Notes under the pieces: model-generated
What the model was told of the DNA's origin: nothing
Databases searched by the model: none
Seen by the model: only the letters and a program-made list of their open reading frames with translations
Source of the DNA: Methylobacter tundripaludum SV96
GTDB taxonomy: Bacteria; Pseudomonadota; Gammaproteobacteria; Methylococcales; Methylomonadaceae
Direction of reading: 5' to 3'
Length of the DNA: 64,000 nt
NCBI RefSeq assembly: GCF_000190755.2
Contig: NZ_JH109152.1
Span: 1,218,167-1,282,166, forward strand
Shown: piece by piece, positions 1 to 64,000 of the stretch
Numbering within the stretch: position 1 is the stretch's first letter
Layout: each line of letters starts with the position of its first letter
Position numbers and translations under genes: made by a program

Positions 1-2
1 TG

Positions 3-1412
3 GCGCAAAAGCACGCACAGGGCTGGGTCAAAGAGCAACTCGACAGTTCAACATTCTCCGGTATCTACGGCAAGATAGCCTATGAAGTTAATGACTTGAT
101 TCAATCGCGTATCCTGATCAACAGAAAGCTGATCGGCATCGTCTCCCAATATTCAAAAGGTGATTTCTCTCTCGACATGGACGTTTTGCCGGGAGAAACC
201 ATTGTCATTACCGAGATTATGGACAATGCCAAAAAGACCTTTCTCGCCGTTAACAACGAAATCAAAATGCTTGCGGAAGCAGGCGCTCAAGGCGATTTCT
301 CAAAGCGTAGCGATCCGGATAAATTTGAGTTCATGTTCAAGGGGATTTTGGCCAATCTCAATCACCTGATGGAAACCTGCGATGTCGGCTTCAACGACGT
401 GCTGCATGTCGCCGATGCCCTGGCTCAAGGCGACTTGACCCAAACCATCGACAAAGACTATCCCGGCACCTTTGGCGAAGTGATTGTCGGCATGAATAGT
501 ATTGTAGGAAACCTCAAAGGCCTGGTCGGCAATATCAAGGATTCCACCGACAACATTCACACAGCGGCTAACGAAATCGCCACCGGTAACAATGACTTAT
601 CGCATCGCACCGAGGAGCAAGCCGCCAGCCTGGAACAAACCGCCGCCAGCATGGAAGAGCTGACCTCCGCCGTGCAGCATAATGCCGTCAACGCCCAACA
701 GGCCAACCGGCTCGCCGTTGACGCATCCGACATCGCGGGCAAAGGCGTTGAAGTGGTCGGCCAGGTCGTCATGACCATGAATGAAATCAATGAATCGTCA
801 CGTAAAATCGGGGACATTATCTCGGTGATCGACGATATTGCTTTCCAGACCAACATTCTTGCCCTCAACGCTGCGGTAGAAGCCGCCCGCGCCGGTGAAC
901 AAGGCCGGGGCTTTGCCGTTGTTGCCGTAGAAGTGCGCAACCTCGCGCAACGCGCCGCGACGGCTGCCGGGGAAATTAAAGAGCTGATTAGCGATTCGGT
1001 CGATAAAGTCTCGGACGGCAGTAAGCTGGTTGCCCAAGCCGGGCTGACCATGGAAGACATTGTCACCTCCATCCGCGGCGTTACCGACATGATGTCTGAA
1101 ATCACCGCCGCCTCCGCCGAACAAAGCGCCGGCATCGAACAAGTCAATCAGGCCATCACCCAAATGGATGACGTAACCCAACAAAATGCCGCTCTGGTAG
1201 AACAAGCCGCTGCGGCCGCGGAATTGCTGGAAGAACAAGCGCAAAACCTGGTGATCACAGTGAGCAGTTTTAAAGTGGTAGATAGCTCGGGCACGTCAAA
1301 CAGCTACTTTCATTTACCGCCTGCGAAAAAAGAAATAGCGCTACCCAGAGCAGTTGCCGGTAGGAAGTTACAGTTACAACTTGCTGGTAATGATGAGTGG
1401 GATGAGTTTTAA
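3..1412 (+). CDS. Methyl-accepting chemotaxis protein, 5' end outside window
   Basis: Cytoplasmic signalling part of a chemoreceptor that would control a CheA kinase. The reading frame is open from the first bases of the window with no stop, so the N-terminus is missing and the internal TTG at 96 is not a real start. About 469 residues are visible. The first ~150 resemble tandem HAMP-like linker helices (repeated 'QGDF/L' segments). The rest is the MCP coiled coil with the conserved hairpin tip around '[21 protein letters not shown]'. The last residues (NDEWDEF) resemble the C-terminal pentapeptide that tethers CheR/CheB. No transmembrane segment is visible, but the sensory part is cut off. 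The ligand is unknown. Confidence 0.93.
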
Positions 1413-1470
1413 TCCCCCTTTATTATCTAAAAACGATCTATTTTGCCCCTTATTCGCCCTATCAATAGCC

Positions 1471-1869
1471 ATGGACATCACCATCACCACACCCGCCCTG
1501 TTATTTCCCGCCATTTCAGTTTTATTTTTGGCCTATTCCAACCGTTTTCTGGCGATTGCCAGCCGGATTAGAGAACAGCATAACCTGTTTAACAAAACCC
1601 AAAGCCCGGTTGCCAAAAAACAGATCGACAGCTTAAGGCTCCGCATCCGCTTTATTGTGGCGATGCAAGTGCTGGGCGTCGTTGGCATTATCTGCTGCAC
1701 ACTCGCTATGGGGCTGATCTTTTACGGACTACAGTATTACGGCAACATGACTTTCGGCTTCAGCATGGTGTTTATTGTTTTATCGTTGTTAGCATCAATA
1801 AGCGAGTTATTGCTTTCAACAAAAGCGCTCAATATCGAGTTGGAAGATATGGAAGCGCATTCGTCATAG
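1471..1869 (+). CDS. DUF2721 family small membrane protein
   Basis: A 132-residue integral membrane protein of unknown function. It begins MDITITTPALLFPAISVLFLAYSNRFLAIASRIR and has further hydrophobic segments at about residues 70-95 and 95-118, which fits the three-helix DUF2721 layout. The frame stays open upstream to 1354, but that stretch overlaps the end of the chemoreceptor gene in another frame and lacks family similarity, so I place the start at the ATG at 1471. There is no clear Shine-Dalgarno. Nothing in the context gives a role. Confidence 0.8.
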   Translation: MDITITTPALLFPAISVLFLAYSNRFLAIASRIREQHNLFNKTQSPVAKKQIDSLRLRIRFIVAMQVLGVVGIICCTLAMGLIFYGLQYYGNMTFGFSMVFIVLSLLASISELLLSTKALNIELEDMEAHSS

Positions 1870-1891
1870 TTGGTGCAAACGAATAGGTGAA

Positions 1892-1908
1892 TGCACAAAA
1901 TTGATGCA
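1892..1908 (+). promoter_or_regulatory. NtrC-like enhancer site upstream of nrtA
   Basis: TGCACAAAATTGATGCA is a 17-bp imperfect dyad close to the enteric NtrC consensus TGCACY-N5-RGTGCA and to three similar sites upstream of narK. It is centred about 134 bp upstream of the predicted sigma-54 start, a normal enhancer distance. A further half-site, GGTGCA, lies at 1872-1877. Confidence 0.55.
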
Positions 1909-2006
1909 TTACAGACATACACCCCTCTCACCTTGCCCTCCTCAATACGAACTATAACCGCTGATATTCATTAACTTAAATCCATAAAATAAGCATCCAC
2001 CCATTT

Positions 2007-2022
2007 TGGCACAACGATTGCT
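2007..2022 (+). promoter_or_regulatory. Sigma-54 promoter of nrtA
   Basis: TGGCACAACGATTGCT matches the -24/-12 consensus TGGCAY-N5-TTGCW at every fixed position. The predicted transcription start is about 2034, leaving a ~145-nt leader before nrtA. This places nitrate uptake under RpoN and an enhancer-binding protein, most simply NtrC, which is encoded at 25774. Confidence 0.8.
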
Positions 2023-2065
2023 TTAAACATTACAGGAGCTCCAACGACGGGGCACTAAAAAATAC

Positions 2066-2148
2066 GGGTTCAACGGCGAACCCAAACAGACAAAGGCGTC
2101 TACCAGACTGAATACAGTACGTATTCCGTTAGGTGACGCTTTTTTTTT
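2066..2148 (+). promoter_or_regulatory. ANTAR-type twin-hairpin antiterminator leader with terminator
   Basis: Hairpin P1 is GGGTTC (2066-2071), loop AACGGC, GAACCC (2078-2083). Hairpin P2 is AGAC (2088-2091), loop AAAGGC, GTCT (2098-2101). Both loops are hexanucleotides with A at position 1 and G at position 4, the known signature for ANTAR proteins. P2 overlaps the 5' arm (2092-2100) of a terminator whose 3' arm is 2135-2143 followed by T at 2140-2148; an inner hairpin lies at 2110-2126. P2 and the terminator are mutually exclusive. Inference: an ANTAR protein (NasR/NasT type) bound to P1/P2 lets transcription pass when nitrate is present. No such protein is encoded in this window. Confidence 0.75.
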
Positions 2149-2178
2149 GCTGATTTTTTCAAACCTGCTGAGGTCAAT

Positions 2179-3579
2179 ATGAAACAAACCGGACGATTTA
2201 CTATCAAAAAACTGGTTACGGCGCTGGTTGCCGTGGCTGCGGTATCAACCTTTTCCTTTGCAACCAGTGCCTACGCAGCTGAAAAGCTGGAAAAGGAAAG
2301 CTTAAAACTCGGTTTCATCAAACTGACCGATATGGCGCCGTTGGCGGTTGCCCTGGAAAAAGGCTATTTCGAAGATGAAGGTCTTTCCGTGCAATTGGAA
2401 GCACAAGCCAACTGGAAAGTATTATTAGACCGTGTCGTCAGCGGCGAACTGGACGGCGCGCACATGCTGGCAACCCTACCCTTTGGCACCGCCATCGGCT
2501 ATGGCACCAAAGCCGATATAGTCAGCGCCTTCACCCTGACCTTAAACGGCGATGCGATTACCGTATCCAACGATGTCTGGAAACAAATGAAGCCGCAGAT
2601 TCCGATGAAAGACGGCAAGCCGGTACATCCTATCAAGGCCGATACCTTGAAACCGGTGCTGGAAAAATACAAAGCCGCGGGCAAACCTTTCAACATGGCG
2701 ATGACTTTCCCGGTCGGCACGCACAATATGAAACTGCGTTACTGGCTGGCGGCCGGTGGCATTAAGCCCGGTTTTTACGCGCCGCCTGAAGACACATCCG
2801 GCCAGATCGACGCCGAAGCCATGCTGTCTGTAACGCCGCCGCCGCAAATGCCGGCCACCATGGATTCAGGCACGATTGTCGGCTACTGCGTCGGCGAACC
2901 GTGGAACCAGCAAGCGGTGTTCAAAGGCATCGGCGTACCGGTCATCAGCGATTACGAACTGATGAAAAACAGCGCAGAAAAAATCTTCGGCGTAAACAAA
3001 GAATGGGCGGATAAAAACCCCAATACCCATAAAGCAGTGATAAAAGCCTTGATTCGCGCATCGATGTGGCTGGATGCGGAAAACAATAAAAATCGTAATG
3101 AAGGCGTGGAAATGTTGTCGCAAAAACAATATGTCGGGGCTGATTACGAGGTTCTTGCCAACAGCATGAACGGCACGTTCGAGTATGAAAAAGGCGACAA
3201 ACGCGACTTGCCCGATTTCAACGTCTTCTTCCGTCATAACGGTTCTTACCCTTATTACAGCGATGCAGTCTGGAGTCTGACGCAAATGCGCCGTTGGGGA
3301 CAAATCAACGAATACAAAACCGATGCCTGGTACCTGGAAACCGCTAAAAAAGTGTATCGCCCGGATATATACATGGCCGCGGCCAAGGCGCTGGTTGCCG
3401 AAGGCAAAGCGAAAGCAGGCGATTTTCCTGCCGACAGCGAAACCGGTATCAAGCCGCCCAGCGCCGACTTCATTGACGGCATCAGTTTCGACGCCACCAA
3501 GCCCAATGATTATCTGAGCAAGTTTCCTATCGGGCTTAAAGGCAAACAAAAAGTAGTGAGCGGCAAGGTTGTTGAGTAA
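2179..3579 (+). CDS. nrtA: Periplasmic nitrate-binding protein of ABC transporter
   Basis: A 466-residue NrtA/CmpA-family solute-binding protein that captures nitrate (possibly nitrite) in the periplasm and delivers it to NrtB. It has a Sec signal peptide (basic start, hydrophobic core ~12-27, cleavage near SAYA/A ~34) and no lipobox, unlike cyanobacterial NrtA. The family start 'LKLGFIKLTDMAPLAVALEKGYF' and the long C-terminal lobe with 'MRRWGQ' are present. The length is usual for the family. It is the first gene of nrtA-nrtB-nrtCD-porin, behind a sigma-54 promoter and an ANTAR-type leader, so regulation by nitrogen status and by nitrate is expected. Ligand specificity (nitrate versus bicarbonate or cyanate) is inferred from the regulation and from nasA nearby. 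Confidence 0.92.
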   Translation: MKQTGRFTIKKLVTALVAVAAVSTFSFATSAYAAEKLEKESLKLGFIKLTDMAPLAVALEKGYFEDEGLSVQLEAQANWKVLLDRVVSGELDGAHMLATLPFGTAIGYGTKADIVSAFTLTLNGDAITVSNDVWKQMKPQIPMKDGKPVHPIKADTLKPVLEKYKAAGKPFNMAMTFPVGTHNMKLRYWLAAGGIKPGFYAPPEDTSGQIDAEAMLSVTPPPQMPATMDSGTIVGYCVGEPWNQQAVFKGIGVPVISDYELMKNSAEKIFGVNKEWADKNPNTHKAVIKALIRASMWLDAENNKNRNEGVEMLSQKQYVGADYEVLANSMNGTFEYEKGDKRDLPDFNVFFRHNGSYPYYSDAVWSLTQMRRWGQINEYKTDAWYLETAKKVYRPDIYMAAAKALVAEGKAKAGDFPADSETGIKPPSADFIDGISFDATKPNDYLSKFPIGLKGKQKVVSGKVVE

Positions 3580-3583
3580 CGCC

Positions 3584-3712
3584 ATCGTTCCCACGCTACG
3601 GCGTACCCTCTGGGGCATAAATGGGAACGCAGTAGAGACGCTCCAGCGTCGCGAAACGGGAAGCTGGAGCTTCCAACACGGGGTTCCCAAGCTAGAGCTT
3701 GGGAACCCGCCC
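3584..3712. repeat. Dispersed palindromic repeat between nrtA and nrtB
   Basis: Nested inverted repeats: GGGAAC-type arms around 3586-3630, then a 'gaaacgggaagctggagcttcc' segment and a GGGTTCCCAAGC / GCTTGGGAACCC hairpin at about 3681-3708. The same units recur at 15147-15248, in degraded form at 6742-6800. It lies inside the nrt operon and could cause partial termination or mRNA processing after nrtA, favouring binding-protein synthesis. That effect is inference. Confidence 0.75.
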
Positions 3713-3821
3713 GAAAAAAAGTGTGAGTGCCGACCTAAACAATGGACGTTGACTTAGTGCAGGGACGCGCCTTTTTTGCCTTTAACCTTTTGCCTTTCAC
3801 CTGCTTTTAGAGGTACCGACA

Positions 3822-4838
3822 ATGCACAACCAACTGATAAAGTTTTTAAACATAACCGGGCTCACCTGGTTTGTCCCTTTGGTAAAAATAGCCGCCGGAG
3901 AAAATCCATCCCTGCAAATCCGGCAACTTTGGCTGATTATGGGCGTCCCCATACTCGCGTTCATGGTCTTCCTTGGACTGTGGAGCTTTTCCGCATCCAA
4001 AGTCAACACCAGCCTGGGCGCAATTCCCGGCCCGGTCGCGGTATGGCACGAAGCCGCCGGATTACTGGACGATCATTACGCCGAACGGGCCAAAGAAGCC
4101 GAGTACTACCAACGCCAGCAAACCCGCAACGATCAAAAACACGCGGAAGATCCGGCCGCTGAAATCAAAGTCCGCCCCTATAACGGCCAGGCCACTTACC
4201 TGGACAAGATTTTCACCAGCCTTTACACGGTTTTTGCAGGCTTTGTGATTGCCACGCTGATCGCCGTGCCGCTCGGCCTGTTCTGCGGCATGAGTCCGAT
4301 CTTTAACTCCGCGATCAACCCGCTGGTGCAGATTTTCAAGCCGGTATCGCCATTGGCCTGGCTGCCCATCGTCACGCTGGTGGTCAGTGCCGTGTATGTG
4401 ACTACCGATGATTCCTGGTTTGAAAAATCGTTCCTGACGTCCGCGATTACCGTCACGCTGTGTTCGCTGTGGCCGACCCTTATCAATACCGCCGTTGGCG
4501 TGTCATCGATAGACAAGGATCTGATCAATGTCGGCAAAGTATTGCGTCTTAGCTGGAGCACCCAAATCAAGAAAATCATTTTGCCGTCTGCGTTGCCTTA
4601 CATTTTCACCGGCATGCGTTTGTCGCTGGGCGTGGGCTGGATGGTGCTGATCGCTGCGGAAATGCTGGCGCAAAATCCGGGGCTGGGCAAATTCGTCTGG
4701 GATGAATTCCAGAACGGCAGTTCCAACTCCCTGGGCAGAATCATGGTTGCGGTATTTACCATCGGCCTGATCGGCTTTGCCTTGGACCGCATCATGCAGT
4801 CTTTACAAAACATATTCTCTTTCGGTAGAGCGCTTTAA
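3822..4838 (+). CDS. nrtB: Nitrate ABC transporter permease
   Basis: A 338-residue inner-membrane permease of the NrtB/CmpB/SsuC family. One N-terminal membrane segment (~38-58) is followed by a ~70-residue hydrophilic, charged stretch and then five or more helices. The ABC-permease coupling motif is visible around 'AEMLAQNPGLGKFVWDEF', the equivalent of EAA-G-LG. The hydrophilic insert between helix 1 and the conserved core makes it longer than typical ~275-residue NrtB. An AGAGG ribosome site precedes the ATG. It would form the translocation pore with the fused ATPase downstream. Confidence 0.9.
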   Translation: MHNQLIKFLNITGLTWFVPLVKIAAGENPSLQIRQLWLIMGVPILAFMVFLGLWSFSASKVNTSLGAIPGPVAVWHEAAGLLDDHYAERAKEAEYYQRQQTRNDQKHAEDPAAEIKVRPYNGQATYLDKIFTSLYTVFAGFVIATLIAVPLGLFCGMSPIFNSAINPLVQIFKPVSPLAWLPIVTLVVSAVYVTTDDSWFEKSFLTSAITVTLCSLWPTLINTAVGVSSIDKDLINVGKVLRLSWSTQIKKIILPSALPYIFTGMRLSLGVGWMVLIAAEMLAQNPGLGKFVWDEFQNGSSNSLGRIMVAVFTIGLIGFALDRIMQSLQNIFSFGRAL

Positions 4839-4852
4839 TCAAGGAGTCGGTG

Positions 4853-6718
4853 ATGTCCGTCGTAAATCTTAATATTGTGAACCCTTCGACAAGCTCAGGA
4901 CAGGCTAAGCGCACCCAGAGCAAGTCGCCTGCGCCATCGAATGACGCCCACCAGCCTTTGTTGGAATTAAAGGCCGTGTGCAAGAGCTATGGAGCGACAT
5001 CCATACTCAACAACATCAACCTGAGCATTAAAGAAGGCGAATTCGTTGCCATTGTCGGTTTTTCCGGCAGCGGAAAAACCACGCTGATTTCAGCTATTGC
5101 GGGGTTAATTCAGGCCGATAGCGGCGAAGTGCTAAAACAAGGCCGGCCGATTACCGCACCGGGACCGGACCGCGGCGTCGTGTTCCAAAACTACTCGCTG
5201 ATGCCGTGGCTGACGGTGTTTGAAAACGTGGCGTTGGCGGTCGATGAGATTTTTAAAGACTGGTCTGCCGAACAACGTAAAGCGCATACCGAAAAATACG
5301 TCAGGATGGTCAATCTCGGCGCGGCCATGGATAAAAAACCCGCCGAACTGTCCGGCGGCATGCGGCAACGGGTCAATGTCGCCAGAGCTTTGGCCGCCAA
5401 CCCCGATATTTTGCTGCTCGACGAACCGCTCAGCGCGCTGGATGCGTTGACACGCGGCAACTTGCAGGATGAGATTTTGCAAATCTGGGCACAGGAAAAG
5501 AAAACCGTCATCCTGATTACCAACGATGTCGATGAAGCGATTTACATGGCGGACCGGGTTATCCCGCTTAACCCCGGCCCCGATGCGACCTTCGGCCCGG
5601 ATTTTCATATCAATATCGACCGTCCCAGAGACCGGACTGCGTTAAACCATAACGCCGAATTTAAACGATTACGCGCCGAAATAACCCGTTATTTAATGGA
5701 CATCGGCATCGAAAAAAACCTGGGTTCAAGCGCCGATCAAATCGTCCTGCCCAATGTTAAACCCAATACCAGCAATGACTGGGATCGTGATCACTCGGCC
5801 TTTGCCGCGCCTGCTCCCGGCAGGCCTGCGGCATCCACACCCTCCCTGGCGATCGCCGCGTCCGTTCCCGACGGACCTGCGGCATACACACCATCCCTGG
5901 CGATAAAACCCGCGCTGGGCGATTTAGGCCGTCCCCGTTACCTGGAGTTTTCACAGCTGTCAAAAATCTACCCGACGCCCGACGGCAACAGCTCGGTTAA
6001 AGTCGTGGACGGCTTCGACCTGAAAATGAAAAAAGGCGAATTCATATCGATCATCGGCCATTCCGGCTGCGGTAAATCAACCGTATTATCGATGACCGCC
6101 GGTCTGAACAGCGTTTCCGAAGGCGTTATTATTCTGGACAACAAAGAAATTGATAGTGCGGGCCCTGATCGTGGCGTAGTATTTCAGGCGCCCAGCCTGT
6201 TTCCCTGGTTGACCGCGTTTGAAAACGTCATGCTGGGCGTAGATAAAGTCTACCCGCACGCCTCCAAATCGGAACGCGACGATATTGTTGAATATTATCT
6301 GACCCGCGTCGGTTTGGGCGACTCGCTCCGTAAAAAAGCCGCCGACCTGTCCAACGGCATGCGTCAGCGTGTCGGCATTGCCCGCGCCTTTGCCTTGTCG
6401 CCCAAACTGCTGTTACTGGATGAACCGTTCGGCATGCTGGATTCGCTGACCCGCTGGGAATTGCAGGAAGTGTTGATGGAAGTCTGGGAAAGAACCCACG
6501 TTACCGCCATTGTGGTCACTCATGATGTCGACGAGGCCATCCTGCTGGCAGACCGGGTGGTCATGATGACCAACGGCCCGCACGCTAAAATCGGCAAGAT
6601 AGAAGACATCGATTTGCCCAGGCCGCGTAGCCGCAAAGCCCTGCTGGAACATCCCGACTATTACAAATACCGGGAAAGCATCTTGAGCTTTCTAACCGAG
6701 TGCGATCATACGCATTAA
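4853..6718 (+). CDS. Fused double ATPase of nitrate ABC transporter (NrtC-NrtD type)
   Basis: A 621-residue protein with two complete ABC ATPase domains, replacing the separate NrtC and NrtD subunits. Domain 1 (~40-280) has Walker A GFSGSGKTT, signature LSGGMRQR and Walker B ILLLDEP, but its H-loop reads ITNDVDEA, with Asn in place of the switch His. Domain 2 (~365-615) has GHSGCGKST, LSNGMRQR, LLLLDEP and a normal THDVDEA. The linker (~320-355) is built of two 17-residue repeats. The N-terminal ~30 residues contain a PSTSSGQA segment encoded by a widespread DNA repeat. The ATG at 4853 follows AAGGAG; the GTG at 4850 is less likely. It powers nitrate import with NrtB. Confidence 0.9.
   Translation: MSVVNLNIVNPSTSSGQAKRTQSKSPAPSNDAHQPLLELKAVCKSYGATSILNNINLSIKEGEFVAIVGFSGSGKTTLISAIAGLIQADSGEVLKQGRPITAPGPDRGVVFQNYSLMPWLTVFENVALAVDEIFKDWSAEQRKAHTEKYVRMVNLGAAMDKKPAELSGGMRQRVNVARALAANPDILLLDEPLSALDALTRGNLQDEILQIWAQEKKTVILITNDVDEAIYMADRVIPLNPGPDATFGPDFHINIDRPRDRTALNHNAEFKRLRAEITRYLMDIGIEKNLGSSADQIVLPNVKPNTSNDWDRDHSAFAAPAPGRPAASTPSLAIAASVPDGPAAYTPSLAIKPALGDLGRPRYLEFSQLSKIYPTPDGNSSVKVVDGFDLKMKKGEFISIIGHSGCGKSTVLSMTAGLNSVSEGVIILDNKEIDSAGPDRGVVFQAPSLFPWLTAFENVMLGVDKVYPHASKSERDDIVEYYLTRVGLGDSLRKKAADLSNGMRQRVGIARAFALSPKLLLLDEPFGMLDSLTRWELQEVLMEVWERTHVTAIVVTHDVDEAILLADRVVMMTNGPHAKIGKIEDIDLPRPRSRKALLEHPDYYKYRESILSFLTECDHTH
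4879..4906. repeat. Dispersed repeat absorbed into nrtCD 5' end
   Basis: The segment containing CCTTCGACAAGCTCAGGACA encodes NPSTSSGQA. This sequence is known from many environmental genomes as an intergenic repeat; here it is read in frame within the nonconserved N-terminal extension. A diverged relative in reverse orientation (CTCCTGAGCGAAGCCGAAGGG) is at 47304-47324. Confidence 0.6.
5804..5905. repeat. Two tandem 51-bp repeats in nrtCD linker
   Basis: Units 5804-5854 and 5855-5905 share about 80% of bases and encode AAPAPGRPAASTPSLAI-like and AASVPDGPAAYTPSLAI peptides. They form the flexible Ala/Pro-rich linker between the two ATPase domains. The frame is kept because the unit is a multiple of three. 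Confidence 0.8.
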
Positions 6719-6909
6719 TAAGCGCTTCGTTGGGCAACTTATGCGAGTTCCCAAGCTCCAGCTTTGCAACCAGCGAACAACCGGCAAGCCGGAAACGCCA
6801 CCCCGCGCTACGCTTGGGTGATCTCATTTCGGCCTACTTTATTTCGTCCCTTTCGTGCTTTTCGCGGACAACTTGCAACACCACACATTAAATACAATTA
6901 GGAGGCTTT

Positions 6910-8190
6910 ATGCCGCAGCAACAAAGAAAAACCCCCTTATCTGCATCACTACTGGCCCTATCGGTAGTGAGCGGCTCAGCCTTGGCGGGCGTTACACAGG
7001 ATGTTGAGGATGCGCTTAATTTCTATCATTACGGCAAAAACGGTGCGGTCAAGTTCGACCTAAACACGCGCTGGGAAAACGTAGATCAAGACCGAGGCAC
7101 GCAAAAAACAGCCAATGCTGTCACCAGCCGCTTACGCGCCGGTTTACTGTCGCCGGTATTTCATGGTATTCAAGGTTATGCCGAATATGAGGGCAACTTG
7201 GCGATGGTGGATGATTACAATAGTACCCGCAACAATAATACCCGTTACTCAACGATTGCCGACCCTGAAAAAAGCGAACTCAACCAATTATGGCTCAGTT
7301 ATGCCGGCATTCCCGATACCTTGATTAAAGGCGGACGGCAACGCATCAAGTTTGATGACGACCGGTTTATCGGCAATGTCGGCTGGCGGCAGATGGAAAC
7401 CACCTTTGACTCGGTACTGGTCACCCACAACAATCAACAGCTTTTCGGCCTGACCGTTAATGCGGGCTATATCGGTAATGTACAAACATTTACAGCCACC
7501 AACGAGCGTATCGAAGCTCCTATTCTAAACGTCAATTACAAAGTCGGCGATTACGGCAATCTGGTCGGTTACGGCTACTGGCTGAATTATACCGAGCGGG
7601 AAAACTATGAAAAGTCCAGCGAAACCTATGGCTTGCGTATGACCAATTTTCAAAAGCCGGGAGACACACTGAAACTGAGCGACAACTACGGCGTGGTTTA
7701 TACCGCCGAATGGGGACATCAGGAAGATTACGGACACGGCCCGACCAAGTACTCGGTTGACCGCCTTAACCTGATGGGCGGCTTAACAGCCTATAACCTC
7801 ACCTTTCAAGGCGCCATAGAGCAGCTTGACGGCAAAGGCCTCAATAAAACGTTTGATACGCCGCTGGGCACCAACCATGCCTTCCAGGGCTGGGCGGATA
7901 TATTCCTGGTTACGCCCAGAAACGGTATTCGCGACGTATTCGGCACGATGATTTCCACTTTTGACCGTGGCGAAGTCATATTAACCGGCACTTACCATAA
8001 TTTTACCGACGATACCGGGCAACTTAAGTATGGCGATGAGTGGGATTTTTCGGCGCTTAAGAAATTCGGCAAGCATTATTCGGTATTAGCGAAATATGCG
8101 TATTACAGCGCAGACAACTATAATGCCGCCGATACCTTTACTAATACGGATACCCAAAAAATCTGGTTACAAGGGAATATAAGTTTCTAA
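6910..8190 (+). CDS. Alginate-export-family outer membrane porin, nitrate operon
   Basis: A 426-residue beta-barrel outer-membrane protein. It has a signal peptide (cleavage after SALA, ~residue 26), alternating aromatic/polar strands and a terminal Phe (...GNISF), typical of barrel insertion. The segments 'YAEYEGN', 'GGRQRIKFDDDRFIGNVGWRQMETTFDS' and 'WADIFL' match the alginate_export porin family seen in marine and methanotrophic bacteria. GGAGG precedes the ATG. It lies 191 bp after nrtCD on the same strand, so it may admit nitrate across the outer membrane. The substrate is inferred from position only. Confidence 0.82.
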   Translation: MPQQQRKTPLSASLLALSVVSGSALAGVTQDVEDALNFYHYGKNGAVKFDLNTRWENVDQDRGTQKTANAVTSRLRAGLLSPVFHGIQGYAEYEGNLAMVDDYNSTRNNNTRYSTIADPEKSELNQLWLSYAGIPDTLIKGGRQRIKFDDDRFIGNVGWRQMETTFDSVLVTHNNQQLFGLTVNAGYIGNVQTFTATNERIEAPILNVNYKVGDYGNLVGYGYWLNYTERENYEKSSETYGLRMTNFQKPGDTLKLSDNYGVVYTAEWGHQEDYGHGPTKYSVDRLNLMGGLTAYNLTFQGAIEQLDGKGLNKTFDTPLGTNHAFQGWADIFLVTPRNGIRDVFGTMISTFDRGEVILTGTYHNFTDDTGQLKYGDEWDFSALKKFGKHYSVLAKYAYYSADNYNAADTFTNTDTQKIWLQGNISF

Positions 8191-8296
8191 AACTTATTGA
8201 CTGATGTTACGCAGTTAGTCGAATTTCGGCCGCTTTAACATTAAGGAGTCGCTAGCGCGACACTTGATTAAATCGGGTTGTCGCACCCGAAGGCGA

Positions 8297-8330
8297 GTTA
8301 CTTTCTTTTGCTTCGCCAAAAGAAAGTAAC
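8297..8330. repeat. Perfect 14-bp-arm hairpin of a dispersed repeat
   Basis: GTTACTTTCTTTTG, loop CTTCGC, CAAAAGAAAGTAAC. This GTTACTTTC motif is a familiar intergenic repeat in proteobacteria and is followed by 'caaagaaaaggcgacccgg'. It sits 107 bp after the porin stop and may help end its transcript, though there is no adjacent T-run. Confidence 0.7.
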
Positions 8331-8532
8331 CAAAGAAAAGGCGACCCGGTTGCCGCTTACTTCCTGCGCTCCTCGCTTTTATCGAGGGTCAGCAGAAGGG
8401 GCTCCTGCCCCTCTGCTGACGTGCGGCATCCCTGCCGCCCCCCTAACGGGCTGTTCTCGATAAAAGCTCCGGTGCTCGGCGCGGCAAACGGGAGAAATAC
8501 CATTCGTGCGTAACATCAGTTATTGATTTCTC

Positions 8533-8594
8533 TGCACCAAAATAATGCACCTTCTATTGCACCATGATAATGCGCGACGCATTATTATGGTGCC
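8533..8594 (+). promoter_or_regulatory. Three NtrC-like enhancer sites upstream of narK
   Basis: TGCACCAAAATAATGCA (8533-8549), TGCACCATGATAATGCG (8558-8574) and, on the other strand, GGCACCATAATAATGCG (8578-8594). Copies 2 and 3 form a 16-bp inverted repeat with one mismatch. Starts are 20-25 bp apart, about two helical turns, suited to cooperative binding. They lie ~235-300 bp upstream of the sigma-54 promoter. Confidence 0.6.
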
Positions 8595-8826
8595 TATTCG
8601 CCCTTCCCCTTCAACTTTATATCGTTCGACACATTGCTGTTCTACTCTCTATATTACCGATATGGATTCAGGCAATAAATATGAGCACGACGACAGGAAT
8701 ACAGTAGGTGAGTAAATACCGGGGAACGAAAGCTTGTCTAAAGCGCCCGCTTTTGGTGCTCTATTTCCTGCATTTTCGGCGGTCCGCACCTTAAATAAAC
8801 CAGCATTACAACTGTCCCAGTATATG

Positions 8827-8842
8827 TGGCATGCAACATGCT
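8827..8842 (+). promoter_or_regulatory. Sigma-54 promoter of narK
   Basis: TGGCATGCAACATGCT matches TGGCAYG-N4-TTGCW with a single mismatch (A for the first T of the -12 element). The predicted start is ~8853, giving a 28-nt leader to the ATG at 8881. Enhancer-like sites lie upstream. Confidence 0.65.
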
Positions 8843-8880
8843 TTTGCTAATCCAGTCATCTTTATAACTGGAAATCTATC

Positions 8881-10359
8881 ATGTCCTCTCAACGCCTTAA
8901 CCTGCTCTCCTTTTCGGGAAAAACCAAAATTCTCCACATGACGTGGATGGCTTTTTTTATCAGCTTTGTGGTGTGGTTTAACCATGCACCGTTAATGATG
9001 GTGATCGCTAAAACACTGGGCATGAACAACTCGGAAATAAAAACCATCCTGATCTTAAACGTCGCCCTGACCATTCCGGCACGCATTGTGATCGGTATTC
9101 TGGTCGATAAGTTCGGTCCTAAGCGCACGTATTCAACACTGCTCGCGGCAGGCAGCGTTCCCTGTTTTATGTTCGCCTTTGCCACCAGTTTTGAGCAACT
9201 GGCCCTGGCCCGTTTCTTATTGGGCTTCATAGGCGCCGGTTTTGTGATCGGCATCCGCATGGTCGGAGAATGGTTTCCGGCCAAACAAGTGGGTATTGCC
9301 GAAGGTATTTACGGCGGCTGGGGAAACTTCGGCTCAGCTGCGGCGGCCGGTGCTTTGCCCGCTCTCGCGCTGATCTATGGCGGTGACGAAGGCTGGCGCT
9401 ATGCGATTGCAACCACAGGCGTTATTGCCCTGATTTATTCAGTCGTTTATTTCTTCAGTGTGTCCGACACCCCCAAAGGTTCGACTTACTTTAAGCCTAA
9501 AAAAGCCGGGGCGATGGAAGTCACCAGTATCTGGGACTTGTTCTTCTATATTCTGATGAGCGTCCCTTTGTATGCCACCTTGAGCCTGCTAACCTGGAAA
9601 TTATCGCCAACCGGCGCCAACCTGTTATCGAATGGTGCAGCCCTTAGTATTTATACCGGCATTTGGGTTTTATTCCTTTATAACGTCTATAAAATTATCC
9701 ACGTCAATGAAGAGCATCTGCAACACCCGATAGAGGAAATCCATAAATACAAATTCAAACAGGTTGCCATTCTGGACCTGGCGTATTTCATTACCTTCGG
9801 TTCGGAATTAGCCGTAGTTTCGATGTTGCCGCTGTTTTTCTTCGACACCTTCCATGAGTCGCATGGCATTACCATGGTCGAAGCCGGTTTGCTGGGCGGC
9901 AGTTTTGCCTTTATTAACCTGGTTGCGCGGCCAATCGGCGGCTGGATTAGCGATAAATTCGGCCGTAAATTGTCCTTAAGCATTTTTGTCCTGGGCCTGT
10001 CGGTAGGTTATTTCTGCATGTCGATGATTGATTCGGAATGGCCTATTGCGTTGGCGGTTTTAGTAACAATGTCCTGCTCTTGCTTTGTATCCGGCGGCTG
10101 CGGTGCGGTATATGCAATCGTTCCGTTGATTAAACGGCGCATGACCGGACAGATCGCAGGCATGGTCGGCGCTTACGGCAATGTCGGCGGCGTGTTGTTC
10201 CTGACCATATTATCGTTTGTTACACCGGCGGTATTTTTTGTGGTTATCGCGGCGGTGGCGTTATCGGTGTTGATTGCCGTACAGTTTATCGATGAACCCA
10301 AAGGTCACATGGCCGAAGTTCAGGAAGACGGTACCGTGGAAATGATTGAGTTGAATTGA
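8881..10359 (+). CDS. NarK/NasA-type nitrate/nitrite major facilitator transporter
   Basis: A 492-residue, twelve-helix inner-membrane transporter of the nitrate/nitrite porter family. The family signatures are present in both halves: 'GGWGNFGSAAAAGALP' in the first and 'GMVGAYGNVGGVLFLTI' in the second. A conserved Arg lies in 'IGIRMVGEWFP'. The central loop (~180-290) carries extra membrane segments. Together with the ABC system it gives the cell two nitrate uptake routes, or nitrite export and nitrate/proton symport. Its own sigma-54 promoter and NtrC-like sites indicate assimilatory use. Direction of transport cannot be read from the sequence. Confidence 0.9.
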   Translation: MSSQRLNLLSFSGKTKILHMTWMAFFISFVVWFNHAPLMMVIAKTLGMNNSEIKTILILNVALTIPARIVIGILVDKFGPKRTYSTLLAAGSVPCFMFAFATSFEQLALARFLLGFIGAGFVIGIRMVGEWFPAKQVGIAEGIYGGWGNFGSAAAAGALPALALIYGGDEGWRYAIATTGVIALIYSVVYFFSVSDTPKGSTYFKPKKAGAMEVTSIWDLFFYILMSVPLYATLSLLTWKLSPTGANLLSNGAALSIYTGIWVLFLYNVYKIIHVNEEHLQHPIEEIHKYKFKQVAILDLAYFITFGSELAVVSMLPLFFFDTFHESHGITMVEAGLLGGSFAFINLVARPIGGWISDKFGRKLSLSIFVLGLSVGYFCMSMIDSEWPIALAVLVTMSCSCFVSGGCGAVYAIVPLIKRRMTGQIAGMVGAYGNVGGVLFLTILSFVTPAVFFVVIAAVALSVLIAVQFIDEPKGHMAEVQEDGTVEMIELN

Positions 10360-10420
10360 ATGAAATCAGGCGAAGGGTAAAAGGCGAAAGACAAAAAAGC
10401 CTCAGCACCAACAAATAAAA

Positions 10421-10517
10421 TGGAACGCAGATGACGCCGATAGTTATGATGCAATAAGATTTTTCTTGAACACTCTGTGCTCATCATATTCATCTGCGTC
10501 ATCAGCGTTCTATTTTT
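10421..10517. repeat. Dispersed inverted repeat between narK and kinase gene
   Basis: The arms AACGCAGATGACGC (10424-10437) and GCGTCATCAGCGTT (10496-10509) pair at 13 of 14 positions. A second copy of the same element, split by another repeat, lies at 47189-47483. Confidence 0.75.
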
Positions 10518-10551
10518 AACTGCTAAAATAAACCATTCCTAGATACTAACC

Positions 10552-12288
10552 ATGTCCAAACCAACACTCAAAGTCAGCATTGGCTATGCCAGCGATAAAG
10601 GGATCAAGCCGGATAATGAGGACTTTTTCGGTTCGTTAATACCGGAAGGCCCGCAACTGACTCATAAAGGCATAGCCGTTGCCATTGCCGACGGCATGAG
10701 CGGCAGCGACGCCGGGAAACAGGCCAGTCACTGCTGCGTCATCAGCTTTCTAAGCGATTATTACAGCACCCCCGACTCCTGGTCAGTCAAACATGCCGGA
10801 CAAAAAATTCTTTCCGCGACCAATTCCTGGTTATACAGTCAGGGACAAAGCCGCTATGAATCGACCAAGGGCATGGTCAGCACGCTCAGCATTATTGTCC
10901 TGAAATCAACCACTGCGCATATTTTTCATATCGGCGATTCACGCATTTATCGTTTACGCCAAGGTAATTTTGAGCAGATAACCCGCGATCATCGCATCTG
11001 GGTTAAGGAAAAAAACTACCTTAACCGGGCAATGGGCATAGAACCGCATCTGGAAGTCGATTACCGGACTCTGTCTTTAGAAACAGGCGACCTGTTTTTA
11101 ATGACCACTGACGGGGTACACGACTTTATCGATGAAAAAACCCTGAAAAAACTGCTGGTCCAGGATAATGCGGATTTAACCCTGCTTGCCGAAAAAATCA
11201 TGCAGCAAGCCGCAGATAATCACAGCGATGACAATCTGACCTGCCAGCTGGTCAGGGTCGATGAACTGCCCGAAGCCAAAGAAGACGAGATTATTCGTCG
11301 TCACACCAAGCTGCCCTTCCCGCCACCGTTGGAACCCGGCATGATCATCGACGGTTACCGGATTGAAGCGGAGTTGCATGCCAGCAAGCGCACCCAGATT
11401 TATCGGGCCTTCGATACCAAAACCGATACCCAGGTTATTTTGAAGACCCCGTCTATCCTTTATGATGACGATCCCCATTACATAGAACATTTTCTGCATG
11501 AAGAATGGGCCGGAAAACGCATTCGTCACGAAAATGTGCTAAAAGTCCTCAGCACTAACCGGGAAAAAAGCTGCCTTTATTACGTCACCGAATTTCTCGA
11601 AGGGCCGACGCTGAGGCAATGGATAACCGCTAATCCCAAGCCTGAAATTAAACAAGCCAGGAAAATAGTCGAACAGATTGCCAAGGGCTTGCGTGCTTTT
11701 CATCGTATGGAAATGCTGCATCAGGACTTGAAACCCGAAAACATCATGTTCGATAACAACGGCATCGTTAAAATCATCGATTTCGGCTCGGTTAAAATCG
11801 CCGGTATCGCGGAAATTACGCCGCTGGAACACAGCGGGGCGGACAACATACTCGGCACCTTGAATTACACGGCGCCTGAATATCATCTGGGACAGCACGG
11901 CACGGTAAAATCCGACCTGTTCTCACTGGGCGTCATCACCTATGAAATGCTTAACAGTGCCTTGCCTTTCGGCCAGGACATGCCTGAAAAACCCAACAAA
12001 ATGAATCTGGGAAAGCTCCATTATGTGCCCAGTTTTCATCACAATGCCATGGTTCCTATCTGGATTGACGGCGCATTAAAAAAAGCCACCGCAATCACCC
12101 CGCAATTTCGCTATGACGATTTATCGGAGTTTCTCTATGACCTGTCGACACCCAACCGCAAGTTTTTGAGCGCTGAAGAAGCCATACCGTTAATACAGCG
12201 CAATCCGTTATTATTCTGGAAAGGCTTGTCGATAATGCTGCTGTTTACCAATCTGGTCTTGATGTATTTGTTGGTGCATGGCAGTTAA
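10552..12288 (+). CDS. Bifunctional PP2C phosphatase / serine-threonine kinase, membrane anchored
   Basis: A 578-residue signalling protein. The N-terminal PP2C phosphatase (~1-245) shows metal-binding motifs ADGMSGSDAG, GDSRIYRL, TTDGVHDF and SDDNLT. The kinase domain (~270-540) has the ATP-anchoring Lys in VILK, catalytic loop HQDLKPENIM, DFGS, and GTLNYTAPEY. The glycine-rich loop is degenerate (no GxGxxG) and HRD is HQD. A C-terminal hydrophobic helix (~557-575) anchors it. This fusion is often found next to nitrate assimilation genes in proteobacteria, so it may modify a nitrate transporter or reductase; the substrate is unknown. It stands 192 bp after narK. Confidence 0.88.
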   Translation: MSKPTLKVSIGYASDKGIKPDNEDFFGSLIPEGPQLTHKGIAVAIADGMSGSDAGKQASHCCVISFLSDYYSTPDSWSVKHAGQKILSATNSWLYSQGQSRYESTKGMVSTLSIIVLKSTTAHIFHIGDSRIYRLRQGNFEQITRDHRIWVKEKNYLNRAMGIEPHLEVDYRTLSLETGDLFLMTTDGVHDFIDEKTLKKLLVQDNADLTLLAEKIMQQAADNHSDDNLTCQLVRVDELPEAKEDEIIRRHTKLPFPPPLEPGMIIDGYRIEAELHASKRTQIYRAFDTKTDTQVILKTPSILYDDDPHYIEHFLHEEWAGKRIRHENVLKVLSTNREKSCLYYVTEFLEGPTLRQWITANPKPEIKQARKIVEQIAKGLRAFHRMEMLHQDLKPENIMFDNNGIVKIIDFGSVKIAGIAEITPLEHSGADNILGTLNYTAPEYHLGQHGTVKSDLFSLGVITYEMLNSALPFGQDMPEKPNKMNLGKLHYVPSFHHNAMVPIWIDGALKKATAITPQFRYDDLSEFLYDLSTPNRKFLSAEEAIPLIQRNPLLFWKGLSIMLLFTNLVLMYLLVHGS

Positions 12289-12302
12289 CGAGGGTAATAA
12301 CA

Positions 12303-12320
12303 GGCGACCGGTCGGTCGCC
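12303..12320. terminator. Short GC-rich palindrome between convergent genes
   Basis: GGCGACCG-GT-CGGTCGCC lies between the ends of the kinase gene and terB. There is no T-run on either side, so termination is only a possibility. Confidence 0.3.
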
Positions 12321-12351
12321 CATCGAAACTTATGACGGCTTTATTACGCGC

Positions 12352-12804
12352 TTACAATTCAAATTCCGCGGGATCGATCCCTAATTCCTTGGCTATTCTG
12401 GTAGCCACCTTTTTTTCATCGAAATCAAAAACTCCGTCTGAAGAAGCAATGGCTATAATCATGCGAACCAACAGGCGCGAGGCTTGGGCATTCGACTTCA
12501 TCTTGCCTAGCGCTTCATAAGCTTTGGCTTCGCCGATGTCCTTATCGAATTCAAGCTGGCCTACAAAGTCCTGAAAGGCCTTGATCACATCGCTGGTGGT
12601 AAAAATCGACAGCGCATCATGGCTTTCGATAAATTTGACCATTTTTTGCTTTTCGTCAGAACTGATGCTGCCATCGGCCATCGCAACCAATGCGGAGCCT
12701 GCCATCGCTGCATTCAAAAAATCCTTGTTCTTGAATTTTAAAGCCTCTGTTTTTAACTCGTTGGCTTTGCTTTTTAATTGACTTAGAAAATTATCGAAAC
12801 TCAT
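12352..12804 (-). CDS. terB: TerB-family tellurite resistance protein
   Basis: A 150-residue cytoplasmic all-helical protein. The TerB hallmarks are paired acidic turns: 'VAMADGSISSDEKQKM' (~42-57) and 'IAIASSDGVFDFDEKKVA' (~118-135), which are the metal-binding sites of the family. TerB partners TerC or TerD proteins in membrane-linked stress complexes. It is the last gene of the ter cluster on this strand, 267 bp beyond the lyase gene with a repeat block between them. TTTTCTCC upstream (read on the minus strand as GGAGAAAA) gives a ribosome site before the ATG at 12804. Confidence 0.88.
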   Translation of the reverse strand: MSFDNFLSQLKSKANELKTEALKFKNKDFLNAAMAGSALVAMADGSISSDEKQKMVKFIESHDALSIFTTSDVIKAFQDFVGQLEFDKDIGEAKAYEALGKMKSNAQASRLLVRMIIAIASSDGVFDFDEKKVATRIAKELGIDPAEFEL

Positions 12805-12875
12805 TGTTTTCTCCTGATGTTAAATAGGTTGTTGGTTATGTAGACATGTAGCGGGTTACGACTGTAAAGCTTTTA

Positions 12876-13050
12876 CCACGAAGACACGAAGGACACGAAG
12901 ATTTAAAGCATAAAGTCAGCTTAGGGGTGTGTGCATGAAATAACTTCACAAGTTAGACCTGGCAGGTTTTTAAAACCTGCCAGGTCTGGGTGCTCTAGCT
13001 GCGAAAAGATGTAACCCAACAAAGCCGTCCTTCGTGTCTTCGTGGTGAAA
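12876..13050. repeat. CACGAAG inverted repeat carrying a nested palindrome
   Basis: The left arm (12876-12900, ccacgaagacacgaag...) and right arm (13031-13050, cttcgtgtcttcgtggtg) belong to a dispersed family seen at least eight times in this window. Between them lies a perfect palindrome at 12955-12987 with 16-bp arms beginning AGACCTGGCAGG, a different dispersed element. One repeat has evidently landed in the other. Confidence 0.8.
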
Positions 13051-13071
13051 AATTTCTTAAATACTGTTCGG

Positions 13072-14013
13072 TTATTTAACAGACAGCTCAGTATACTCCG
13101 GCAAAGCAACTGACTCCCTGTCACCATAGTACAGCTGTCTGTCTATAATATCCCGTCCCCATTGCTTATGCGTCTCCACTTCGCACATCGCGTCGTGCAT
13201 CCTGAACACCGCGGGCGAAGAACTTTGACTCAAGGCCAACGCCATTTCGTAATCTCCGCTATCGACGCTGTACATGGCTTCGATGACAGGCACCTGGGTT
13301 GGATGAATGGCGGTTTTACCGATCAAGCCATGCGCCAAATCCAGTCGAATCTCTTTTTGTAGGGTAACGGCATCATCCAGGTATTCGAACACCGGCGCGG
13401 CCAACGAAAAGCCGTAAGGCTTAAACACCGTAACCAGCTGCGCTATCACATGACCCAGCGGCGTTTCATACACGGTCATAGCCCTTGGCCGCCTGATACC
13501 TAAAAGATTCATCAAGTCGTTGCCGCCAATGCGCAGCATTAATATCCGCGCAAAAACAGCGTCCTGTAGTAAGCCCTGACGCAATTCGTTCATCGCGCCG
13601 ACATCGAAAACCTCCTTGGTTTCCAGCGTCGGCATAACCTTAAACGGCGTGCCCTGCAATTGATCGAAATAAGCGTGAAAATTAGCCTCGTTAAATTTCG
13701 GCAACACAAAGCCGTCGACTTTGTCAATATCGGGCAGATCCAGCAGGCGGGCCAGGATTTCCGGATTTCTGGCGCGAATAAAACGGAACCGGGTCGGCGT
13801 GTCCCTGAAGCCCTGCAAGCAAAGCCCTAAATGACGTAGGCTGCTGTCGACCTCGGCATGAGAGACGGCGTCTTCGGTGCAAAAAATCATCGACCGCAAG
13901 GCTTCCAATTTTTCGCCATTGGCGCAATCCATCAGGTCCAGGCGATGCGCGGGCATATACAGTGAGGCACCTAAACACCACGGTGAAAAAGATTTTGGCG
14001 GTGTATTCATCAT
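13072..14013 (-). CDS. HpcH/HpaI aldolase / citrate lyase-like protein of ter operon
   Basis: A 313-residue CitE-like TIM-barrel protein, expected to make or break a carbon-carbon or ester bond using Mg2+. Visible motifs are 'GASLYMPAHR', 'LRSMIFCTEDAV', 'VDGFVLPKFNEANF' (metal region), 'ILMLRIGGNDLMNLLGIRR' and 'GLIGKTAIHPTQV'. The start at 14013 overlaps the upstream stop codon (ATGA), showing translational coupling. The longer frame to 14121 overlaps the neighbouring gene and is rejected. Comparative genomics (Anantharaman, Iyer and Aravind) places such a lyase in Ter-linked operons proposed to make a nucleoside-like metabolite. The exact reaction is unknown. Confidence 0.85.
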   Translation of the reverse strand: MMNTPPKSFSPWCLGASLYMPAHRLDLMDCANGEKLEALRSMIFCTEDAVSHAEVDSSLRHLGLCLQGFRDTPTRFRFIRARNPEILARLLDLPDIDKVDGFVLPKFNEANFHAYFDQLQGTPFKVMPTLETKEVFDVGAMNELRQGLLQDAVFARILMLRIGGNDLMNLLGIRRPRAMTVYETPLGHVIAQLVTVFKPYGFSLAAPVFEYLDDAVTLQKEIRLDLAHGLIGKTAIHPTQVPVIEAMYSVDSGDYEMALALSQSSSPAVFRMHDAMCEVETHKQWGRDIIDRQLYYGDRESVALPEYTELSVK

Positions 14014-15101
14014 TGCATCTCTCTGATTAGCGCCACCGCCCGATACGGCAGGTCGGTAACAATATCTATCGGAATAGACAGGGATTCGGCCAGCCAGCGC
14101 AAATGCCGGGTAGCCTCGCAATCCGAATCCTGTAATATCAACACCTGTGCTTCGCGGCGCAATAAAACCCGCGTCGCCTCACCGATACCGGGCTTGATGT
14201 AATTATGCTGTTTAACGCCGTAACGTTCGCTAATCCAGCTCAATAGCGCTTGGGAAACACTTTGTAATTGTAGCCGGTCATGAGAGCCGATTTCAAAGTC
14301 GCTCGCGCATTCTTGCCGCGCATGGTCAACGCAAGCCAGCATCGTGTCAATGAAATAACGGGATAAATCGTGTTGCTCAAACTGCCGGTAATAAACGCAA
14401 CCATGGAAATCGGCTGGGGCGGCTGTATTCGGGTCGTAAACCGAACGGCTGACCAATCCGGATACGGTGGCATTCAGGATGCACGAAGGGATCAGATAAT
14501 CCTCCGAAGCAGCGGCAACCGTTGCGCTGCCTGACAAATCGGTCAGCACATACAATTCAGCCGGAATAGTCACGCCATCGGTGACCGCAAAAGCCTGTAA
14601 GCTGGCGGCCAATTGTCGCGCAATAACGCCCTTCCCGGTCCAACCGTCGACAAAAACCAACGATTCCGGCGCATGATTTTGCAAAATACGGCGCAAGGCA
14701 TTTTGATCGATACCGACATCCCGCAGTATGGAAATGGAATAATGGTTTGCTTCGGTGTTGAAATGGCGTTTGAGCACATGCTTGAGCAGCACGCCGACCG
14801 GTGTTCCGGCTCTCGCCAGTGAAACCAGGGTAATGCCGTGCGGACGGGTGGCCAAGATGCGCTTCGCCAAGGCCAGCAAATGTCCGGCCATGCGCTGTTG
14901 ATTCAAGTCCATCGCCTGATAAAACAGCGGCAAATAATGTTCCGGCGGCAAGGACTCATGCGTCAGCATCTGGGAATAATGTTTTTTGCCGGATTGAATC
15001 AGGGCTTCCTTAATATGAACCGGCGTATCCTGCATCGCCATCGGTTTTAACAGGAACTGTACGTCGTCTAAGCTATAACTGCCGGTGAAAGGAATTGTCA
15101 T
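14010..15101 (-). CDS. StiP-family / phosphoribosyltransferase-like protein of ter operon
   Basis: A 363-residue protein of the group named 'cysteine protease StiP family' in databases and interpreted by Aravind's group as a phosphoribosyltransferase with a C-terminal PELOTA-like RNA-binding domain. 'LVSLARAGTPVGVLLKH' (~92-108) and 'LVFVDGWTGKGVI' (~147-159) look like the hood/PPi loop and the PRPP-binding loop. The C-terminal part 'TRVLLRREAQVLILQD..' to 'VTDLPYRAVALI' fits a small alpha/beta domain. It overlaps the lyase by 4 bp. Function in a Ter-linked metabolite pathway is inferred; protease activity is not supported by anything I can see. Confidence 0.8.
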   Translation of the reverse strand: MTIPFTGSYSLDDVQFLLKPMAMQDTPVHIKEALIQSGKKHYSQMLTHESLPPEHYLPLFYQAMDLNQQRMAGHLLALAKRILATRPHGITLVSLARAGTPVGVLLKHVLKRHFNTEANHYSISILRDVGIDQNALRRILQNHAPESLVFVDGWTGKGVIARQLAASLQAFAVTDGVTIPAELYVLTDLSGSATVAAASEDYLIPSCILNATVSGLVSRSVYDPNTAAPADFHGCVYYRQFEQHDLSRYFIDTMLACVDHARQECASDFEIGSHDRLQLQSVSQALLSWISERYGVKQHNYIKPGIGEATRVLLRREAQVLILQDSDCEATRHLRWLAESLSIPIDIVTDLPYRAVALIREMQ

Positions 15102-15146
15102 TTAGTGATTTCTCGGCAATTTATTGATGCACACACGTATTTACGC

Positions 15147-15286
15147 GGGTTCCCAATCCAGCTTGGGAACCCGGATGACGAAGTTCCAGCTTCGCGAAAC
15201 GGGAAGCTGGAACTTCCCACACCGAATTCCCAAGCTGGAGCTTGGGAACTAGCATAACTTCGTGTTCTTCGTGTCTTCGTGGTGAA
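15147..15286. repeat. Composite dispersed repeat
   Basis: GGGTTCCCAA...TTGGGAACCC hairpin (15147-15172), then the 'cttcgcgaaacgggaagctgg' segment and a second CCAAGCTGGAGCTTGG hairpin (15181-15248). Both match the block at 3655-3708. A CACGAAG-family arm follows at 15258-15286. It separates the HAD gene from the StiP-like gene inside the ter operon. Confidence 0.75.
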
Positions 15287-15340
15287 AAGTTTTTTCCTTG
15301 CACTATTCGAGGTATTTTTATACGACTCGAATAACATCAT

Positions 15341-16105
15341 TTATAGTGTCTCAACACAAGCCAGCGTTTGAAACAGCTGGGTATTCTTGGGAATTAACGC
15401 GTAATCGCACAACGCCATAAACGCCGCATCGGTCTTGCTGTCGCCCGCGCCAAAGGTTAATAATTGGGGATGCTGCCGTCTATAGCCTTCCAGCAAATAG
15501 CTCACCGCGCTTTCCTTGTTGATGATTTTCGGTAATACCGCGAGATTGTTGCCGTTCAAATGCCAATACAAACTGCCGTCGACAACGTGCGGATGCGACT
15601 TGATCACCTCATCCAGCAGCGTTTTCAAGATCGCTTCGGTGCCGTCGCTGTGTTTGATCACGCCATACCAGGTTATGCCGAAATCGTCGACCAGCCGGGG
15701 CTTAAAACCGGGCCGGCGTTTGGCATAAAGCTCGACTTCCGCCCACACTTCCAGCAACTTTCCATGGTACGCGGGCAAGGCTTGCATGATGTTGTCCATC
15801 CACACCTTATCGACAGCGCGCTGTTTGTCCAAAATCACCGCGCCGTGGTTCAACACCACTTCTTCCTGAAAAGGCAGGTTGACGCGTTCAAAGGCATGTA
15901 CATCGCGCGCCGTCACCGGTACGATTTTGAAGCCTTTGGCTAGCCAGTGCCATAGCCATTGCTGCTTTTGCGTGGCGAACGAATTGGCCGAACCGTCGGG
16001 CAAAAAGGCCCGTACTTGCAAGGTGCGATCATCCACACCTGGAGCGCATTTCCTCAAGGTCTGGAACAACGTGTCGTCAAGGTCTAAAAAAATGTAGCTT
16101 TGCAT
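15341..16105 (-). CDS. HAD-family phosphatase of ter operon
   Basis: A 254-residue haloacid-dehalogenase-type phosphohydrolase. Motif I is 'IFLDLDDTLF' (nucleophile and acid Asp), motif II is within 'KIVPVTARD', and motif III/IV is 'LTFGAGDSKTDAAFM'. A C2-type cap sits between (~95-205), as in sucrose-phosphate or sugar-phosphate phosphatases. I place the start at 16105 (MQSYIFLDL) because the 22 residues before it are not family-like; this start overlaps the end of the PRTase-TRSP gene by 29 bp. In Ter-linked operons a HAD enzyme is proposed to remove phosphate from a nucleoside-like intermediate. Confidence 0.85.
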   Translation of the reverse strand: MQSYIFLDLDDTLFQTLRKCAPGVDDRTLQVRAFLPDGSANSFATQKQQWLWHWLAKGFKIVPVTARDVHAFERVNLPFQEEVVLNHGAVILDKQRAVDKVWMDNIMQALPAYHGKLLEVWAEVELYAKRRPGFKPRLVDDFGITWYGVIKHSDGTEAILKTLLDEVIKSHPHVVDGSLYWHLNGNNLAVLPKIINKESAVSYLLEGYRRQHPQLLTFGAGDSKTDAAFMALCDYALIPKNTQLFQTLACVETL

Positions 16106-17267
16106 GGTTTGGGCTGTCTGGTTGAAGTTCGAATCTTGCGCTGATGGCTCGCCATGCGTGCAGCCGGTCATTTAATGCGTCGCACAGCGGCGTTTCATGG
16201 CAAAGAATAATGTCGCCGTAATCGTCCGGGTTCAGGTTGTAAATAAAATTGGGAATGCCGTCGTCGTAGTTATCTTCAAATCGGCACACCCGGCCAATAT
16301 CGTTACCCTGATGAATCGGCGAGCGCGTGGTGCTTTGCACCTTGACCTTAAAGCCCTGGCTTTCCAATTCCCGCCCCAACAAATAGGCGGGGGCGTTGCA
16401 TTCGCCGGTGCCCAAGACCAGAATCGGGCGCTCATCGCGGCTAAATCCGCTTCGGCATAGCTGCTCGAGCACATCCTTTTCCAAGCTGATCGGGGCATCC
16501 AAACCCAACCGGCCCGGCCAGGCCAACAGCGCTTTTTTACACGCGCCATTGCCCGAGACATTGACGGTGATGCTGTCGATGGCGGCGTTTCGCTTGTCCT
16601 CAAAACGCAAACGTCCCTGCCTGAAACACACCCATTCCACCGCCACACCGGCTTGATCTTCCAAAGCGGCGCGATCATCGGGATGGGCGAAATTGACCAG
16701 ACTGACAATAAACACTTTACGCAAACCGGGGTTAACCCGTTGATAGGCTTTAATCAGGCGTAAAAAGGTAAGCCCGGTACTGATTTCGTCGTCGATTAAG
16801 ACCAGCGTTTCGGCCGTTAAAAACTGCTCACGGTGTTTCGTCTGCTCAGGATAATACAAGAAGAAGTCAGTAGCATGACTATGGGCTTCTTCAAACTCAA
16901 GCCGTTCGATGCCGTCCAGATGATAACGGGTCGTTTGGATAAACAAGGCTTGCTCCGCACCTTCGCGGCAGGCCGCCTCAAATACGCCGTAACCCAAGCC
17001 GGTTGCGGTTTCCGCCATGCCGATCCACAGCGATCCCGCCCCTATATCGCTTTTTAATACCGCCCGTGCCAAGGAGCGATACGACCAACTCATGAACTTC
17101 GGCGATACCGGGTAATGCTTGCCCAATACCTTGCTGACCAGCAAAAACTTGCGCTTGCTGCTGACCCTGGCTGCAAAACCCAGCAATCGGTTAAGCGGGA
17201 TGTGTCCGGGTTCCAGATCGAGATGCAGGGTTCCGGTGTCTAATGTTACGGTTACTGTTTTTGACAT
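16077..17267 (-). CDS. Phosphoribosyltransferase with C-terminal TRSP domain, ter operon
   Basis: About 396 residues. The N-terminal PRTase-like domain (~1-220) has 'IGMAETATGLGYGVFEA' and the PRPP loop 'TLVLIDDEISTGLTF'. The C-terminal TRSP domain (~255-390) has 'VLGTGECNAPAYLLGREL', 'STTRSPIH' and 'LCHETPL'. Between them, 'CRSGFSRDE' is encoded by an absorbed dispersed repeat (16432-16455). The start is uncertain: the ATGs at 17267 and 17285 are both possible, and the upstream open frame to 17390 is CACGAAG repeat sequence. In Ter-linked operons this protein pairs with ATP-grasp and HAD enzymes in a proposed nucleoside-like pathway. Confidence 0.85.
   Translation of the reverse strand: MSKTVTVTLDTGTLHLDLEPGHIPLNRLLGFAARVSSKRKFLLVSKVLGKHYPVSPKFMSWSYRSLARAVLKSDIGAGSLWIGMAETATGLGYGVFEAACREGAEQALFIQTTRYHLDGIERLEFEEAHSHATDFFLYYPEQTKHREQFLTAETLVLIDDEISTGLTFLRLIKAYQRVNPGLRKVFIVSLVNFAHPDDRAALEDQAGVAVEWVCFRQGRLRFEDKRNAAIDSITVNVSGNGACKKALLAWPGRLGLDAPISLEKDVLEQLCRSGFSRDERPILVLGTGECNAPAYLLGRELESQGFKVKVQSTTRSPIHQGNDIGRVCRFEDNYDDGIPNFIYNLNPDDYGDIILCHETPLCDALNDRLHAWRAISARFELQPDSPNHAKLHFFRP
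16432..16455. repeat. Dispersed repeat read in frame inside PRTase-TRSP gene
   Basis: On the minus strand GAAGCGGATTTAGCCGCGAT is the 'AGGAGCGGATTTAGCCGCGA' intergenic palindrome found in many gamma-proteobacteria. Here it encodes CRSGFSRDE at the domain boundary. Confidence 0.6.
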
Positions 17268-17353
17268 AGTTTGTTGTGGAATCATTTCGTAAGTTGCATC
17301 GTTCCTGCGCTCTGGAGACTGTGAAAGTATTCGTTTTAAAACAAAATCAAAGA

Positions 17354-17444
17354 CTTCACCACGAAGGCACGAAGGATGCGAAGTTTTCAAGACATTGAAT
17401 TAAACAATTATTTTTTCTCCGTGCTCTTCGTGCCTTCGTGGTGA
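17354..17444. repeat. CACGAAG-family inverted repeat
   Basis: The arms at 17354-17383 (caccacgaaggcacgaagg) and 17416-17444 (cttcgtgccttcgtggtg) form a long hairpin between the ATP-grasp and PRTase-TRSP genes. Its left arm lies in the rejected N-terminal extension of the PRTase frame. Confidence 0.8.
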
Positions 17445-17517
17445 ATATGCTTTTAAACGGATTAGGATAATAGTTTCACAGTCGCTGGAGCGCGGGAACG
17501 GTAAATCAACCAAAAGC

Positions 17518-18540
17518 TCACAACAATTCCTGCATCACCACCGGCGTATTAATCTCGGTCACCCTGAGTCCATATCGAATGGTCGGCGGCTGGAAGGGTT
17601 CGCCTTTAATACCCTGCAACGCAATATGCGCCAGGTTTGCGCCGGATAAACACGCCATGCCGAAACCGCCCGAAGGACGCGGGTTGATTTCCAACAAACG
17701 CACGCCGTGAACGCCTTCCTTGAACTGGATATTGAACAAACCGTTGAGCCGATAGTGGGCGGTTAATCTTGTCACCATGCCGTCAATCTCGACATTGTTA
17801 TCGATCATTTGCCCGCCGCCTGCCAGTTGCGATTTTTTGCGTTGTACGGCGCACAGCAATTCGCCGTGCCGCCCGGCGCAATCGACGCTCCATTCGGGGC
17901 CGCCCAGATGTTCCATGACCAACAGGGTGGCAAATTCCGGGGTGTTAACCATGCCCGAGCGCAATTCTTGCATCGGAATCTGGTATTCAACGCCTTTAAG
18001 TATCTGGGTGATACTGTCGCGCTCAGTATCCAAAACCCGAAAGCCCAGGCCGAACACCGAAACCGCAGGCTTAACGCACAGTCTTTGATGCCTTGTCGAT
18101 AATTCAGCAACCGCGCTATCGAACGCATCACGGTCATTAACGGCGATAAAATCCATGGTCTGTGCAACCTCTGCACTCAACTCGGAATAAAAATCCGCTT
18201 TGTTATGCAATAAAGTCAGCGTGTCGACATCGGCAACCGACAGCACCTGCACGCCAATCGCCTGAAAAAATTCATGGTGCTTGCTGATAAACGCCGCTTC
18301 TTTGCCGGGCCAAAATAACCGGATATTGTGTTGCCGACAAAAACCCACGCACCACTCAAGATACTCTTGCCCGGTGAGCTCTGTGGGTTCAAGATAACTT
18401 TCATCCGCAGCCAGAAAGGCGGCGGCATGGGCATGGGTGTGAGTGCAAATCAGGGTGATTTCGCCGGCCGGAACCGACTGGCGAAGATTTCTAAATACGG
18501 CGTGTATGGTCGAAAATGTCTTGTTAAACCAAATTCTCAT
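17518..18540 (-). CDS. ATP-grasp ligase of ter operon
   Basis: A 340-residue ATP-grasp enzyme, expected to join a carboxylate to an amine or other nucleophile via an acyl-phosphate. A preATP-grasp fold (~1-110) is followed by the ATP-binding core: 'HQRLCVKPAVSVFGLGF' (ATP Lys and loop), 'EHLGGPEWSVDC', and the Mg-binding 'VRLLEINPRPSGGFGMAC'. It lies 6 bp downstream of a terD gene on the same strand. Ter-linked operons typically encode such a ligase; its substrate is unknown. Confidence 0.87.
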   Translation of the reverse strand: MRIWFNKTFSTIHAVFRNLRQSVPAGEITLICTHTHAHAAAFLAADESYLEPTELTGQEYLEWCVGFCRQHNIRLFWPGKEAAFISKHHEFFQAIGVQVLSVADVDTLTLLHNKADFYSELSAEVAQTMDFIAVNDRDAFDSAVAELSTRHQRLCVKPAVSVFGLGFRVLDTERDSITQILKGVEYQIPMQELRSGMVNTPEFATLLVMEHLGGPEWSVDCAGRHGELLCAVQRKKSQLAGGGQMIDNNVEIDGMVTRLTAHYRLNGLFNIQFKEGVHGVRLLEINPRPSGGFGMACLSGANLAHIALQGIKGEPFQPPTIRYGLRVTEINTPVVMQELL

Positions 18541-18546
18541 TGATGC

Positions 18547-19143
18547 CTACAAATGAATGATAATTTGCGGCAACAACGCGTCAATGGTTCGACCTACGCC
18601 ATTTTCGCCTATCGCATGCATTTTCCATTCGCCGTTATGCCGGTACACTTTCGCCATGATTTGTGCGGTATGGGGGCCTTGCGAACTCAAGGTATAACGG
18701 GCAACTTCCGCATTATTGCTGCTGTCGACGATGCGGCAATACGCATTTTCAACTTCATCGAAAGTCTGGCCTGAAAAGGAGTTAACGGTAAACACCAGCG
18801 ATTTAACATTGGCAGGCACTTTATCCAGATCAACCTTGATTTGCTCGTCATCGCCGTCGCCTGCGCCGGAACGGTTGTCGCCGGTATGCACAATGCTGCC
18901 GTCTTTGCTTTTCAGCTGACCGAAATAAATAATATCGACGACCTTGTTTTGATCGTCAAACAATACGCAAGAAGCATCCAAATCAATGGAGTCTTCGCTT
19001 TTTCCGCCGCCAAACAAGCCTTTTAACATGCTGACGGGGACTTTTTTAGCGTCCCAGCCCAAGCCCATGACGACCTTGCTCAGCGCGCCGCCGGATTCTT
19101 TGGACAAGGAAATTTTTTGTCCTTTTTGTAGATTAATAGCCAT
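18547..19143 (-). CDS. terD: TerD-family calcium-binding stress protein (second copy)
   Basis: A 198-residue TerD-domain protein. The fold's acidic calcium sites are visible: 'SIDLDASCVLFDD', '[23 protein letters not shown]' and the C-terminal 'MHAIGENGVGRTIDALLP'. A 'KKVPVSMLKGLFGGGKSED' insertion near residue 35 distinguishes it from its neighbour. The ATG at 19143 is preferred to the one at 19149 because GGGGC lies 8 nt upstream and 'MAINLQKG' is the family start. TerD proteins act in tellurite and phage stress responses. It is second in the operon after the other terD. Confidence 0.92.
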   Translation of the reverse strand: MAINLQKGQKISLSKESGGALSKVVMGLGWDAKKVPVSMLKGLFGGGKSEDSIDLDASCVLFDDQNKVVDIIYFGQLKSKDGSIVHTGDNRSGAGDGDDEQIKVDLDKVPANVKSLVFTVNSFSGQTFDEVENAYCRIVDSSNNAEVARYTLSSQGPHTAQIMAKVYRHNGEWKMHAIGENGVGRTIDALLPQIIIHL

Positions 19144-19185
19144 ATACATTGCCCCATGTTTTTTTTGCAGTAGATATTAATAAAT

Positions 19186-19257
19186 CACCACGAAGACACG
19201 AAGAACACGAAGCTTTATATCTTCGTGTTCTTCGTGTCTTCGTGTCTTCGTGGTGAA
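19186..19257. repeat. CACGAAG-family hairpin with internal duplication
   Basis: The left arm (19186-19213) and right arm (19221-19257) are nearly perfectly complementary. The right arm has one extra GTGTCTTC unit, so the unit itself seems to expand. It lies between the two terD genes. Confidence 0.85.
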
Positions 19258-19294
19258 TAAATTCTTTAATTGCTTATTTACCAATATGGAGCAA

Positions 19295-19870
19295 TTAAAC
19301 ATTAACCCCAAAAGAAGCGGCTAAAGGTCCAAGTCCACCGGCAAAACCTTGGCCGACGGCTTTAAACTTCCAGTCTGCGCCGACGCGGTAGATTTCGCCG
19401 AAAATCATCGCAGTCTCGATTGAGGCGTCTTCACTCAAATCGTAACGGGCAATTTCTGCGCCGCCGTCCTGGTTGGTAATACGAATATAGGCATGGTTAA
19501 CTTGACCGAAATTCTGCTTACGCGCGTCGGCCTCATGAATGGTTACGGCAAACACGATTTTGTCGAGGTCGGCGGGGACTTTGGATAATTCAACCTTGAC
19601 GGTTTCATCATCGCCGTCGCCTGCGCCGGTGGTATTGTCACCCATGTGCTGAACCGCGCCATCGCCGACCACTTTGTTATTGTAAAAACAAAAATCGCTG
19701 TCTGAGCGGACTTTACCGTCCATTTTAACCAGAAAGGCACTCGCATCTAAATCAAACGCCGCGCCATCGGTTGCACGGGCGTCCCAGCCTAATCCCACTG
19801 CGATTTTATTCAATCCTGGGGATTCTTTACTGAGATTAACGTTACCGCCTTTCGTAAGTGATACTGCCAT
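19295..19870 (-). CDS. terD: TerD-family calcium-binding stress protein (first copy)
   Basis: A 191-residue classical TerD: '[16 protein letters not shown]', 'VGLGWDAR', 'FDLDASAFL', '[23 protein letters not shown]', and the terminal '[21 protein letters not shown]'. Two calcium sites are predicted from the DxD and GDGDD motifs. A GGAGAG ribosome site precedes the ATG. It is the first gene of the eight-gene ter cluster running down to 12352. No terC, terZ or terA is in the window. Confidence 0.94.
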
Positions 19871-20373
19871 GATTCTCTCCTGATTGTTATTGAAGTTTAT
19901 AGTGGATTACCACCGTTAAAGCCGCTCAGCGACTAATGGAAGTTTTTTGTTATACGCTGGAATTAATCCCGTATCGGCAAGTCAAAGCCGCCAATCCGCC
20001 TGAGTACCACTGTGAGCTACGACTTTAAATTTCCATAATATGTCGACAGGTGCCGGTCGCCATGATAACCGCTAATAAACGGCTTGCATAGTAAGCCATG
20101 TAGTCCACGGAAGTGTATTTATCTGATGCGCATTCGGGAGAAGGTATGCAACTCCAAGATGGGGGAAGTAGAGCGATTGCCGAGCGTGTATTCCGATTTA
20201 AGCGCTGATGTTACTACGCGTTGTCCATTACCGCCGCGGAAAAGATAGGCCGCAGATGACTCGGATTTGATTTTCCTTATCACTGCCCGGAACTATCCTC
20301 TGTAGGACGTGCCGTGCGCGCCTGGGTTTCAAAGGCGCGCACGGCACGCCCTACACCGCCTCATCCGTTTCGT
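19871..20373. other. 503-bp gap between terD and nasA
   Basis: It holds the promoter side of the ter operon and the 3' end of nasA. Apart from the palindrome at 20302-20354 and a worn fragment of the GCAGATGAC element near 20254, I see no gene and no strong promoter match. Confidence 0.5.
20302..20354. repeat. 21-bp-arm palindrome downstream of nasA
   Basis: The arms 20302-20322 (GTAGGACGTGCCGTGCG...) and 20334-20354 pair at 20 of 21 positions around an 11-nt loop. This is the same style of GTAGGG(T/C)GYGC palindrome as at 23109-23184. It lies 20 bp past the nasA stop and could stabilise or end the transcript. Confidence 0.85.
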
Positions 20374-23067
20374 TCACAACAGCGCTTTAATCTCCGGCAC
20401 ACAGGAGCCGCAGTTGGTTCCGGCTTTAAGGCAACGACCGACTTCCTGATGGGTTTTGAGTCCTTTTTCCCTGATCGCGGCTTGGATGGTTTTTTCCCCG
20501 ACATTAAAGCAGGCGCAGACGATGGTGCCGACATCGGCGACGCCTACGGGCGGCTTGCCGGTCAATAACGCCATGCGCTCGGCTTTTTCCAATTCTGTTT
20601 TTGCAAACAGGCCGGTCAACCAGTTACGCTCCGGCAACCGCTCCCTGCGTTGCTCTACCTCCTGCATCCATGCAGTCGCCGGCAACGCGGACCCGGCGGC
20701 GGCGATAAAAACCACGCTTTCCAGCTGATTGTTCACGATACGCGCGGCTCTGTAATTACCTTGAGCGGGATCTTGATATTCCTGCCACTGCGGCGTTGCG
20801 CCGTCATTATCGCTGAGGTTTTTTTGCGCCCATTCCTGCCAGTTTTCAGGCAAGCTAAGCCCGGCCAGTTCATAACGATAAACCTGTTCGCCTTTAACTT
20901 TCACCCAATAGTCCGGTGCAACCATGCTTAACTCGCCGCGGGACAGGATAAAACCTTGCCAGGCGGGTTGATACGCTTTGATGCGCACCGGCGTATGCTT
21001 GCTTTCCGGTTGGTTGGAAATCGGGTCGACTATCGAGTTGACCAACGCGCCCATCCGTCCACGGCTGGCGTATTGTTCGGTCCAGTGCATCGGCACAAAA
21101 ACGTTGCCTGGAAGTTGGCTGTCGGTAATCTGCACCCGTGCAATCATTGATCCCCAATGGCTTTCAATGGTTGCCAGACTGTTTCCCACCAAGCCGTAAC
21201 TTTGGGCATCAACCGGATGCACCTCCACAAAAGGCTCGGCTTTGTGCTGGTTTAATTTCGCCGCAATAGCCGTGCGGGTCATGGTATGCCACTGGTCGCG
21301 CAATCGGCCGGTATTTAAAATTAATGGATAATCCTGATCCGGCGGATTGACCGGCAATCGCGGCGTGACCGCAATAAACTTGGCTTTGCCCGACTCGGTA
21401 AAAAACTTCCCATCATCAAACAGCCTTGCCCTGCCCTGCGGATAAGCCTGATTAACCGGCCATTGGGTCGGTTGCAATCGGTCGTAATCATGCCGGGACA
21501 TATTCGCAAACGCCGATATGTCGAAATCGCGCAGGCCGTTATTTTCAAAGCCGGACAGCGCGGCGTGTTCGCGAAAAATCTCTACCGGACTTTGATAATG
21601 GAACGCCTGTTCAAAACCCATGCGCCGCGCCACTTGGGTGATAATCCACCAATCGGGTTTTGCGCCGCCCGCCGGTTTAAATAACGCCCGTTGCCGCGAA
21701 ATGCGCCGCTCGGAATTGGTGACCGTGCCGTCTTTTTCGCTCCAGCCTTGCGCGGGTAACAGCACATGCGCCAAGGCGGTGGTATCGGTGTCGGCGATGC
21801 AATCGGACACCACCACAAACTCGCAGCCCTGCAAGGCTTGTTTGACTTTATCGGCATTGGGCAAGCTGACCACGGGGTTGGTGCCCATAATCCACACGGC
21901 TTTGACTTTGCCGTCGTAAATGGCGTCGAATAATTCCACGGCCGGATAACCCGGCTTTTGGGCAATGTTTGAGGTATTCCAAAACCGTGCGACCCGCTCT
22001 ATATCGTCGGCGCTGGAAAAATCCATGTGCGCAGCCAGCTGATGCGACAAGCCGCCGACTTCGCGCCCGCCCATCGCATTGGGTTGTCCGGTTAGCGAAA
22101 ACGGCCCCATCCCCGGCTTGCCGATGCTGCCGGTCGCCAAGTGGCAGTTGATAATGGCATTAACCTTGTCGGTGCCGGATGACGATTGATTGATGCCCTG
22201 GCTATACAGGCTCATGACTTTTTCATGTCCGGCAAACCATTGATAAAAACGGTGCAGGTCGTCTTTATTTAGCCGACACGCCTTTGCGACCTGTTCAATA
22301 TCGACATTGGCAGTATTCAGGGCTTCAACAAAACCTTCGGTATGCGCTTCGATATAAGCCGAATCCAGCGCGTTTTGCTCGCTCAAAAAATGCAGCAGAC
22401 CGTTAAACAAGACGGCATCAGTGCCGCTCGCCAGCGGTAAATGCAAATCGGCGATGTCGCAACTGACGGTGCGGCGCGGGTCGATCACCACGATTTTCAA
22501 GGCCGGATTGGCTTCCTTGGCCGCGCGTATCCGCTGGAAACTGACCGGATGACACCACGCCGCATTCGAGCCGATCAGTACGATCATCTCGGCCTGCTCG
22601 AAATCCTCATAACAGCCCGGCACGGTATCGGAGCCGAAGGCGCGCTTATGCCCGGCGACCGACGACGACATGCACAAACGGCTGTTGGTATCCATATTGC
22701 CGCTGCCGATAAAACCTTTCATCAGCTTGTTGGCGACATAATAATCTTCAGTCAACAATTGCCCGGAGCCGTAAATCGCCACCGCATCCGCGCCGTATTT
22801 ATCGATAACGCTGATAAAGGAATCGGCCACCAGATCCAGCGCTTCCGTCCAGCTGGTTTCACGCCCATAGACTTTGGGCTGCAATAGCCTGCCTTTGAGT
22901 TCGATGGTTTCGCCGAGCGCCGAGCCTTTAGAGCAAAGCCGACCGAAATTAGCCGGATGCGAAGTGTCGCCGCTGATTTTAAGGCGATGATGCGCATCAT
23001 CGACCTTCGCGCTGATTCCGCAGCCTACGCCGCAATAGGGGCAAGTGGTTTGTATCGTTTTATTCAT
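20374..23067 (-). CDS. nasA: Assimilatory nitrate reductase catalytic subunit
   Basis: An 897-residue cytoplasmic molybdoenzyme reducing nitrate to nitrite. The N-terminal 4Fe-4S site is C9-x2-C12-x3-C16 (CPYCGVGC) plus a Cys in 'GRLCSKGSA'. The Mo-bis-MGD domains follow ('LCMSSSVAGHKRAFGSD', 'QGINQSSSGTDKVNAI', 'GPFSLTGQPNAMGGREVGG', 'LNTGRLRDQWHTMTRT'). A C-terminal BFD-like 2Fe-2S domain has CACFNVG and CGSC. A segment near ~785-810 (ATAWMQEVEQRRERL) is encoded by a dispersed repeat. It lies after nasB on the same strand with a palindrome between them. Nitrite reductase is not in the window. Confidence 0.95.
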   Translation of the reverse strand: MNKTIQTTCPYCGVGCGISAKVDDAHHRLKISGDTSHPANFGRLCSKGSALGETIELKGRLLQPKVYGRETSWTEALDLVADSFISVIDKYGADAVAIYGSGQLLTEDYYVANKLMKGFIGSGNMDTNSRLCMSSSVAGHKRAFGSDTVPGCYEDFEQAEMIVLIGSNAAWCHPVSFQRIRAAKEANPALKIVVIDPRRTVSCDIADLHLPLASGTDAVLFNGLLHFLSEQNALDSAYIEAHTEGFVEALNTANVDIEQVAKACRLNKDDLHRFYQWFAGHEKVMSLYSQGINQSSSGTDKVNAIINCHLATGSIGKPGMGPFSLTGQPNAMGGREVGGLSHQLAAHMDFSSADDIERVARFWNTSNIAQKPGYPAVELFDAIYDGKVKAVWIMGTNPVVSLPNADKVKQALQGCEFVVVSDCIADTDTTALAHVLLPAQGWSEKDGTVTNSERRISRQRALFKPAGGAKPDWWIITQVARRMGFEQAFHYQSPVEIFREHAALSGFENNGLRDFDISAFANMSRHDYDRLQPTQWPVNQAYPQGRARLFDDGKFFTESGKAKFIAVTPRLPVNPPDQDYPLILNTGRLRDQWHTMTRTAIAAKLNQHKAEPFVEVHPVDAQSYGLVGNSLATIESHWGSMIARVQITDSQLPGNVFVPMHWTEQYASRGRMGALVNSIVDPISNQPESKHTPVRIKAYQPAWQGFILSRGELSMVAPDYWVKVKGEQVYRYELAGLSLPENWQEWAQKNLSDNDGATPQWQEYQDPAQGNYRAARIVNNQLESVVFIAAAGSALPATAWMQEVEQRRERLPERNWLTGLFAKTELEKAERMALLTGKPPVGVADVGTIVCACFNVGEKTIQAAIREKGLKTHQEVGRCLKAGTNCGSCVPEIKALL
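20624..20684. repeat. Dispersed repeat read in frame inside nasA
   Basis: TTGCTCTACCTCCTGCAT followed by CCATGCAGTCG matches the element at 56251-56347, where the same two pieces are separated by ~50 bp. The upstream part 'CTCC-GGCAA-CGCTCC-TGC' also matches. It is translated as TAWMQEVEQRRERLPE on the minus strand, between the molybdopterin domain and the BFD-like domain. Confidence 0.6.
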
Positions 23068-23108
23068 TAAAAACAGTTTGAAGTAAGTAGGTTAATTCGC
23101 CATGAAAT

Positions 23109-23184
23109 CGCGTAGGGTACGCTGTGCGTACCTTATCAACCGCCACGAAATTCAAGTAAAGATACGCACAGCGTACCCTACGCG
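23109..23184. repeat. Perfect 22-bp-arm palindrome between nasB and nasA
   Basis: The arms 23109-23130 (CGCGTAGGGTACGCTGTGCG..) and 23163-23184 are exact complements with a 32-nt spacer. The right arm includes the nasB stop codon and its last codons, so the repeat defines the C-terminus of NasB. Confidence 0.9.
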
Positions 23185-24398
23185 ACGGCATAAGCTTTAC
23201 CGAAAATCAGCATATCTCTTATGTCGGAAATATTGTCTTCCTTCTCCAGCAATTCCTGATACCAGCTGCCATCGGCCGTATCACCGTACAGCACCGCGCC
23301 AATCAGCTTATTGGCCTTAATGACCAACTTCTTGTAAATGCCTACAGCGGGATCGGTAAAATGGATGTATTCACAGTTTACATCACCTTGAAAATCGCCG
23401 ATCGAAAACAGGTTGATACCCGTTACTTTAAGCTTGGTCGCAGTCGGCAAGGTGATATATTCCGCCGCGCCATGCGCACTGAGATGATTGGCGCAGACTT
23501 TGGCCTGCTCAAACAGCGGAGCAACCAGGCCGAAGGTAGCGCCGCGATGCTGGATACATTCTCCGACCGCATAAATGCTGGGGTCGTAACTTTGCAAGGT
23601 ATCGTTAACGACGATGCCGCGCTCGCAGTAAATCCCCGCTTCCTGGGCCAGCGCCATGTTGGGACGTACGCCGATTGCCGTAATAAACAGATCGCATTCG
23701 AGTTGGCTGCCGTCTTCGAAACTTACCGTCGTAATATGCCCCTGTTCATCGCCCGACAATTGCTTGAGTTTGGCGGCCATTTTAAATTTCAGGCCGCGTT
23801 GCTCCAGTTCCGTTTGCAGCATTTTTGCTGCAGGCCTGTCCATTTGCCGGTTCAGCAATACTTCATGATTATGAATCACCGTGACGTCCATGCCTCTTGA
23901 AACCAGACCGTTGGCGGCTTCCAAACCTAACAGCCCGCCGCCCAAGACCACGGCCTTGTTATAGCTACGGCTGTAAGCCAGCATTTTGTTGACATCGACG
24001 ATGTCCCGAAAGCTGATTACGCCTTCCAGGTCATTGCCCGAAATCGGCGGTATGACGGCTTTGGAGCCGGTAGCGATCAACAGCCGGTCATACCCGGCAA
24101 ATGTGCCGTCCAGCGCATAGATTTTTTTGTTTATCCGGTCTATCCGCGCCACGGCTTTATCTTCGCCCGCATAGAGCGTTATGCCGTTGTCGATGTACCA
24201 TTGACGGTTATTGATGACAATGTCCTCAATGGTTTTTTCGCCGCACAGCACCGAGGACAGCATGATGCGATTGTAGTTGCCGTAAGGCTCAGCGCCGAAC
24301 ACGGTAATGTCGTATTTATCCGGCGCGGCGGTTAGCAGTTCCTCTACGGTTCGCATACCCGCCATGCCGTTGCCGATGACGACCAAGCGTTGTTTCAT
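23178..24398 (-). CDS. nasB: FAD/NAD(P)H oxidoreductase subunit of assimilatory nitrate reductase
   Basis: A 406-residue flavoprotein similar to the N-terminal half of NirB and to rubredoxin reductases. The FAD fold is 'RLVVIGNGMAGMRTVEELL', the NADH fold is 'AVVLGGGLLGLEAANGLVSRGMDVTVIH', and the second FAD motif is 'IYAVGECIQHRGATFGLVAP'. It would pass electrons from NAD(P)H to the NasA iron-sulphur centres; the equivalent is called NasB in Bacillus and NasC in Klebsiella. It ends within a palindromic repeat. A complete nirB is excluded by length: there is no siroheme domain. AGGAA lies before the ATG. Confidence 0.88.
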   Translation of the reverse strand: MKQRLVVIGNGMAGMRTVEELLTAAPDKYDITVFGAEPYGNYNRIMLSSVLCGEKTIEDIVINNRQWYIDNGITLYAGEDKAVARIDRINKKIYALDGTFAGYDRLLIATGSKAVIPPISGNDLEGVISFRDIVDVNKMLAYSRSYNKAVVLGGGLLGLEAANGLVSRGMDVTVIHNHEVLLNRQMDRPAAKMLQTELEQRGLKFKMAAKLKQLSGDEQGHITTVSFEDGSQLECDLFITAIGVRPNMALAQEAGIYCERGIVVNDTLQSYDPSIYAVGECIQHRGATFGLVAPLFEQAKVCANHLSAHGAAEYITLPTATKLKVTGINLFSIGDFQGDVNCEYIHFTDPAVGIYKKLVIKANKLIGAVLYGDTADGSWYQELLEKEDNISDIRDMLIFGKAYAVA

Positions 24399-24495
24399 CC
24401 GGTATTCCTTATGGTTAAAGCTATCAAATCAAGCTATGTACGCAAATTTACGGGCACCCGGTGGGTATTCGCTTACACGCTGTTTGCAATTCAAT

Positions 24496-24511
24496 AGCAA
24501 ACTACATGCCG
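24496..24511 (-). promoter_or_regulatory. Sigma-54 promoter of nasB-nasA
   Basis: Read on the minus strand, CGGCATGTAGTTTGCT fits YGGCAYG-N4-TTGCW, with C in place of the first T. The predicted start near 24484 leaves an ~86-nt leader. Confidence 0.6.
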
Positions 24512-24563
24512 CATACCGGCGTTGGTGCTTTCCCGAAGATAATCCCTAAAAATAAAAAATTTA

Positions 24564-24580
24564 TGCGCTAAAATGGTGCG
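24564..24580. promoter_or_regulatory. NtrC-like site between nasB and ntrB
   Basis: TGCGCTAAAATGGTGCG matches the NtrC dyad TGCACY-N5-RGTGCA at most positions. It lies ~88 bp upstream of the predicted nasB start and ~150 bp upstream of ntrB, so it could serve nasBA activation and ntrBC autoregulation. Confidence 0.6.
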
Positions 24581-24725
24581 TAAATAATCTAAAGCCTCAG
24601 TTAATCGAACAATAACAGTGCGCAGTAACCGATAAACATCCAAGCTTGCGCCTGTTCCCATTGTCGGCCTGCAAATTGCTATGAAAACTATAACGCCCTT
24701 ACTTTAAAAGACTTTAAAGCAAACT

Positions 24726-25781
24726 ATGCATAAACGTATACTTGACCACCTCAACGCCGCAATCTTGTTATTCGATCGCAATCTAGCCCTCACTTACATT
24801 AATTCTGCCGGAGAAATCCTGCTTGCCGACAGCTCGCGCCACTTGGTAGGTCTCGGCGCTCAGGAGTTGTTCAAATCTTCCGATCCCGCCCTGCTGATGA
24901 ATTTACAGCAATGCTTAACCATGGCGGAACCCCTGGTAGACCGGGAGCTTATCCTGGATCGTATGAGCCACAGCGTCACCATCAACTTTAGCGCAACGCC
25001 GTTATTGAAAAATGAGCGGGTCAACGAGATTCTGGTTGAATTCCAACAAGTGGACAATCACCTGCGCATATCCAAGGAAGAGCGCTTATTAACCCAGCAG
25101 AACACCGCCAGATTACTGGTCCGAGGCTTGGCGCATGAAATCAAAAACCCGTTGGGCGGCTTGCGCGGCGCGGCACAGTTACTGGACCTGGAATTGAATG
25201 ACCCGGAACTCAAGGAGTACACCCGGATTATCATTGCCGAATCCGACCGCCTGCAAGGCTTGATGGATAAAATGCTGGGCCCCAACAAGCTGCCCAATAA
25301 AAAAGCCATCAATATTCATGAAGTGCTGGAGCGAGTCAGGCAGCTGGTTCAAGCCGAGTCCAGCCTGACCATTAAATCCGACTACGACCCCAGTATCCCT
25401 AACATACTGGCGGATAAAGACCAGCTCATTCAGGCTATTTTAAATATCGCCAAGAATGCCGTTCAGGCGCTGAACGGCGAAGGCAACATCACCATCAAAA
25501 CCCGAATTCACCGGCAAGTGACCATTGGCCGCAAGCGCTATAAATTGGCGGTGAAGTGCGACATTATCGATAACGGACCGGGAATCGACGCCGACATGAT
25601 GAATCAAATATTTTATCCGATGATTACCGGGCGCGCGGACGGCACGGGACTGGGTTTGTCGATAGCTCAAGCGCTGATCAATCAGCATAACGGCTTGATT
25701 GAATGTAGCAGCGAACCTGGAAACACGGTGTTTTCAATCTTCTTACCCATTATTGCGCTACGGGAGACCGGCAATGACTAA
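24726..25781 (+). CDS. ntrB: Nitrogen regulation sensor histidine kinase NtrB
   Basis: A 351-residue cytoplasmic two-component kinase/phosphatase for NtrC, controlled by PII. The PAS domain covers ~1-110. The phospho-acceptor is His137 in 'GLAHEIKNPLGGLRGAAQLL'. The catalytic ATPase has the N box 'AILNIAKNAVQAL', G1 'DIIDNGPGID' and G2 'GTGLGLSIAQALI'. There are no membrane segments. It overlaps ntrC by 8 bp, so the two are co-translated, and it is divergent from the nitrate reductase genes it is expected to help control. Confidence 0.96.
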   Translation: MHKRILDHLNAAILLFDRNLALTYINSAGEILLADSSRHLVGLGAQELFKSSDPALLMNLQQCLTMAEPLVDRELILDRMSHSVTINFSATPLLKNERVNEILVEFQQVDNHLRISKEERLLTQQNTARLLVRGLAHEIKNPLGGLRGAAQLLDLELNDPELKEYTRIIIAESDRLQGLMDKMLGPNKLPNKKAINIHEVLERVRQLVQAESSLTIKSDYDPSIPNILADKDQLIQAILNIAKNAVQALNGEGNITIKTRIHRQVTIGRKRYKLAVKCDIIDNGPGIDADMMNQIFYPMITGRADGTGLGLSIAQALINQHNGLIECSSEPGNTVFSIFLPIIALRETGND

Positions 25782-27189
25782 GTCCGAAACTGTCTGGATC
25801 ATCGACGACGACAAATCCATACGCTGGGTCGTAGAAAAAGCGCTGCAAAAAGCAGACATCAACACCCGCAGTTTTTCCGGTGCGGCCGATTTGATAAACG
25901 CATTGCAGAACGATTTACCCGACGCCCTGATTACCGATATTCGCATGCCCGGCATGGACGGGCTGGAACTTTTGAACAAAATTCAATTGAGCCACCCGAA
26001 CCTGCCGGTTATTGTGATGACTGCGCATTCCGACCTGGAAAGCGCGGTCTCGGCGTTCCACGGCGGCGCTTTTGAGTACTTGCCCAAGCCCTTTGACATT
26101 AAAGAAGTCGTCGATCTGGCTCATAGAGCCTGCATTCATAGCCGACAGCAGCAACTTGAGGGATCGGCTTCAGATGCCCACACGGCCGATGAATCTACGC
26201 CGGAAATTATCGGCGAAGCGCCTTCGATGCAAGAGGTATTCCGCGCTATAGGCAGACTGGCAAGGTCGCATATCACCGTGCTCATCAACGGCGAATCGGG
26301 AACCGGCAAGGAGTTGGTGGCCAAAGCCTTGCATCGCCACAGCCCCAGAGCCGCCAGCCCGTTCATCGCCCTGAATATGGCCGCCATTCCCAAAGACCTG
26401 ATGGAATCGGAACTATTCGGTCATGAAAAAGGCGCCTTTACCGGCGCACAATCGCGCCGCGCCGGACGCTTTGAACAAGCCGATGGCGGCACCCTGTTTC
26501 TTGATGAAATCGGCGACATGCCCGCCGAACTGCAAACCCGTTTATTACGGGTGCTGGCCGATGGCGAGTTCTATCCGGTCGGCTCGTACTCATCGGTTAA
26601 AGTCGATGTGCGCATTATCGCCGCCACCCATCAGAACCTTGAAACGCTGGTAGAGCAAGGCCGCTTTCGGGAAGATTTATTCCACCGCTTAAACGTGATC
26701 CGCATCCACATCCCGCCCCTGCGCGAACGCAAACAGGACATCCCCTTGCTGCTGCGCCACTTTTTAAATCAGGCGGCTGTCGAACTCAATACCGAAATTA
26801 AAGTCTTAAAACCCGAGGCTGAGGCTTTTTTAAGCACGCTGGACTGGCCGGGCAATGTAAGACAGTTGGAAAACAGCTGTCGCTGGCTGACCGTAATGGC
26901 GTCGGGCCGGGAAATTCATCTGCACGATCTGCCGCCCGAGTTGCTTAATACCACATCAGAAAAAAACGCGGCCGAAACCGGCTGGGAAGCATTGCTGAGG
27001 AACTGGATAGACCAGCAGCTGTTGCGTGGGAACGAGGCCGAAATCGCCAAACAAATCATCCCCACCGTTGAAAGCATTTTAATAAAGGCGGCGTTAAACT
27101 TTACCCACGGAAAACGGCATGAAGCGGCTATTTTATTGGGCTACGGTCGAAACACCTTGACCCGAAAAATTCAGGAGTTGGGGATATGA
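25774..27189 (+). CDS. ntrC: Nitrogen regulation response regulator NtrC
   Basis: A 471-residue sigma-54 activator. The receiver (~1-120) has phospho-acceptor Asp55 ([11 protein letters not shown]) and switch Lys in YLPKPFD. The AAA+ domain (~145-385) has Walker A GESGTGKE, sigma-54 contact loop GAFTGA and Walker [13 protein letters not shown]. The C-terminal Fis-type helix-turn-helix is '[21 protein letters not shown]'. I chose the ATG at 25774 (GGGAGA upstream); the frame's extension to 25699 overlaps ntrB. The likely targets in this window are nrtA, narK and nasB. Confidence 0.97.
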
Positions 27190-27264
27190 TGGGTCGTTAC
27201 GCAGTGCGTTGAAGTAGCGCTTCACAGCGAGGGAATAATCGCCAAGAAAAACCTACTAAAATTC

Positions 27265-27310
27265 TGCGACAATATGTCACATTCCATCGCCTACGTATTT
27301 TTACTAATAT
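27265..27310 (+). promoter_or_regulatory. Promoter and dyad of sRNA copy A
   Basis: TTCCAT (27282-27287), a 17-bp spacer, then TAATAT (27305-27310), with the predicted start 7 nt later at the first base of the hairpin. The same boxes and spacer length occur before copies B and C. TGCGACA-ATA-TGTCACA (27265-27281) is a dyad centred at about -44, an activator-like position; it is kept in copy C but decayed in B. Confidence 0.6.
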
Positions 27311-27316
27311 ATATAC

Positions 27317-27399
27317 AACTCTTGAGATGCAAATTTCCTCCTCGGAATTCAGAGTTTTATATCCTTCTCTAATGCGGCCCACTCGGCCGCATTTTTTTT
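27317..27399 (+). ncRNA. Candidate sRNA, copy A of a three-member family
   Basis: An 83-nt unit. A first stem AACTCT/AGAGTT encloses an inner hairpin TTCC-TCCTC-GGAA that exposes UCCUC, the complement of a Shine-Dalgarno sequence. A ~14-nt single strand and an intrinsic terminator follow (AATGCGGCC, loop, GGCCGCATT, T8). Copies B and C have exactly the same length. The terminator loop bases vary (CACTC, TAACC, TAATC) while the stem is largely kept. All three are also open in one frame (TLEMQ.SSSEFRVLYP.LMRP), so a peptide cannot be fully excluded, but no start codon or ribosome site is shared. Confidence 0.65.
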
Positions 27400-27468
27400 G
27401 CCTGTAGATAAGCGGAAGCTTTGCCTATAGGGTGGATACCAAGGTTTGCCCGTTAAGTTCCCCCTAAA

Positions 27469-27484
27469 TCAGGTTTTAACCTGA
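27469..27484. promoter_or_regulatory. TCAGGTT dyad upstream of oxidase operon
   Basis: TCAGGTTTTAACCTGA is a perfect inverted repeat with a 2-nt centre, a possible operator for the multicopper oxidase operon. No regulator can be named. Confidence 0.35.
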
Positions 27485-27689
27485 GTCCGAATCAGGGTTT
27501 CACCCGAGTTCATTTACTCTACCTTTCCGATACATTCAGTCTCAACGGAGTAAACCCTCAGACTGGCTGCCGATATAGTTCAGTTCGTTTCGTCCCACGC
27601 AAAGGGATGTCAAAGAGATGTCGAATCATAGGCATTCATGCCAAAAATCCAGATGTATTTCCAGTCGAGGAATGGATGCAAGTACTTGA

Positions 27690-27731
27690 CCGATATGTCT
27701 TGATGTTGCTGTCAACATCAAGACATATCGG
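27690..27731 (+). promoter_or_regulatory. 19-bp-arm hairpin in leader of oxidase operon
   Basis: The arms 27690-27708 (CCGATATGTCTTGATGTTG) and 27713-27731 are exact complements around the tetraloop CTGT, followed by GCTTTTGTTCTTT. It ends 38 nt before the ATG at 27770. It could be an attenuator/terminator or an mRNA-stabilising hairpin. Confidence 0.65.
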
Positions 27732-27769
27732 GCTTTTGTTCTTTGAAAAAAGAAAATGAGGTACTTCAA

Positions 27770-30049
27770 ATGAAAACCAAACATACATTAGCTGCGATAG
27801 CACTTACAGCGTTGAGTCTATCCGTACATGCCGACCTGGCACGGGTCGGACCGACTAACTTACCTTCACCGGCGGGGCACGGTTTTCCGAACTGGTATCA
27901 GGATTTGAACGGAACCGTCTTCGATTTATGCTTGCCTAATGCCAGCGATACCGGCGCCTTGCAACAGAATGCCTGTTTGCTGGTCGGGCCCGGCTTGCCC
28001 GATCCGCCTTACAGCTTCCCAACCAACTTCCCCGATGAAGCCTTTTACTTTAATGCCACGTCCGTGATGGACATGCCGGCAGGCAAGAAGGCCACGCTGG
28101 TTCTGGCGCTGGAAGCGGCCTTCTCTGTAGGGCCTGTAGTTGTGGGCGATCAAATCACATTCACGCGCATCCGCTTGTTTGCGGGCGTGCCGGAACCGGG
28201 AACTTACACCGTGACGCATCCTTACGGCGTCGAGACATTCCCGGTTGATGCGGTTTCTGCCACCGGCAACCGCGATATCGTGTTCAGCGAAGACGTCGGC
28301 GTGGCGCGCGGCGTGTTTGACGGCGCGCTTCATAGCCGTGTAGGCCCTTTCCTGCAACGTTCCGCCAGCAGCGGCGGGGTTCCACTCGCACCGGTCACCC
28401 TTAATGGCGCTCAATTCCTGTCGGACGGAGTTGCTACGGAATTCGTTACCGGCAGCCCCTTCGGCACCAACTACCTCGAGATCTGCGGTGAAACAGCCGC
28501 CGGCGCTCCCATTTTACTCGGAACCCAAGGGGCCAACGGTACCTGTATTCGCTCCGAGCAATTCAGCCTGATGGGCCGCCTGCACGATTTTGTGGCCAGC
28601 CCGATCCCCAGTCCGCTGGAGATCTACAACGGCTTCTACAAACGCGATGCTGCCGGCACGCAGGTTGATGTGTATGCCAAAGACATTAAGGTACTGGCCT
28701 CACAGCCTAATCCTTCGTTGACGGCGGCTGCAACAAACATAGCGCCTGTCAAGATGATCCCGTTCGGCCCCGCCGCGCTCGGGCAGTACTATACCCAGGG
28801 CATGGTGGATCCTCTCGGCAATTTGCCGGGCCCCATATCGGTCATCAACAGCGCCGATACTCCGCCCAGCCTATTTACGATGCATGCGGTCGATGTCGTG
28901 ACCGCGGCTTCGGCAAATTACGCTAACCAAACGCTGACCGTAGTTGCGACCAGCAGCGATAAGGGGGGCTTCGGAGTCGACCAACTACCGCCTACATTGA
29001 CGCTGGAGGGCTACGGCGACACAGCCGTGTCAACCAATAACGCCAACGATCCGGCTGAAGTGACCCTAAAGGTGGCCGGTGTCGTCACGCCGCCGGATAC
29101 CGTTACCGTGAAATCGACTGCCGGCGGCAGCGGGACATTCCCCGTGGCGCGCAATCAGGTAACAGGGGCCGGTGCGCCCGGAGCTGGCGTACCGCTTGCC
29201 CTGGATGATAGCGCAGTCGCAGAAGCGGGAGGTTTGGCCGTCGATATTCCGGTTACCGCTAACGATGTCGCTAACCCGGCGGCTCTGATCACCTCTGTGC
29301 AATTGGTCGGACAGGCGATTCCGGCGGGTTCCGGCTCGGCATCCGTTAATGGCGTTGCCATCACGTACACGCCGGGTTCCGTAAACGGCGATGTGACTTT
29401 CCAATATACGGCATCCAACAGCATCGGTCAGTCCAATGTGGCGACAGTGATCGTCACGGTCGCGCCGTCCGCAGCAGGGCCTGCACCGATTGTTAACCCC
29501 GATGGGCCGGTCAATGTGGCCGTCAGCCAGTCGGTAGTGATTGATGTGCTGGCCAACGACTCTGGCAATGGCGCTGCGCTGAATCCGGCGTCGGTATTGG
29601 TATCCAACGTCACCGGCGGCACGGCAACGCCTGATGCGACCGGCAAGGTGACTTTCGCGGCTGGCGCCACGGCAGGCACTTTCGGCTTCGATTACACCGT
29701 AACCAATGACAATGGTCAGGTTTCACCGCTTGCGCATGTCACGGTAACGGTCGTTAATGCTGAAGTTATCCAGATAACCAGTACGCAGTGTAAACCCATC
29801 AATGCCACTTCGGGCGAATGGCGGGTCGCTGGAACCAGTACAGTGCAAACCAACAACAATATCCAGTTGTACCTGACAGCCTCTGTGCCGACCGACCTGA
29901 ATACCAATAAACTGGGCGCGGCAACTCCAGTCGTCGCCGGTGCGTGGGACTTCAGGGCAAAACCAGGACCTGCCTGCAAGACGCCGATCAGCTTGCGGTC
30001 ATCAGCGACGGGCGCAACGAGGGCAAATATCGCCATTACCATCAGGTAA
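27770..30049 (+). CDS. Secreted cadherin/Ig-like repeat protein next to multicopper oxidase
   Basis: A 759-residue exported protein with signal peptide MKTKHTLAAIALTALSLSVHA. The first ~440 residues form a beta-rich domain I cannot name. Then come two bacterial cadherin/VCBS-like repeats (~480-570 'DDSAVAEAGGLAVDIPVTANDV..' and ~575-665 'VNPDGPVNVAVSQSVVIDVLANDSG..') and a C-terminal domain with a Cys pair (ITSTQCKP, GPACKTP). The ATG at 27770 has TGAGG upstream; the frame's TTG at 27743 is rejected. It is the first gene before a copper oxidase and a SCO chaperone. A role as surface scaffold or partner of the oxidase is inference. Confidence 0.75.
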   Translation: MKTKHTLAAIALTALSLSVHADLARVGPTNLPSPAGHGFPNWYQDLNGTVFDLCLPNASDTGALQQNACLLVGPGLPDPPYSFPTNFPDEAFYFNATSVMDMPAGKKATLVLALEAAFSVGPVVVGDQITFTRIRLFAGVPEPGTYTVTHPYGVETFPVDAVSATGNRDIVFSEDVGVARGVFDGALHSRVGPFLQRSASSGGVPLAPVTLNGAQFLSDGVATEFVTGSPFGTNYLEICGETAAGAPILLGTQGANGTCIRSEQFSLMGRLHDFVASPIPSPLEIYNGFYKRDAAGTQVDVYAKDIKVLASQPNPSLTAAATNIAPVKMIPFGPAALGQYYTQGMVDPLGNLPGPISVINSADTPPSLFTMHAVDVVTAASANYANQTLTVVATSSDKGGFGVDQLPPTLTLEGYGDTAVSTNNANDPAEVTLKVAGVVTPPDTVTVKSTAGGSGTFPVARNQVTGAGAPGAGVPLALDDSAVAEAGGLAVDIPVTANDVANPAALITSVQLVGQAIPAGSGSASVNGVAITYTPGSVNGDVTFQYTASNSIGQSNVATVIVTVAPSAAGPAPIVNPDGPVNVAVSQSVVIDVLANDSGNGAALNPASVLVSNVTGGTATPDATGKVTFAAGATAGTFGFDYTVTNDNGQVSPLAHVTVTVVNAEVIQITSTQCKPINATSGEWRVAGTSTVQTNNNIQLYLTASVPTDLNTNKLGAATPVVAGAWDFRAKPGPACKTPISLRSSATGATRANIAITIR

Positions 30050-30080
30050 GTAAACGCAGAGAAAGCGTTGGAAAACAACA

Positions 30081-30104
30081 CACCGGTTCCGCAAGGGACC
30101 GGTG
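30081..30104 (+). promoter_or_regulatory. GCAA-tetraloop hairpin between secreted protein and oxidase genes
   Basis: CACCGGTTCC-GCAA-GGGACCGGTG forms a 10-bp stem with one G:U pair, followed by 'cttctct' without a clear T-run. It may be an RNA-processing or stability element inside the operon. Confidence 0.5.
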
Positions 30105-30137
30105 CTTCTCTAAATCCTCTAAAAACAGAGGTGTGCC

Positions 30138-32066
30138 ATGTTTAAGAAAATAATCAAGGTAACGAACTTCAGCCAACGCGAGAAAACCATAGCTCGCTAT
30201 ATGCAGGAAGTTAACGACATTCAAAAGGCCGGCATCACCCGGCGCGAATTATTCAAAATGGGTTTGACAGCCGGTGTTGGCGGCCTGACCGCGATTGGCG
30301 GTCGTAACTTTCTGCCCAATCTGGCTGAAGCGGCGGATACTGGTTTGATCAGTCCGCCCTGCAACAAGCCCTGGACGGAGCCGCTGCCGATTCCCAAATC
30401 CTGCCAATCGGTCGGATTTTACACCGGCCCTACGCCGGAAGAAGGCCAATGCGGCGAAAAGCAGACGCTTTGGAATCCGGGCGCAAATGCTTTTGACGAC
30501 TTCGAGGAAGCGCGCGACGAGAATCATCAGCGCTGGACCGAACTGGGCGGCCTGGATGCCTGCACGAAATATGAGCTGATGGCCAGGGAAATTGACTGGA
30601 ATTTTTACTCGACGGAAGAATATCCGTCCTTCAACTCCAAGGTCTGGACCTATGTCGATATGAACTCGGATGCCGTCGGCGTACTGCGTATCAATGCCCA
30701 TTACGGTGCGCCGGTCCTCATGCGCATGTATAACGGCTTGCCCAAGGATAGTAAGGACAACCAAGGGTTTGGCATCAACCAGTGCACGCCGCACCTGCAT
30801 AATGCCCATAACCCCCCGGAATCCGATGGCGGACCGACCCGGTTCTACGACTCCGGCAAGTGGTGGGACTACTGGTATCCCAATGTTCGGGCAGGCTTTG
30901 CCAGCACGCACAAGAACGGAACTTGGTACAACGGATCATGGTGTCCGGGCGACTGGCAGGAAACCCAAAGCACGCTGTGGTTTCACGACCATCGGTTCGA
31001 CTTCACCGCCGCCAATGTCTACAAAGGCATGGCCTCGTTCTATACGTTGTTCAGCAACGATATTAACCTCGATACCGGTGATGAAGCGACCGGCCTCAGG
31101 TTGCCCAGCGGTGAATACGATGTCCCGCTGCTATTCACCGACAAGGTGTTCGACCAAAGCGGACAGATGTTCTTCGACACCTTCAACCTGGAAGGCATCG
31201 TCGGCGACCAGCAAACGGTCAACTTCAAGATCAAGCCCGTTATGGATGTCAAGCGGCGTAAATACCGTTTCCGCTTCCTGGATGGCGGACCCTCGCGGTT
31301 TATCGAATTATTTATGAGTAACGGCGCCAAGTTCACGCGCATCGCCAATTGCGGTAATCTGTTGCCTAGGGCGCAAGTTGTCTCCAGTGTACGGCTGGGC
31401 GTGGCCGAAAGAGCGGATGTGATCATCGATTTCAGCCAATACGCGCCAGGCACTGTGATTTACCTGGAAAACCGGCTGGAGCAGCTCACCGGCAAGGGCA
31501 CCACGGGCAAGATTCTTCCTTCCAGCAGCAAGACCCAATTGCTCAAATTCGTCGTATCCGGCGATCCGGTTGCAGATGACAGTGCATCGTTGAGCACGCT
31601 CCAGTCCCAGGTCATGGTGCCGATGCCTGCTCGGACCAATCCGATCAAGGTCCAGCGCCGGTTCAAGTTCGATACCAGCAATGGGGCCTGGACGGTCAAT
31701 GGCCAGTTATTCGATCCCTCCAAAATCAGCGCTTATCCGGCAGAGGGGTCGGCGGAACAATGGACGCTGGAGTCGGGCGGCGGCTGGTCGCATCCGGTGC
31801 ATTCGCATCACGAGGAATTCCAACTGCTCACCCGCAACGGCAAAGCCGAGAATCTGGCGATCGATGACAAATCGCGCAAGGACGTGGTCCGGATCGGCGA
31901 TGGGGCCGTTGGCACGTCGGGAACGGGGTCGGTCAGCTACTACATGCAATACCGCGACTGGTATGGGGACTATCCATTGCACTGCCACAATGTCGTGCAT
32001 GAAGACCACGCCATGATGATCCGCTTCCGCATCGTGCCGCCCGATGACTCGAAAGCCGGCAAGTAA
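30138..32066 (+). CDS. Tat-exported multicopper oxidase
   Basis: A 642-residue laccase/CotA-like multicopper oxidase. The Tat signal 'TRRELFKMGLTAGVGG' lies ~37-52, preceded by a long n-region. Four copper motifs are complete: HLHNAH (~217), HDHRFD (~282), HPVHSHHEEF (~551, T1/T2/T3 ligands) and HCHNVVHEDHAMM (~614) with Met as likely axial ligand. The enzyme would oxidise an organic substrate or Mn(II)/Cu(I) and reduce oxygen to water in the periplasm or outside the cell. GAGGTG precedes the ATG. It is followed 22 bp later by a SCO-family chaperone, suggesting assisted copper loading. The substrate is unknown. Confidence 0.9.
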   Translation: MFKKIIKVTNFSQREKTIARYMQEVNDIQKAGITRRELFKMGLTAGVGGLTAIGGRNFLPNLAEAADTGLISPPCNKPWTEPLPIPKSCQSVGFYTGPTPEEGQCGEKQTLWNPGANAFDDFEEARDENHQRWTELGGLDACTKYELMAREIDWNFYSTEEYPSFNSKVWTYVDMNSDAVGVLRINAHYGAPVLMRMYNGLPKDSKDNQGFGINQCTPHLHNAHNPPESDGGPTRFYDSGKWWDYWYPNVRAGFASTHKNGTWYNGSWCPGDWQETQSTLWFHDHRFDFTAANVYKGMASFYTLFSNDINLDTGDEATGLRLPSGEYDVPLLFTDKVFDQSGQMFFDTFNLEGIVGDQQTVNFKIKPVMDVKRRKYRFRFLDGGPSRFIELFMSNGAKFTRIANCGNLLPRAQVVSSVRLGVAERADVIIDFSQYAPGTVIYLENRLEQLTGKGTTGKILPSSSKTQLLKFVVSGDPVADDSASLSTLQSQVMVPMPARTNPIKVQRRFKFDTSNGAWTVNGQLFDPSKISAYPAEGSAEQWTLESGGGWSHPVHSHHEEFQLLTRNGKAENLAIDDKSRKDVVRIGDGAVGTSGTGSVSYYMQYRDWYGDYPLHCHNVVHEDHAMMIRFRIVPPDDSKAGK

Positions 32067-32088
32067 TCAATCGAACGAGGATACAGCC

Positions 32089-32748
32089 ATGAACAAAAGA
32101 GAGTTTATCAAAAGCGCAACCGCTGCTTCTCTTGGCGCAGTGGTATTGGGTGCAATGCCCTCCATATCAACTGCAGGGGAGCGTTCCCTTTTAATCAAGC
32201 CGAGCAATCGGGACGAGCGCCGCAAAAAATCCTTCCCGAATGTCCCGCTGGTAACGCATGAGGGCGAGACCGTGCGGTTCTATGATGACCTGATCAAAGA
32301 CAAGACCGTGCTCATCAATTTTATGTATGCGCGTTGCGCCGATATTTGCCCTGGCATGACGGCGAATCTGAAGCGGGTGCAAAAAGAGCTGGGTGAGCGA
32401 ATGGGGCGCGACATATTTATGTATTCGATCACGCTTGAGCCGGAATACGACACGCCGGCGGCGCTGAAAGCTTATGCCGATCTCTTTAGAGTCAGGACGG
32501 GCTGGAAGTTTCTGACAGGCAAAAAAAGTGACATCGAGCTGCTGCGCAGGCAACTGGGTTTTACTTTCTCGGATCCGGTGCTGGATCAGGACAAGACCCA
32601 GCACATCGGCGTCGTCAAATACGGCATCGAGCCGTTGGAGCGATGGGGAACGTGTCCCGCCTTGGGTAACCCCAAATACATCGCCGAATATGTTTACTGG
32701 ATGGAACCTAGTGGGCAGAGACCGAAGTTGTCAGAAATGATGGGCTGA
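32089..32748 (+). CDS. SCO1/SenC-family copper chaperone
   Basis: A 219-residue exported thioredoxin-fold protein. Copper ligands are CADIC (~83-87) and His in 'TQHIGVVKYG' (~171). The N-terminus 'MNKREFIKSATAASLGAVVLGAMPSISTAG' is a signal sequence with a weak Tat-like KREFIK. GAGGA lies before the ATG at 32089; the frame's opening at 32044 overlaps the oxidase and is rejected. Usually SCO proteins metallate cytochrome oxidase CuA; here position suggests service to the multicopper oxidase. Confidence 0.9.
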   Translation: MNKREFIKSATAASLGAVVLGAMPSISTAGERSLLIKPSNRDERRKKSFPNVPLVTHEGETVRFYDDLIKDKTVLINFMYARCADICPGMTANLKRVQKELGERMGRDIFMYSITLEPEYDTPAALKAYADLFRVRTGWKFLTGKKSDIELLRRQLGFTFSDPVLDQDKTQHIGVVKYGIEPLERWGTCPALGNPKYIAEYVYWMEPSGQRPKLSEMMG

Positions 32749-32784
32749 AATCCGCAATAACAGAGAAGACGTCGGTTTAGCGCC

Positions 32785-32964
32785 ATGGATAAAGCGCCGG
32801 ATCAAATGCCGGCGGAAAAAGACCCCGTCGCTACCGGGCTTTTTAACCGATACAGGAAACTGTCGATGCCGAACCTCAGGCTAACCGACGTTGATGTAGA
32901 GGCCCTGGTTAACTATATGGAAACCGGTGCCATACCCTCCGCGATGGTTAAACTAAACGGTTGA
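32785..32964 (+). CDS. Short ORF resembling C-terminal tail of SCO/cytochrome c-like proteins
   Basis: A 59-residue frame, MDKAPDQMPA... ending MVKLNG. The segment 'LFNRYRKLSMPNLRLTDVDVEALVNYME' resembles the heme-Met region (MPN) of small cytochrome c domains and the tails of some SCO proteins, but no CxxCH heme site is present. It lies 36 bp after the SCO stop and before the operon terminator. It is either a remnant of a longer fusion or a small independent gene. The ribosome site is poor. Confidence 0.4.
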   Translation: MDKAPDQMPAEKDPVATGLFNRYRKLSMPNLRLTDVDVEALVNYMETGAIPSAMVKLNG

Positions 32965-33018
32965 TGCCGGTATATCGGCAGCTGTAAGTGCAATATCTGA
33001 TGGGTAGGACGCTATTTG

Positions 33019-33057
33019 GACTGGCCCGGAAACACCTTCCGGGCCAGTCTTTTTTTT
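33019..33057 (+). terminator. Strong intrinsic terminator of oxidase operon
   Basis: GACTGGCCCGGAA (33019-33031), loop ACACC, TTCCGGGCCAGTC (33037-33049), then eight T. The stem is a perfect 13 bp. Confidence 0.95.
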
Positions 33058-33378
33058 GTCTGAACAAAGTAGGCAAATAGTCCAGTTATCGTCCCCTCAT
33101 TTTTGCGAGAACTAGTACTGATACTTATATATTTATCAATCTATTGAAGCTACCATCAGGCACGAAAGGCAAGTGTAGTCATGGGTTGCGCAGCCGGAAC
33201 CCGATTATATTTTAATGCAAACATATTATAGTGTGCATGCCTTAAATAACCCTTAATTATGAAAACGGGTCATCTGCCTGAGGTGGTTTTGATCGACCAG
33301 AATTTGCGTCGAAAAAAGCGTGAAGAGCTCTCAGGCTGTTTAAGAAAACATTCAGCGAGGCTATGTGGGGGATTAATT
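33058..33378 (+). other. Upstream region of narL-type regulator
   Basis: About 320 bases with no gene. The open frame from 33259 runs into the regulator, but its first 40 residues are not receiver-like. I see no certain promoter; a GGGGG ribosome site is at ~33367-33371. Confidence 0.4.
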
Positions 33379-34272
33379 ATGTACAAAATTGCAATAATTG
33401 AGAGTGAATCGATTATCAGGGAAGGGCTGAGTGTTCTTATATCCAAGGAATCCGGTTTTACTGTCGATTTCCAGTCTTCCGCCCCAGCGGCGCTTTTTCG
33501 GCAGGCTTGGATTACCCCTCCTAACCTGATTTTATTGGACATGATGATGCCGAAAAACTACGGCATCGAAGTTATAAAAGAAATAAAAAAACGCTGGCTA
33601 CCGACCAAGATTCTGATTTTTACTCTGAAGGATACCGAAGAGAATATCTGCGCTGCATTTCGTGCCGGTGCCGATGGTTATATACTCAAAGGCACGACGC
33701 TTTCTGAATTGATTGTGGCTATAAAAAGCATTTTGGCAGGCCAGTATTATGTTTGTCCCGAGATCTTGCCGCAGATTATCAATGGCTATCTTAAGGTAGA
33801 AAAATCATGCCTCGATAATAACTTAAACTGGAATCTGACCAGCAGGGAGGCGCAGCTGTTGAAACTGATTGCCGCAGGCTACAAGAATAAAGAAATCGCC
33901 GACAGCCTTTGCATCAGTTTAAAAACTGTAGAGACGCATCGTGCCACGTTAATGAGGAAATTTAATGCACATAATGTGGCCACATTATTATCGGTTGCGA
34001 ATCAGGCAGGTGTACCTCCCTGTCGTCTTTGCAAGAACCTTGTTGTTAGTCAATCCATCGAAAGGAGTGCGGGAAGCGTAACGCCAGTGGAGCTGTGTAC
34101 GATGCCCCCCCGCGTAGCCGTAGCGGCCGGGCGTTTTGACGAAATTGTGCGTCGTGGACTGGCGGAGGACGAATGCACGGTGCGGAAGGCATGTGTGCTA
34201 GGATTTATCGCTGCTAAAATCGGATGGATCTATTTTAGCTTTCGCGAAAACCTTGGCGCGCTGATCTGTTAA
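33379..34272 (+). CDS. NarL/FixJ-type response regulator with extended C-terminus
   Basis: A 297-residue two-component regulator. The receiver (~1-120) has phospho-acceptor Asp in LILLDMMMP and the switch Lys in YILKG. The LuxR-type helix-turn-helix (~150-212) reads 'LTSREAQLLKLIAAGYKNKEIADSLCISLKTVETHRATLMRKF'. Family members normally end soon after 'LLSVANQAGV' (~215); here ~80 extra residues follow, with a seven-C run in the DNA at 34107-34113. The tail may be read-through after a frameshift. No partner kinase is adjacent. The ATG at 33379 has GGGGG upstream. Confidence 0.82.
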   Translation: MYKIAIIESESIIREGLSVLISKESGFTVDFQSSAPAALFRQAWITPPNLILLDMMMPKNYGIEVIKEIKKRWLPTKILIFTLKDTEENICAAFRAGADGYILKGTTLSELIVAIKSILAGQYYVCPEILPQIINGYLKVEKSCLDNNLNWNLTSREAQLLKLIAAGYKNKEIADSLCISLKTVETHRATLMRKFNAHNVATLLSVANQAGVPPCRLCKNLVVSQSIERSAGSVTPVELCTMPPRVAVAAGRFDEIVRRGLAEDECTVRKACVLGFIAAKIGWIYFSFRENLGALIC

Positions 34273-34435
34273 ATAAATTCGCCATTTCACCGGCCTGCCA
34301 AGGGCGCATAAGCTTTTTATAACTTCCGAGTTAAATCCGCCTATCAGTAACAATCATTATGGTGAATGCATTTTTACGCCGAGATGATTTTTAGCTCGAA
34401 TACGGCGCTTGATTCGTTAGGTTAAACAACCATGA

Positions 34436-34595
34436 CTCTGCGACATTCTGACACGCGTCAATTTGCCACATTCCATCGTCTAGGTATTTTTACTAAGATA
34501 TATGCAACTCTTGAGATGCAAACTTCCTCCTCGGAATTCAGAGTTTTATATCCTTCTCTAATGCGGCCTAACCGGCCGCATTTTTTTTGCCTGCA
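34436..34595 (+). repeat. 160-bp direct repeat, left of Wadjet-like operon
   Basis: From CTCTGCGACATTCTGACACG to GCCTGCA. It is collinear and of equal length with 41338-41497 on the other side of the SMC operon, differing at scattered bases mainly in the promoter part. A third, shorter copy is at 27263-27407. It contains sRNA copy B. Confidence 0.9.
34506..34588 (+). ncRNA. Candidate sRNA, copy B
   Basis: The same 83-nt unit as copy A: stem AACTCT/AGAGTT, inner hairpin exposing TCCTC, terminator with loop TAACC and eight T. The promoter is TTCCAT-17-TAAGAT. The upstream dyad is degraded (CGCGTCAATTTGCCACA), so its control may differ from the other copies. Confidence 0.65.
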
Positions 34596-34707
34596 GGATT
34601 CTGCATGGACAGATATTTGAGTGTCGTTTTGACAAACCAGCCTTTAAACCGGCACCCGGTTAAATCCGGTATTCCGTCGATGCAGTTCGTTTCTCCCCCG
34701 GCAAGGA

Positions 34708-35589
34708 TTACCGATGCTCTGCTGAATCCAAACCATGCACGACCAGCGCACAGCCCGCCTGTAACCAATATTCCTGCACTATGCCCGCCTGATGTTTTTT
34801 CATCATTCCCCAAAGCTGTCTAATCAAGCTATGGGGGCTGGTTGATAAGTTTTGGCAACCCGCCAGCTGCTTGTCATATAGCTTGGAATTGGCTTTTTGC
34901 TTATCTTCAAGCAAAGCCTCCAAATCGGCCAAACAAGGCGCTATTAAACCGACAATGTGAGGAAAGGATTGGGCAATTCTCAAGCCTTGGGGGTCAAGAT
35001 CAGCCATAGCCAGTACCGGTAAGTTGAGCTGCGCTAACAGTTGCCGTACCGTCTTTTCACTGTAGTCGTTATCGCCTCGATATAACACCAATGGATCGAC
35101 ATATTGAGCCGGTAAATTTAGCTGCATGTTTTCCAGACGATCAAAACAGCGATAGTTTTCAATCAGCAGGATGCAGTTATGCGCGGTGCCGGTTATATCC
35201 GCCAACGCCATATCCAGATAACCGCTGCCCGGTAATGAATACGATAGTCCGTTGATTTTCAACGCCCTGCCGGTTAACGCTTTAATCGCTAACCGGTCTT
35301 TTTTAACGGACTGCCCGGCTATTTTCTCATCCAACGCAAAAGCTAAAGCCGCTTCGCGATTCATTGCCGCAAAATCAGCAACCGAGATTTGCTCAAGATC
35401 GATGCCGTCTTCATGTCTAACCACCGCAATCAAGTCATCCTTATCCTGCTGCGTGACTTTCAGCTTATTGCCTTGTGTTTGACCGATATTGTATTGCCGA
35501 TGCAGATATTCCCAGCTCTGATTAAGCGGAAAAAGCTGGTTGTCAGACCGGATCGCCCGCTCTATAACGCTTAACAATTGCTTGTTCAA
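34708..35589 (-). CDS. Toprim-domain protein, JetD/MksG-like nuclease subunit
   Basis: A 293-residue protein with a C-terminal Toprim fold like topoisomerase VI-A and JetD. The metal ligands are Glu144 (LLIENY) and Asp197/Asp199 (MADLDPQG), with 'LVLYRGDNDYSEKTVRQLL' between. It is shorter than usual JetD (~390), mainly in the N-terminal arm. In Wadjet systems JetD cuts circular plasmid DNA after the SMC motor has extruded it. It is the last gene of the operon and overlaps the kleisin-like gene by 4 bp. Confidence 0.78.
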   Translation of the reverse strand: MNKQLLSVIERAIRSDNQLFPLNQSWEYLHRQYNIGQTQGNKLKVTQQDKDDLIAVVRHEDGIDLEQISVADFAAMNREAALAFALDEKIAGQSVKKDRLAIKALTGRALKINGLSYSLPGSGYLDMALADITGTAHNCILLIENYRCFDRLENMQLNLPAQYVDPLVLYRGDNDYSEKTVRQLLAQLNLPVLAMADLDPQGLRIAQSFPHIVGLIAPCLADLEALLEDKQKANSKLYDKQLAGCQNLSTSPHSLIRQLWGMMKKHQAGIVQEYWLQAGCALVVHGLDSAEHR

Positions 35590-36815
35590 TTGTCAGCGCT
35601 CCGAAACTGAAGAACAATATCCCTCACCTTTTTGTTACCGGAAAAATGCCGACCGACATCGGCCTGAATCAATTCCATCTGCAAGCGTTTATTGCGTTGC
35701 TGCCGCCTTAACCATTCATTCAGCACGCAACTCAACCAGATTGAAGGTTCGATGTCATCCACGAAAGCCTGTTGAAAAGCTACGGCTGAAATGGACTGCC
35801 CCTCATTTTTCAGCACCCTGTCGAAATACACTCTTAACTGTTTTCGATACAGCGGCAAATCCAAGGTTGTTTTGTTTTGCGGACTTAAAGACACCGCGCT
35901 TAACGAGCGCTGTTTTTGTTTTGCCAACATGACTTCCGTATCGATACGGATTTTTTGCGCAATCTCGATTAAGTCTTCTTCCAACGCATGATCCAGCGGA
36001 TCGGCATAGGCAAACAATGCCAAAGGCTTGATCTGGTTCCAGTGCTCGGGAATGCTGTCGCGCTCGCTCCAGTCCTGCGGTTGATAATTCTGGTTTTGCT
36101 GTAGAAAAAAGGCAAAGCCTTGCACTAATTGCGCTCTAGCCTCTATTTGCCTGAGCTCAAATAAAAAGACTTTTAACTTGTCGAGAATATCCTGCAAACG
36201 CTGCTGGTAGATAGGCAGCTTACGAATCAGCTGATGATCCAGTAAGTCGTAAATAAGCGGCTGATCTTCAACCATTTCCAATAAAGATTCAGGTTGCAGC
36301 GCGGTGATGGCATTCACCAGTTTTTCCAGCCTGGAAATGTAAAAGGTATTCTGTTTTTGTTTTTCCGCCAGGGTGCGCACATTGGCGAAGCGGCTGTTAA
36401 CCAGCATCGATAAATAGCGGGTGTTTTCTTCCAGGGTATCGGACAAATCGAAAACCAGACGTTCGATTTCGGCAAAATAATTGTCGCAATCGCCCAGCCG
36501 GTTTTCAACTTCGGCATCCTGATACAGGCTGATTTGCAGCTTCAACGTATCAATCCAGTCGGCTAGATCGGTATCCAGTCGCCGAACCCGGTCGCTGCTC
36601 AAGGCGCTGTCTAAAAACTGAGTCAAACGCCCGGCGATACGGTAGCCCTCCGCGTCATGATTAACCAGCACCTTCAATTGTTTGAGCTGGTTTAGCGCGC
36701 GCTGGTTTTGATTGTCCTTGTAGACCACGCCGGTAAAATAAGCCTCCGCAATCAACTCGCTATGGCCGGCTAATGTTCTCAGTAAGCGCTCCAAGCCTTG
36801 TTGCGACTGGCTCAA
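35586..36815 (-). CDS. Kleisin-like subunit (JetA/MksF-like)
   Basis: A 409-residue, almost wholly helical protein without catalytic motifs. Length, helical content and position match the MukF/MksF/JetA kleisin that bridges SMC heads. The C-terminal ~80 residues ('FQQAFVDDIEPSIWLSCVLNEWLRRQQRN') look like a winged-helix-type end. It shares ATGA overlaps with both neighbours. The assignment rests on operon context and architecture rather than strong motifs. Confidence 0.7.
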   Translation of the reverse strand: MSQSQQGLERLLRTLAGHSELIAEAYFTGVVYKDNQNQRALNQLKQLKVLVNHDAEGYRIAGRLTQFLDSALSSDRVRRLDTDLADWIDTLKLQISLYQDAEVENRLGDCDNYFAEIERLVFDLSDTLEENTRYLSMLVNSRFANVRTLAEKQKQNTFYISRLEKLVNAITALQPESLLEMVEDQPLIYDLLDHQLIRKLPIYQQRLQDILDKLKVFLFELRQIEARAQLVQGFAFFLQQNQNYQPQDWSERDSIPEHWNQIKPLALFAYADPLDHALEEDLIEIAQKIRIDTEVMLAKQKQRSLSAVSLSPQNKTTLDLPLYRKQLRVYFDRVLKNEGQSISAVAFQQAFVDDIEPSIWLSCVLNEWLRRQQRNKRLQMELIQADVGRHFSGNKKVRDIVLQFRSADN

Positions 36816-37441
36816 AACAGACTCCCCTGAATCGTATCGGTTTCGCCCTGCTCGACCGGGATTTGTTCGTGCTCCTGAATAAACTGCAAGGCCTGATAAA
36901 AATAATCCAGCTTGCCGTTCACCTGATAAATAAGCGTATCTTTATTGGCTAAAGTCAAATATCCCCATTTGCACAGTGTAAGCAACAGCTTCTCCAGCCG
37001 CCCTTTTACCGAATCATCGCCGCTGGTAAAGTCCTTGAATTTTGCAAAGGTCTGCAAACGATCAGCCAGGGCCTGATTGTGTTCGATGACTTGCAACAAA
37101 CCGGAAAAACTCAGCGTGTCGCCGGGCGATAAGGCGGTATCCTGGTTTAAGCAGGACATCATCATATCCAGCCACTCAACCACCGGCTGCAACTCGATGC
37201 GAAATTGATAAAAAACTTTACGGATGTCGCTACGTGCGCTGCTGTCTATCGTCCGGTAAGCCGCAAAAAAGGCCAGCCGGTTCTGAGTACTGGACAAGCG
37301 ATAATCAAGGCGGGTTAAAAACTCATCCACCTGCGCCGCATTTTCAGGGTCTTGCAAATAACGAAAACCGGCTTCATCACTGACTTCGCAAATAAATTCA
37401 CCTTGCAGCAAACGTTTTAATAATTGATCAAACATGTTCAT
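36812..37441 (-). CDS. MukE/MksE-like subunit (JetB-like)
   Basis: A 209-residue acidic protein that fits MksE/JetB, the kleisin-binding winged-helix subunit of bacterial condensins ('LLQGEFICEVSDEAGFRYLQDPENAAQVDEFLTRLDYRL', 'LEKLLLTLCKWGYLTLANKDTLIYQVNGKLDYFYQALQFI'). It overlaps the SMC gene by 14 bp and the kleisin gene by 4 bp, so the subunits are translationally coupled. It has no enzymatic motif. Confidence 0.75.
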   Translation of the reverse strand: MNMFDQLLKRLLQGEFICEVSDEAGFRYLQDPENAAQVDEFLTRLDYRLSSTQNRLAFFAAYRTIDSSARSDIRKVFYQFRIELQPVVEWLDMMMSCLNQDTALSPGDTLSFSGLLQVIEHNQALADRLQTFAKFKDFTSGDDSVKGRLEKLLLTLCKWGYLTLANKDTLIYQVNGKLDYFYQALQFIQEHEQIPVEQGETDTIQGSLF

Positions 37442-40400
37442 CCGCCGTTATCAGAGGTTCAAGTGCTGATAAATAATCCTCGTCCACGTCCATTTCGATC
37501 AGCTCCCGATAGCCGAATACCTGATAACGGTTTTTAAACAGCCTTAAAACTTCGGGATCAGGATCGGGAAAAGCCGAGAATAAAGTAATCCGGTTTTTAG
37601 TCAGCATTTCCACCAACACTTCAATATTCATCTGATGCAATTCCTTGAGCTCATCCATCGGCCAGATGATATTCAAGGGCTGATCTTTACGAATCATATT
37701 CACCAGCGCAATAAAAAATACGCATAAAATCAGGTACGATAAGCCATGGCTGGAAATCTGCCGCAATTCCTCGGCATGGGTCGCCCGTTTGCTGCGACCA
37801 TTTTCGGTCACAATGATTTCCAGCTCCAGCAAATTAACCAGCTTCATTTCTACCCGGCCTTTACCTTTCAATTGTTCAGACACCAGTCTGACGATGTCGG
37901 CAAATTCCGGGGACGGCAACTGTTCGTCATTAGTTCGACTCCAGTCATCATAATTTTTGGTGAAGCGGACTATTTGCTCCCAGTAACCCAGTGTCGTAAC
38001 CTTGGACGTTAACCGCCCTTCGATGCGCTCGATTTTTTCAAAACGGATATTGCCGTCGATATGCGCCGCCAAGCGACGCGACAAGGAATCAATGCCGCGG
38101 TCAAAACACTCCAATGCCTGCTGATAATTTTTGATCGCGTAGCCAAAAAGTTTTGCCTGACTCATTAACCAACTTCTGGCAGAACCGGATTCTGTCGCAT
38201 ACCAAGCCTGAATTCGACTCAGCCAAGCCATTTCATCGCTATCAAAGCCTAATTCATCTTCGACACGCGCATAATAGCGGCCCGGATGTGTGCCTGGAAA
38301 ACGCGCCAACACCTGTTTCAAATGACGGATCAGACCGGCTAAATCCTTGCGTAGCGTCTTGTGTTGCTCGGTTAACTTGCGGCAATCGGTCTGCAGTAAC
38401 GATAAGGTATGGGCATTATCAAAACCGACGGGTTCCGGGATGCGCTTAACATAACCCGCTAATTCAGCCAGCAGGTTATTAATCGCTTTGATTTCCTTGT
38501 CAAGCCTTTGCAGCTTGGCGGCTATTTGCTCCAGTTCCTTTTTTAAGGCAGCGCGCCTTTGCTGCATGTCTGCTGTTTCCGTCTCGTATCGCGCTTGTTG
38601 CTGCTTGAGTTCCGCCTCCGTTTCCCTGGCTTTAACCACCTGGCTATCATATAAAGACCAGTCTTTATCCAGCCAGCGTTGATATTCCTTAACCAGTTGT
38701 TCCGCCTGTTCTGCGGCTTTTAGTTCATCTGCCAATTGGCCGATTTTGGTTTCAAGATCCTTTAAGGTGGCGGTATCGACTTTTCTGTCCTGCAAGCTCT
38801 GAATCCGTTGCCGCTCCAATTGCGCCAACTCGCTGTCTTTTTGTTGATTGACGTTATTAATAAGCTGTTGCATTTGCTCGACTTGTAACAACGCATCCTC
38901 GGTAATCTGCCGGATTTTGGCAGCCAGTTCCTGGTTTAATCGCTGTATTTCGGTTTCCAGCTGTTGTTTGAACGCTTGCAGGCGACTATTGCTTAACTTG
39001 ATTTGCTCGTCCAGATTGGTTTTTTCCTGCTCCAGTTTGGCCTTGCGCTCTTTCTTGCTGCGTTCAATTTGCTGTTTTAACGAGTTTAATTCTTCATTGA
39101 GCCCATTTAACTGCGTTTGCAATTGCCCGGCGCTAAAAGCAGCGTCTTTGCCTTGTTTTTCCAGGCCGGATGCGACCTTTTTTAACGCCTGCAACTGTTC
39201 ATCGCTGTTGGCCTCGGCGGCTTTCAGTTGACTTAATTGACTCCGGGCATCGCTCAGCAGTGCGCGGATTTGTTCTTCATCGGCGGTATAGTCGGCCTGC
39301 AAATTATCCAGATTCAAGCTCAGGCCATAAAAGCTCTGTTCCAATGCTTGCGATGCCGGCTCCAAATCGTCTCTTAATAACAGATCCGGGTTAATCACTT
39401 TGGCTATGTTGCTTATCCAATCCGGCTGATGTTCGCGCAAAAAGCCCAGCAAGGTGTCCGGGTTGGCATCCAGTTGTTTTTGCAGTTGTTCGCTCGCATG
39501 CTGTATGCGCTGTTTATCTTCATCCTGTTTACGCTTTTCGCTAACAACCGTATCGATCTGCGCCTGATTTTTCTTGGATTCCGCTTCAATTGCTTTAACC
39601 GTCTTTCCCGCCTCCTCCTTTTGCTGCTGAATGGCATGAAGCAGTTCCAACTTAGCTTCCCTGTTTTCAATCAAGGCGGGATCCGGTTGAATTTGGGCAA
39701 TCTGACTGTTCAACGCGCCCAACTCGCCCTGCAATTTTAATTGCTCAACATGCAGGTTATCTTGTTGCTTTTGATTTTCCAGCCTAAGCGATTCTTTTTG
39801 CTGCTCAACATCTTTATTAGCAACGGACTTACTTTCAGCCGCTTTATTTTGTATGTCTTTTATGCCGATTTCATAGCCATGCTGTTGCTCGGCAAAATAC
39901 CGTTCTTTTTCCGCCTTCAAGCGTTTAAACTCGGCTTCGATGTCCTGCACATCTGACATCAACTGCTTATGATTATCCCGCTCTCTATCCAGGCTATTCT
40001 TTATTTGCGTAAGGCGGACAACCAACTGTTTTTTACCCTGTACGTCCTGTTTTTCCCAGTCGGCTTTTTCATCCTCCAACGATTTTTGTTGTCGCTGCGT
40101 CTGCGCCAAATCGGCCCTGATCGCCGCTAACTCGGTTGCAAGCGTCTGCTCCCGAGCTTCCCAGTCTTTTTTGAGCTGCTCCAATTGCTTATTGCACGCG
40201 TTCCCGGCATCCTGCTCTTGTTGCAGGTTTTGTTCGTTTTGATTGCGTAAACGCTGCAAGCGATATTGAAGTTCGCCCAAGCTTTGCTCAATGTGAAGTA
40301 ACTCATTCTCCAACCGGTTGAGCCGCTCTATTTTATCCCGCTCCAATTCGGTTTCCTGATAAGCGCGGTATTCCTTATACCAATCATCCAGCGTTTCCAT

Positions 40401-41078
40401 TTTCAATTCCAAAGCCAGGGAATCGCGGTTTTCATCAATACAGTTCACCAGCATTTCGCGCAAGTCGGCAAAATCGGTGGAACGCATAAACATTCCGGTA
40501 ACGATTTTTTCTATATCTTTCAGCCTATGCCCGGCACTGCCGTTACAGAAACTGTAGCGCGCGACCAATTGGCGTAATTCCTGGCCTTTCTTGTGCGGCA
40601 AATTCTGGATCACCGTGCGGTAATCGCTGCAGGCGGTAATCTGGTCGCTACAATTGATATGCCGCTTAAGGAAATGCGTACGCAGACCCCGGCAAGAAAC
40701 CGGATAATGCGATCCATCCCGGTGGGTTTCAATAAAGTCGTCCTTATCGAATCCCTTATCGACAAAGCGATAACACAGCCCTTCTTCATTGGGGGAGGCA
40801 TACATCAGCGCCATACAGGTTTGCTCATGTCGCTGATATTCAAAAATAATATAAGAAGACTCGTTAGGCAGGTAATGCTTGGCGAAACTGTCGGTAACCC
40901 GGCTTTTCGGAACTAACCGCCCTGGCCGTTCGCCGAAAAACAGCGGCACTAAGCGCAATAATGTGGTTTTACCGGCGCCATTAACACCATTAAGATTGGT
41001 ATGTCCATCCAGGCGAACTTCCACCAATTCACCGGGTTTGTATGAATCAATGAGGATCAAGCGGTTTAATGAGTACAT
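37428..41078 (-). CDS. SMC/MukB-like ATPase (JetC/MksB-like)
   Basis: A 1216-residue SMC-type ATPase. The N-terminal head has Walker A GVNGAGKTT (~31-39). Two long coiled coils (~225-520 and ~650-900, rich in E/K/Q/L) flank a hinge-like globular part (~540-620). The C-terminal head has a signature-like 'SSHGLSYLILCVFFIALVNMI' and Walker B 'LNIIWPMDELKEL'. It would extrude DNA loops. It is the first gene of a C-B-A-D ordered operon, whereas described Wadjet operons run jetA-B-C-D and MksFEBG runs F-E-B-G. There is no clear ribosome site before the ATG. Confidence 0.85.
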   Translation of the reverse strand: MYSLNRLILIDSYKPGELVEVRLDGHTNLNGVNGAGKTTLLRLVPLFFGERPGRLVPKSRVTDSFAKHYLPNESSYIIFEYQRHEQTCMALMYASPNEEGLCYRFVDKGFDKDDFIETHRDGSHYPVSCRGLRTHFLKRHINCSDQITACSDYRTVIQNLPHKKGQELRQLVARYSFCNGSAGHRLKDIEKIVTGMFMRSTDFADLREMLVNCIDENRDSLALELKMETLDDWYKEYRAYQETELERDKIERLNRLENELLHIEQSLGELQYRLQRLRNQNEQNLQQEQDAGNACNKQLEQLKKDWEAREQTLATELAAIRADLAQTQRQQKSLEDEKADWEKQDVQGKKQLVVRLTQIKNSLDRERDNHKQLMSDVQDIEAEFKRLKAEKERYFAEQQHGYEIGIKDIQNKAAESKSVANKDVEQQKESLRLENQKQQDNLHVEQLKLQGELGALNSQIAQIQPDPALIENREAKLELLHAIQQQKEEAGKTVKAIEAESKKNQAQIDTVVSEKRKQDEDKQRIQHASEQLQKQLDANPDTLLGFLREHQPDWISNIAKVINPDLLLRDDLEPASQALEQSFYGLSLNLDNLQADYTADEEQIRALLSDARSQLSQLKAAEANSDEQLQALKKVASGLEKQGKDAAFSAGQLQTQLNGLNEELNSLKQQIERSKKERKAKLEQEKTNLDEQIKLSNSRLQAFKQQLETEIQRLNQELAAKIRQITEDALLQVEQMQQLINNVNQQKDSELAQLERQRIQSLQDRKVDTATLKDLETKIGQLADELKAAEQAEQLVKEYQRWLDKDWSLYDSQVVKARETEAELKQQQARYETETADMQQRRAALKKELEQIAAKLQRLDKEIKAINNLLAELAGYVKRIPEPVGFDNAHTLSLLQTDCRKLTEQHKTLRKDLAGLIRHLKQVLARFPGTHPGRYYARVEDELGFDSDEMAWLSRIQAWYATESGSARSWLMSQAKLFGYAIKNYQQALECFDRGIDSLSRRLAAHIDGNIRFEKIERIEGRLTSKVTTLGYWEQIVRFTKNYDDWSRTNDEQLPSPEFADIVRLVSEQLKGKGRVEMKLVNLLELEIIVTENGRSKRATHAEELRQISSHGLSYLILCVFFIALVNMIRKDQPLNIIWPMDELKELHQMNIEVLVEMLTKNRITLFSAFPDPDPEVLRLFKNRYQVFGYRELIEMDVDEDYLSALEPLITADEHV

Positions 41079-41337
41079 TTTATTTTCTATCGATTGATTA
41101 CAGACTGTATTCAGTTGCAGGGAAATAAGGCAAATAATCTCCGTCGACTGAGTACAGGTTGGTATTGTTATTTTGTTGGCTTGGGGCGAGTCGCCAAATC
41201 GGTCATATTATCATTCCCGCGCTCCGTCGTGGGAATGATGACAATTGGCACGGTCTTGGGGAGTATAAAAGCAGTTTTCCAGGACTTGACTGCTTCTGAG
41301 TACATCGAAAAGCATGGATGGTTTGTTCCGCCCAAAC

Positions 41338-41497
41338 CTCTGCGACATTCCGACACGCGACAATATGTCACATTCCATTATCTATCATTTATCGCTAATA
41401 TAGCTGCAACTCTTGAGATGCAAACTTCCTCCTCGGAATTCAGAGTTTTATATCCTTATCTAATGCGGCCTAATCAGCCGCATTTTTTTTGCCTGCA
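41338..41497 (+). repeat. 160-bp direct repeat, right of Wadjet-like operon
   Basis: Same orientation and length as 34436-34595. The 83-nt transcribed part is nearly identical and the promoter part is diverged. The two copies bracket 6.7 kb that contains only the four SMC-system genes. Confidence 0.9.
41408..41490 (+). ncRNA. Candidate sRNA, copy C
   Basis: An 83-nt unit with promoter TTCCAT-17-TAATAT and the intact dyad GCGACA-ATA-TGTCAC upstream. In the terminator one stem pair is lost (C/A), giving a 7-nt loop CTAATCA, but the eight-T tract remains. Confidence 0.65.
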
Positions 41498-41542
41498 TGA
41501 ATCGTAAGTAACCAAAATAAAAAACATTTGCCCCTCTTATTT

Positions 41543-41600
41543 ACCACGAAGACACGAAGTTTATGTTTTTTCTTCGCGCTCTTCGTGTCTTCGTGGTGAG
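41543..41600. repeat. CACGAAG-family hairpin
   Basis: The arms accacgaagacacgaag (41543-41559) and cttcgtgtcttcgtggt (41581-41597), downstream of acr3. Confidence 0.8.
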
Positions 41601-41675
41601 AAAAATGCGTAACTTAAGTATGTTCTTTCATGGAAATGGGCTTAAAGGGCGCATGGACAGACATCATCCGGGCAT

Positions 41676-42764
41676 CTACTCCGGAATTTCGCCACTAATC
41701 GCCTCCGAAGGCGAAAAGAATTTTTGCCTGAAGTAAAGCGCCACCTTGACCAACCCGATCAGCACCGGAACTTCGACTAACGGCCCGATGACTGCTGCAA
41801 AAGCTTGCCCGGATTGCAGCCCGAAAACCGCTACGGCGACCGCGATGGCCAATTCGAAATTATTGCCGGCGGCGGTAAACGACAGCGTGGCGCTGATGCG
41901 ATAGCCTGCCCCCGCCTTGGCCGACATATAAAACGTGACCAGAAACATGATCAGGAAGTAAATGATCAACGGTACGGCGATGCGCGCCACATCCATCGGC
42001 AGTTGCACGATATATTCGCCCTTGAGGGAGAACATGACCAGAATCGTGAACAGCAGCGCAATCAGGGTAATAGGGCTGATTTTGGGCATGAACGTTTCCT
42101 CATACCACTGCAAACCCTTGCGTCGCACCAGGAAAAAACGCGTGAACATGCCGCCGAAAAAGGGGATACCCAGATAAATCAGCACGCTTTTGGCGACCTG
42201 GATCATGGTCACCTGAACTTCAAGGCCGGAAGCGATGCCCAGCCAGTCCGGCAGGACGGTGACGAAAACGTAGGCATACACGGAAAAGAACAGCATCTGG
42301 AAGATGGAGTTGAACGCTACCAAGCCTGCGCAGTATTCGCTATCGCCCTCGCCTAACTCGTTCCAGACCAGCACCATGGCGATGCAGCGAGCCAGTCCGA
42401 TGATGATCAGGCCGACCATATACTCCGGGTAGTCCCGAAGAAAGATGATGGCCAGCGTAAACATCAGCACCGGGCCGATAATCCAGTTCTGGACCAGCGA
42501 CAGCAACAAAACCTTGGTATTTTTGAAAACCTGGGGTAATTCCTCGTAGCGCACCTTGGCCAACGGCGGGTACATCATCAGGATCAGGCCGATAGCGATG
42601 GGCATGGAAGTAGTCCCCACCTGGAAGCGGGTCAGCCATTGGGTGAAACTGGGAATGAAATAGCCCAGCGCGATCCCGCCCGCCATAGCCGTAAATATCC
42701 ATAGCGTCAGAAACCGCTCTACGAAGCCCAAACGCTTTGGAGCGTGGTCGAATTGTGTATTCAT
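41676..42764 (-). CDS. acr3: ACR3-family arsenite efflux permease
   Basis: A 362-residue, ten-helix inner-membrane exporter of arsenite (also known as arsB of the ACR3 type). The family Cys region '[19 protein letters not shown]' holds the conserved Cys; '[19 protein letters not shown]' and '[17 protein letters not shown]' are the second-half signatures. It is the last gene of arsR-arsC-acr3, separated from arsC by a CACGAAG hairpin. No arsH or ArsB partner ATPase is present. Confidence 0.95.
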
Positions 42765-42833
42765 AGTTGTCTCTTCCCAATAGTTGGGGGGAATGTCAGT
42801 AAAAAATAGACCCTGTATATCCGATTCTTTTAT

Positions 42834-42893
42834 TCACCACGAAGGCACGAAGAGCACGAAGTCTATATTTTTTCTTCGTGTTCTTCGTGGTGA
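42834..42893. repeat. CACGAAG-family hairpin between arsC and acr3
   Basis: The arms caccacgaaggcacgaagag and cttcgtgttcttcgtggtg face each other around a ~12-nt AT-rich loop. It could modulate read-through into acr3. Confidence 0.8.
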
Positions 42894-42936
42894 GAAACAA
42901 TGCGTAACAGTAGGATGATCTTGGATGGAAGCAGCC

Positions 42937-43416
42937 TTAAAGGGTTTCTGCGCCGATCTTGTTCAACGCCTCGGTCAATTCCGGCTTGGACATTGTCTCA
43001 ACCGGCAGCGCCAATAGCTGATGTATTCGCTTTTCCAGGGCTGCGTAGGTCGCTTCGAAAGCCGACTCAATCACTTCAGGGCTGCCGGTGACATGGGCTG
43101 GGTCGGGCAAGCCCCAATGCGCCCGGACCACATTATTAAGATAGACGGGGCAGACTTCTCCGGCAGCGCTGTCGCAAACGGTAATGGCAATATCGATGTC
43201 TTTATCGTCGAATTCATCCCAGGATTGACTGGAAAATCCCTCGGTTGAGATGCCGTGACGCGCCAATGTCGCCAGCGCGTTGGCGTTTACCTTGCCGGTC
43301 GGATGACTGCCGGCTGAAAAAGCCTGAAACCGGTCGCCGCCCAAATGATTAATAAGCGCCTCGCCCAACACGCTTCGGCAAGAATTTCCGGTACACAAAA
43401 TCAAAACTTTTAACAT
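42937..43416 (-). CDS. arsC: Arsenate reductase, low-molecular-weight phosphatase type
   Basis: A 159-residue cytoplasmic enzyme reducing arsenate to arsenite for export by Acr3. The active-site CX5R loop is C8-TGNSC-R14, as in LMW protein tyrosine phosphatases. Redox cysteines for the relay are C80 (VCDSAAGEVCP) and the following Cys. 'HWGLPDPAHVTGSPEVIESAF' is typical of the family. It would be recycled by thioredoxin or a related donor. Confidence 0.93.
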   Translation of the reverse strand: MLKVLILCTGNSCRSVLGEALINHLGGDRFQAFSAGSHPTGKVNANALATLARHGISTEGFSSQSWDEFDDKDIDIAITVCDSAAGEVCPVYLNNVVRAHWGLPDPAHVTGSPEVIESAFEATYAALEKRIHQLLALPVETMSKPELTEALNKIGAETL

Positions 43417-43436
43417 GGCTTTCCCCTGATATTTAT

Positions 43437-43456
43437 ATATTCGAATAAACGAATAT
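43437..43456. promoter_or_regulatory. ATATTCG dyad between arsR and arsC
   Basis: ATATTCG-AATAAA-CGAATAT is a 7-bp-arm dyad resembling ArsR/SmtB-family operators. Its position after arsR and 20 bp before arsC suggests a second, internal ArsR-controlled promoter. Confidence 0.45.
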
Positions 43457-43472
43457 TATAAGGCAAAAAAAC

Positions 43473-43826
43473 TCAGCCGCAATACTTCGTCATCTCGGGA
43501 CGACCGTCCATGGCCTGCAACCGGCCGCTGTCTTTTTGCTGCTTGGCATTGACAGCAAACTGTTTGACGGTAATGTCCAGAATCTCAACAACCCAGGCCG
43601 GTAATTCAGGGTTAATTTGATAATACACCCACTGCCCTTCGCGGCTGTCCAGCAGCAGGTTGCTTTGCCGCAATTGCGCGAGGTGGCGCGAGATTTTGGG
43701 CTGCAATAAATCCAGCGCATGGGTTAACTCGCAAACGCAGAGCCTGCCTTCTTTATGCAGCAAAACCACGCAGCGCAAGCGGGTCTCATCGGCCAGGCAT
43801 TTAAATAGTGTGGTGGGCGTCATCAT
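43473..43826 (-). CDS. arsR: ArsR-family arsenic-responsive repressor
   Basis: A 117-residue winged-helix repressor. The recognition helix region is 'LLQPKISRHLAQLRQSNLLLDSREGQWVYYQI'. The metalloid-binding CVC pair is in 'GRLCVCELTHAL', the classical ArsR site. I start it at 43826 (MMTPTTLFKCLADETRLR); the frame extends to 43880 but that overlaps the FUN14 gene. No Shine-Dalgarno is visible. It heads arsR-arsC-acr3. Confidence 0.92.
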   Translation of the reverse strand: MMTPTTLFKCLADETRLRCVVLLHKEGRLCVCELTHALDLLQPKISRHLAQLRQSNLLLDSREGQWVYYQINPELPAWVVEILDITVKQFAVNAKQQKDSGRLQAMDGRPEMTKYCG

Positions 43827-43845
43827 GATGAGTGCGTCAGGAAAA

Positions 43846-44193
43846 TTAGCCGAGCTTGAACCCGACAAAAAAACCGCCAACCCCGCTGGCGCCCTTGCTG
43901 GTAATACTGGTCAGGCGGTCAACCAGAAACCCGCCGGAATTTTTTGCGGCTTCCGTGGCGGCGCTGGCGGCATGTTGCAGCTTTTCATCGGTTATATCGA
44001 TGATGTCGTAATATTCCGCGACAAACAGCAGTGTGATTGCAGCCCCTCCCATGAATAACGCTGTACGCAACATTTTCTTGGCGAAATAACCGACCGCCAG
44101 TCCGATAGCAAACGGTGCGCCGACATTGCCAAGTAAAAAGGTCGAAGAAAAGATGTCGGTAGAAGAGGCTGCATCGACTGGATGGGTGTTCAT
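43846..44193 (-). CDS. FUN14-domain membrane protein
   Basis: A 115-residue protein with 'NVGAPFAIGLAVGYFAKKMLRTALFMGGAAITLLFVAEYYDIIDI', two membrane helices of the FUN14 family, and a C-terminal 'GGFFVGFKLG' glycine-rich segment. The bacterial role is unknown. It ends 20 bp before the arsR start on the same strand, so co-transcription with ars is possible. Confidence 0.85.
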   Translation of the reverse strand: MNTHPVDAASSTDIFSSTFLLGNVGAPFAIGLAVGYFAKKMLRTALFMGGAAITLLFVAEYYDIIDITDEKLQHAASAATEAAKNSGGFLVDRLTSITSKGASGVGGFFVGFKLG

Positions 44194-44528
44194 GGCTCTG
44201 AGTTTCCGTTGCTGTGATGATTGAGATAACGTTTAGTTTTTGCTGCCGCCCATAGCTTTTTGCATCCACTAAAAGCATTCGCTCTTTCTGGGCGACAAAA
44301 ATAATCTGTTATTTATATTTCTTATTTTATCACTAAACTCAATCACGTCAGAAAACAAAGCTATACCGGCAATGCGCGCAAAAGCACTTGCCCCGTTTAT
44401 TAAATAAAGCGACTTCAAAAACAGCACCCCCTTAAAACCATACTCATTAAACAGTTTTATAAGCGTACAATATTTCTAATCCTTATCACCAAATCCCCAA
44501 CTAAATCTTTAGGTTGGACGAGAGCACT
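44194..44528. other. 335-bp divergent intergenic region
   Basis: AT-rich region between the FUN14 gene (minus) and the hemerythrin-GGDEF-EAL gene (plus). It must hold promoters for both, but I cannot point to convincing boxes or any repeat. Confidence 0.4.
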
Positions 44529-47177
44529 ATGTATTCAGTTGAAGTTTTTCCATGGAATAAAAATTTCGAAGTTGGAGTGCCGCTGATTGACGAACAGCAC
44601 CAAAAGCTGGTCGAACTATTGAATGTACTGGCCGGACATCTAGCCTATCAATCCGATATACCCACCTTGAACAATGTTTTCAATGACTTGGCGGAATACG
44701 CTATTTACCATTTTCAGGCGGAAGAACGTATATGGCATTCATTCTTCCCGGAAGATGCCTGGGAAACAAAGCATAAAGATGATCACAGGCGCTTTCTGAC
44801 TACAGTCAACAGGATAATGGCCGGAAAAACCGCCAGGCCGTTGGATGAAGTGATTGAGGAGATTCTCACCTTTCTGACCCAATGGCTGGCCTTTCATATT
44901 CTGGATACCGACATGCGCATGGCCAAGGTTGTGCTGGCCGTACAGTCGGGCGTACCGTTAAACCAAGCCAAGGAGCAAGCCGATCAGGAAATGAGCGGGG
45001 CGATGAAAGTGCTGATAGAGACCATGCTGTCCATGTTCGACGCGCTCTCTTCGCGCACCATGCAGCTGGCCAAGGAGGTTGTTGAACGCCAGAAGGCCGA
45101 GCAGGCCAGCCAGGATGCCCTGGACCGTCTCCAGAAAATCGCCAGCCAAGTACCTGGGCTGGTGTTCCAGTTTCAGCTGTTTCCTGACGGCAGCTCCCGC
45201 ATTCCTTACGCCAACGAAGCCATTCGCAGCCTCTATCGGGTTAGCCCGGAGGAGGTCAGCGAAGATGCGGCCAAGGTGCTTGCTGCCTTGCATCCTGATG
45301 ACCTGGAAAACTTCAAAACTTCCTTTAAGGTATCGGCGCGGGACTTAACACCCTGGCGTCAGGAATATCGCTTGAAGTTTGACGACGCCCCCGTCTGTTG
45401 GCTATTCGGCAATGCGTTACCGCAGCGGCAGGCGGACGGTTCCGTACTTTGGCACGGCTTCATTACCGACATCACCAAGCACAAGCAGACTGAAGTAGAA
45501 CTGCGTATCGCCGCCACCGCTTTTGAATTACAAGACGCCATGCTGGTCACCGATGCCAATAATGTCATCCTCAAAGTTAATCAGGCATTTACCCGGATCA
45601 CTGGTTACAGCGCCGAGGAAGTCATTGGTAAAACGCCCAATTTACTCAGCTCGGGACAGCATGACAAAACTTTTTATAGTTCAATGTGGGAGAGCATCAA
45701 TCGCACCGACGCCTGGCAGGGCGAAATATGGAATCGGCGCAAAAACGGCGAGATGTTCCCCGAATGGCTCATTATCACAGCGGTGAAGGAGCCTGACGAA
45801 AAGAATGAACACGTCAATAATTATGTTGCATCCTTCTCCGATATTACCTCGCGCAAGGCCGCCGAAGAGGAAATCAAGCAACTGGCCTTTTATGACCCGC
45901 TCACCCAACTGCCCAATCGCCGACTGTTGCAGGAACGGCTTAAACACAGCATCGACGTGGAACGACGCGATGGCAAGCGCCTGGCATTACTGATGCTTGA
46001 TCTTGATCGCTTTAAAGCGGTCAACGACAGCTTGGGGCATTTAGCGGGCGACGAGTTGCTGCAACAGGTCGCTGTGCGTATCTCGGCCAGGTTGCGTGAC
46101 GTAGACATGGTGGCGCGTCTGGGCGGCGATGAGTTTGTCGTGTTGCTGGAAGATATTGCCCATGCCGAAGATGCCGCACGGGTGGCGGCAGAAATCATCT
46201 TCGTGTTAGGCAAACCTTTTCAGCTAACTCAAAGCAGCGATGTACAGATTGGCGCCAGCATCGGCATCAGCCTGTATCCTGAACACGGCGCGAGCTATGA
46301 AATGCTCATGGATCATGCCGATGCCGCACTGTATCAAGCCAAGGATCAAGGCCGCGGCTGTTATGCCTATTTTTCCGAAGACCAGACGCTCGCCGCCCGC
46401 GAGCGGATTGCATTGGAAACGCGGCTGCGCCGGGCCATCGAGCAAGGGGAGCTGCGTGTTTTCTACCAGCCGCAGATGGATATTGAAAGTGGCCGCATAG
46501 TCGGCGCCGAAGCGTTGGTACGCTGGCAAGACCCGATAGAAGAATTGATTCCACCGCTACGTTTTATCCCCATCGCCGAAGAAACGGGACTGATCCTGGA
46601 AATTGGCGCCTGGGTATTGCGGGAAACCTGCCGACAAGGCCGTCTTTGGCTGGATGCGGGTTTGCCTCCGCTCACCTTGGCGGTCAACGTTTCCCCACAA
46701 CAGTTTCGTCGCGGCGATATTAGCGCGTTAGTAGCTACGGCGCTGAATGAAACAGGCTTTCCGGCCGAATACCTGGAGTTGGAAATGACTGAAAGCGGAC
46801 TGCTGGAAAATCAGGATAATGTGATGGCGCTCCTGAACAAGCTACGTTCTCAGGGCATCCGACTTGCCATTGACGACTTCGGCACCGGTTTTTCGTCGCT
46901 GGCTTATCTCAAGCACTTTCCGCTGGATGTGCTAAAAATCGACAAAAGTTTTATCGACGATATTCCTAACTTGCAAGACGATATGGAAATTGCCGCCACT
47001 ATTATCGCCATGGGACATATTCTGGGGTTTAAAGTACTGGCGGAAGGTGTTGAAACACCTGAGCAACTGGCGTTCTTGCGGGAAAAAAAGTGCGATTCGT
47101 ACCAAGGTTACATCAAAAGCCCGCCGGTACCGGCGGAAGCGTTTGCCCTGTTGTTACGGGAGCAAGGATTTGAGTAA
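44529..47177 (+). CDS. Hemerythrin-PAS-PAS-GGDEF-EAL cyclic-di-GMP protein
   Basis: An 882-residue cytoplasmic sensor. A bacteriohemerythrin domain (~1-135) has the di-iron His/Glu set ('LIDEQHQKL', 'YHFQAEERIW', 'HKDDHRRF', 'FHILDTDMRM'). Two PAS domains follow (~205-320 and ~325-440). The GGDEF domain has an intact GGDEF (~531) and an RxxD inhibitory site (RLRD); the EAL domain has EAL (~659), 'NVSPQQF' and 'DDFGTG'. Both catalytic motifs look complete, so it may make or degrade c-di-GMP according to oxygen or redox state. The ATG at 44529 is preferred to the TTG at 44514. Confidence 0.93.
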   Translation: MYSVEVFPWNKNFEVGVPLIDEQHQKLVELLNVLAGHLAYQSDIPTLNNVFNDLAEYAIYHFQAEERIWHSFFPEDAWETKHKDDHRRFLTTVNRIMAGKTARPLDEVIEEILTFLTQWLAFHILDTDMRMAKVVLAVQSGVPLNQAKEQADQEMSGAMKVLIETMLSMFDALSSRTMQLAKEVVERQKAEQASQDALDRLQKIASQVPGLVFQFQLFPDGSSRIPYANEAIRSLYRVSPEEVSEDAAKVLAALHPDDLENFKTSFKVSARDLTPWRQEYRLKFDDAPVCWLFGNALPQRQADGSVLWHGFITDITKHKQTEVELRIAATAFELQDAMLVTDANNVILKVNQAFTRITGYSAEEVIGKTPNLLSSGQHDKTFYSSMWESINRTDAWQGEIWNRRKNGEMFPEWLIITAVKEPDEKNEHVNNYVASFSDITSRKAAEEEIKQLAFYDPLTQLPNRRLLQERLKHSIDVERRDGKRLALLMLDLDRFKAVNDSLGHLAGDELLQQVAVRISARLRDVDMVARLGGDEFVVLLEDIAHAEDAARVAAEIIFVLGKPFQLTQSSDVQIGASIGISLYPEHGASYEMLMDHADAALYQAKDQGRGCYAYFSEDQTLAARERIALETRLRRAIEQGELRVFYQPQMDIESGRIVGAEALVRWQDPIEELIPPLRFIPIAEETGLILEIGAWVLRETCRQGRLWLDAGLPPLTLAVNVSPQQFRRGDISALVATALNETGFPAEYLELEMTESGLLENQDNVMALLNKLRSQGIRLAIDDFGTGFSSLAYLKHFPLDVLKIDKSFIDDIPNLQDDMEIAATIIAMGHILGFKVLAEGVETPEQLAFLREKKCDSYQGYIKSPPVPAEAFALLLREQGFE

Positions 47178-47504
47178 CTCAAAGACAATGGAACGCAGAT
47201 GATTATGATAAACGCGGACAACACTGATTAAACGGATTATTTAAAAAGCTAAATCCCATTAGGAATAAACCCTAGGTGTAGGCCGGAATAAGGCCATCCA
47301 AGGCTCTCCTGAGCGAAGCCGAAGGGCGCGTAGCGCGAGGTGGCGTTTCCGGCGAATTTAGATAATGTGCCGGAAACACCCGTTCTCGCTATCGCCCGAA
47401 CCGGCTTATTCCGGCCTACATGGCTAATTATTCAAGAAATCTTATTCAATCATGAATATCAGCGTCATCAGCGTTCTATTTCTCTCGTGTGTGGTGCTGC
47501 CAAG
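47178..47504. repeat. Nested repeat block between GGDEF-EAL gene and purM
   Basis: The ends (47189-47222 and ~47442-47483) are the GGAACGCAGATGA...CATCAGCGTTC element seen at 10421. Its middle is interrupted by a palindromic element with exact 16-bp arms TGTAGGCCGGAATAAG (47277-47292) and CTTATTCCGGCCTACA (47405-47420). Inside that lies a CTCCTGAGCGAAGCCGAAGGG fragment. No gene is supported. Confidence 0.75.
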
Positions 47505-48548
47505 TTACAGATAAATAACTTCGGGCTTGCCATCAGACTTAACCAGTTCGCCGATAGTAAAAGCCTTCTCGCCCAGTTGGCTGAGGGCTTGCAGCGTCGC
47601 ACGCTCATCTTCGGCGGCAACACAAACTATCATGCCGATGCCGCAATTAAAGGTGATCAGCATATCTGCTTGAGCGACATTACCCTTTTCCTGCAACCAC
47701 TTGAAGATCTCGGGAAACTCCCAGGAAGCAAGATCGATATGGGCGTTGGCGCCTTGCGGAAGTACGCGCGGCAGATTCTCGGTCAAGCCGCCGCCGGTAA
47801 TATGCGCAAACGCGTGTACCGGCACTTTATCCAGCAACGCCAACAACGACTTAACGTAGATTCGGGTCGGTTCCAGTAAGGCCTCACCCAAGGTTTTGCC
47901 GTTGAAGGCATCGGTGAGCGCTGCATTACTATGGGTAATGATTTTCCTGATTAATGAGTAGCCATTGGAGTGCGGACCGGATGATGCGATACCAATCAGC
48001 TTGTCGCCCACTTTGACTTTGCTGCCGTCGAGCACTTTGCTTTTTTCCACGATACCGACGCAAAAACCCGCCAGATCATACTCGCCGTCCGCATACATGC
48101 CCGGCATTTCCGCTGTTTCGCCGCCGACCAGCGCCGCGCCTGCCAGTTCGCAGCCTTTGCCAATGCCGTCTACGACCGCTGCGGCAGTATCGACATCCAG
48201 CTTGCCGGTAGCAAAATAATCAAGAAAAAACAAAGGCTCGGCGCCTTGAACGATAATATCATTAACGCACATCGCAACCAGATCGATGCCGATGGTGTCA
48301 TGAATATTCAGTTCATTGGCCAGTTTCAGCTTGGTGCCTACGCCATCGGTACCGGAAACCAGAATCGGCTGCTGATAACGATCCAACGGCAGTTCAAACA
48401 TCGAACCGAAACCGCCTAAACCTGCCATGACGCCTGCCGTCCGGGTTCTGGCAGCAATAGGCTTGATGCGCTCAACTAATGCATTACCGGCCTCAATGTC
48501 AACGCCGGCACTTTTATAATTCAAGCTTTCTTGATTTTGTTCGCTCAA
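47505..48548 (-). CDS. purM: Phosphoribosylformylglycinamidine cyclo-ligase
   Basis: A 347-residue AIR synthetase, fifth step of purine synthesis: FGAM + ATP gives AIR. Family motifs are '[12 protein letters not shown]', '[15 protein letters not shown]', '[18 protein letters not shown]', '[13 protein letters not shown]' and '[16 protein letters not shown]'. The normal N-terminus is recovered only from a TTG start at 48548 (GAGAAC upstream); the next ATG lies 40 codons in, beyond conserved residues. It stands alone; purN is not adjacent. Confidence 0.97.
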
Positions 48549-48778
48549 TGTGGTGTTCTCTTGCTAAAATTTAAACTTCCGATATTGTACAAGACATCAT
48601 CGGTTTTGTCTGAAGGATATGAATGCGTATTTTTTTATCAGGTATTCGCGTAGCGCTTGTATGAATGTTGCGGCAAGTTGAATTTTATTAAAAGAATAAT
48701 TAACGTGGCGCCCTGTTAAATACAGTGGATCCGACTAAAACTATCAATGGCAACACAACGCTTTTTTGAGGAGTGGAT

Positions 48779-49183
48779 ATGAAAGTAACAAAAATGTTTA
48801 GCCCCCTACTATTTATTGCCGCGGTATTATTTAGCGGCACGGCAAGTGCCTACGATCCGGGTATGACTGAAGAGGTTTGCAAAAAGCCTCAATTTAGAGA
48901 CTTCAATCTTCCTGTCTATCAAGAACCCGAGAAAACCGAGGTTCCGCCTGAATCAACGCTTTCTTTCATGGTCTCGCCTTGGGCCAAGCCAGACACCATC
49001 AAATTGACCGCCAAAAATCAAAATCTCGAATTTACCGTTGAAAGCAACAGCAGTTTTCACCGGGTTAAAGCAAAGTTGCCCGCGGCTTTCAATGGTCAAT
49101 ATGTCAGGATCAATGTCACGGCCAAAGCCGAGTTGGGATGCTACGATAAAAATGGCTGGTTGATTAAAATCGCTGATAAATGA
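48779..49183 (+). CDS. Small secreted protein of unknown function
   Basis: A 134-residue exported protein with a signal peptide (MKVTKMFSPLLFIAAVLFSGTASA, cleavage ~24). The mature part has two cysteines (EEVCKKP and ELGCYDK), probably one disulphide, and alternates beta-type segments. GAGGAG precedes the ATG at 48779; the GTG two codons earlier is unlikely. I do not recognise the family. It is monocistronic, ending in a bidirectional terminator. Confidence 0.75.
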   Translation: MKVTKMFSPLLFIAAVLFSGTASAYDPGMTEEVCKKPQFRDFNLPVYQEPEKTEVPPESTLSFMVSPWAKPDTIKLTAKNQNLEFTVESNSSFHRVKAKLPAAFNGQYVRINVTAKAELGCYDKNGWLIKIADK

Positions 49184-49201
49184 CATAGGTGAAAGACTAA
49201 G

Positions 49202-49258
49202 GGCGAAAGGCGAAAAAACCTACGCTATACAGGATCGTTCTTCGCCTTTCGCCTTTTG
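49202..49258. terminator. Bidirectional terminator between convergent genes
   Basis: GGCGAAAGGCGAA (49202-49214) pairs exactly with TTCGCCTTTCGCC (49241-49253), with AAAAAA inside the left and TTTT after the right arm. It serves the secreted protein gene (plus) and the deaminase gene (minus). Confidence 0.7.
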
Positions 49259-49269
49259 CCTGTGCTTTT

Positions 49270-49737
49270 CTAATAAAGCACCTTATCGCTCTTTTCAGCC
49301 CAAATATTAAAGGGCTCCATGGCACTCGGCAGGTTTAAATGCAGCATGGCGATGCGGCGCTCATGCGGCAAAACAGAAATCTCATCGTAAATGAAGCTGT
49401 CGTCAAAATTGGCGGCAGCCGCATCATGCCGACTACAGGCAAAATAGACTTTTGCAAGCCTCGCCCAGTAGATTGCACCGAGGCACATAGGACAGGGCTC
49501 GCAGCTGGAGTAGAGAATGCAGCCCTGCAACTGGAAGTCATTCAGCTTCTTGCAGGCCAAGCGTATCGCCATCACTTCCGCATGAGCGGTAGGGTCGATA
49601 GTACTGGTGACCTTGTTGCCGCTCGCGGCAACAAGTTGATTATCTTTTACGATAATCGCCCCATAAGGGCCGCCCTGCCCTGACCTGGCATTCTCCGCCG
49701 CCAGATCGACAGCCTGCTGCAAAAACACCTTATGCAT
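49270..49737 (-). CDS. Nucleoside/guanine deaminase-like cytidine-deaminase-fold enzyme
   Basis: A 155-residue zinc deaminase. The zinc and catalytic motifs are HAEV (His-Ala-Glu) and PCPMC. The length and 'ARLAKVYFACSRHDAAAANFDDSFIYDEI' match bacterial guanine deaminase (GuaD) rather than TadA, which carries a different C-terminus. It would turn guanine into xanthine. The stop is immediately next to metA on the same strand (no gap), so the two are likely co-transcribed. Confidence 0.85.
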   Translation of the reverse strand: MHKVFLQQAVDLAAENARSGQGGPYGAIIVKDNQLVAASGNKVTSTIDPTAHAEVMAIRLACKKLNDFQLQGCILYSSCEPCPMCLGAIYWARLAKVYFACSRHDAAAANFDDSFIYDEISVLPHERRIAMLHLNLPSAMEPFNIWAEKSDKVLY

Positions 49738-50802
49738 CTATAAACCTAACGGATTGTTGGGGTCTACGCCATCCATAAAAGGCAGACCTCGCTCCTGATG
49801 AGTCAGTTGATATATCTTGCCCAACCAGTTGTTGAATACCGCTTTTGCGGTGTCGCTCCAGGTATTGTCAATATGCTCCAGAATCAGGCTTTCCGGGAAT
49901 TCTTCCAGCCTTTGTCCGCTCTGTTTGGCTGATCTGACCCGCTGTTCATAATCGACCAGAATCTGCTGAACGACATCGTTAAAATAATTTTCGGGGAACG
50001 GCGGATAGTCATCCCGTTCGGCGCGATAAAAGCGCAAGATTTCACGCTTGTATTCTTTCAACAGGCTGATGTCATCATATTCAGGATGCCCCTGAAAAAA
50101 CACAATGCGAAACCCATCCGGGCTAACTGCAAGATGCACACCGGCTTCTTTGCTGACCGCCAAAACCTTGAGTCCGTGTCGCTCCATATCGCTTTGAAAT
50201 ATTTCATTAAAACGGGAATGGGGCACATCGAAACGGGTGTTGATTTCCGCAACCAACGGATGAGTGCGGTCGGTTAACTTATGCGAAAACACGCCCCAAC
50301 GTTTGGCCGGTAAACGGGTGCGTTCAATGCCGTAACAGTATTGAATGAGGGCATGAGTAGCAAGGCACGAACACAGTATCGAAGTGACATTTTCCTTGGC
50401 CCAGAAAAAAACCTCACTCAGCGGTTGCCAAAAGTCTTCTTCGGGCAACCGAGGATGGCTGACATTAGCGCCGCTGATAATCAGCGCGTCCAGCCCGTCC
50501 CGTTTGATTTGCTCAAAGGATTCGTAATATTTAGCGATATGGGCTTGCGCTTCCGGGCTTCTTTTCAGTCCTTCAATGGTAAAAGGATGCACATGGAATT
50601 GCACAATCTGATTACACGCCCCCACCAGCCGGAAAAACTGTCTTTCTGTCGCTTCCAGCGCCGCATCGGGCATCATGTTGAGCAGCCCGATATGCATTTC
50701 CCGTATATCCTGATTACTGGCGCGATCAGGGTCTAGTATTTCCTCCCCTTCTTCACGAAGACGTTGAAAAGTGGGTAAATCAGTATGAGCAACTAAAGGC
50801 AT
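49738..50802 (-). CDS. metA: Homoserine O-acyltransferase (MetA type)
   Basis: A 354-residue enzyme acylating homoserine in methionine synthesis. The nucleophile Cys lies in 'TSILCSCLATHALIQYCYG', and the catalytic His in 'VFFQGHPEYDDISLLKEYKRE'. 'EMHIGLLNMMPDAALEATERQFFRLVG' is the MetA start region. Whether it uses succinyl- or acetyl-CoA depends on a residue I cannot judge with certainty. It is longer than E. coli MetA (309) because of an extended N- and C-terminus. Confidence 0.94.
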   Translation of the reverse strand: MPLVAHTDLPTFQRLREEGEEILDPDRASNQDIREMHIGLLNMMPDAALEATERQFFRLVGACNQIVQFHVHPFTIEGLKRSPEAQAHIAKYYESFEQIKRDGLDALIISGANVSHPRLPEEDFWQPLSEVFFWAKENVTSILCSCLATHALIQYCYGIERTRLPAKRWGVFSHKLTDRTHPLVAEINTRFDVPHSRFNEIFQSDMERHGLKVLAVSKEAGVHLAVSPDGFRIVFFQGHPEYDDISLLKEYKREILRFYRAERDDYPPFPENYFNDVVQQILVDYEQRVRSAKQSGQRLEEFPESLILEHIDNTWSDTAKAVFNNWLGKIYQLTHQERGLPFMDGVDPNNPLGL

Positions 50803-50820
50803 AACCGGACTCCGTCCATA

Positions 50821-51666
50821 TTATTGCTGGGAACCCAGCGCATCAGCGATCAGCCGGATAAAGTCATCCTCGCCTTTAACAGTGGCCACATCATTCGCAT
50901 CGACCGTATAGCCGTATTGATCGGCGATAGCTTGGTAGCGGGGCAGTCGGGATTTGAATAGTTCGGGAAAAACCCAGGAGACAAAATCATCCGGCGGCAT
51001 AACATTCGTGGAAGCGTAATTTTTAAGCTGCATGAATTCAGCAAGTTTTTCATCAAGAAACGCTTCCCGATAATAAAGCGGCTTGGGATCGGATTTAGCA
51101 CGTTCAATAATGGTTTGCTCCAGCGCCGGCGGTATTTTGATATAAACAATCAGCGTGTTCTGTGCCAGTGTTTCCAACACCTCGGGACTGTCCAGCTCGC
51201 AAACGCTGCCGCCCGCATCATTGACAAAATACTTATAGCCATAAATATCCACCGCTTTATCAATAAAATCCGGCACATCATTCATCGCGGCAATTTCAGC
51301 CTGATGATGCAGCTTTTGACGGCGCTTGAATTCCTGCAAAGACAGTCCGCCCAACTCAGGATTGCCGAGTTTGCCAAGAAAGCTGGAAACCGGGGCCAGA
51401 TTATCAACGGTTATTTTATTGCTGATATGGATGGAGTCGGAAAGCAGCAACTCGCGCAAAAAAGGAACGCGCATGGCCTGGCGCTTAATATTATCCAGAA
51501 TAGGCTCTTCCAGGTATTTTGTACCTATCCGGTAATCGCCTGAATAGTGAAACCAATTGGCTTTAGGCAATTTATTGGCCAGCGTGGTTTTTCCCGCACC
51601 GGACATAGCCAACAGGGTAATGCGTTTTGTTTTCCAGTCCAGAAATTCCTGAGGACTCATTTTCAT
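50821..51666 (-). CDS. P-loop ATPase of unknown role upstream of metA
   Basis: A 281-residue protein with Walker A 'LLAMSGAGKTTLANKL' (~18-33) and kinase-like helical remainder; 'HYSGDYRIGTKYLEEPILDNI' and 'FVNDAGGSVCEL' are distinctive. No Walker B of ABC type is present, so it is more like a small-molecule or nucleotide kinase or a chaperone. It is transcribed towards metA with an 18-bp gap. AGGAAG lies before the ATG at 51666. Confidence 0.75.
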   Translation of the reverse strand: MKMSPQEFLDWKTKRITLLAMSGAGKTTLANKLPKANWFHYSGDYRIGTKYLEEPILDNIKRQAMRVPFLRELLLSDSIHISNKITVDNLAPVSSFLGKLGNPELGGLSLQEFKRRQKLHHQAEIAAMNDVPDFIDKAVDIYGYKYFVNDAGGSVCELDSPEVLETLAQNTLIVYIKIPPALEQTIIERAKSDPKPLYYREAFLDEKLAEFMQLKNYASTNVMPPDDFVSWVFPELFKSRLPRYQAIADQYGYTVDANDVATVKGEDDFIRLIADALGSQQ

Positions 51667-51680
51667 GTGATACTTCCTAA

Positions 51681-51980
51681 TTAATCCAGATAATCTTCGA
51701 TGTCCATGTCTTCAGGATTTGGCCGGTGTTCGTCGGGGTCGGTATAGCCCAGATCATCGGTTTCAAGATCGTCAAAAGGCGCGGTCCAGTCTTCAGGATC
51801 CTCGATATAGTCGAAGGTTGAGGTATACCAACTGTCATGATCGTATTCGCCAATATCGCCGTTAAGGTATTGGACTTCAATGGAGTCATCGCTATCGTCA
51901 ATGGCGATGACTTTAAATTTCAGGTTGTTTTCTACGTCCTTGTACCAACTGCCGATGATCGGGTCTGCTATGGTTGTCAT
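51681..51980 (-). CDS. Small acidic protein, DUF6763-like
   Basis: A 99-residue very acidic protein with an N-terminal SH3-like part ('ADPIIGSWYKDVENNLKFKVIAIDDSDDSIEVQYLNGDIGEYDHDSWY') and an Asp/Glu-rich tail. It fits the DUF6763 family of gamma-proteobacteria from memory. TGAGGAA precedes the ATG. It lies 14 bp upstream of the P-loop gene, probably in one operon with it, metA and the deaminase. Confidence 0.7.
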   Translation of the reverse strand: MTTIADPIIGSWYKDVENNLKFKVIAIDDSDDSIEVQYLNGDIGEYDHDSWYTSTFDYIEDPEDWTAPFDDLETDDLGYTDPDEHRPNPEDMDIEDYLD

Positions 51981-52275
51981 GATTATTCCTCAATGCTTAG
52001 CTAGAATGTTTCGATACAAAATATCTTACAAAGGTAAGTGATATTACTAACAATGCTAAAGAAAATACAAAAGTATTTTGCATGGGCCGGGGTGAATTCA
52101 GTTTGCGGTCTTTTAGGTTGAAGTCCGCGTTAAAGCCTGTTATGACGCTGATTAGCATCAGCCTGATATTATATTTATAAAGGAAGCATCACTTTCTTGC
52201 AAGAATTTGACGCACTTGAATATAAAAACGATAGGTAAGCCGTTAACAAGGCAATAACCCTGCCAAGGCATTTAT

Positions 52276-53145
52276 TCACCGAAGCCAATAATCCGCTACC
52301 AAGCCTGCAAATACGGCCAAGCCGAACCAGTTATTGTTTAAAAACGCCTTAAAGCAAAGCGCTTTTTCCCGGTGAAAAATCAACTTTTGCTGATAAACCG
52401 ACAAGCCTGCCGCAATTAAAATACCGTCGTAATAAGGCCAACCGGCATGCGCCATTTGCCCTACGGTAATCAGCAGGCCCAGTATGACGATCTGCAATCC
52501 GCCCATAATCTGGCGGTCGTAAGCGCCGAACAATATCGCAGTCGATTTAACGCCTATTTTCAAATCATCATCCTTATCGACCATCGCATACATGGTGTCA
52601 TAAACCAGCGCCCATAATACGACGGCCAAATACATCACCCAGGCCACGGGCGGCATGCTGTTGATCTGCGCGGAAAAAGCCATCGGCACCGCCCAGCCAA
52701 AAGCGATGCCCAAATAGGCTTGGGGCAACTGGGTATAACGCTTCATGAACGGATAGCTGGCGGCCAGAAATGCGGCGATAAACGACAGCATGATGGTGTA
52801 AATATTCAGCAATAACACCAGGCCGAAAGAACACAAACACAACACCACAAAAACCGTCAGCGCTTCCTTGGGGCTTACCTTGCCTGCGGCGATAGGCCGC
52901 TGCTTGGTGCGTTCCACATGCGGATCGAAGTCGCGGTCGGCGTAATCGTTAATCACGCAACCGGCGGCTCGCATCAACACGACGCCCAGACAAATAACGG
53001 TTAAAACCAGCAAGTCCGGTTTGCCGTCACTGGCAACCCACAGCGCCCATAGTGCGGGCCACAATAAAATCAGGATGCCGATAGGCTTATCAAATCGCGC
53101 TAATAACCAATACTGCTTAATTCGATCCATTGCTGTGTTCATCAT
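52276..53145 (-). CDS. ubiA: 4-hydroxybenzoate polyprenyltransferase
   Basis: A 289-residue membrane enzyme that prenylates 4-hydroxybenzoate in ubiquinone synthesis. The two Asp-rich prenyl-diphosphate/Mg sites are 'NDYADRDFD' and 'YAMVDKDDD'. About eight helices are visible. The N-terminus '[23 protein letters not shown]' is standard for UbiA. The start is among 53145, 53142 and 53130; I chose the first ATG after AAGG. There is no ubiC next to it. Confidence 0.94.
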
Positions 53146-53222
53146 CGTTATTGCCTTTTTCAAAGCGTTAATTTTGTTAAAAATGCTATTATAGCTTTTT
53201 TATTTTAATGGGCGGGCGAACC

Positions 53223-54525
<1,303 letters not shown>

Positions 54526-54527
54526 CA

Positions 54528-55232
54528 ATGGCGGAGCAACTTCCATTACATTTTGAATTCAGGGCCAATCAAACTTTCGACGATTTTTTCCCCGGCGCCA
54601 ATCACGAAATCATCACTCACTTACAACAATGCATCGCGGGTCTGGGCGAACAGCAAATTTTCCTCTGGGGTAAATCGGGGCAAGGTAAAACGCATCTGCT
54701 GCAAGCCTGCTGTCATCGGGCACAGAATCAAAATCTCAGTTCATTCTATTTTGATTTGTCGCAAGCCGAATTACCTGATCCCTCTCTGCTAAACGGGCTT
54801 GACGAGTACGATGTCGTTTGTTTCGACAATATCGAGCGCATAGCCGGTAACGCGACCTGGGAACTGGCTTTTTTTAATTTCTTTAATCAGCATCGCGATC
54901 GCGGCCACAAACTGATCGTCTCGGCCTCCTCTGCGCCCAATGAGATTGCCATTCAACTACCCGACCTAAAAACCCGCCTTAATTGGGGACTGAGCTTAAA
55001 AATACAGCCCTTAACCGATAGCGACCGCATTGCGGCATTAATCTTTAAAGCCGATCAAATGGGTTTCGAAATCGCCCCGCAAGCCGGACGTTTTCTGCTG
55101 ACGCATTACGACAGGGATCTGGCCTCTCTATGGGCTTTACTGGAAAAACTGGACAGGGCATCATTGGCCGCCAAACGTAAGTTAACCCTCCCTTTTTTAA
55201 AGCAGATTCTGAACGAAGATAGCCATGATTAA
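54528..55232 (+). CDS. hda: DnaA regulatory inactivator Hda
   Basis: A 234-residue AAA+ DnaA paralogue that stimulates hydrolysis of DnaA-bound ATP on the sliding clamp. The N-terminal clamp-binding peptide is visible (QLPLHF, residues 4-9). The Walker A is 'LWGKSGQGKTHLL' and Walker B is 'YDVVCFDNIERI'. 'KTRLNWGLSLKIQPL' holds the box VIII/sensor region. It follows DUF2069 by 2 bp and overlaps panE by 8 bp. Confidence 0.94.
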   Translation: MAEQLPLHFEFRANQTFDDFFPGANHEIITHLQQCIAGLGEQQIFLWGKSGQGKTHLLQACCHRAQNQNLSSFYFDLSQAELPDPSLLNGLDEYDVVCFDNIERIAGNATWELAFFNFFNQHRDRGHKLIVSASSAPNEIAIQLPDLKTRLNWGLSLKIQPLTDSDRIAALIFKADQMGFEIAPQAGRFLLTHYDRDLASLWALLEKLDRASLAAKRKLTLPFLKQILNEDSHD

Positions 55233-56148
55233 AGTGCTTGTTATTGGAGCGGGGGCCGTCGGCGCTTTTTACGGCTCGCTATTGGCACAGGCCGGGGCCG
55301 AGGTTTCGGTCGTGTGCCGTTCCGATTACGATCAGGTCAAGCAACACGACTTTATCATCAACAGCCAAGCGCTCGGCCGCTGGAATTTTACCCCGGCGCA
55401 GGTGTTAAAAAATGTTGCCGATTTTAAAGGAACGCCTGACTATATTTTACTCTGCACCAAAGTCATCCCGACATTGGACCGAGTCGCCCTGATTCGTCCC
55501 GCTGTCGGTCGAAATACCGCGATAGTCTTTATCCAGAATGGCGTAGAAATCGAGCAGGAAATGCTGAATGCCTTCCCCCATAATGAACTGATCAGCGGTC
55601 TGGCGTTTATTTGCTGCAATCGGACAGGGCCCGGCGAGATATTGCATCTGGCTTACGGTCGCCTGGCTTTAGGTAATTTGCCGAACGGCATCAGCCGCAA
55701 AACCGTACAGCTTTGCGAACTCTTTAATCAATCCGGCATTGACTGCGGGGCAGTCGACAACATTGTGACCGGACGCTGGCAAAAATGCGTCTGGAACGCG
55801 CCGTTTAATCCGCTATCGGTATTGTCAGGAGGTTTGCTGACGCTGGATATCCTGCAAACCCAGGAGTTTTTCGTGCGCAGCATTATGCAGGAAATTTGCG
55901 ACATTGCGGCGGCCTCCGGGCATCCGCTGCCCGACGATATTGTTAACATCAATATCGAAAACACTTATGCCATGCCGCCTTATAAAACCAGCATGCTGCT
56001 GGATTATGAAAGCGGCCAGCCGATGGAGACGGAAGCCATCCTGGGCAATGCACTGCGCGCCGCTCAGCGGCTAGGCGTAGCCGCGCCTCATCTGGAATCG
56101 GTCTACGCGTTAATGAAGCTCAGGGAATTGAAGCTAGTGCAGCACTAG
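55225..56148 (+). CDS. panE: 2-dehydropantoate 2-reductase
   Basis: A 307-residue NADPH enzyme of pantothenate synthesis, ketopantoate to pantoate. The Rossmann motif is 'VLVIGAGAVGAFYGSLLAQAG'; the catalytic Lys is in 'GRWQKCVWNAPFNPLSVLSGG', and the substrate region is 'YKTSMLLDYESGQPMETEAILGNALRAA'. It overlaps hda, so both are in the arsC-wrbA-DUF2069-hda-panE run. Confidence 0.92.
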   Translation: MIKVLVIGAGAVGAFYGSLLAQAGAEVSVVCRSDYDQVKQHDFIINSQALGRWNFTPAQVLKNVADFKGTPDYILLCTKVIPTLDRVALIRPAVGRNTAIVFIQNGVEIEQEMLNAFPHNELISGLAFICCNRTGPGEILHLAYGRLALGNLPNGISRKTVQLCELFNQSGIDCGAVDNIVTGRWQKCVWNAPFNPLSVLSGGLLTLDILQTQEFFVRSIMQEICDIAAASGHPLPDDIVNINIENTYAMPPYKTSMLLDYESGQPMETEAILGNALRAAQRLGVAAPHLESVYALMKLRELKLVQH

Positions 56149-56191
56149 ATTATTTAGTAACTACAAGCGACATCAAAACAAAAGACTTTTA

Positions 56192-56358
56192 TTCACCACG
56201 AAGACACGAAGGGCACGAAGTTTTATATTTTTTCTTCGTGCTCTTCGTGTCTCGGCAATTGCTCCTGCATTGCTCTACCTCCTGCATAATCCACAGGGAT
56301 GTGGTGAATGCAGATATTGCAGGAGCAAATATCTGTCCATGCAGTCGTTCGTGGTGAA
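56192..56358. repeat. CACGAAG hairpin interrupted by a second mobile palindrome
   Basis: The left arm (56192-56220) and the beginning of the right arm (56234-56252) are followed by ~95 bp of foreign sequence before the right arm ends (56348-56358, ttcgtggtgaa). The insert (56253-56347) has its own arms TTGCTCCTGCA (56259-56269) and TGCAGGAGCAA (56318-56328) and shares sequence with the repeat inside nasA. Confidence 0.8.
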
Positions 56359-56404
56359 AATTTTTTAGCCATTGCGTAACATCAACTATTGTCGAGAATT
56401 TACG

Positions 56405-56905
56405 TTATTTGGCATAAAAAACATAATCCGCCGTATAGGCAATCCGCTTTTCACCACCCAAATGATTAGCATCGCATCCCGACGAAGGCGGCAGGCCGCC
56501 GTGCGTATTAATCCGGTTAATATAGCTGACGTTCGAAAACAGACCGTCGCCCTTATGGGAGACCACCTCGACCAGCAACCAGGCAATAGCCGAACCCGGT
56601 GCCATATCGATTTTCTTGACCACCCGCCCGACTACGCGACTGCCCTCTTTATATTCCCAAAGGGGACCGGCCGTATGATTCCCGACGATCTTACCCTGCG
56701 CATCGAACAACTTGGCATCGGGCGCTTGCGTTTCCCATGCGTACTCGCCTTTATTGGCTGAGCATTGGTAAATCTGGTCACCCTTAGCATGCACGGTCAG
56801 AACAGGACTATAGCCCGCAGGCACTTTAATCTGCTCGGGAATTGAAACCTCTGCATAAGCCGCGCCTTGCGACATCACCCATAAAATCAATATCTTTTTA
56901 ATCAT
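56405..56905 (-). CDS. Secreted DUF3455 protein
   Basis: A 166-residue exported protein. The signal peptide is 'MIKKILILWVMSQGAAYA'. The family core is 'VPAGYSPVLTVHAKGDQIYQCSANKGEYAWETQAPDAKLFDAQGKIVGNHTAGPLWEYKEGSRVVGRV' and 'YINRINTHGGLPPSSGCDANHLGGEKRIAYTADYVFY'; two Cys may pair. I take the ATG at 56905; 56917 overlaps the end of the SDR gene. The two are probably co-transcribed. Function unknown. Confidence 0.88.
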   Translation of the reverse strand: MIKKILILWVMSQGAAYAEVSIPEQIKVPAGYSPVLTVHAKGDQIYQCSANKGEYAWETQAPDAKLFDAQGKIVGNHTAGPLWEYKEGSRVVGRVVKKIDMAPGSAIAWLLVEVVSHKGDGLFSNVSYINRINTHGGLPPSSGCDANHLGGEKRIAYTADYVFYAK

Positions 56906-56910
56906 AGCAT

Positions 56911-57603
56911 TCACCATGGCATTGGCGTTCCGTCGTACTTAACGAAACTGCCGGATTGATCCAATGAAAAGTTCTCTATCAAAGCCCGCATGCCGGTAAT
57001 GCTTTGATCGGCATTAATCAGCCCGTTAGGCCCGCCCATATCGGTCTTAACCCAGCCGGGATGAAAAATAAGCACACCGACAGACTGATCTTTAAGCGCT
57101 ATCGCCAGACTCTTCATTGCAGCATTCAGCGCCGCTTTGCTGGACCGGTAAAAAATACTGCCGCCACTGTCATTATCCGCAATACTGCCCATCAGACTGC
57201 TGATATTAACAATCAGTTTTTTATTGCCTCGCTTGATTTGCGGTAAAAACGCTTCAGTCATTTTTAACGGCGCTTCGGTATTAACCACCAGCGATTTAGT
57301 CCATGCTTGATAATCAAGATGACCAAAACCGTTAGTGCTGTTATCCGTATAAACGCCGGCATTGTTAATCAAAACATCAATCGGCAGATCCGCTAATTTT
57401 TTGGATAGCGCATCAATTTGTTCAAACTCTGCAACATCCAACGCTTCTATCTGAACATTATGATGCGTGGCGAGATTATTTAAATCAAACGCATCATCCG
57501 GATTACGGGAGCAAGCAATGACATGCCAGTCCTGTTCAGCATATTGACGGCAAAACTCCAGACCCAAGCCGCGATTAGCGCCGGTAATTAAAACTGTAGC
57601 CAT
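56911..57603 (-). CDS. Short-chain dehydrogenase/reductase
   Basis: A 230-residue SDR oxidoreductase. The cofactor motif is 'LITGANRGLGLEFCRQYAEQ' (TGxxxGxG), with NNAG in 'DVLINNAGVY', active Ser in 'NISSLMGSI', and YxxxK replaced by 'FYRSSKAALNAAMKSL', still Tyr-x3-Lys. The C-terminus 'HPGWVKTDMGGPNGLINADQSITGMRALI' is that of the csgA/sniffer-like SDR group. The substrate is unknown. Confidence 0.92.
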   Translation of the reverse strand: MATVLITGANRGLGLEFCRQYAEQDWHVIACSRNPDDAFDLNNLATHHNVQIEALDVAEFEQIDALSKKLADLPIDVLINNAGVYTDNSTNGFGHLDYQAWTKSLVVNTEAPLKMTEAFLPQIKRGNKKLIVNISSLMGSIADNDSGGSIFYRSSKAALNAAMKSLAIALKDQSVGVLIFHPGWVKTDMGGPNGLINADQSITGMRALIENFSLDQSGSFVKYDGTPMPW

Positions 57604-57614
57604 TTTATTTCTCC

Positions 57615-57653
57615 CATAAAAAAACCTCCTGTATCGGTAGATGCAGGAGGTTT
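57615..57653 (-). terminator. Intrinsic terminator downstream of sodB
   Basis: On the minus strand AAACCTCCTG, a 12-nt loop, CAGGAGGTTT and then seven T's. It stands between sodB and the SDR gene, both on the minus strand, and separates their transcripts. Confidence 0.85.
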
Positions 57654-57764
57654 CTTATACTACTTAAAAACTGATGTTACGCAATAGGTAAAAAACCTCA
57701 CTACGAACACACGAAATCAGCATAAATGTTGGGTTATGCGAAGCCGCTAACCCAGCCTACAAAA

Positions 57765-58346
57765 TCAAGCTGAAAAGTTTTTTGCAGCAAAATCCCAGTT
57801 AACCAATGCCCAAAATGCTTCCAGATAGGCCGGACGCGCATTACGGTAATCGATGTAGTAAGCGTGTTCCCAAACATCGCAAGTCAACAAAGGCTTTTGA
57901 CCGGTCGTTAACGGGCAACCTGCATTGCTGGTGCTAACCAACGCCAAACTGCCGTCGGCGTTTTGCACCAGCCAAGCCCAGCCTGAACCGAATGTGGTGA
58001 CCGCGCATTTGGTGAATTCTTCTTTAAATTTTGCAAATGAACCGAAAGTTGTGTTGATCGCATCGGCTAAAGCGCCGCTAGGTTCGCCACCCGCATTGGG
58101 CGCCAAGCTATTCCAGTAAAAAGTGTGATTCCAGACTTGCGCAGCGTTATTAAAAATACCGCCTGAAGATTTCATGATGATTTCTTCCAGCGACAAACCT
58201 TCAAATTCAGTTCCTGGGACCAGGTTATTCAGGTTTGTTACATAAGTTTGATGATGCTTGCCATAATGATACTCCAGGGTTTCTGCAGAAATATGGGGCG
58301 CTAATGCATCTTTAGCATAAGGTAAAGCAGGAAGTTCGAAAGCCAT
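57765..58346 (-). CDS. sodB: Iron superoxide dismutase
   Basis: A 193-residue cytoplasmic Fe-type SOD. Metal ligands are visible in '[13 protein letters not shown]', '[12 protein letters not shown]' and '[14 protein letters not shown]'. The Fe-type signature 'FGSGWAWLV' plus '[17 protein letters not shown]' supports Fe over Mn. The start '[15 protein letters not shown]' is standard, with AGGAGA upstream. It has its own terminator. Confidence 0.97.
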
Positions 58347-58682
58347 GGGATTCTCCTAAATCAAAGTTGTCATAAGGTGTTGAGTGCAAACAGCCGGCAA
58401 CAAAAAAATACCAAGTGTTTTTATAAACAATTACTTTAGCATTGCTCGCCAATTAAATAAAGCGATAGCACAAGCGGGAAGACGACAAATCCTTAAAATT
58501 GCTTAAGCCGACTTCCAATGCCACCCTCAAAGATGCCAAATTTTGGATTATTGGTATAAGCTGTTACCCGATGTATCTAAGTCTAAACAATAGTTTCACA
58601 GTATTGCAGACTTATACTGCCTTTTATCAACCCCAGTAATGAATACATGCAAATTCAGTAATCAACTACGAGGAAGGCCACA
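58347..58682. other. 336-bp divergent region sodB / BLUF gene
   Basis: It carries promoters for both genes. GAGGAAGG at ~58670 is the BLUF gene's ribosome site. TTGCAG...TATACT near 58603-58618 is too close-spaced for a normal sigma-70 promoter. Nothing else is seen. Confidence 0.4.
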
Positions 58683-59552
58683 ATGATCAGACTGAGTTAC
58701 GCCAGCACAGCAATCAAGGAATTTAGTCCGGAAAATCTGTTAGCGCTGTTAAAAACCTGTCGAACAAATAACGGCGTCAAAAATATAACCGGAATACTGC
58801 TTTATTCGCACGACACTTTTTTTCAGGTATTGGAGGGCGACGAAGCGACCGTTGAAAGTACATTTGAAAGCATAAAAAAAGATAAACGCCACAAGGACGT
58901 AACCTTGATCGAAAAGCTGCCCATAACAGAACGGGCATTTCCCTACTGGAGCATGGGCTTTGAAAAGCTGGGGAGCAAAGAGCTGAGTGAAATGGAAGGC
59001 TTGAATAATTTTTTTGAAAACGACTTTACGCCCGCCGGTTTTGCCGCACATAAACATATTATCGGCCCGTTATTAGCCCATCTTCGTAGCAAGCTGGTAA
59101 AACAGGTCACCGTGGAAAGTCACGAAGAACTGCCCATGCAGCACGAAGACCCGTTCATCCAACTTCTGCACCGCACCATTCGCTTGGGGGTCAAGTTTCT
59201 CGCGTTACTGATGGTAATGGTTATTTTATTCGGCATTATTGACGTCGTTTATGTGATCTTTGAAAAAATCACCCAACCGCCGTTTATGCTATTGACTATT
59301 AATGACATGCTGGAAACATTTGGGGCTTTTTTGGCAGTGTTAATCGCCATTGAAATTTTCCTGAACATTACCTTGTATATCCGAAGTGACGTAATCCCCG
59401 TAAAACTGGTTGTAGCTACCGCGCTGATGGCTATTTCCCGGAAAGTCATCGTGTTCGATTACAAGCACTTACCGGCGGAATATGTGAGCGCATCGGCCTT
59501 GGTTTTGGTGGCGCTAGGTATCACTTACTGGCTAGTCCAGAAAAAAGAATAG
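58683..59552 (+). CDS. BLUF blue-light sensor fused to PsiE-like membrane domain
   Basis: A 289-residue protein. The BLUF flavin domain (~1-95) keeps all photoactive positions at canonical spacing (AppA Y21, N45, Q63, W104, M106): Tyr6, Asn30, Gln48 (FFQVLEG), Trp89 and Met91 (YWSMGFE). After a linker, residues ~155-285 contain four membrane helices and 'ISRKVIVFDYKHLPAEYVSASALVLVALGITYWLV', a match to the phosphate-starvation-inducible PsiE family. No GGDEF, EAL or HTH output is present. Inference: blue light alters a membrane process through the PsiE-like part. It stands alone. Confidence 0.9.
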   Translation: MIRLSYASTAIKEFSPENLLALLKTCRTNNGVKNITGILLYSHDTFFQVLEGDEATVESTFESIKKDKRHKDVTLIEKLPITERAFPYWSMGFEKLGSKELSEMEGLNNFFENDFTPAGFAAHKHIIGPLLAHLRSKLVKQVTVESHEELPMQHEDPFIQLLHRTIRLGVKFLALLMVMVILFGIIDVVYVIFEKITQPPFMLLTINDMLETFGAFLAVLIAIEIFLNITLYIRSDVIPVKLVVATALMAISRKVIVFDYKHLPAEYVSASALVLVALGITYWLVQKKE

Positions 59553-59571
59553 AGCGTCATTATCATTTCAG

Positions 59572-62487
59572 TTACTGATGAAGGCGGTTATTATTACTGC
59601 GTAACCGCCCCACAGACTCAAGCACCCTGCTCTGTGCGCTCGCAAAGTCAGTTAATAATTCAGGCCCATATTCCCATGATTTATTAAGCGTCTGCTCCAA
59701 CGCTTCTATGCATACTTTCAATTCCGACATGGCTAGATTGGCCGCCACACCTTTCATTGCATGGAGAAATCTCAATGCCGAATCCACATCGCCCGCTTGT
59801 AAAAAAGCATCCACACGGATCTGTGCATCGCTAAAGCCCTCATAAAACTTCAGCAGTAAGTCATGCAGCAGTCGCTCGTTTCCTACAACATTTTTTAAGC
59901 CCTGTTGTATATCAATGCCGGGCAAACATTCCGGCAGTAATGCTGTTTTTTGTTGGCTTGCCTTCGCCAAACAGGAAGCCGGTGTCTTCCGTAATTCCGG
60001 CTTGATTAAATCAATCAAGTTTGCCAATAGCTCATCAACGTCTATAGGCTTGGTCACATACCCGTTCATACCTATGTGCAGACACTTTTCCCTAACATCG
60101 TTCATGGCGTGGGCCGTCATCGCAATAATCGGCAAATCACTAAATTGCGCTTCAGAACGTATGATGCGGGTTGCCTCATAGCCATCCATGATCGGCATTT
60201 CCAAGTCCATTAATACCGCATCAAAATAGCATGTTCGTATTTTTTGCACCGCATCCCGACCATCCGAGGCAATGCTGACCTCAAAACCTTCCTGCTCCAG
60301 CGTTTCTTTCGCAATCTGCTGATTAATATGATTATCTTCCACCAACAGCAACTTTGCCCCTTTAATTTGATGCAGCTTTTCGTTTCCCGTCCCTGGACGG
60401 CGGACTTGCGAGGGCGGATATTCGTCAAAATCAGTTTGATTAAACGCTTCAACAACCGCGCTGAACAGCGCCGACGCATGCACCGGTTTAGCAAGAAAGC
60501 CATCCAGATTAAGATCTTTTGATCGCTGTACATGTACAACATCCTCCCTGCTATGCGTGGTTACTATGATAATGTGAGGAATACAGGCGATTTCAAGACT
60601 ATTTTTAATATGCCGCGCAACCGAAATACCGTCCATTTTGGGTAAATTCCAGTCCATGAGTACAAGCCGATAAGGATCTTCAGCGCAGGCGTTTTCCAAC
60701 AGCTGAATGGCTTGCTCACCCGTGCTGACGGACGTCACTTGAAAAAAAAGGCTTTTCAAATGCAAGCACAAGGCATTCCGCGATGTCTCGTCGCTATCCA
60801 CCACTAATGCTTTTACGCCGCGAAAAGCATCGTGCGATGCCGAGTATTTTTGACTTACCTCATAGGGTTGCTCAAAGATGGCGGTAAAAATAAAAGTACT
60901 CCCCTGCCCTATTTCACTGTTTACCGTAATGACACCACCCATCATATCCACCATTCGCTTGCAAATGGCCAGGCCCAGACCGGTTCCGCCGTATTTGCGG
61001 GTGGTAGATTTATCGGCTTGATTAAAGGACTGAAATAGCCCGCCTATTTGTTCTGTGGTCAAGCCTATGCCGGTATCCTTAACAGAAAACTCAAGCCTAA
61101 TTTGATCCGCACTTTTTACTTGTTCGGCGCCTTCCGCTAACGCGACTTTAATATCGACATCGCCGCCGCGGCTGGTAAATTTTACCGCGTTGTTGACTAA
61201 ATTAAGTAACACTTGGCCCAGCCTTAGCGGATCGCCTATCAAATCCGAAGGCACATCGTCGGCGGTAATAAATCGTATCTTCAGGCCTTTTTCTTCCGCT
61301 TTGCCACTCATCAAACTGAAAAGATCGTTCAGCACGTCATCCAGATTAAATGCGATCGTTTCCAGCTCCAGCTTCCCGGCTTCGATTTTGGAGAAATCCA
61401 GAATATCGTTAATGATCCCGAGTAATGCGCGTGAAGAAATCTGAACCTTAGTCAAATAATCCTGCTGTTTTGCAGTCAGGTCCGTCTGCAAAGCTAACCG
61501 GGTCATACCGATGATCGCATTCATCGGCGTCCGGATTTCATGACTCATCATCGAAAGAAACTCTGATTTGCTTTTATCGGCCGCAATGGCCTGATCTCGC
61601 GCCTCGGCCAATTCGGAGGTGCGGTTTATTACTTTTTGCTCTAACGTCCGACTGTATTCTTCAAGCTTATCGTAAGAAATCTTCAGGTTCCGGGCCATTT
61701 GAGAAAACGCTGTCGTTAGCGCCCCGATTTCGCCATCCGGGTGAATCTTTTTAACATTGTCGCTGACCGCAAAATTACCTTGAGCCAACTCATTTGCCAA
61801 TCGGGTCAAGTGCATTAGCGGCCTGGAAAGACGTTCAGACACGAACAATACGATACACGCGCCAATCAGGATAAAAATGGCTGCGGTTATTAATAACCGC
61901 GTTATCATTTCGCCGATTTGACTAATACTCTCCTCTCGGGAATTAACAATCTCCTGATTAAGAAGATCCAGGGAAAAACCCAACCGGAGAACGCCCCAAG
62001 GCCTCGCACTCACTTGAATCGGCATGATAAATTCCATAAAGGATTCACCGTTGCTTACATACTCATTAACCGTTGCCGTCTTTTGACCCGCCGCAAACAA
62101 GTCCTCTTTTTCGGATAAAATCCCCATTTCCAACTGCGGCTTTAGCGTATGAATATACGCCCTCCCTGAGGCTTGCATTAATATGATGTAACGAAGCTCT
62201 TTATTTTCCTGCACCGCATTTCTTAACTGGTCGGCAACCAGGGAAAGGTTGACGGAAGCGATGCCATTCTTAACTTGACCGGATAAATTACCGGATAAAA
62301 TCTGCCCTCTATCGATTAGCCGTCCTTTCATCAGCGTAATGCGCTTTTCCAGTTCCTTCTCGAACACATCTTTTTGAAACTCAATCTGAATGAAGGTTAA
62401 CAGCATCAATAAGGCGATAATTAAACCCACCATCGTAACGAGCAGCTTTCTAAAAATACTACGTTTAACCATTTTGCTTAAACTCAA
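59572..62487 (-). CDS. Hybrid sensor histidine kinase (HAMP-HisKA-HATPase-REC-REC-Hpt)
   Basis: A 971-residue membrane kinase of the BarA/TorS type. An N-terminal helix (~12-30), a periplasmic domain (~35-190; '[24 protein letters not shown]', Cache-like), a second helix (~195-215) and HAMP (~220-270) lead to HisKA ('[18 protein letters not shown]') and HATPase ('NLVNNAVKF', 'DTGIGL', 'GTGLGLAIC'). The first REC has '[12 protein letters not shown]', the second '[12 protein letters not shown]', and the C-terminal Hpt has '[14 protein letters not shown]'. All phosphorelay residues appear intact. No cognate regulator is adjacent; the signal is unknown. Confidence 0.95.
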
Positions 62488-62612
62488 GATTGTATTGGGG
62501 GGATTTATTTTGATTACTTGCGCTTACTTCTGACGGCATTATAAATCCAACTTTAAAAGCAGCCTGATTAATTGCACCGTTTCGGTTATTCTGTCAGCCA
62601 TTTAATAAATCT

Positions 62613-62664
62613 CTCGAAGACACGAAGTTTTTATCTTGATTTTTCTTCGCATGCTTCGTGGTTT
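62613..62664. repeat. Worn CACGAAG-family hairpin
   Basis: The arms cgaagacacgaag (62615-62627) and cttcgcatgcttcgtgg (62644-62660) lie between the divergent kinase and glycosylase genes. Confidence 0.65.
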
Positions 62665-62689
62665 TATGCTTTAAGCCCCGTAGACCGAA

Positions 62690-63217
62690 ATGACAAAACC
62701 ACTTTTATTGTGCTTCGAACCGATCGCAGATTCCAATGCCGAGATATTGATTCTGGGCAGCATGCCGGGACAGGAGTCTTTGGCGGCGAGTCAGTATTAT
62801 GCGAATCGACGCAATGCCTTCTGGAAAATCATGGCGCAATTGCTTGGGTTTGATCCGGACGCTACATATGAAGATCGGCTACACGCGCTGAAAACAGCCC
62901 GCATCGCACTCTGGGATGTGATGCAATCCTGTACGCGAGTCGGCAGCTTGGACGCAAAAATTGACAGCGGCTCCATCACTGTAAATGACTTTCAGAGCTT
63001 CTTTCATACGCACGACAAGATCCGTGCGGTGTTCTTCAACGGGGCAAAGGCGGAGTCGGCGTACCGGCAGTATGTTTTGCCTACCGTCAGCACCGCTTCA
63101 GTCAGCTACATGCGTCTCCCATCGACCAGCCCGGCGCATGCCTCTCTTTCCTATGAACAAAAGCTTCATGTATGGAGGACAGCGTTGAACGCTGTCGACC
63201 GGAATAAGCCTGTTTAA
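62690..63217 (+). CDS. DNA-deoxyinosine glycosylase (uracil-DNA glycosylase superfamily)
   Basis: A 175-residue base-excision enzyme of UDG family 6 (hypoxanthine-DNA glycosylase). The motif 1 region is 'ILILGSMPGQESLAASQYYANRRNAFWKIM' and motif 2 is 'LPSTSPAHASLSYEQKLHVW'. 'ALWDVMQSCTRVGSLDAKI' is typical. It would remove hypoxanthine arising from adenine deamination. The start 'MTKPLLLCFEPIADSNAEILILGSMPG' agrees with the family. It is a single gene, convergent with tusA. Confidence 0.92.
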   Translation: MTKPLLLCFEPIADSNAEILILGSMPGQESLAASQYYANRRNAFWKIMAQLLGFDPDATYEDRLHALKTARIALWDVMQSCTRVGSLDAKIDSGSITVNDFQSFFHTHDKIRAVFFNGAKAESAYRQYVLPTVSTASVSYMRLPSTSPAHASLSYEQKLHVWRTALNAVDRNKPV

Positions 63218-63256
63218 GCGGCAGCGCGAAGTGAATGAACTTATCCCCGGCCTATG

Positions 63257-63487
63257 CTATTTCTTTTTGAAATAAAAAACCTGCTTATTGGATTCTCTTA
63301 TCAATTGAATAATTTGATGCCCGGTCTGGTCGGCATAAACGCCAAAATCCAAGTGCGCAGCCGGATCGGTTGCGATCACTTTGACGACATCGCCGCTGGC
63401 CATGTCCATCAAGGCTTTTTTCAGGCGCAACAAGGGTAATGGACAAGTCAAACCGCTGGCATCTACTTCCAGGTTAAATTCGATCAT
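63257..63487 (-). CDS. tusA: Sulfur carrier protein TusA
   Basis: A 76-residue sulphurtransferase-fold protein. The persulphide Cys lies in 'ASGLTCPLPLLRLKKAL' (CPxP). 'GDVVKVIATDPAAHLDFGVYADQTGHQIIQ' is the rest of the family fold. It delivers sulphur for tRNA thiolation and molybdenum cofactor synthesis, the latter being needed by NasA. It is divergent from cysG (83-bp gap). Confidence 0.94.
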   Translation of the reverse strand: MIEFNLEVDASGLTCPLPLLRLKKALMDMASGDVVKVIATDPAAHLDFGVYADQTGHQIIQLIRESNKQVFYFKKK

Positions 63488-63569
63488 AGGTTTATTTTAA
63501 GTTTTCTCAACTAAGTTTGGTGCGCTTATAATACCATCCTCTTTTAAATCCAAGAATCATCATAACTAA

Positions 63570-64000
63570 ATGGATTATTTCCCTGTATTTTTAAAGCTTA
63601 AAGACCAGCCTTGCCTGGTTGTTGGTGCGGGCGAAATCGCCGCCCGGAAAATTGAATTGTTGGCACGAGCCGGCGCAAAAATCACCGTGATAGCCAGGGA
63701 GATAAGTCCCACGGTATTAAGCCTGCAAGCGACGCATAACTTAACGCTGCTGCAAAAGTCATTCTCCCCTGCCGATCTTGGCGAATTCAGGCTGGTGGTA
63801 TCGGCAACCGATAATACGGAGACCAATTGCCTGGTTGCCAAAACGGCGACGGACCAAAATATCCCTGTCAACGTGGTCGATAATCCCGAGCTGTGCAGCT
63901 TCATTTTTCCGGCCATTATCGACCGCTCGCCGATTATTGCCGCGGTATCCTCCGGCGGTGCCGCACCGGTATTAGCCCGTTTGCTCAGGGCTAAAATAGA
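63570..64000 (+). CDS. cysG: Siroheme synthase N-terminal part, runs off window
   Basis: 143 residues visible: 'MDYFPVFLKLKDQPCLVVGAGEIAARKIELLARAGAKITVIA' is the NAD-binding precorrin-2 dehydrogenase domain of CysG; 'SATDNTETNCLVAKTATDQNIPVNVVDNPELCSFIFPAIIDRSPIIAAVSSGGAAPVLARLLRAKI' continues into the ferrochelatase region. It makes siroheme, the cofactor of assimilatory nitrite and sulphite reductases, so it complements the nitrate genes. The stop and any methyltransferase half lie beyond the window. Confidence 0.93.
   Translation, partial: MDYFPVFLKLKDQPCLVVGAGEIAARKIELLARAGAKITVIAREISPTVLSLQATHNLTLLQKSFSPADLGEFRLVVSATDNTETNCLVAKTATDQNIPVNVVDNPELCSFIFPAIIDRSPIIAAVSSGGAAPVLARLLRAKI

Follow-up and report, generated by a model that had tools for sequence, protein, structure and literature searches.

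A 64-kb stretch of DNA from a Methylobacter-type genome (G000), referred to here as the window, carries three near-identical units of 83 nt. The question raised by this locus is what these units encode, which regulator would control them and on what their products would act. The family that they form is designated sRNA1.

Three units with a common layout

The initial annotation had described the units as small RNA genes that share a promoter layout and end in a single-stranded tail and a strong terminator, and this description was confirmed. Each unit is exactly 83 nt long and lies on the + strand (Table 1), and each starts 7 nt after a TAATAT (copies 1 and 3) or TAAGAT (copy 2) hexamer, which is separated by 17 nt from TTCCAT. 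All three units begin AACUCUUGAGAUGCAA, and the predicted transcript of ~83 nt would begin AACUCUUG. An AACUCU/AGAGUU stem closes a smaller hairpin, and UCCUC occupies its 5-nt loop in every unit. The 3' part comprises unpaired UUAUAUCCUU(C/A)UCU, within a tail of 14 nt, and then a AAUGCGGC stem-loop with a T run; the terminator stem is kept among the three units and its loop varies. For all three copies, the fold was better than that of 200 dinucleotide shuffles, none of which was as good.

Table 1. Features of the sRNA1 units, their promoters and sRNA2. Matrix, score matrix of the promoter box; R2, covariance model built from relatives.
Feature	Position	Strand	Remarks
sRNA1 copy 1	27317..27399	+	83 nt; fold z -3.49; R2 98.7 bits
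Copy 1 hairpin	27317-27356	+	
Copy 1 UCCUC loop	27339-27343	+	
Copy 1 CU-rich single-stranded tail UUAUAUCCUUCUCU, proposed seed	27357..27370	+	unpaired in predicted fold; conserved UCCUU columns; sRNA3 tail similar
Copy 1 terminator	27371-27399	+	
Copy 1 box TGCGACAATATGTCACA, RegA/PrrA-like	27265..27281	+	centred at -44; matrix score 25.7; 1 mismatch to PrrA and to RegR consensus
Copy 1 -35 position TTCCAT	27282-27287	+	weak
Copy 1 -10 TAATAT	27305..27310	+	TAnnnT at same place in 57/58 family copies
sRNA1 copy 2	34506..34588	+	83 nt; fold z -4.10; R2 102.6 bits
Copy 2 tandem boxes	34439..34470	+	distal 34439-34455 TGCGACATTCTGACACG, score 10.3; proximal 34454-34470 CGCGTCAATTTGCCACA, score 27.6
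Copy 2 -10 TAAGAT	34494..34499	+	place conserved
sRNA1 copy 3	41408..41490	+	83 nt; fold z -2.95; R2 96.3 bits
Copy 3 tandem boxes	41341..41372	+	distal 41341-41357 TGCGACATTCCGACACG, score <8; proximal 41356-41372 CGCGACAATATGTCACA, score 28.8
Copy 3 -10 TAATAT	41396..41401	+	place conserved
sRNA2	L058:3090-3210 (G000:C2:1301089 on)		same box as sRNA1

Distribution among methanotrophs

A Blast search of the window's own genome (4.85 Mb, 100% complete) returned 13 matches, of which three are long; the other ten span 14-20 nt, and two of these are boxes of the sRNA promoter type. With copy 1 and its promoter as query, 21 of the 23 genus genomes gave a match, among them all 14 good ones; in G018 the match covers only 42 nt. 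When named genomes were scanned for the exact pattern, 23 stretches matched; 18 of these are titled Methylobacter and one Crenothrix, the rest being Methylococcaceae or Methylococcales MAGs.

The search with a covariance model that the initial annotation had called for was carried out with R1, built from an alignment (A1) of 36 genus copies that omits a degenerate partial copy (L033, genome G018) and includes three further copies. R1 matched 182 of 237 genomes of the window's bacterial family, which we take to be Methylomonadaceae in GTDB usage, in 28 of 29 genera (E<=0.01). The model was then rebuilt on 63 family-wide matches as R2. Of the order's 311 genomes, 201 gave an R2 match at E<=0.001; every one of them belongs to the window's family, and the 74 genomes from elsewhere in the order gave none. 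Family-level matches near E 1e-3 (genera g13, g26, g28 and g29) are weak and were inspected in part.

The units are non-coding and structured

In the three window copies, a shared frame that would encode a small peptide, MQISSSEF..., is open to the unit end. Two of the 36 genus copies have no ATG and 17 carry an in-frame stop, which in two cases falls at the second codon; indel lengths are not multiples of three, and single-base indels shift the frame of other copies. The earlier view of the units as non-coding therefore held, and peptide coding was rejected on the in-frame stops and the lost ATG. The compensatory base-pair changes described below also argue against a peptide, which is left with practically no chance.

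Covariation was assessed in a MAFFT alignment (A5) of 38 diverse copies, namely window copy 1 and 37 of the 63 family-wide matches. When no structure was given, RNAalifold chose the outer stem and the terminator, with a double change in 8 of 12 pairs. For the named structure, both-side changes were found in 9 of 15 pairs, amounting to 27 cells as against 4.9 +/- 1.8 in shuffles, none of 500 reaching as high (the shuffles ignore relatedness). Sliding the pair partners lowered the paired cells from 93% to 27-48%. Within the genus alone covariation is smaller, with 4 of 22 pairs and 6 cells, and pair types are no more than in 66 of 500 shuffles.

Conservation across the 63 matches falls chiefly on the tail. 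The tail UAUCCUUC is kept family-wide, with the UCCUU columns 90-98% conserved and the preceding A, U and A columns 79-87%. The five loop columns are conserved at 71, 49, 51, 54 and 38%, with gaps in 12-14 rows, and CCUCC is absent from the loop in several genera. Hence, the exposed UCCUC loop, which had been put forward as a mark of the family, is present in all three window units but does not define the family; as the loop varies while the tail is constant, UCCUC is one CU-rich option.

Tandem variants were observed in genome G025 (L177 and L189), in which the sRNA1 tail and terminator are kept and the 5' half is another one with ACCUCCU; L177 alone holds five matches. Variants of this kind from G025 are among the rows with gaps in the loop.

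At the level of sequence, the units thus have their own promoter and an intrinsic terminator and are non-coding, as is expected of a trans-acting sRNA; covariation is present for sRNA1 and weak for sRNA3, a relative described below. Each unit is almost certainly a real sRNA gene.

The promoter box

A dyad centred at -44 had been noted in two copies. It is exact in copy 1 and has C for T at the first base in copy 3, but the count left out copy 2, which carries a degenerate form (34454-34470). Copies 2 and 3 have an additional box 15 bp upstream of the proximal one, and their tandem boxes differ at 1-2 positions from the consensuses for PrrA and RegR discussed below.

A matrix was derived from 58 promoters, consisting of those of 55 of the 63 family-wide matches and the three window copies. 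Eight matches were left out: L171 as a near-duplicate, L189, L194, and five from L177, with a differing 5' half. The box is a nearly invariant unit GCGRCAATNTGYCAC inside a 17-mer whose end lies 34-36 nt upstream of the start (35 nt in 43 of the 58), and 50 of 58 copies have another such unit upstream of it, at a distance of exactly 15 bp. TAnnnT occupies the -10 position in 57 of 58, and the commonest -35 sequences have nothing like TTGACA. A tandem box combined with a -10 and lacking a TTGACA-like -35 would be the layout of an activator-dependent promoter. When the 64 kb were scanned with the matrix, only the three sRNA boxes, which are themselves among the 58, scored at least 19, and the next best site scored 10.7.

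Proximity to ntrC offered another reading of copy 1, as an ntrC 3' UTR, an attenuator or an appendage controlled by NtrC and sigma-54. An sRNA copy does lie <=1.5 kb from ntrC in 15 of 21 sRNA-bearing genomes of the genus. However, copy 1 has a box and a -10 of its own, ntrC is not a neighbour of copies 2 and 3, and 49 of the 50 loci L148-L197 (which, except for L184, come from other genera) gave no ntrC match, the remaining one giving a 28% match. Sigma-54 promoters carry a -24/-12 motif, and none was seen by eye. Both the appendage and sigma-54 control were rejected on these grounds, and this reading is hardly credible.

Further sRNA-like genes with the same box

The exact genus consensus of the box, TGYGACANNNTGTCRCA, occurs at three sites in the 4.85-Mb genome, all of them at sRNA-like promoters: those of sRNA1 copy 1 and of two further genes, designated sRNA2 and sRNA3. 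The exact box is present in 18 of 23 genus genomes, and a reversed control in none. Allowing one mismatch in the window's own genome adds copy 3 and one site (C2:927148) without a visible sRNA, whereas two mismatches give 27 sites, no excess over the reversed control (37). The family had been introduced as one of three copies, which falls short: the same box also serves two further sRNA-like genes, one of them beside regBA.

The site at C2:927148 (L046, L062) is the only near-exact one in the genome away from an sRNA-like gene, and an SbcC-like open frame follows its box at ~100 bp.

The second exact box, at C2:1301089, precedes sRNA2, a short unit with a terminator and a fold z of -4.29, for which 15 of the 23 genus genomes gave a match (in one over 44 nt only). 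The R2 search does not detect sRNA2, which is therefore linked to sRNA1 by its promoter and not by its sequence; the -10 alone serves to place its start. The 5' end UGCGCUC..ACUUAC of sRNA2 is strongly kept, whereas the loop of its hairpin varies.

The third exact box, at C1:2580679, lies between a gene that by eye resembles those for methionine sulfoxide reductase and a regB/regA-like pair. The best NCBIfam families for the pair are ActS/PrrB/RegB (211 bits, cut-off 350) and ActR/PrrA/RegA (187 bits, cut-off 250), both scores being below the cut-off. After the box, on the strand leading away from regB, follows sRNA3, a unit of ~97 nt with the order AACUUUUAAGG...UUAUAUUCUUCCUAA...terminator. 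R2 recognises it weakly (28 bits, E 0.002), and its tail, UUAUAU(U/C)CUUCCUAA, is close to that of sRNA1. The distance from the end of the box to the -10 hexamer is 23 nt alike in sRNA1 copy 1, sRNA2 and sRNA3. The fold z of sRNA3 is -3.16 in G000 and -1.78 in G157, where 8 of 200 shuffles were as good. In an alignment (A4) of 20 of 24 sRNA3 references, two ends of which were moved by hand to the full terminator, RNAalifold found a double change in 1 of 11 pairs and did not recover the outer stem.

A gene for sRNA3 diverges from regB at 12 of 12 genus regB loci carrying the box, loci that were chosen for it. Outside the genus, it was found in 11 of 17 regB-upstream regions from nine genera, making ten genera with the window's own; the regB-upstream stretches of the other six (G061, G164, G102, G122, G145 and G222) have no box. 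Autoregulation of regB through this box was considered and dropped, since the box points to the divergent sRNA3 and is spaced for it. The box may serve both regB and sRNA3.

Two further observations concern this type of site. In L302 (G100, genus g15), four sites scoring 17-27 lie upstream of regB, which suggests an array of sRNAs at regBA. In L091 and L092 (G017, G018), the symmetric box TGCGACAATTTGTCGCA or its complement occurs elsewhere, away from any R2-recognised sRNA, and these may be further regulon members.

RegA as the candidate regulator

Consensus sequences for PrrA (Rhodobacter) and RegR (Bradyrhizobium), both of the RegA family, were taken from PMC5506826. Against the consensuses compared, GNGRCRTTNNGNCGC and YSCGGC-N5-GWCRMA, all seven boxes examined showed 1-2 mismatches. 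Positions with at most one mismatch to these two consensuses are rare, 15 and 10 among ~128,000 in the window, some of them the boxes themselves, and none was exact. The R. capsulatus consensus, with 682, is too loose to discriminate. Given the near-match to the PrrA and RegR consensuses and the place of one box beside regBA, RegA is the best candidate and is probably the regulator that binds the box.

The case for RegA is lowered by the feo promoters. In Methylomonas DH-1, the feo promoter was found by ChIP to be bound by RegA (PMC13274454). No box was found within 350 bp upstream of FeoA at 19 loci in 17 genomes, the best score there being 10.7 as against 19.4-29.9 for the sRNA boxes. The feo promoters of genus g16 (presumed Methylomonas, and so congeneric with DH-1) have no box in 7 of 7 genomes, with a best score of 4.4. 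RegA sites can be degenerate, and no motif was deducible in Acidithiobacillus (PMC5506826), so that the feo result makes RegA less likely without excluding it.

Co-occurrence does not point to RegA, because RegA is nearly universal in the order, being encoded in 288 of 311 genomes and also in families that have no sRNA. Of the sRNA-positive genomes, 190 of 201 have RegA; among the 11 that do not, eight are <90% complete and the others are G037 (98%), G071 (100%) and G196 (91%).

In an alternative reading the sRNA family is the same, but some other regulator than RegA recognises its box, and the position next to regB would reflect regulation of regBA by sRNA3, or chance. The feo promoters without a box, the occurrence of RegA in families without the sRNA and the six of 17 regB regions outside the genus that lack a box are all consistent with this. 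Against it stand the distance of only 1-2 mismatches from two published RegA-family consensuses and the presence of the box at the regBA locus in ten genera including the window's own. Control by another regulator is accordingly regarded as possible but rather doubtful.

Proposed mode of action and targets

As the best explanation, held tentatively and with less than even confidence, the sRNA1 units and their siblings are RegA-controlled sRNAs that pair with ribosome-binding regions through CU-rich tails. The three units would be copies of one trans-acting small RNA. RegB would sense redox imbalance, and RegA would occupy both boxes of the tandem (about -59 and -44) and activate (less likely repress) a sigma-70 promoter without a good -35. 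The RNA, probably together with Hfq, would use the unpaired CU-rich tail UUAUAUCCUUCUCU to pair with mRNAs at their ribosome-binding regions, so that translation would be lowered. In many species the CU-rich loop would help the tail to pair, and the sRNA1 copies and sibling RNAs would act together, as dosage. RegA binding, transcription and targets are points that we infer from the DNA itself.

The genome contains an hfq gene, and by analogy a CU-rich unpaired RNA beside a T-run terminator in such a genome looks like a base-pairing repressor of translation starts. A synthetic pairing sRNA represses a gene in Methylomonas DH-1 (PMC7720504), which indicates that a pairing mechanism works in that methanotroph. 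Pairing energies were computed against 42 translation starts of the window, which were chosen partly by an anti-SD score that itself favours pairing. On this set, the sRNA1 tail gave -5.1 kcal/mol at starts and -3.7 kcal/mol in coding sequence, and the loop -7.8 and -5.9 kcal/mol, whereas the 5' end preferred coding sequence over starts. For neither tail nor loop was pairing with the 42 starts better than that of shuffled probes. The sRNA3 tail gave a mean of -5.45 kcal/mol against the same starts, better than 10 of 10 shuffled probes (-4.73 to -2.87). Used as a target bait in the genus, the exact tail complement GAGAAGGATATA returned 30 sites, 29 of them in sRNA genes and one in an apparent open frame. 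Pairing of the CU-rich tail or loop at translation starts is slightly more likely than not to be the mode of action.

The failure to see specific pairing by the tail or loop of sRNA1 at the 42 window starts, together with the multiple near-identical copies, would also suit RNAs that sequester a protein by repeated CU-rich stretches rather than pair with mRNAs. The binding motif of CsrA/RsmA consists of GGA repeats, and the units have no repeat of that type; the only GGA is part of the stem, and 7 of 36 copies have GAA in its place. Hfq and the U8 terminator suit a pairing RNA, and protein sequestration is considered improbable.

If the pairing sRNAs are indeed under RegA, a further step can be put forward only as a doubtful one: RegA would act largely via a private set of sibling sRNAs, whose shared CU-rich tail would turn redox imbalance into translational reprogramming. 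In that case, as the sRNA gene at the regBA locus and the multi-copy sRNA genes all carry the RegA box, the exact-box regulon of the genome would consist of sRNAs only. Gammaproteobacterial methanotrophs are a main biological methane sink and are used in industry, and a redox-linked sRNA family, if true, would be a concrete way to retune their metabolism between methane, methanol and low oxygen.

Relation to known systems

The earlier remark that no described family with this sequence was known was supported. Rfam 15 gave no match in the window at the gathering score and three at E<=1, far below the gathering score, and no description of the sRNA1 family was found among the papers listed for methanotroph sRNAs and RegA-linked sRNAs in the open-access PMC library. 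Hence, sRNA1 is apparently an undescribed family of a known kind of regulator.

The closest working model is RoxS/RsaE of Bacillus and Staphylococcus, in which C-rich stretches can pair with the Shine-Dalgarno sequence and which is controlled by ResD/SrrA through a conserved upstream site (PMC4409812). The likeness lies in a small RNA with CU- or C-rich pairing stretches under a redox two-component regulator, which here would be RegA. Unlike RoxS/RsaE, which belongs to another phylum, the sRNA1 family is multi-copy, has a box of the RegA type and is accompanied by a sibling gene beside regBA. RsaE is included in Rfam, and the sRNA1 units match neither its model nor any other Rfam family.

In Alphaproteobacteria, Cuckoo/alpha-r14 RNAs use anti-SD motifs as seeds, and one of them, NfeR1, silences ntrB at its translation start (PMC10746234); the CcsR1-4 RNAs likewise have CU-rich anti-SD elements in unpaired regions (PMC10253847). 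Such unpaired CU-rich anti-SD elements are shared with sRNA1. However, the alpha-r14 motif CCUCCUCCC is ultraconserved in unpaired regions, whereas in sRNA1 it is the tail UAUCCUUC that is conserved and the loop that varies, its columns reaching 38-71%; the genus has UUCCUCCUC at most, and the promoter is different.

The Qrr sRNAs of Vibrio are multi-copy siblings under a response regulator and depend on sigma-54 and LuxO. The sRNA1 family resembles them in its multi-copy siblings and in its putative control by a response regulator, but differs in the sigma-70-type -10 (TAnnnT in 57/58), in the box and in having no Rfam match.

The RegB/RegA regulon of Methylomonas sp. DH-1 concerns the same two-component system in a gammaproteobacterial methanotroph. 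There, tonB and tbdr are RegA-dependent and not bound by RegA, effects that the authors call possibly indirect, and the words sRNA, small RNA, non-coding and motif are absent from the main text (PMC13274454). If the proposed explanation is true, the sRNA family might link RegA to such genes controlled without RegA binding (PMC13274454). The native sRNAs named for DH-1 in the available text of PMC6373157 are housekeeping RNAs, and those named for the type II methanotroph Methylosinus sporium in that of PMC12403871 are EcpR1 and alpha-r45.

Genes between and beside the copies

The interval between copies 1 and 2 (27411-34047) encodes a multicopper oxidase and SCO1 proteins, and that between copies 2 and 3 (34588-41356) holds a cluster encoding MksE, a DUF3584 SMC protein and a DUF7281 toprim protein. 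These two cassettes, bordered by sRNA copies, are present or absent independently of each other in related genomes. In G010 the first interval is missing and a single sRNA joins ntrC to the second; G013 has the first cassette without the second; and G022 and G003 have neither cassette, their sRNAs being arranged in tandem. Recombination between the sRNA repeats would yield this pattern.

Copies that border exchangeable cassettes, and that are multiple and either tandem or dispersed, could also be expected of a mobile or selfish repeat conserved by copying and not by function. Covariation and the constant promoter geometry argue against such a repeat, and the unit had no match in 72,556 plasmid records nor its core pattern any in viral contigs, on which basis plasmid or viral spread was rejected. 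A mobile repeat is considered very unlikely.

The second cassette includes a four-gene MksE-like condensin cluster with a toprim protein (34708-41078, - strand), for which PADLOC gave weak matches to the SMC protein alone (LmuB, mad8, JetC); it may be a distant Wadjet/MksBEF-type system. Beside copy 3 (41676-43877, - strand) lie genes for an SBF-family transporter, an LMWPc phosphatase and an ArsR-type regulator, which together resemble an arsenic-resistance set.
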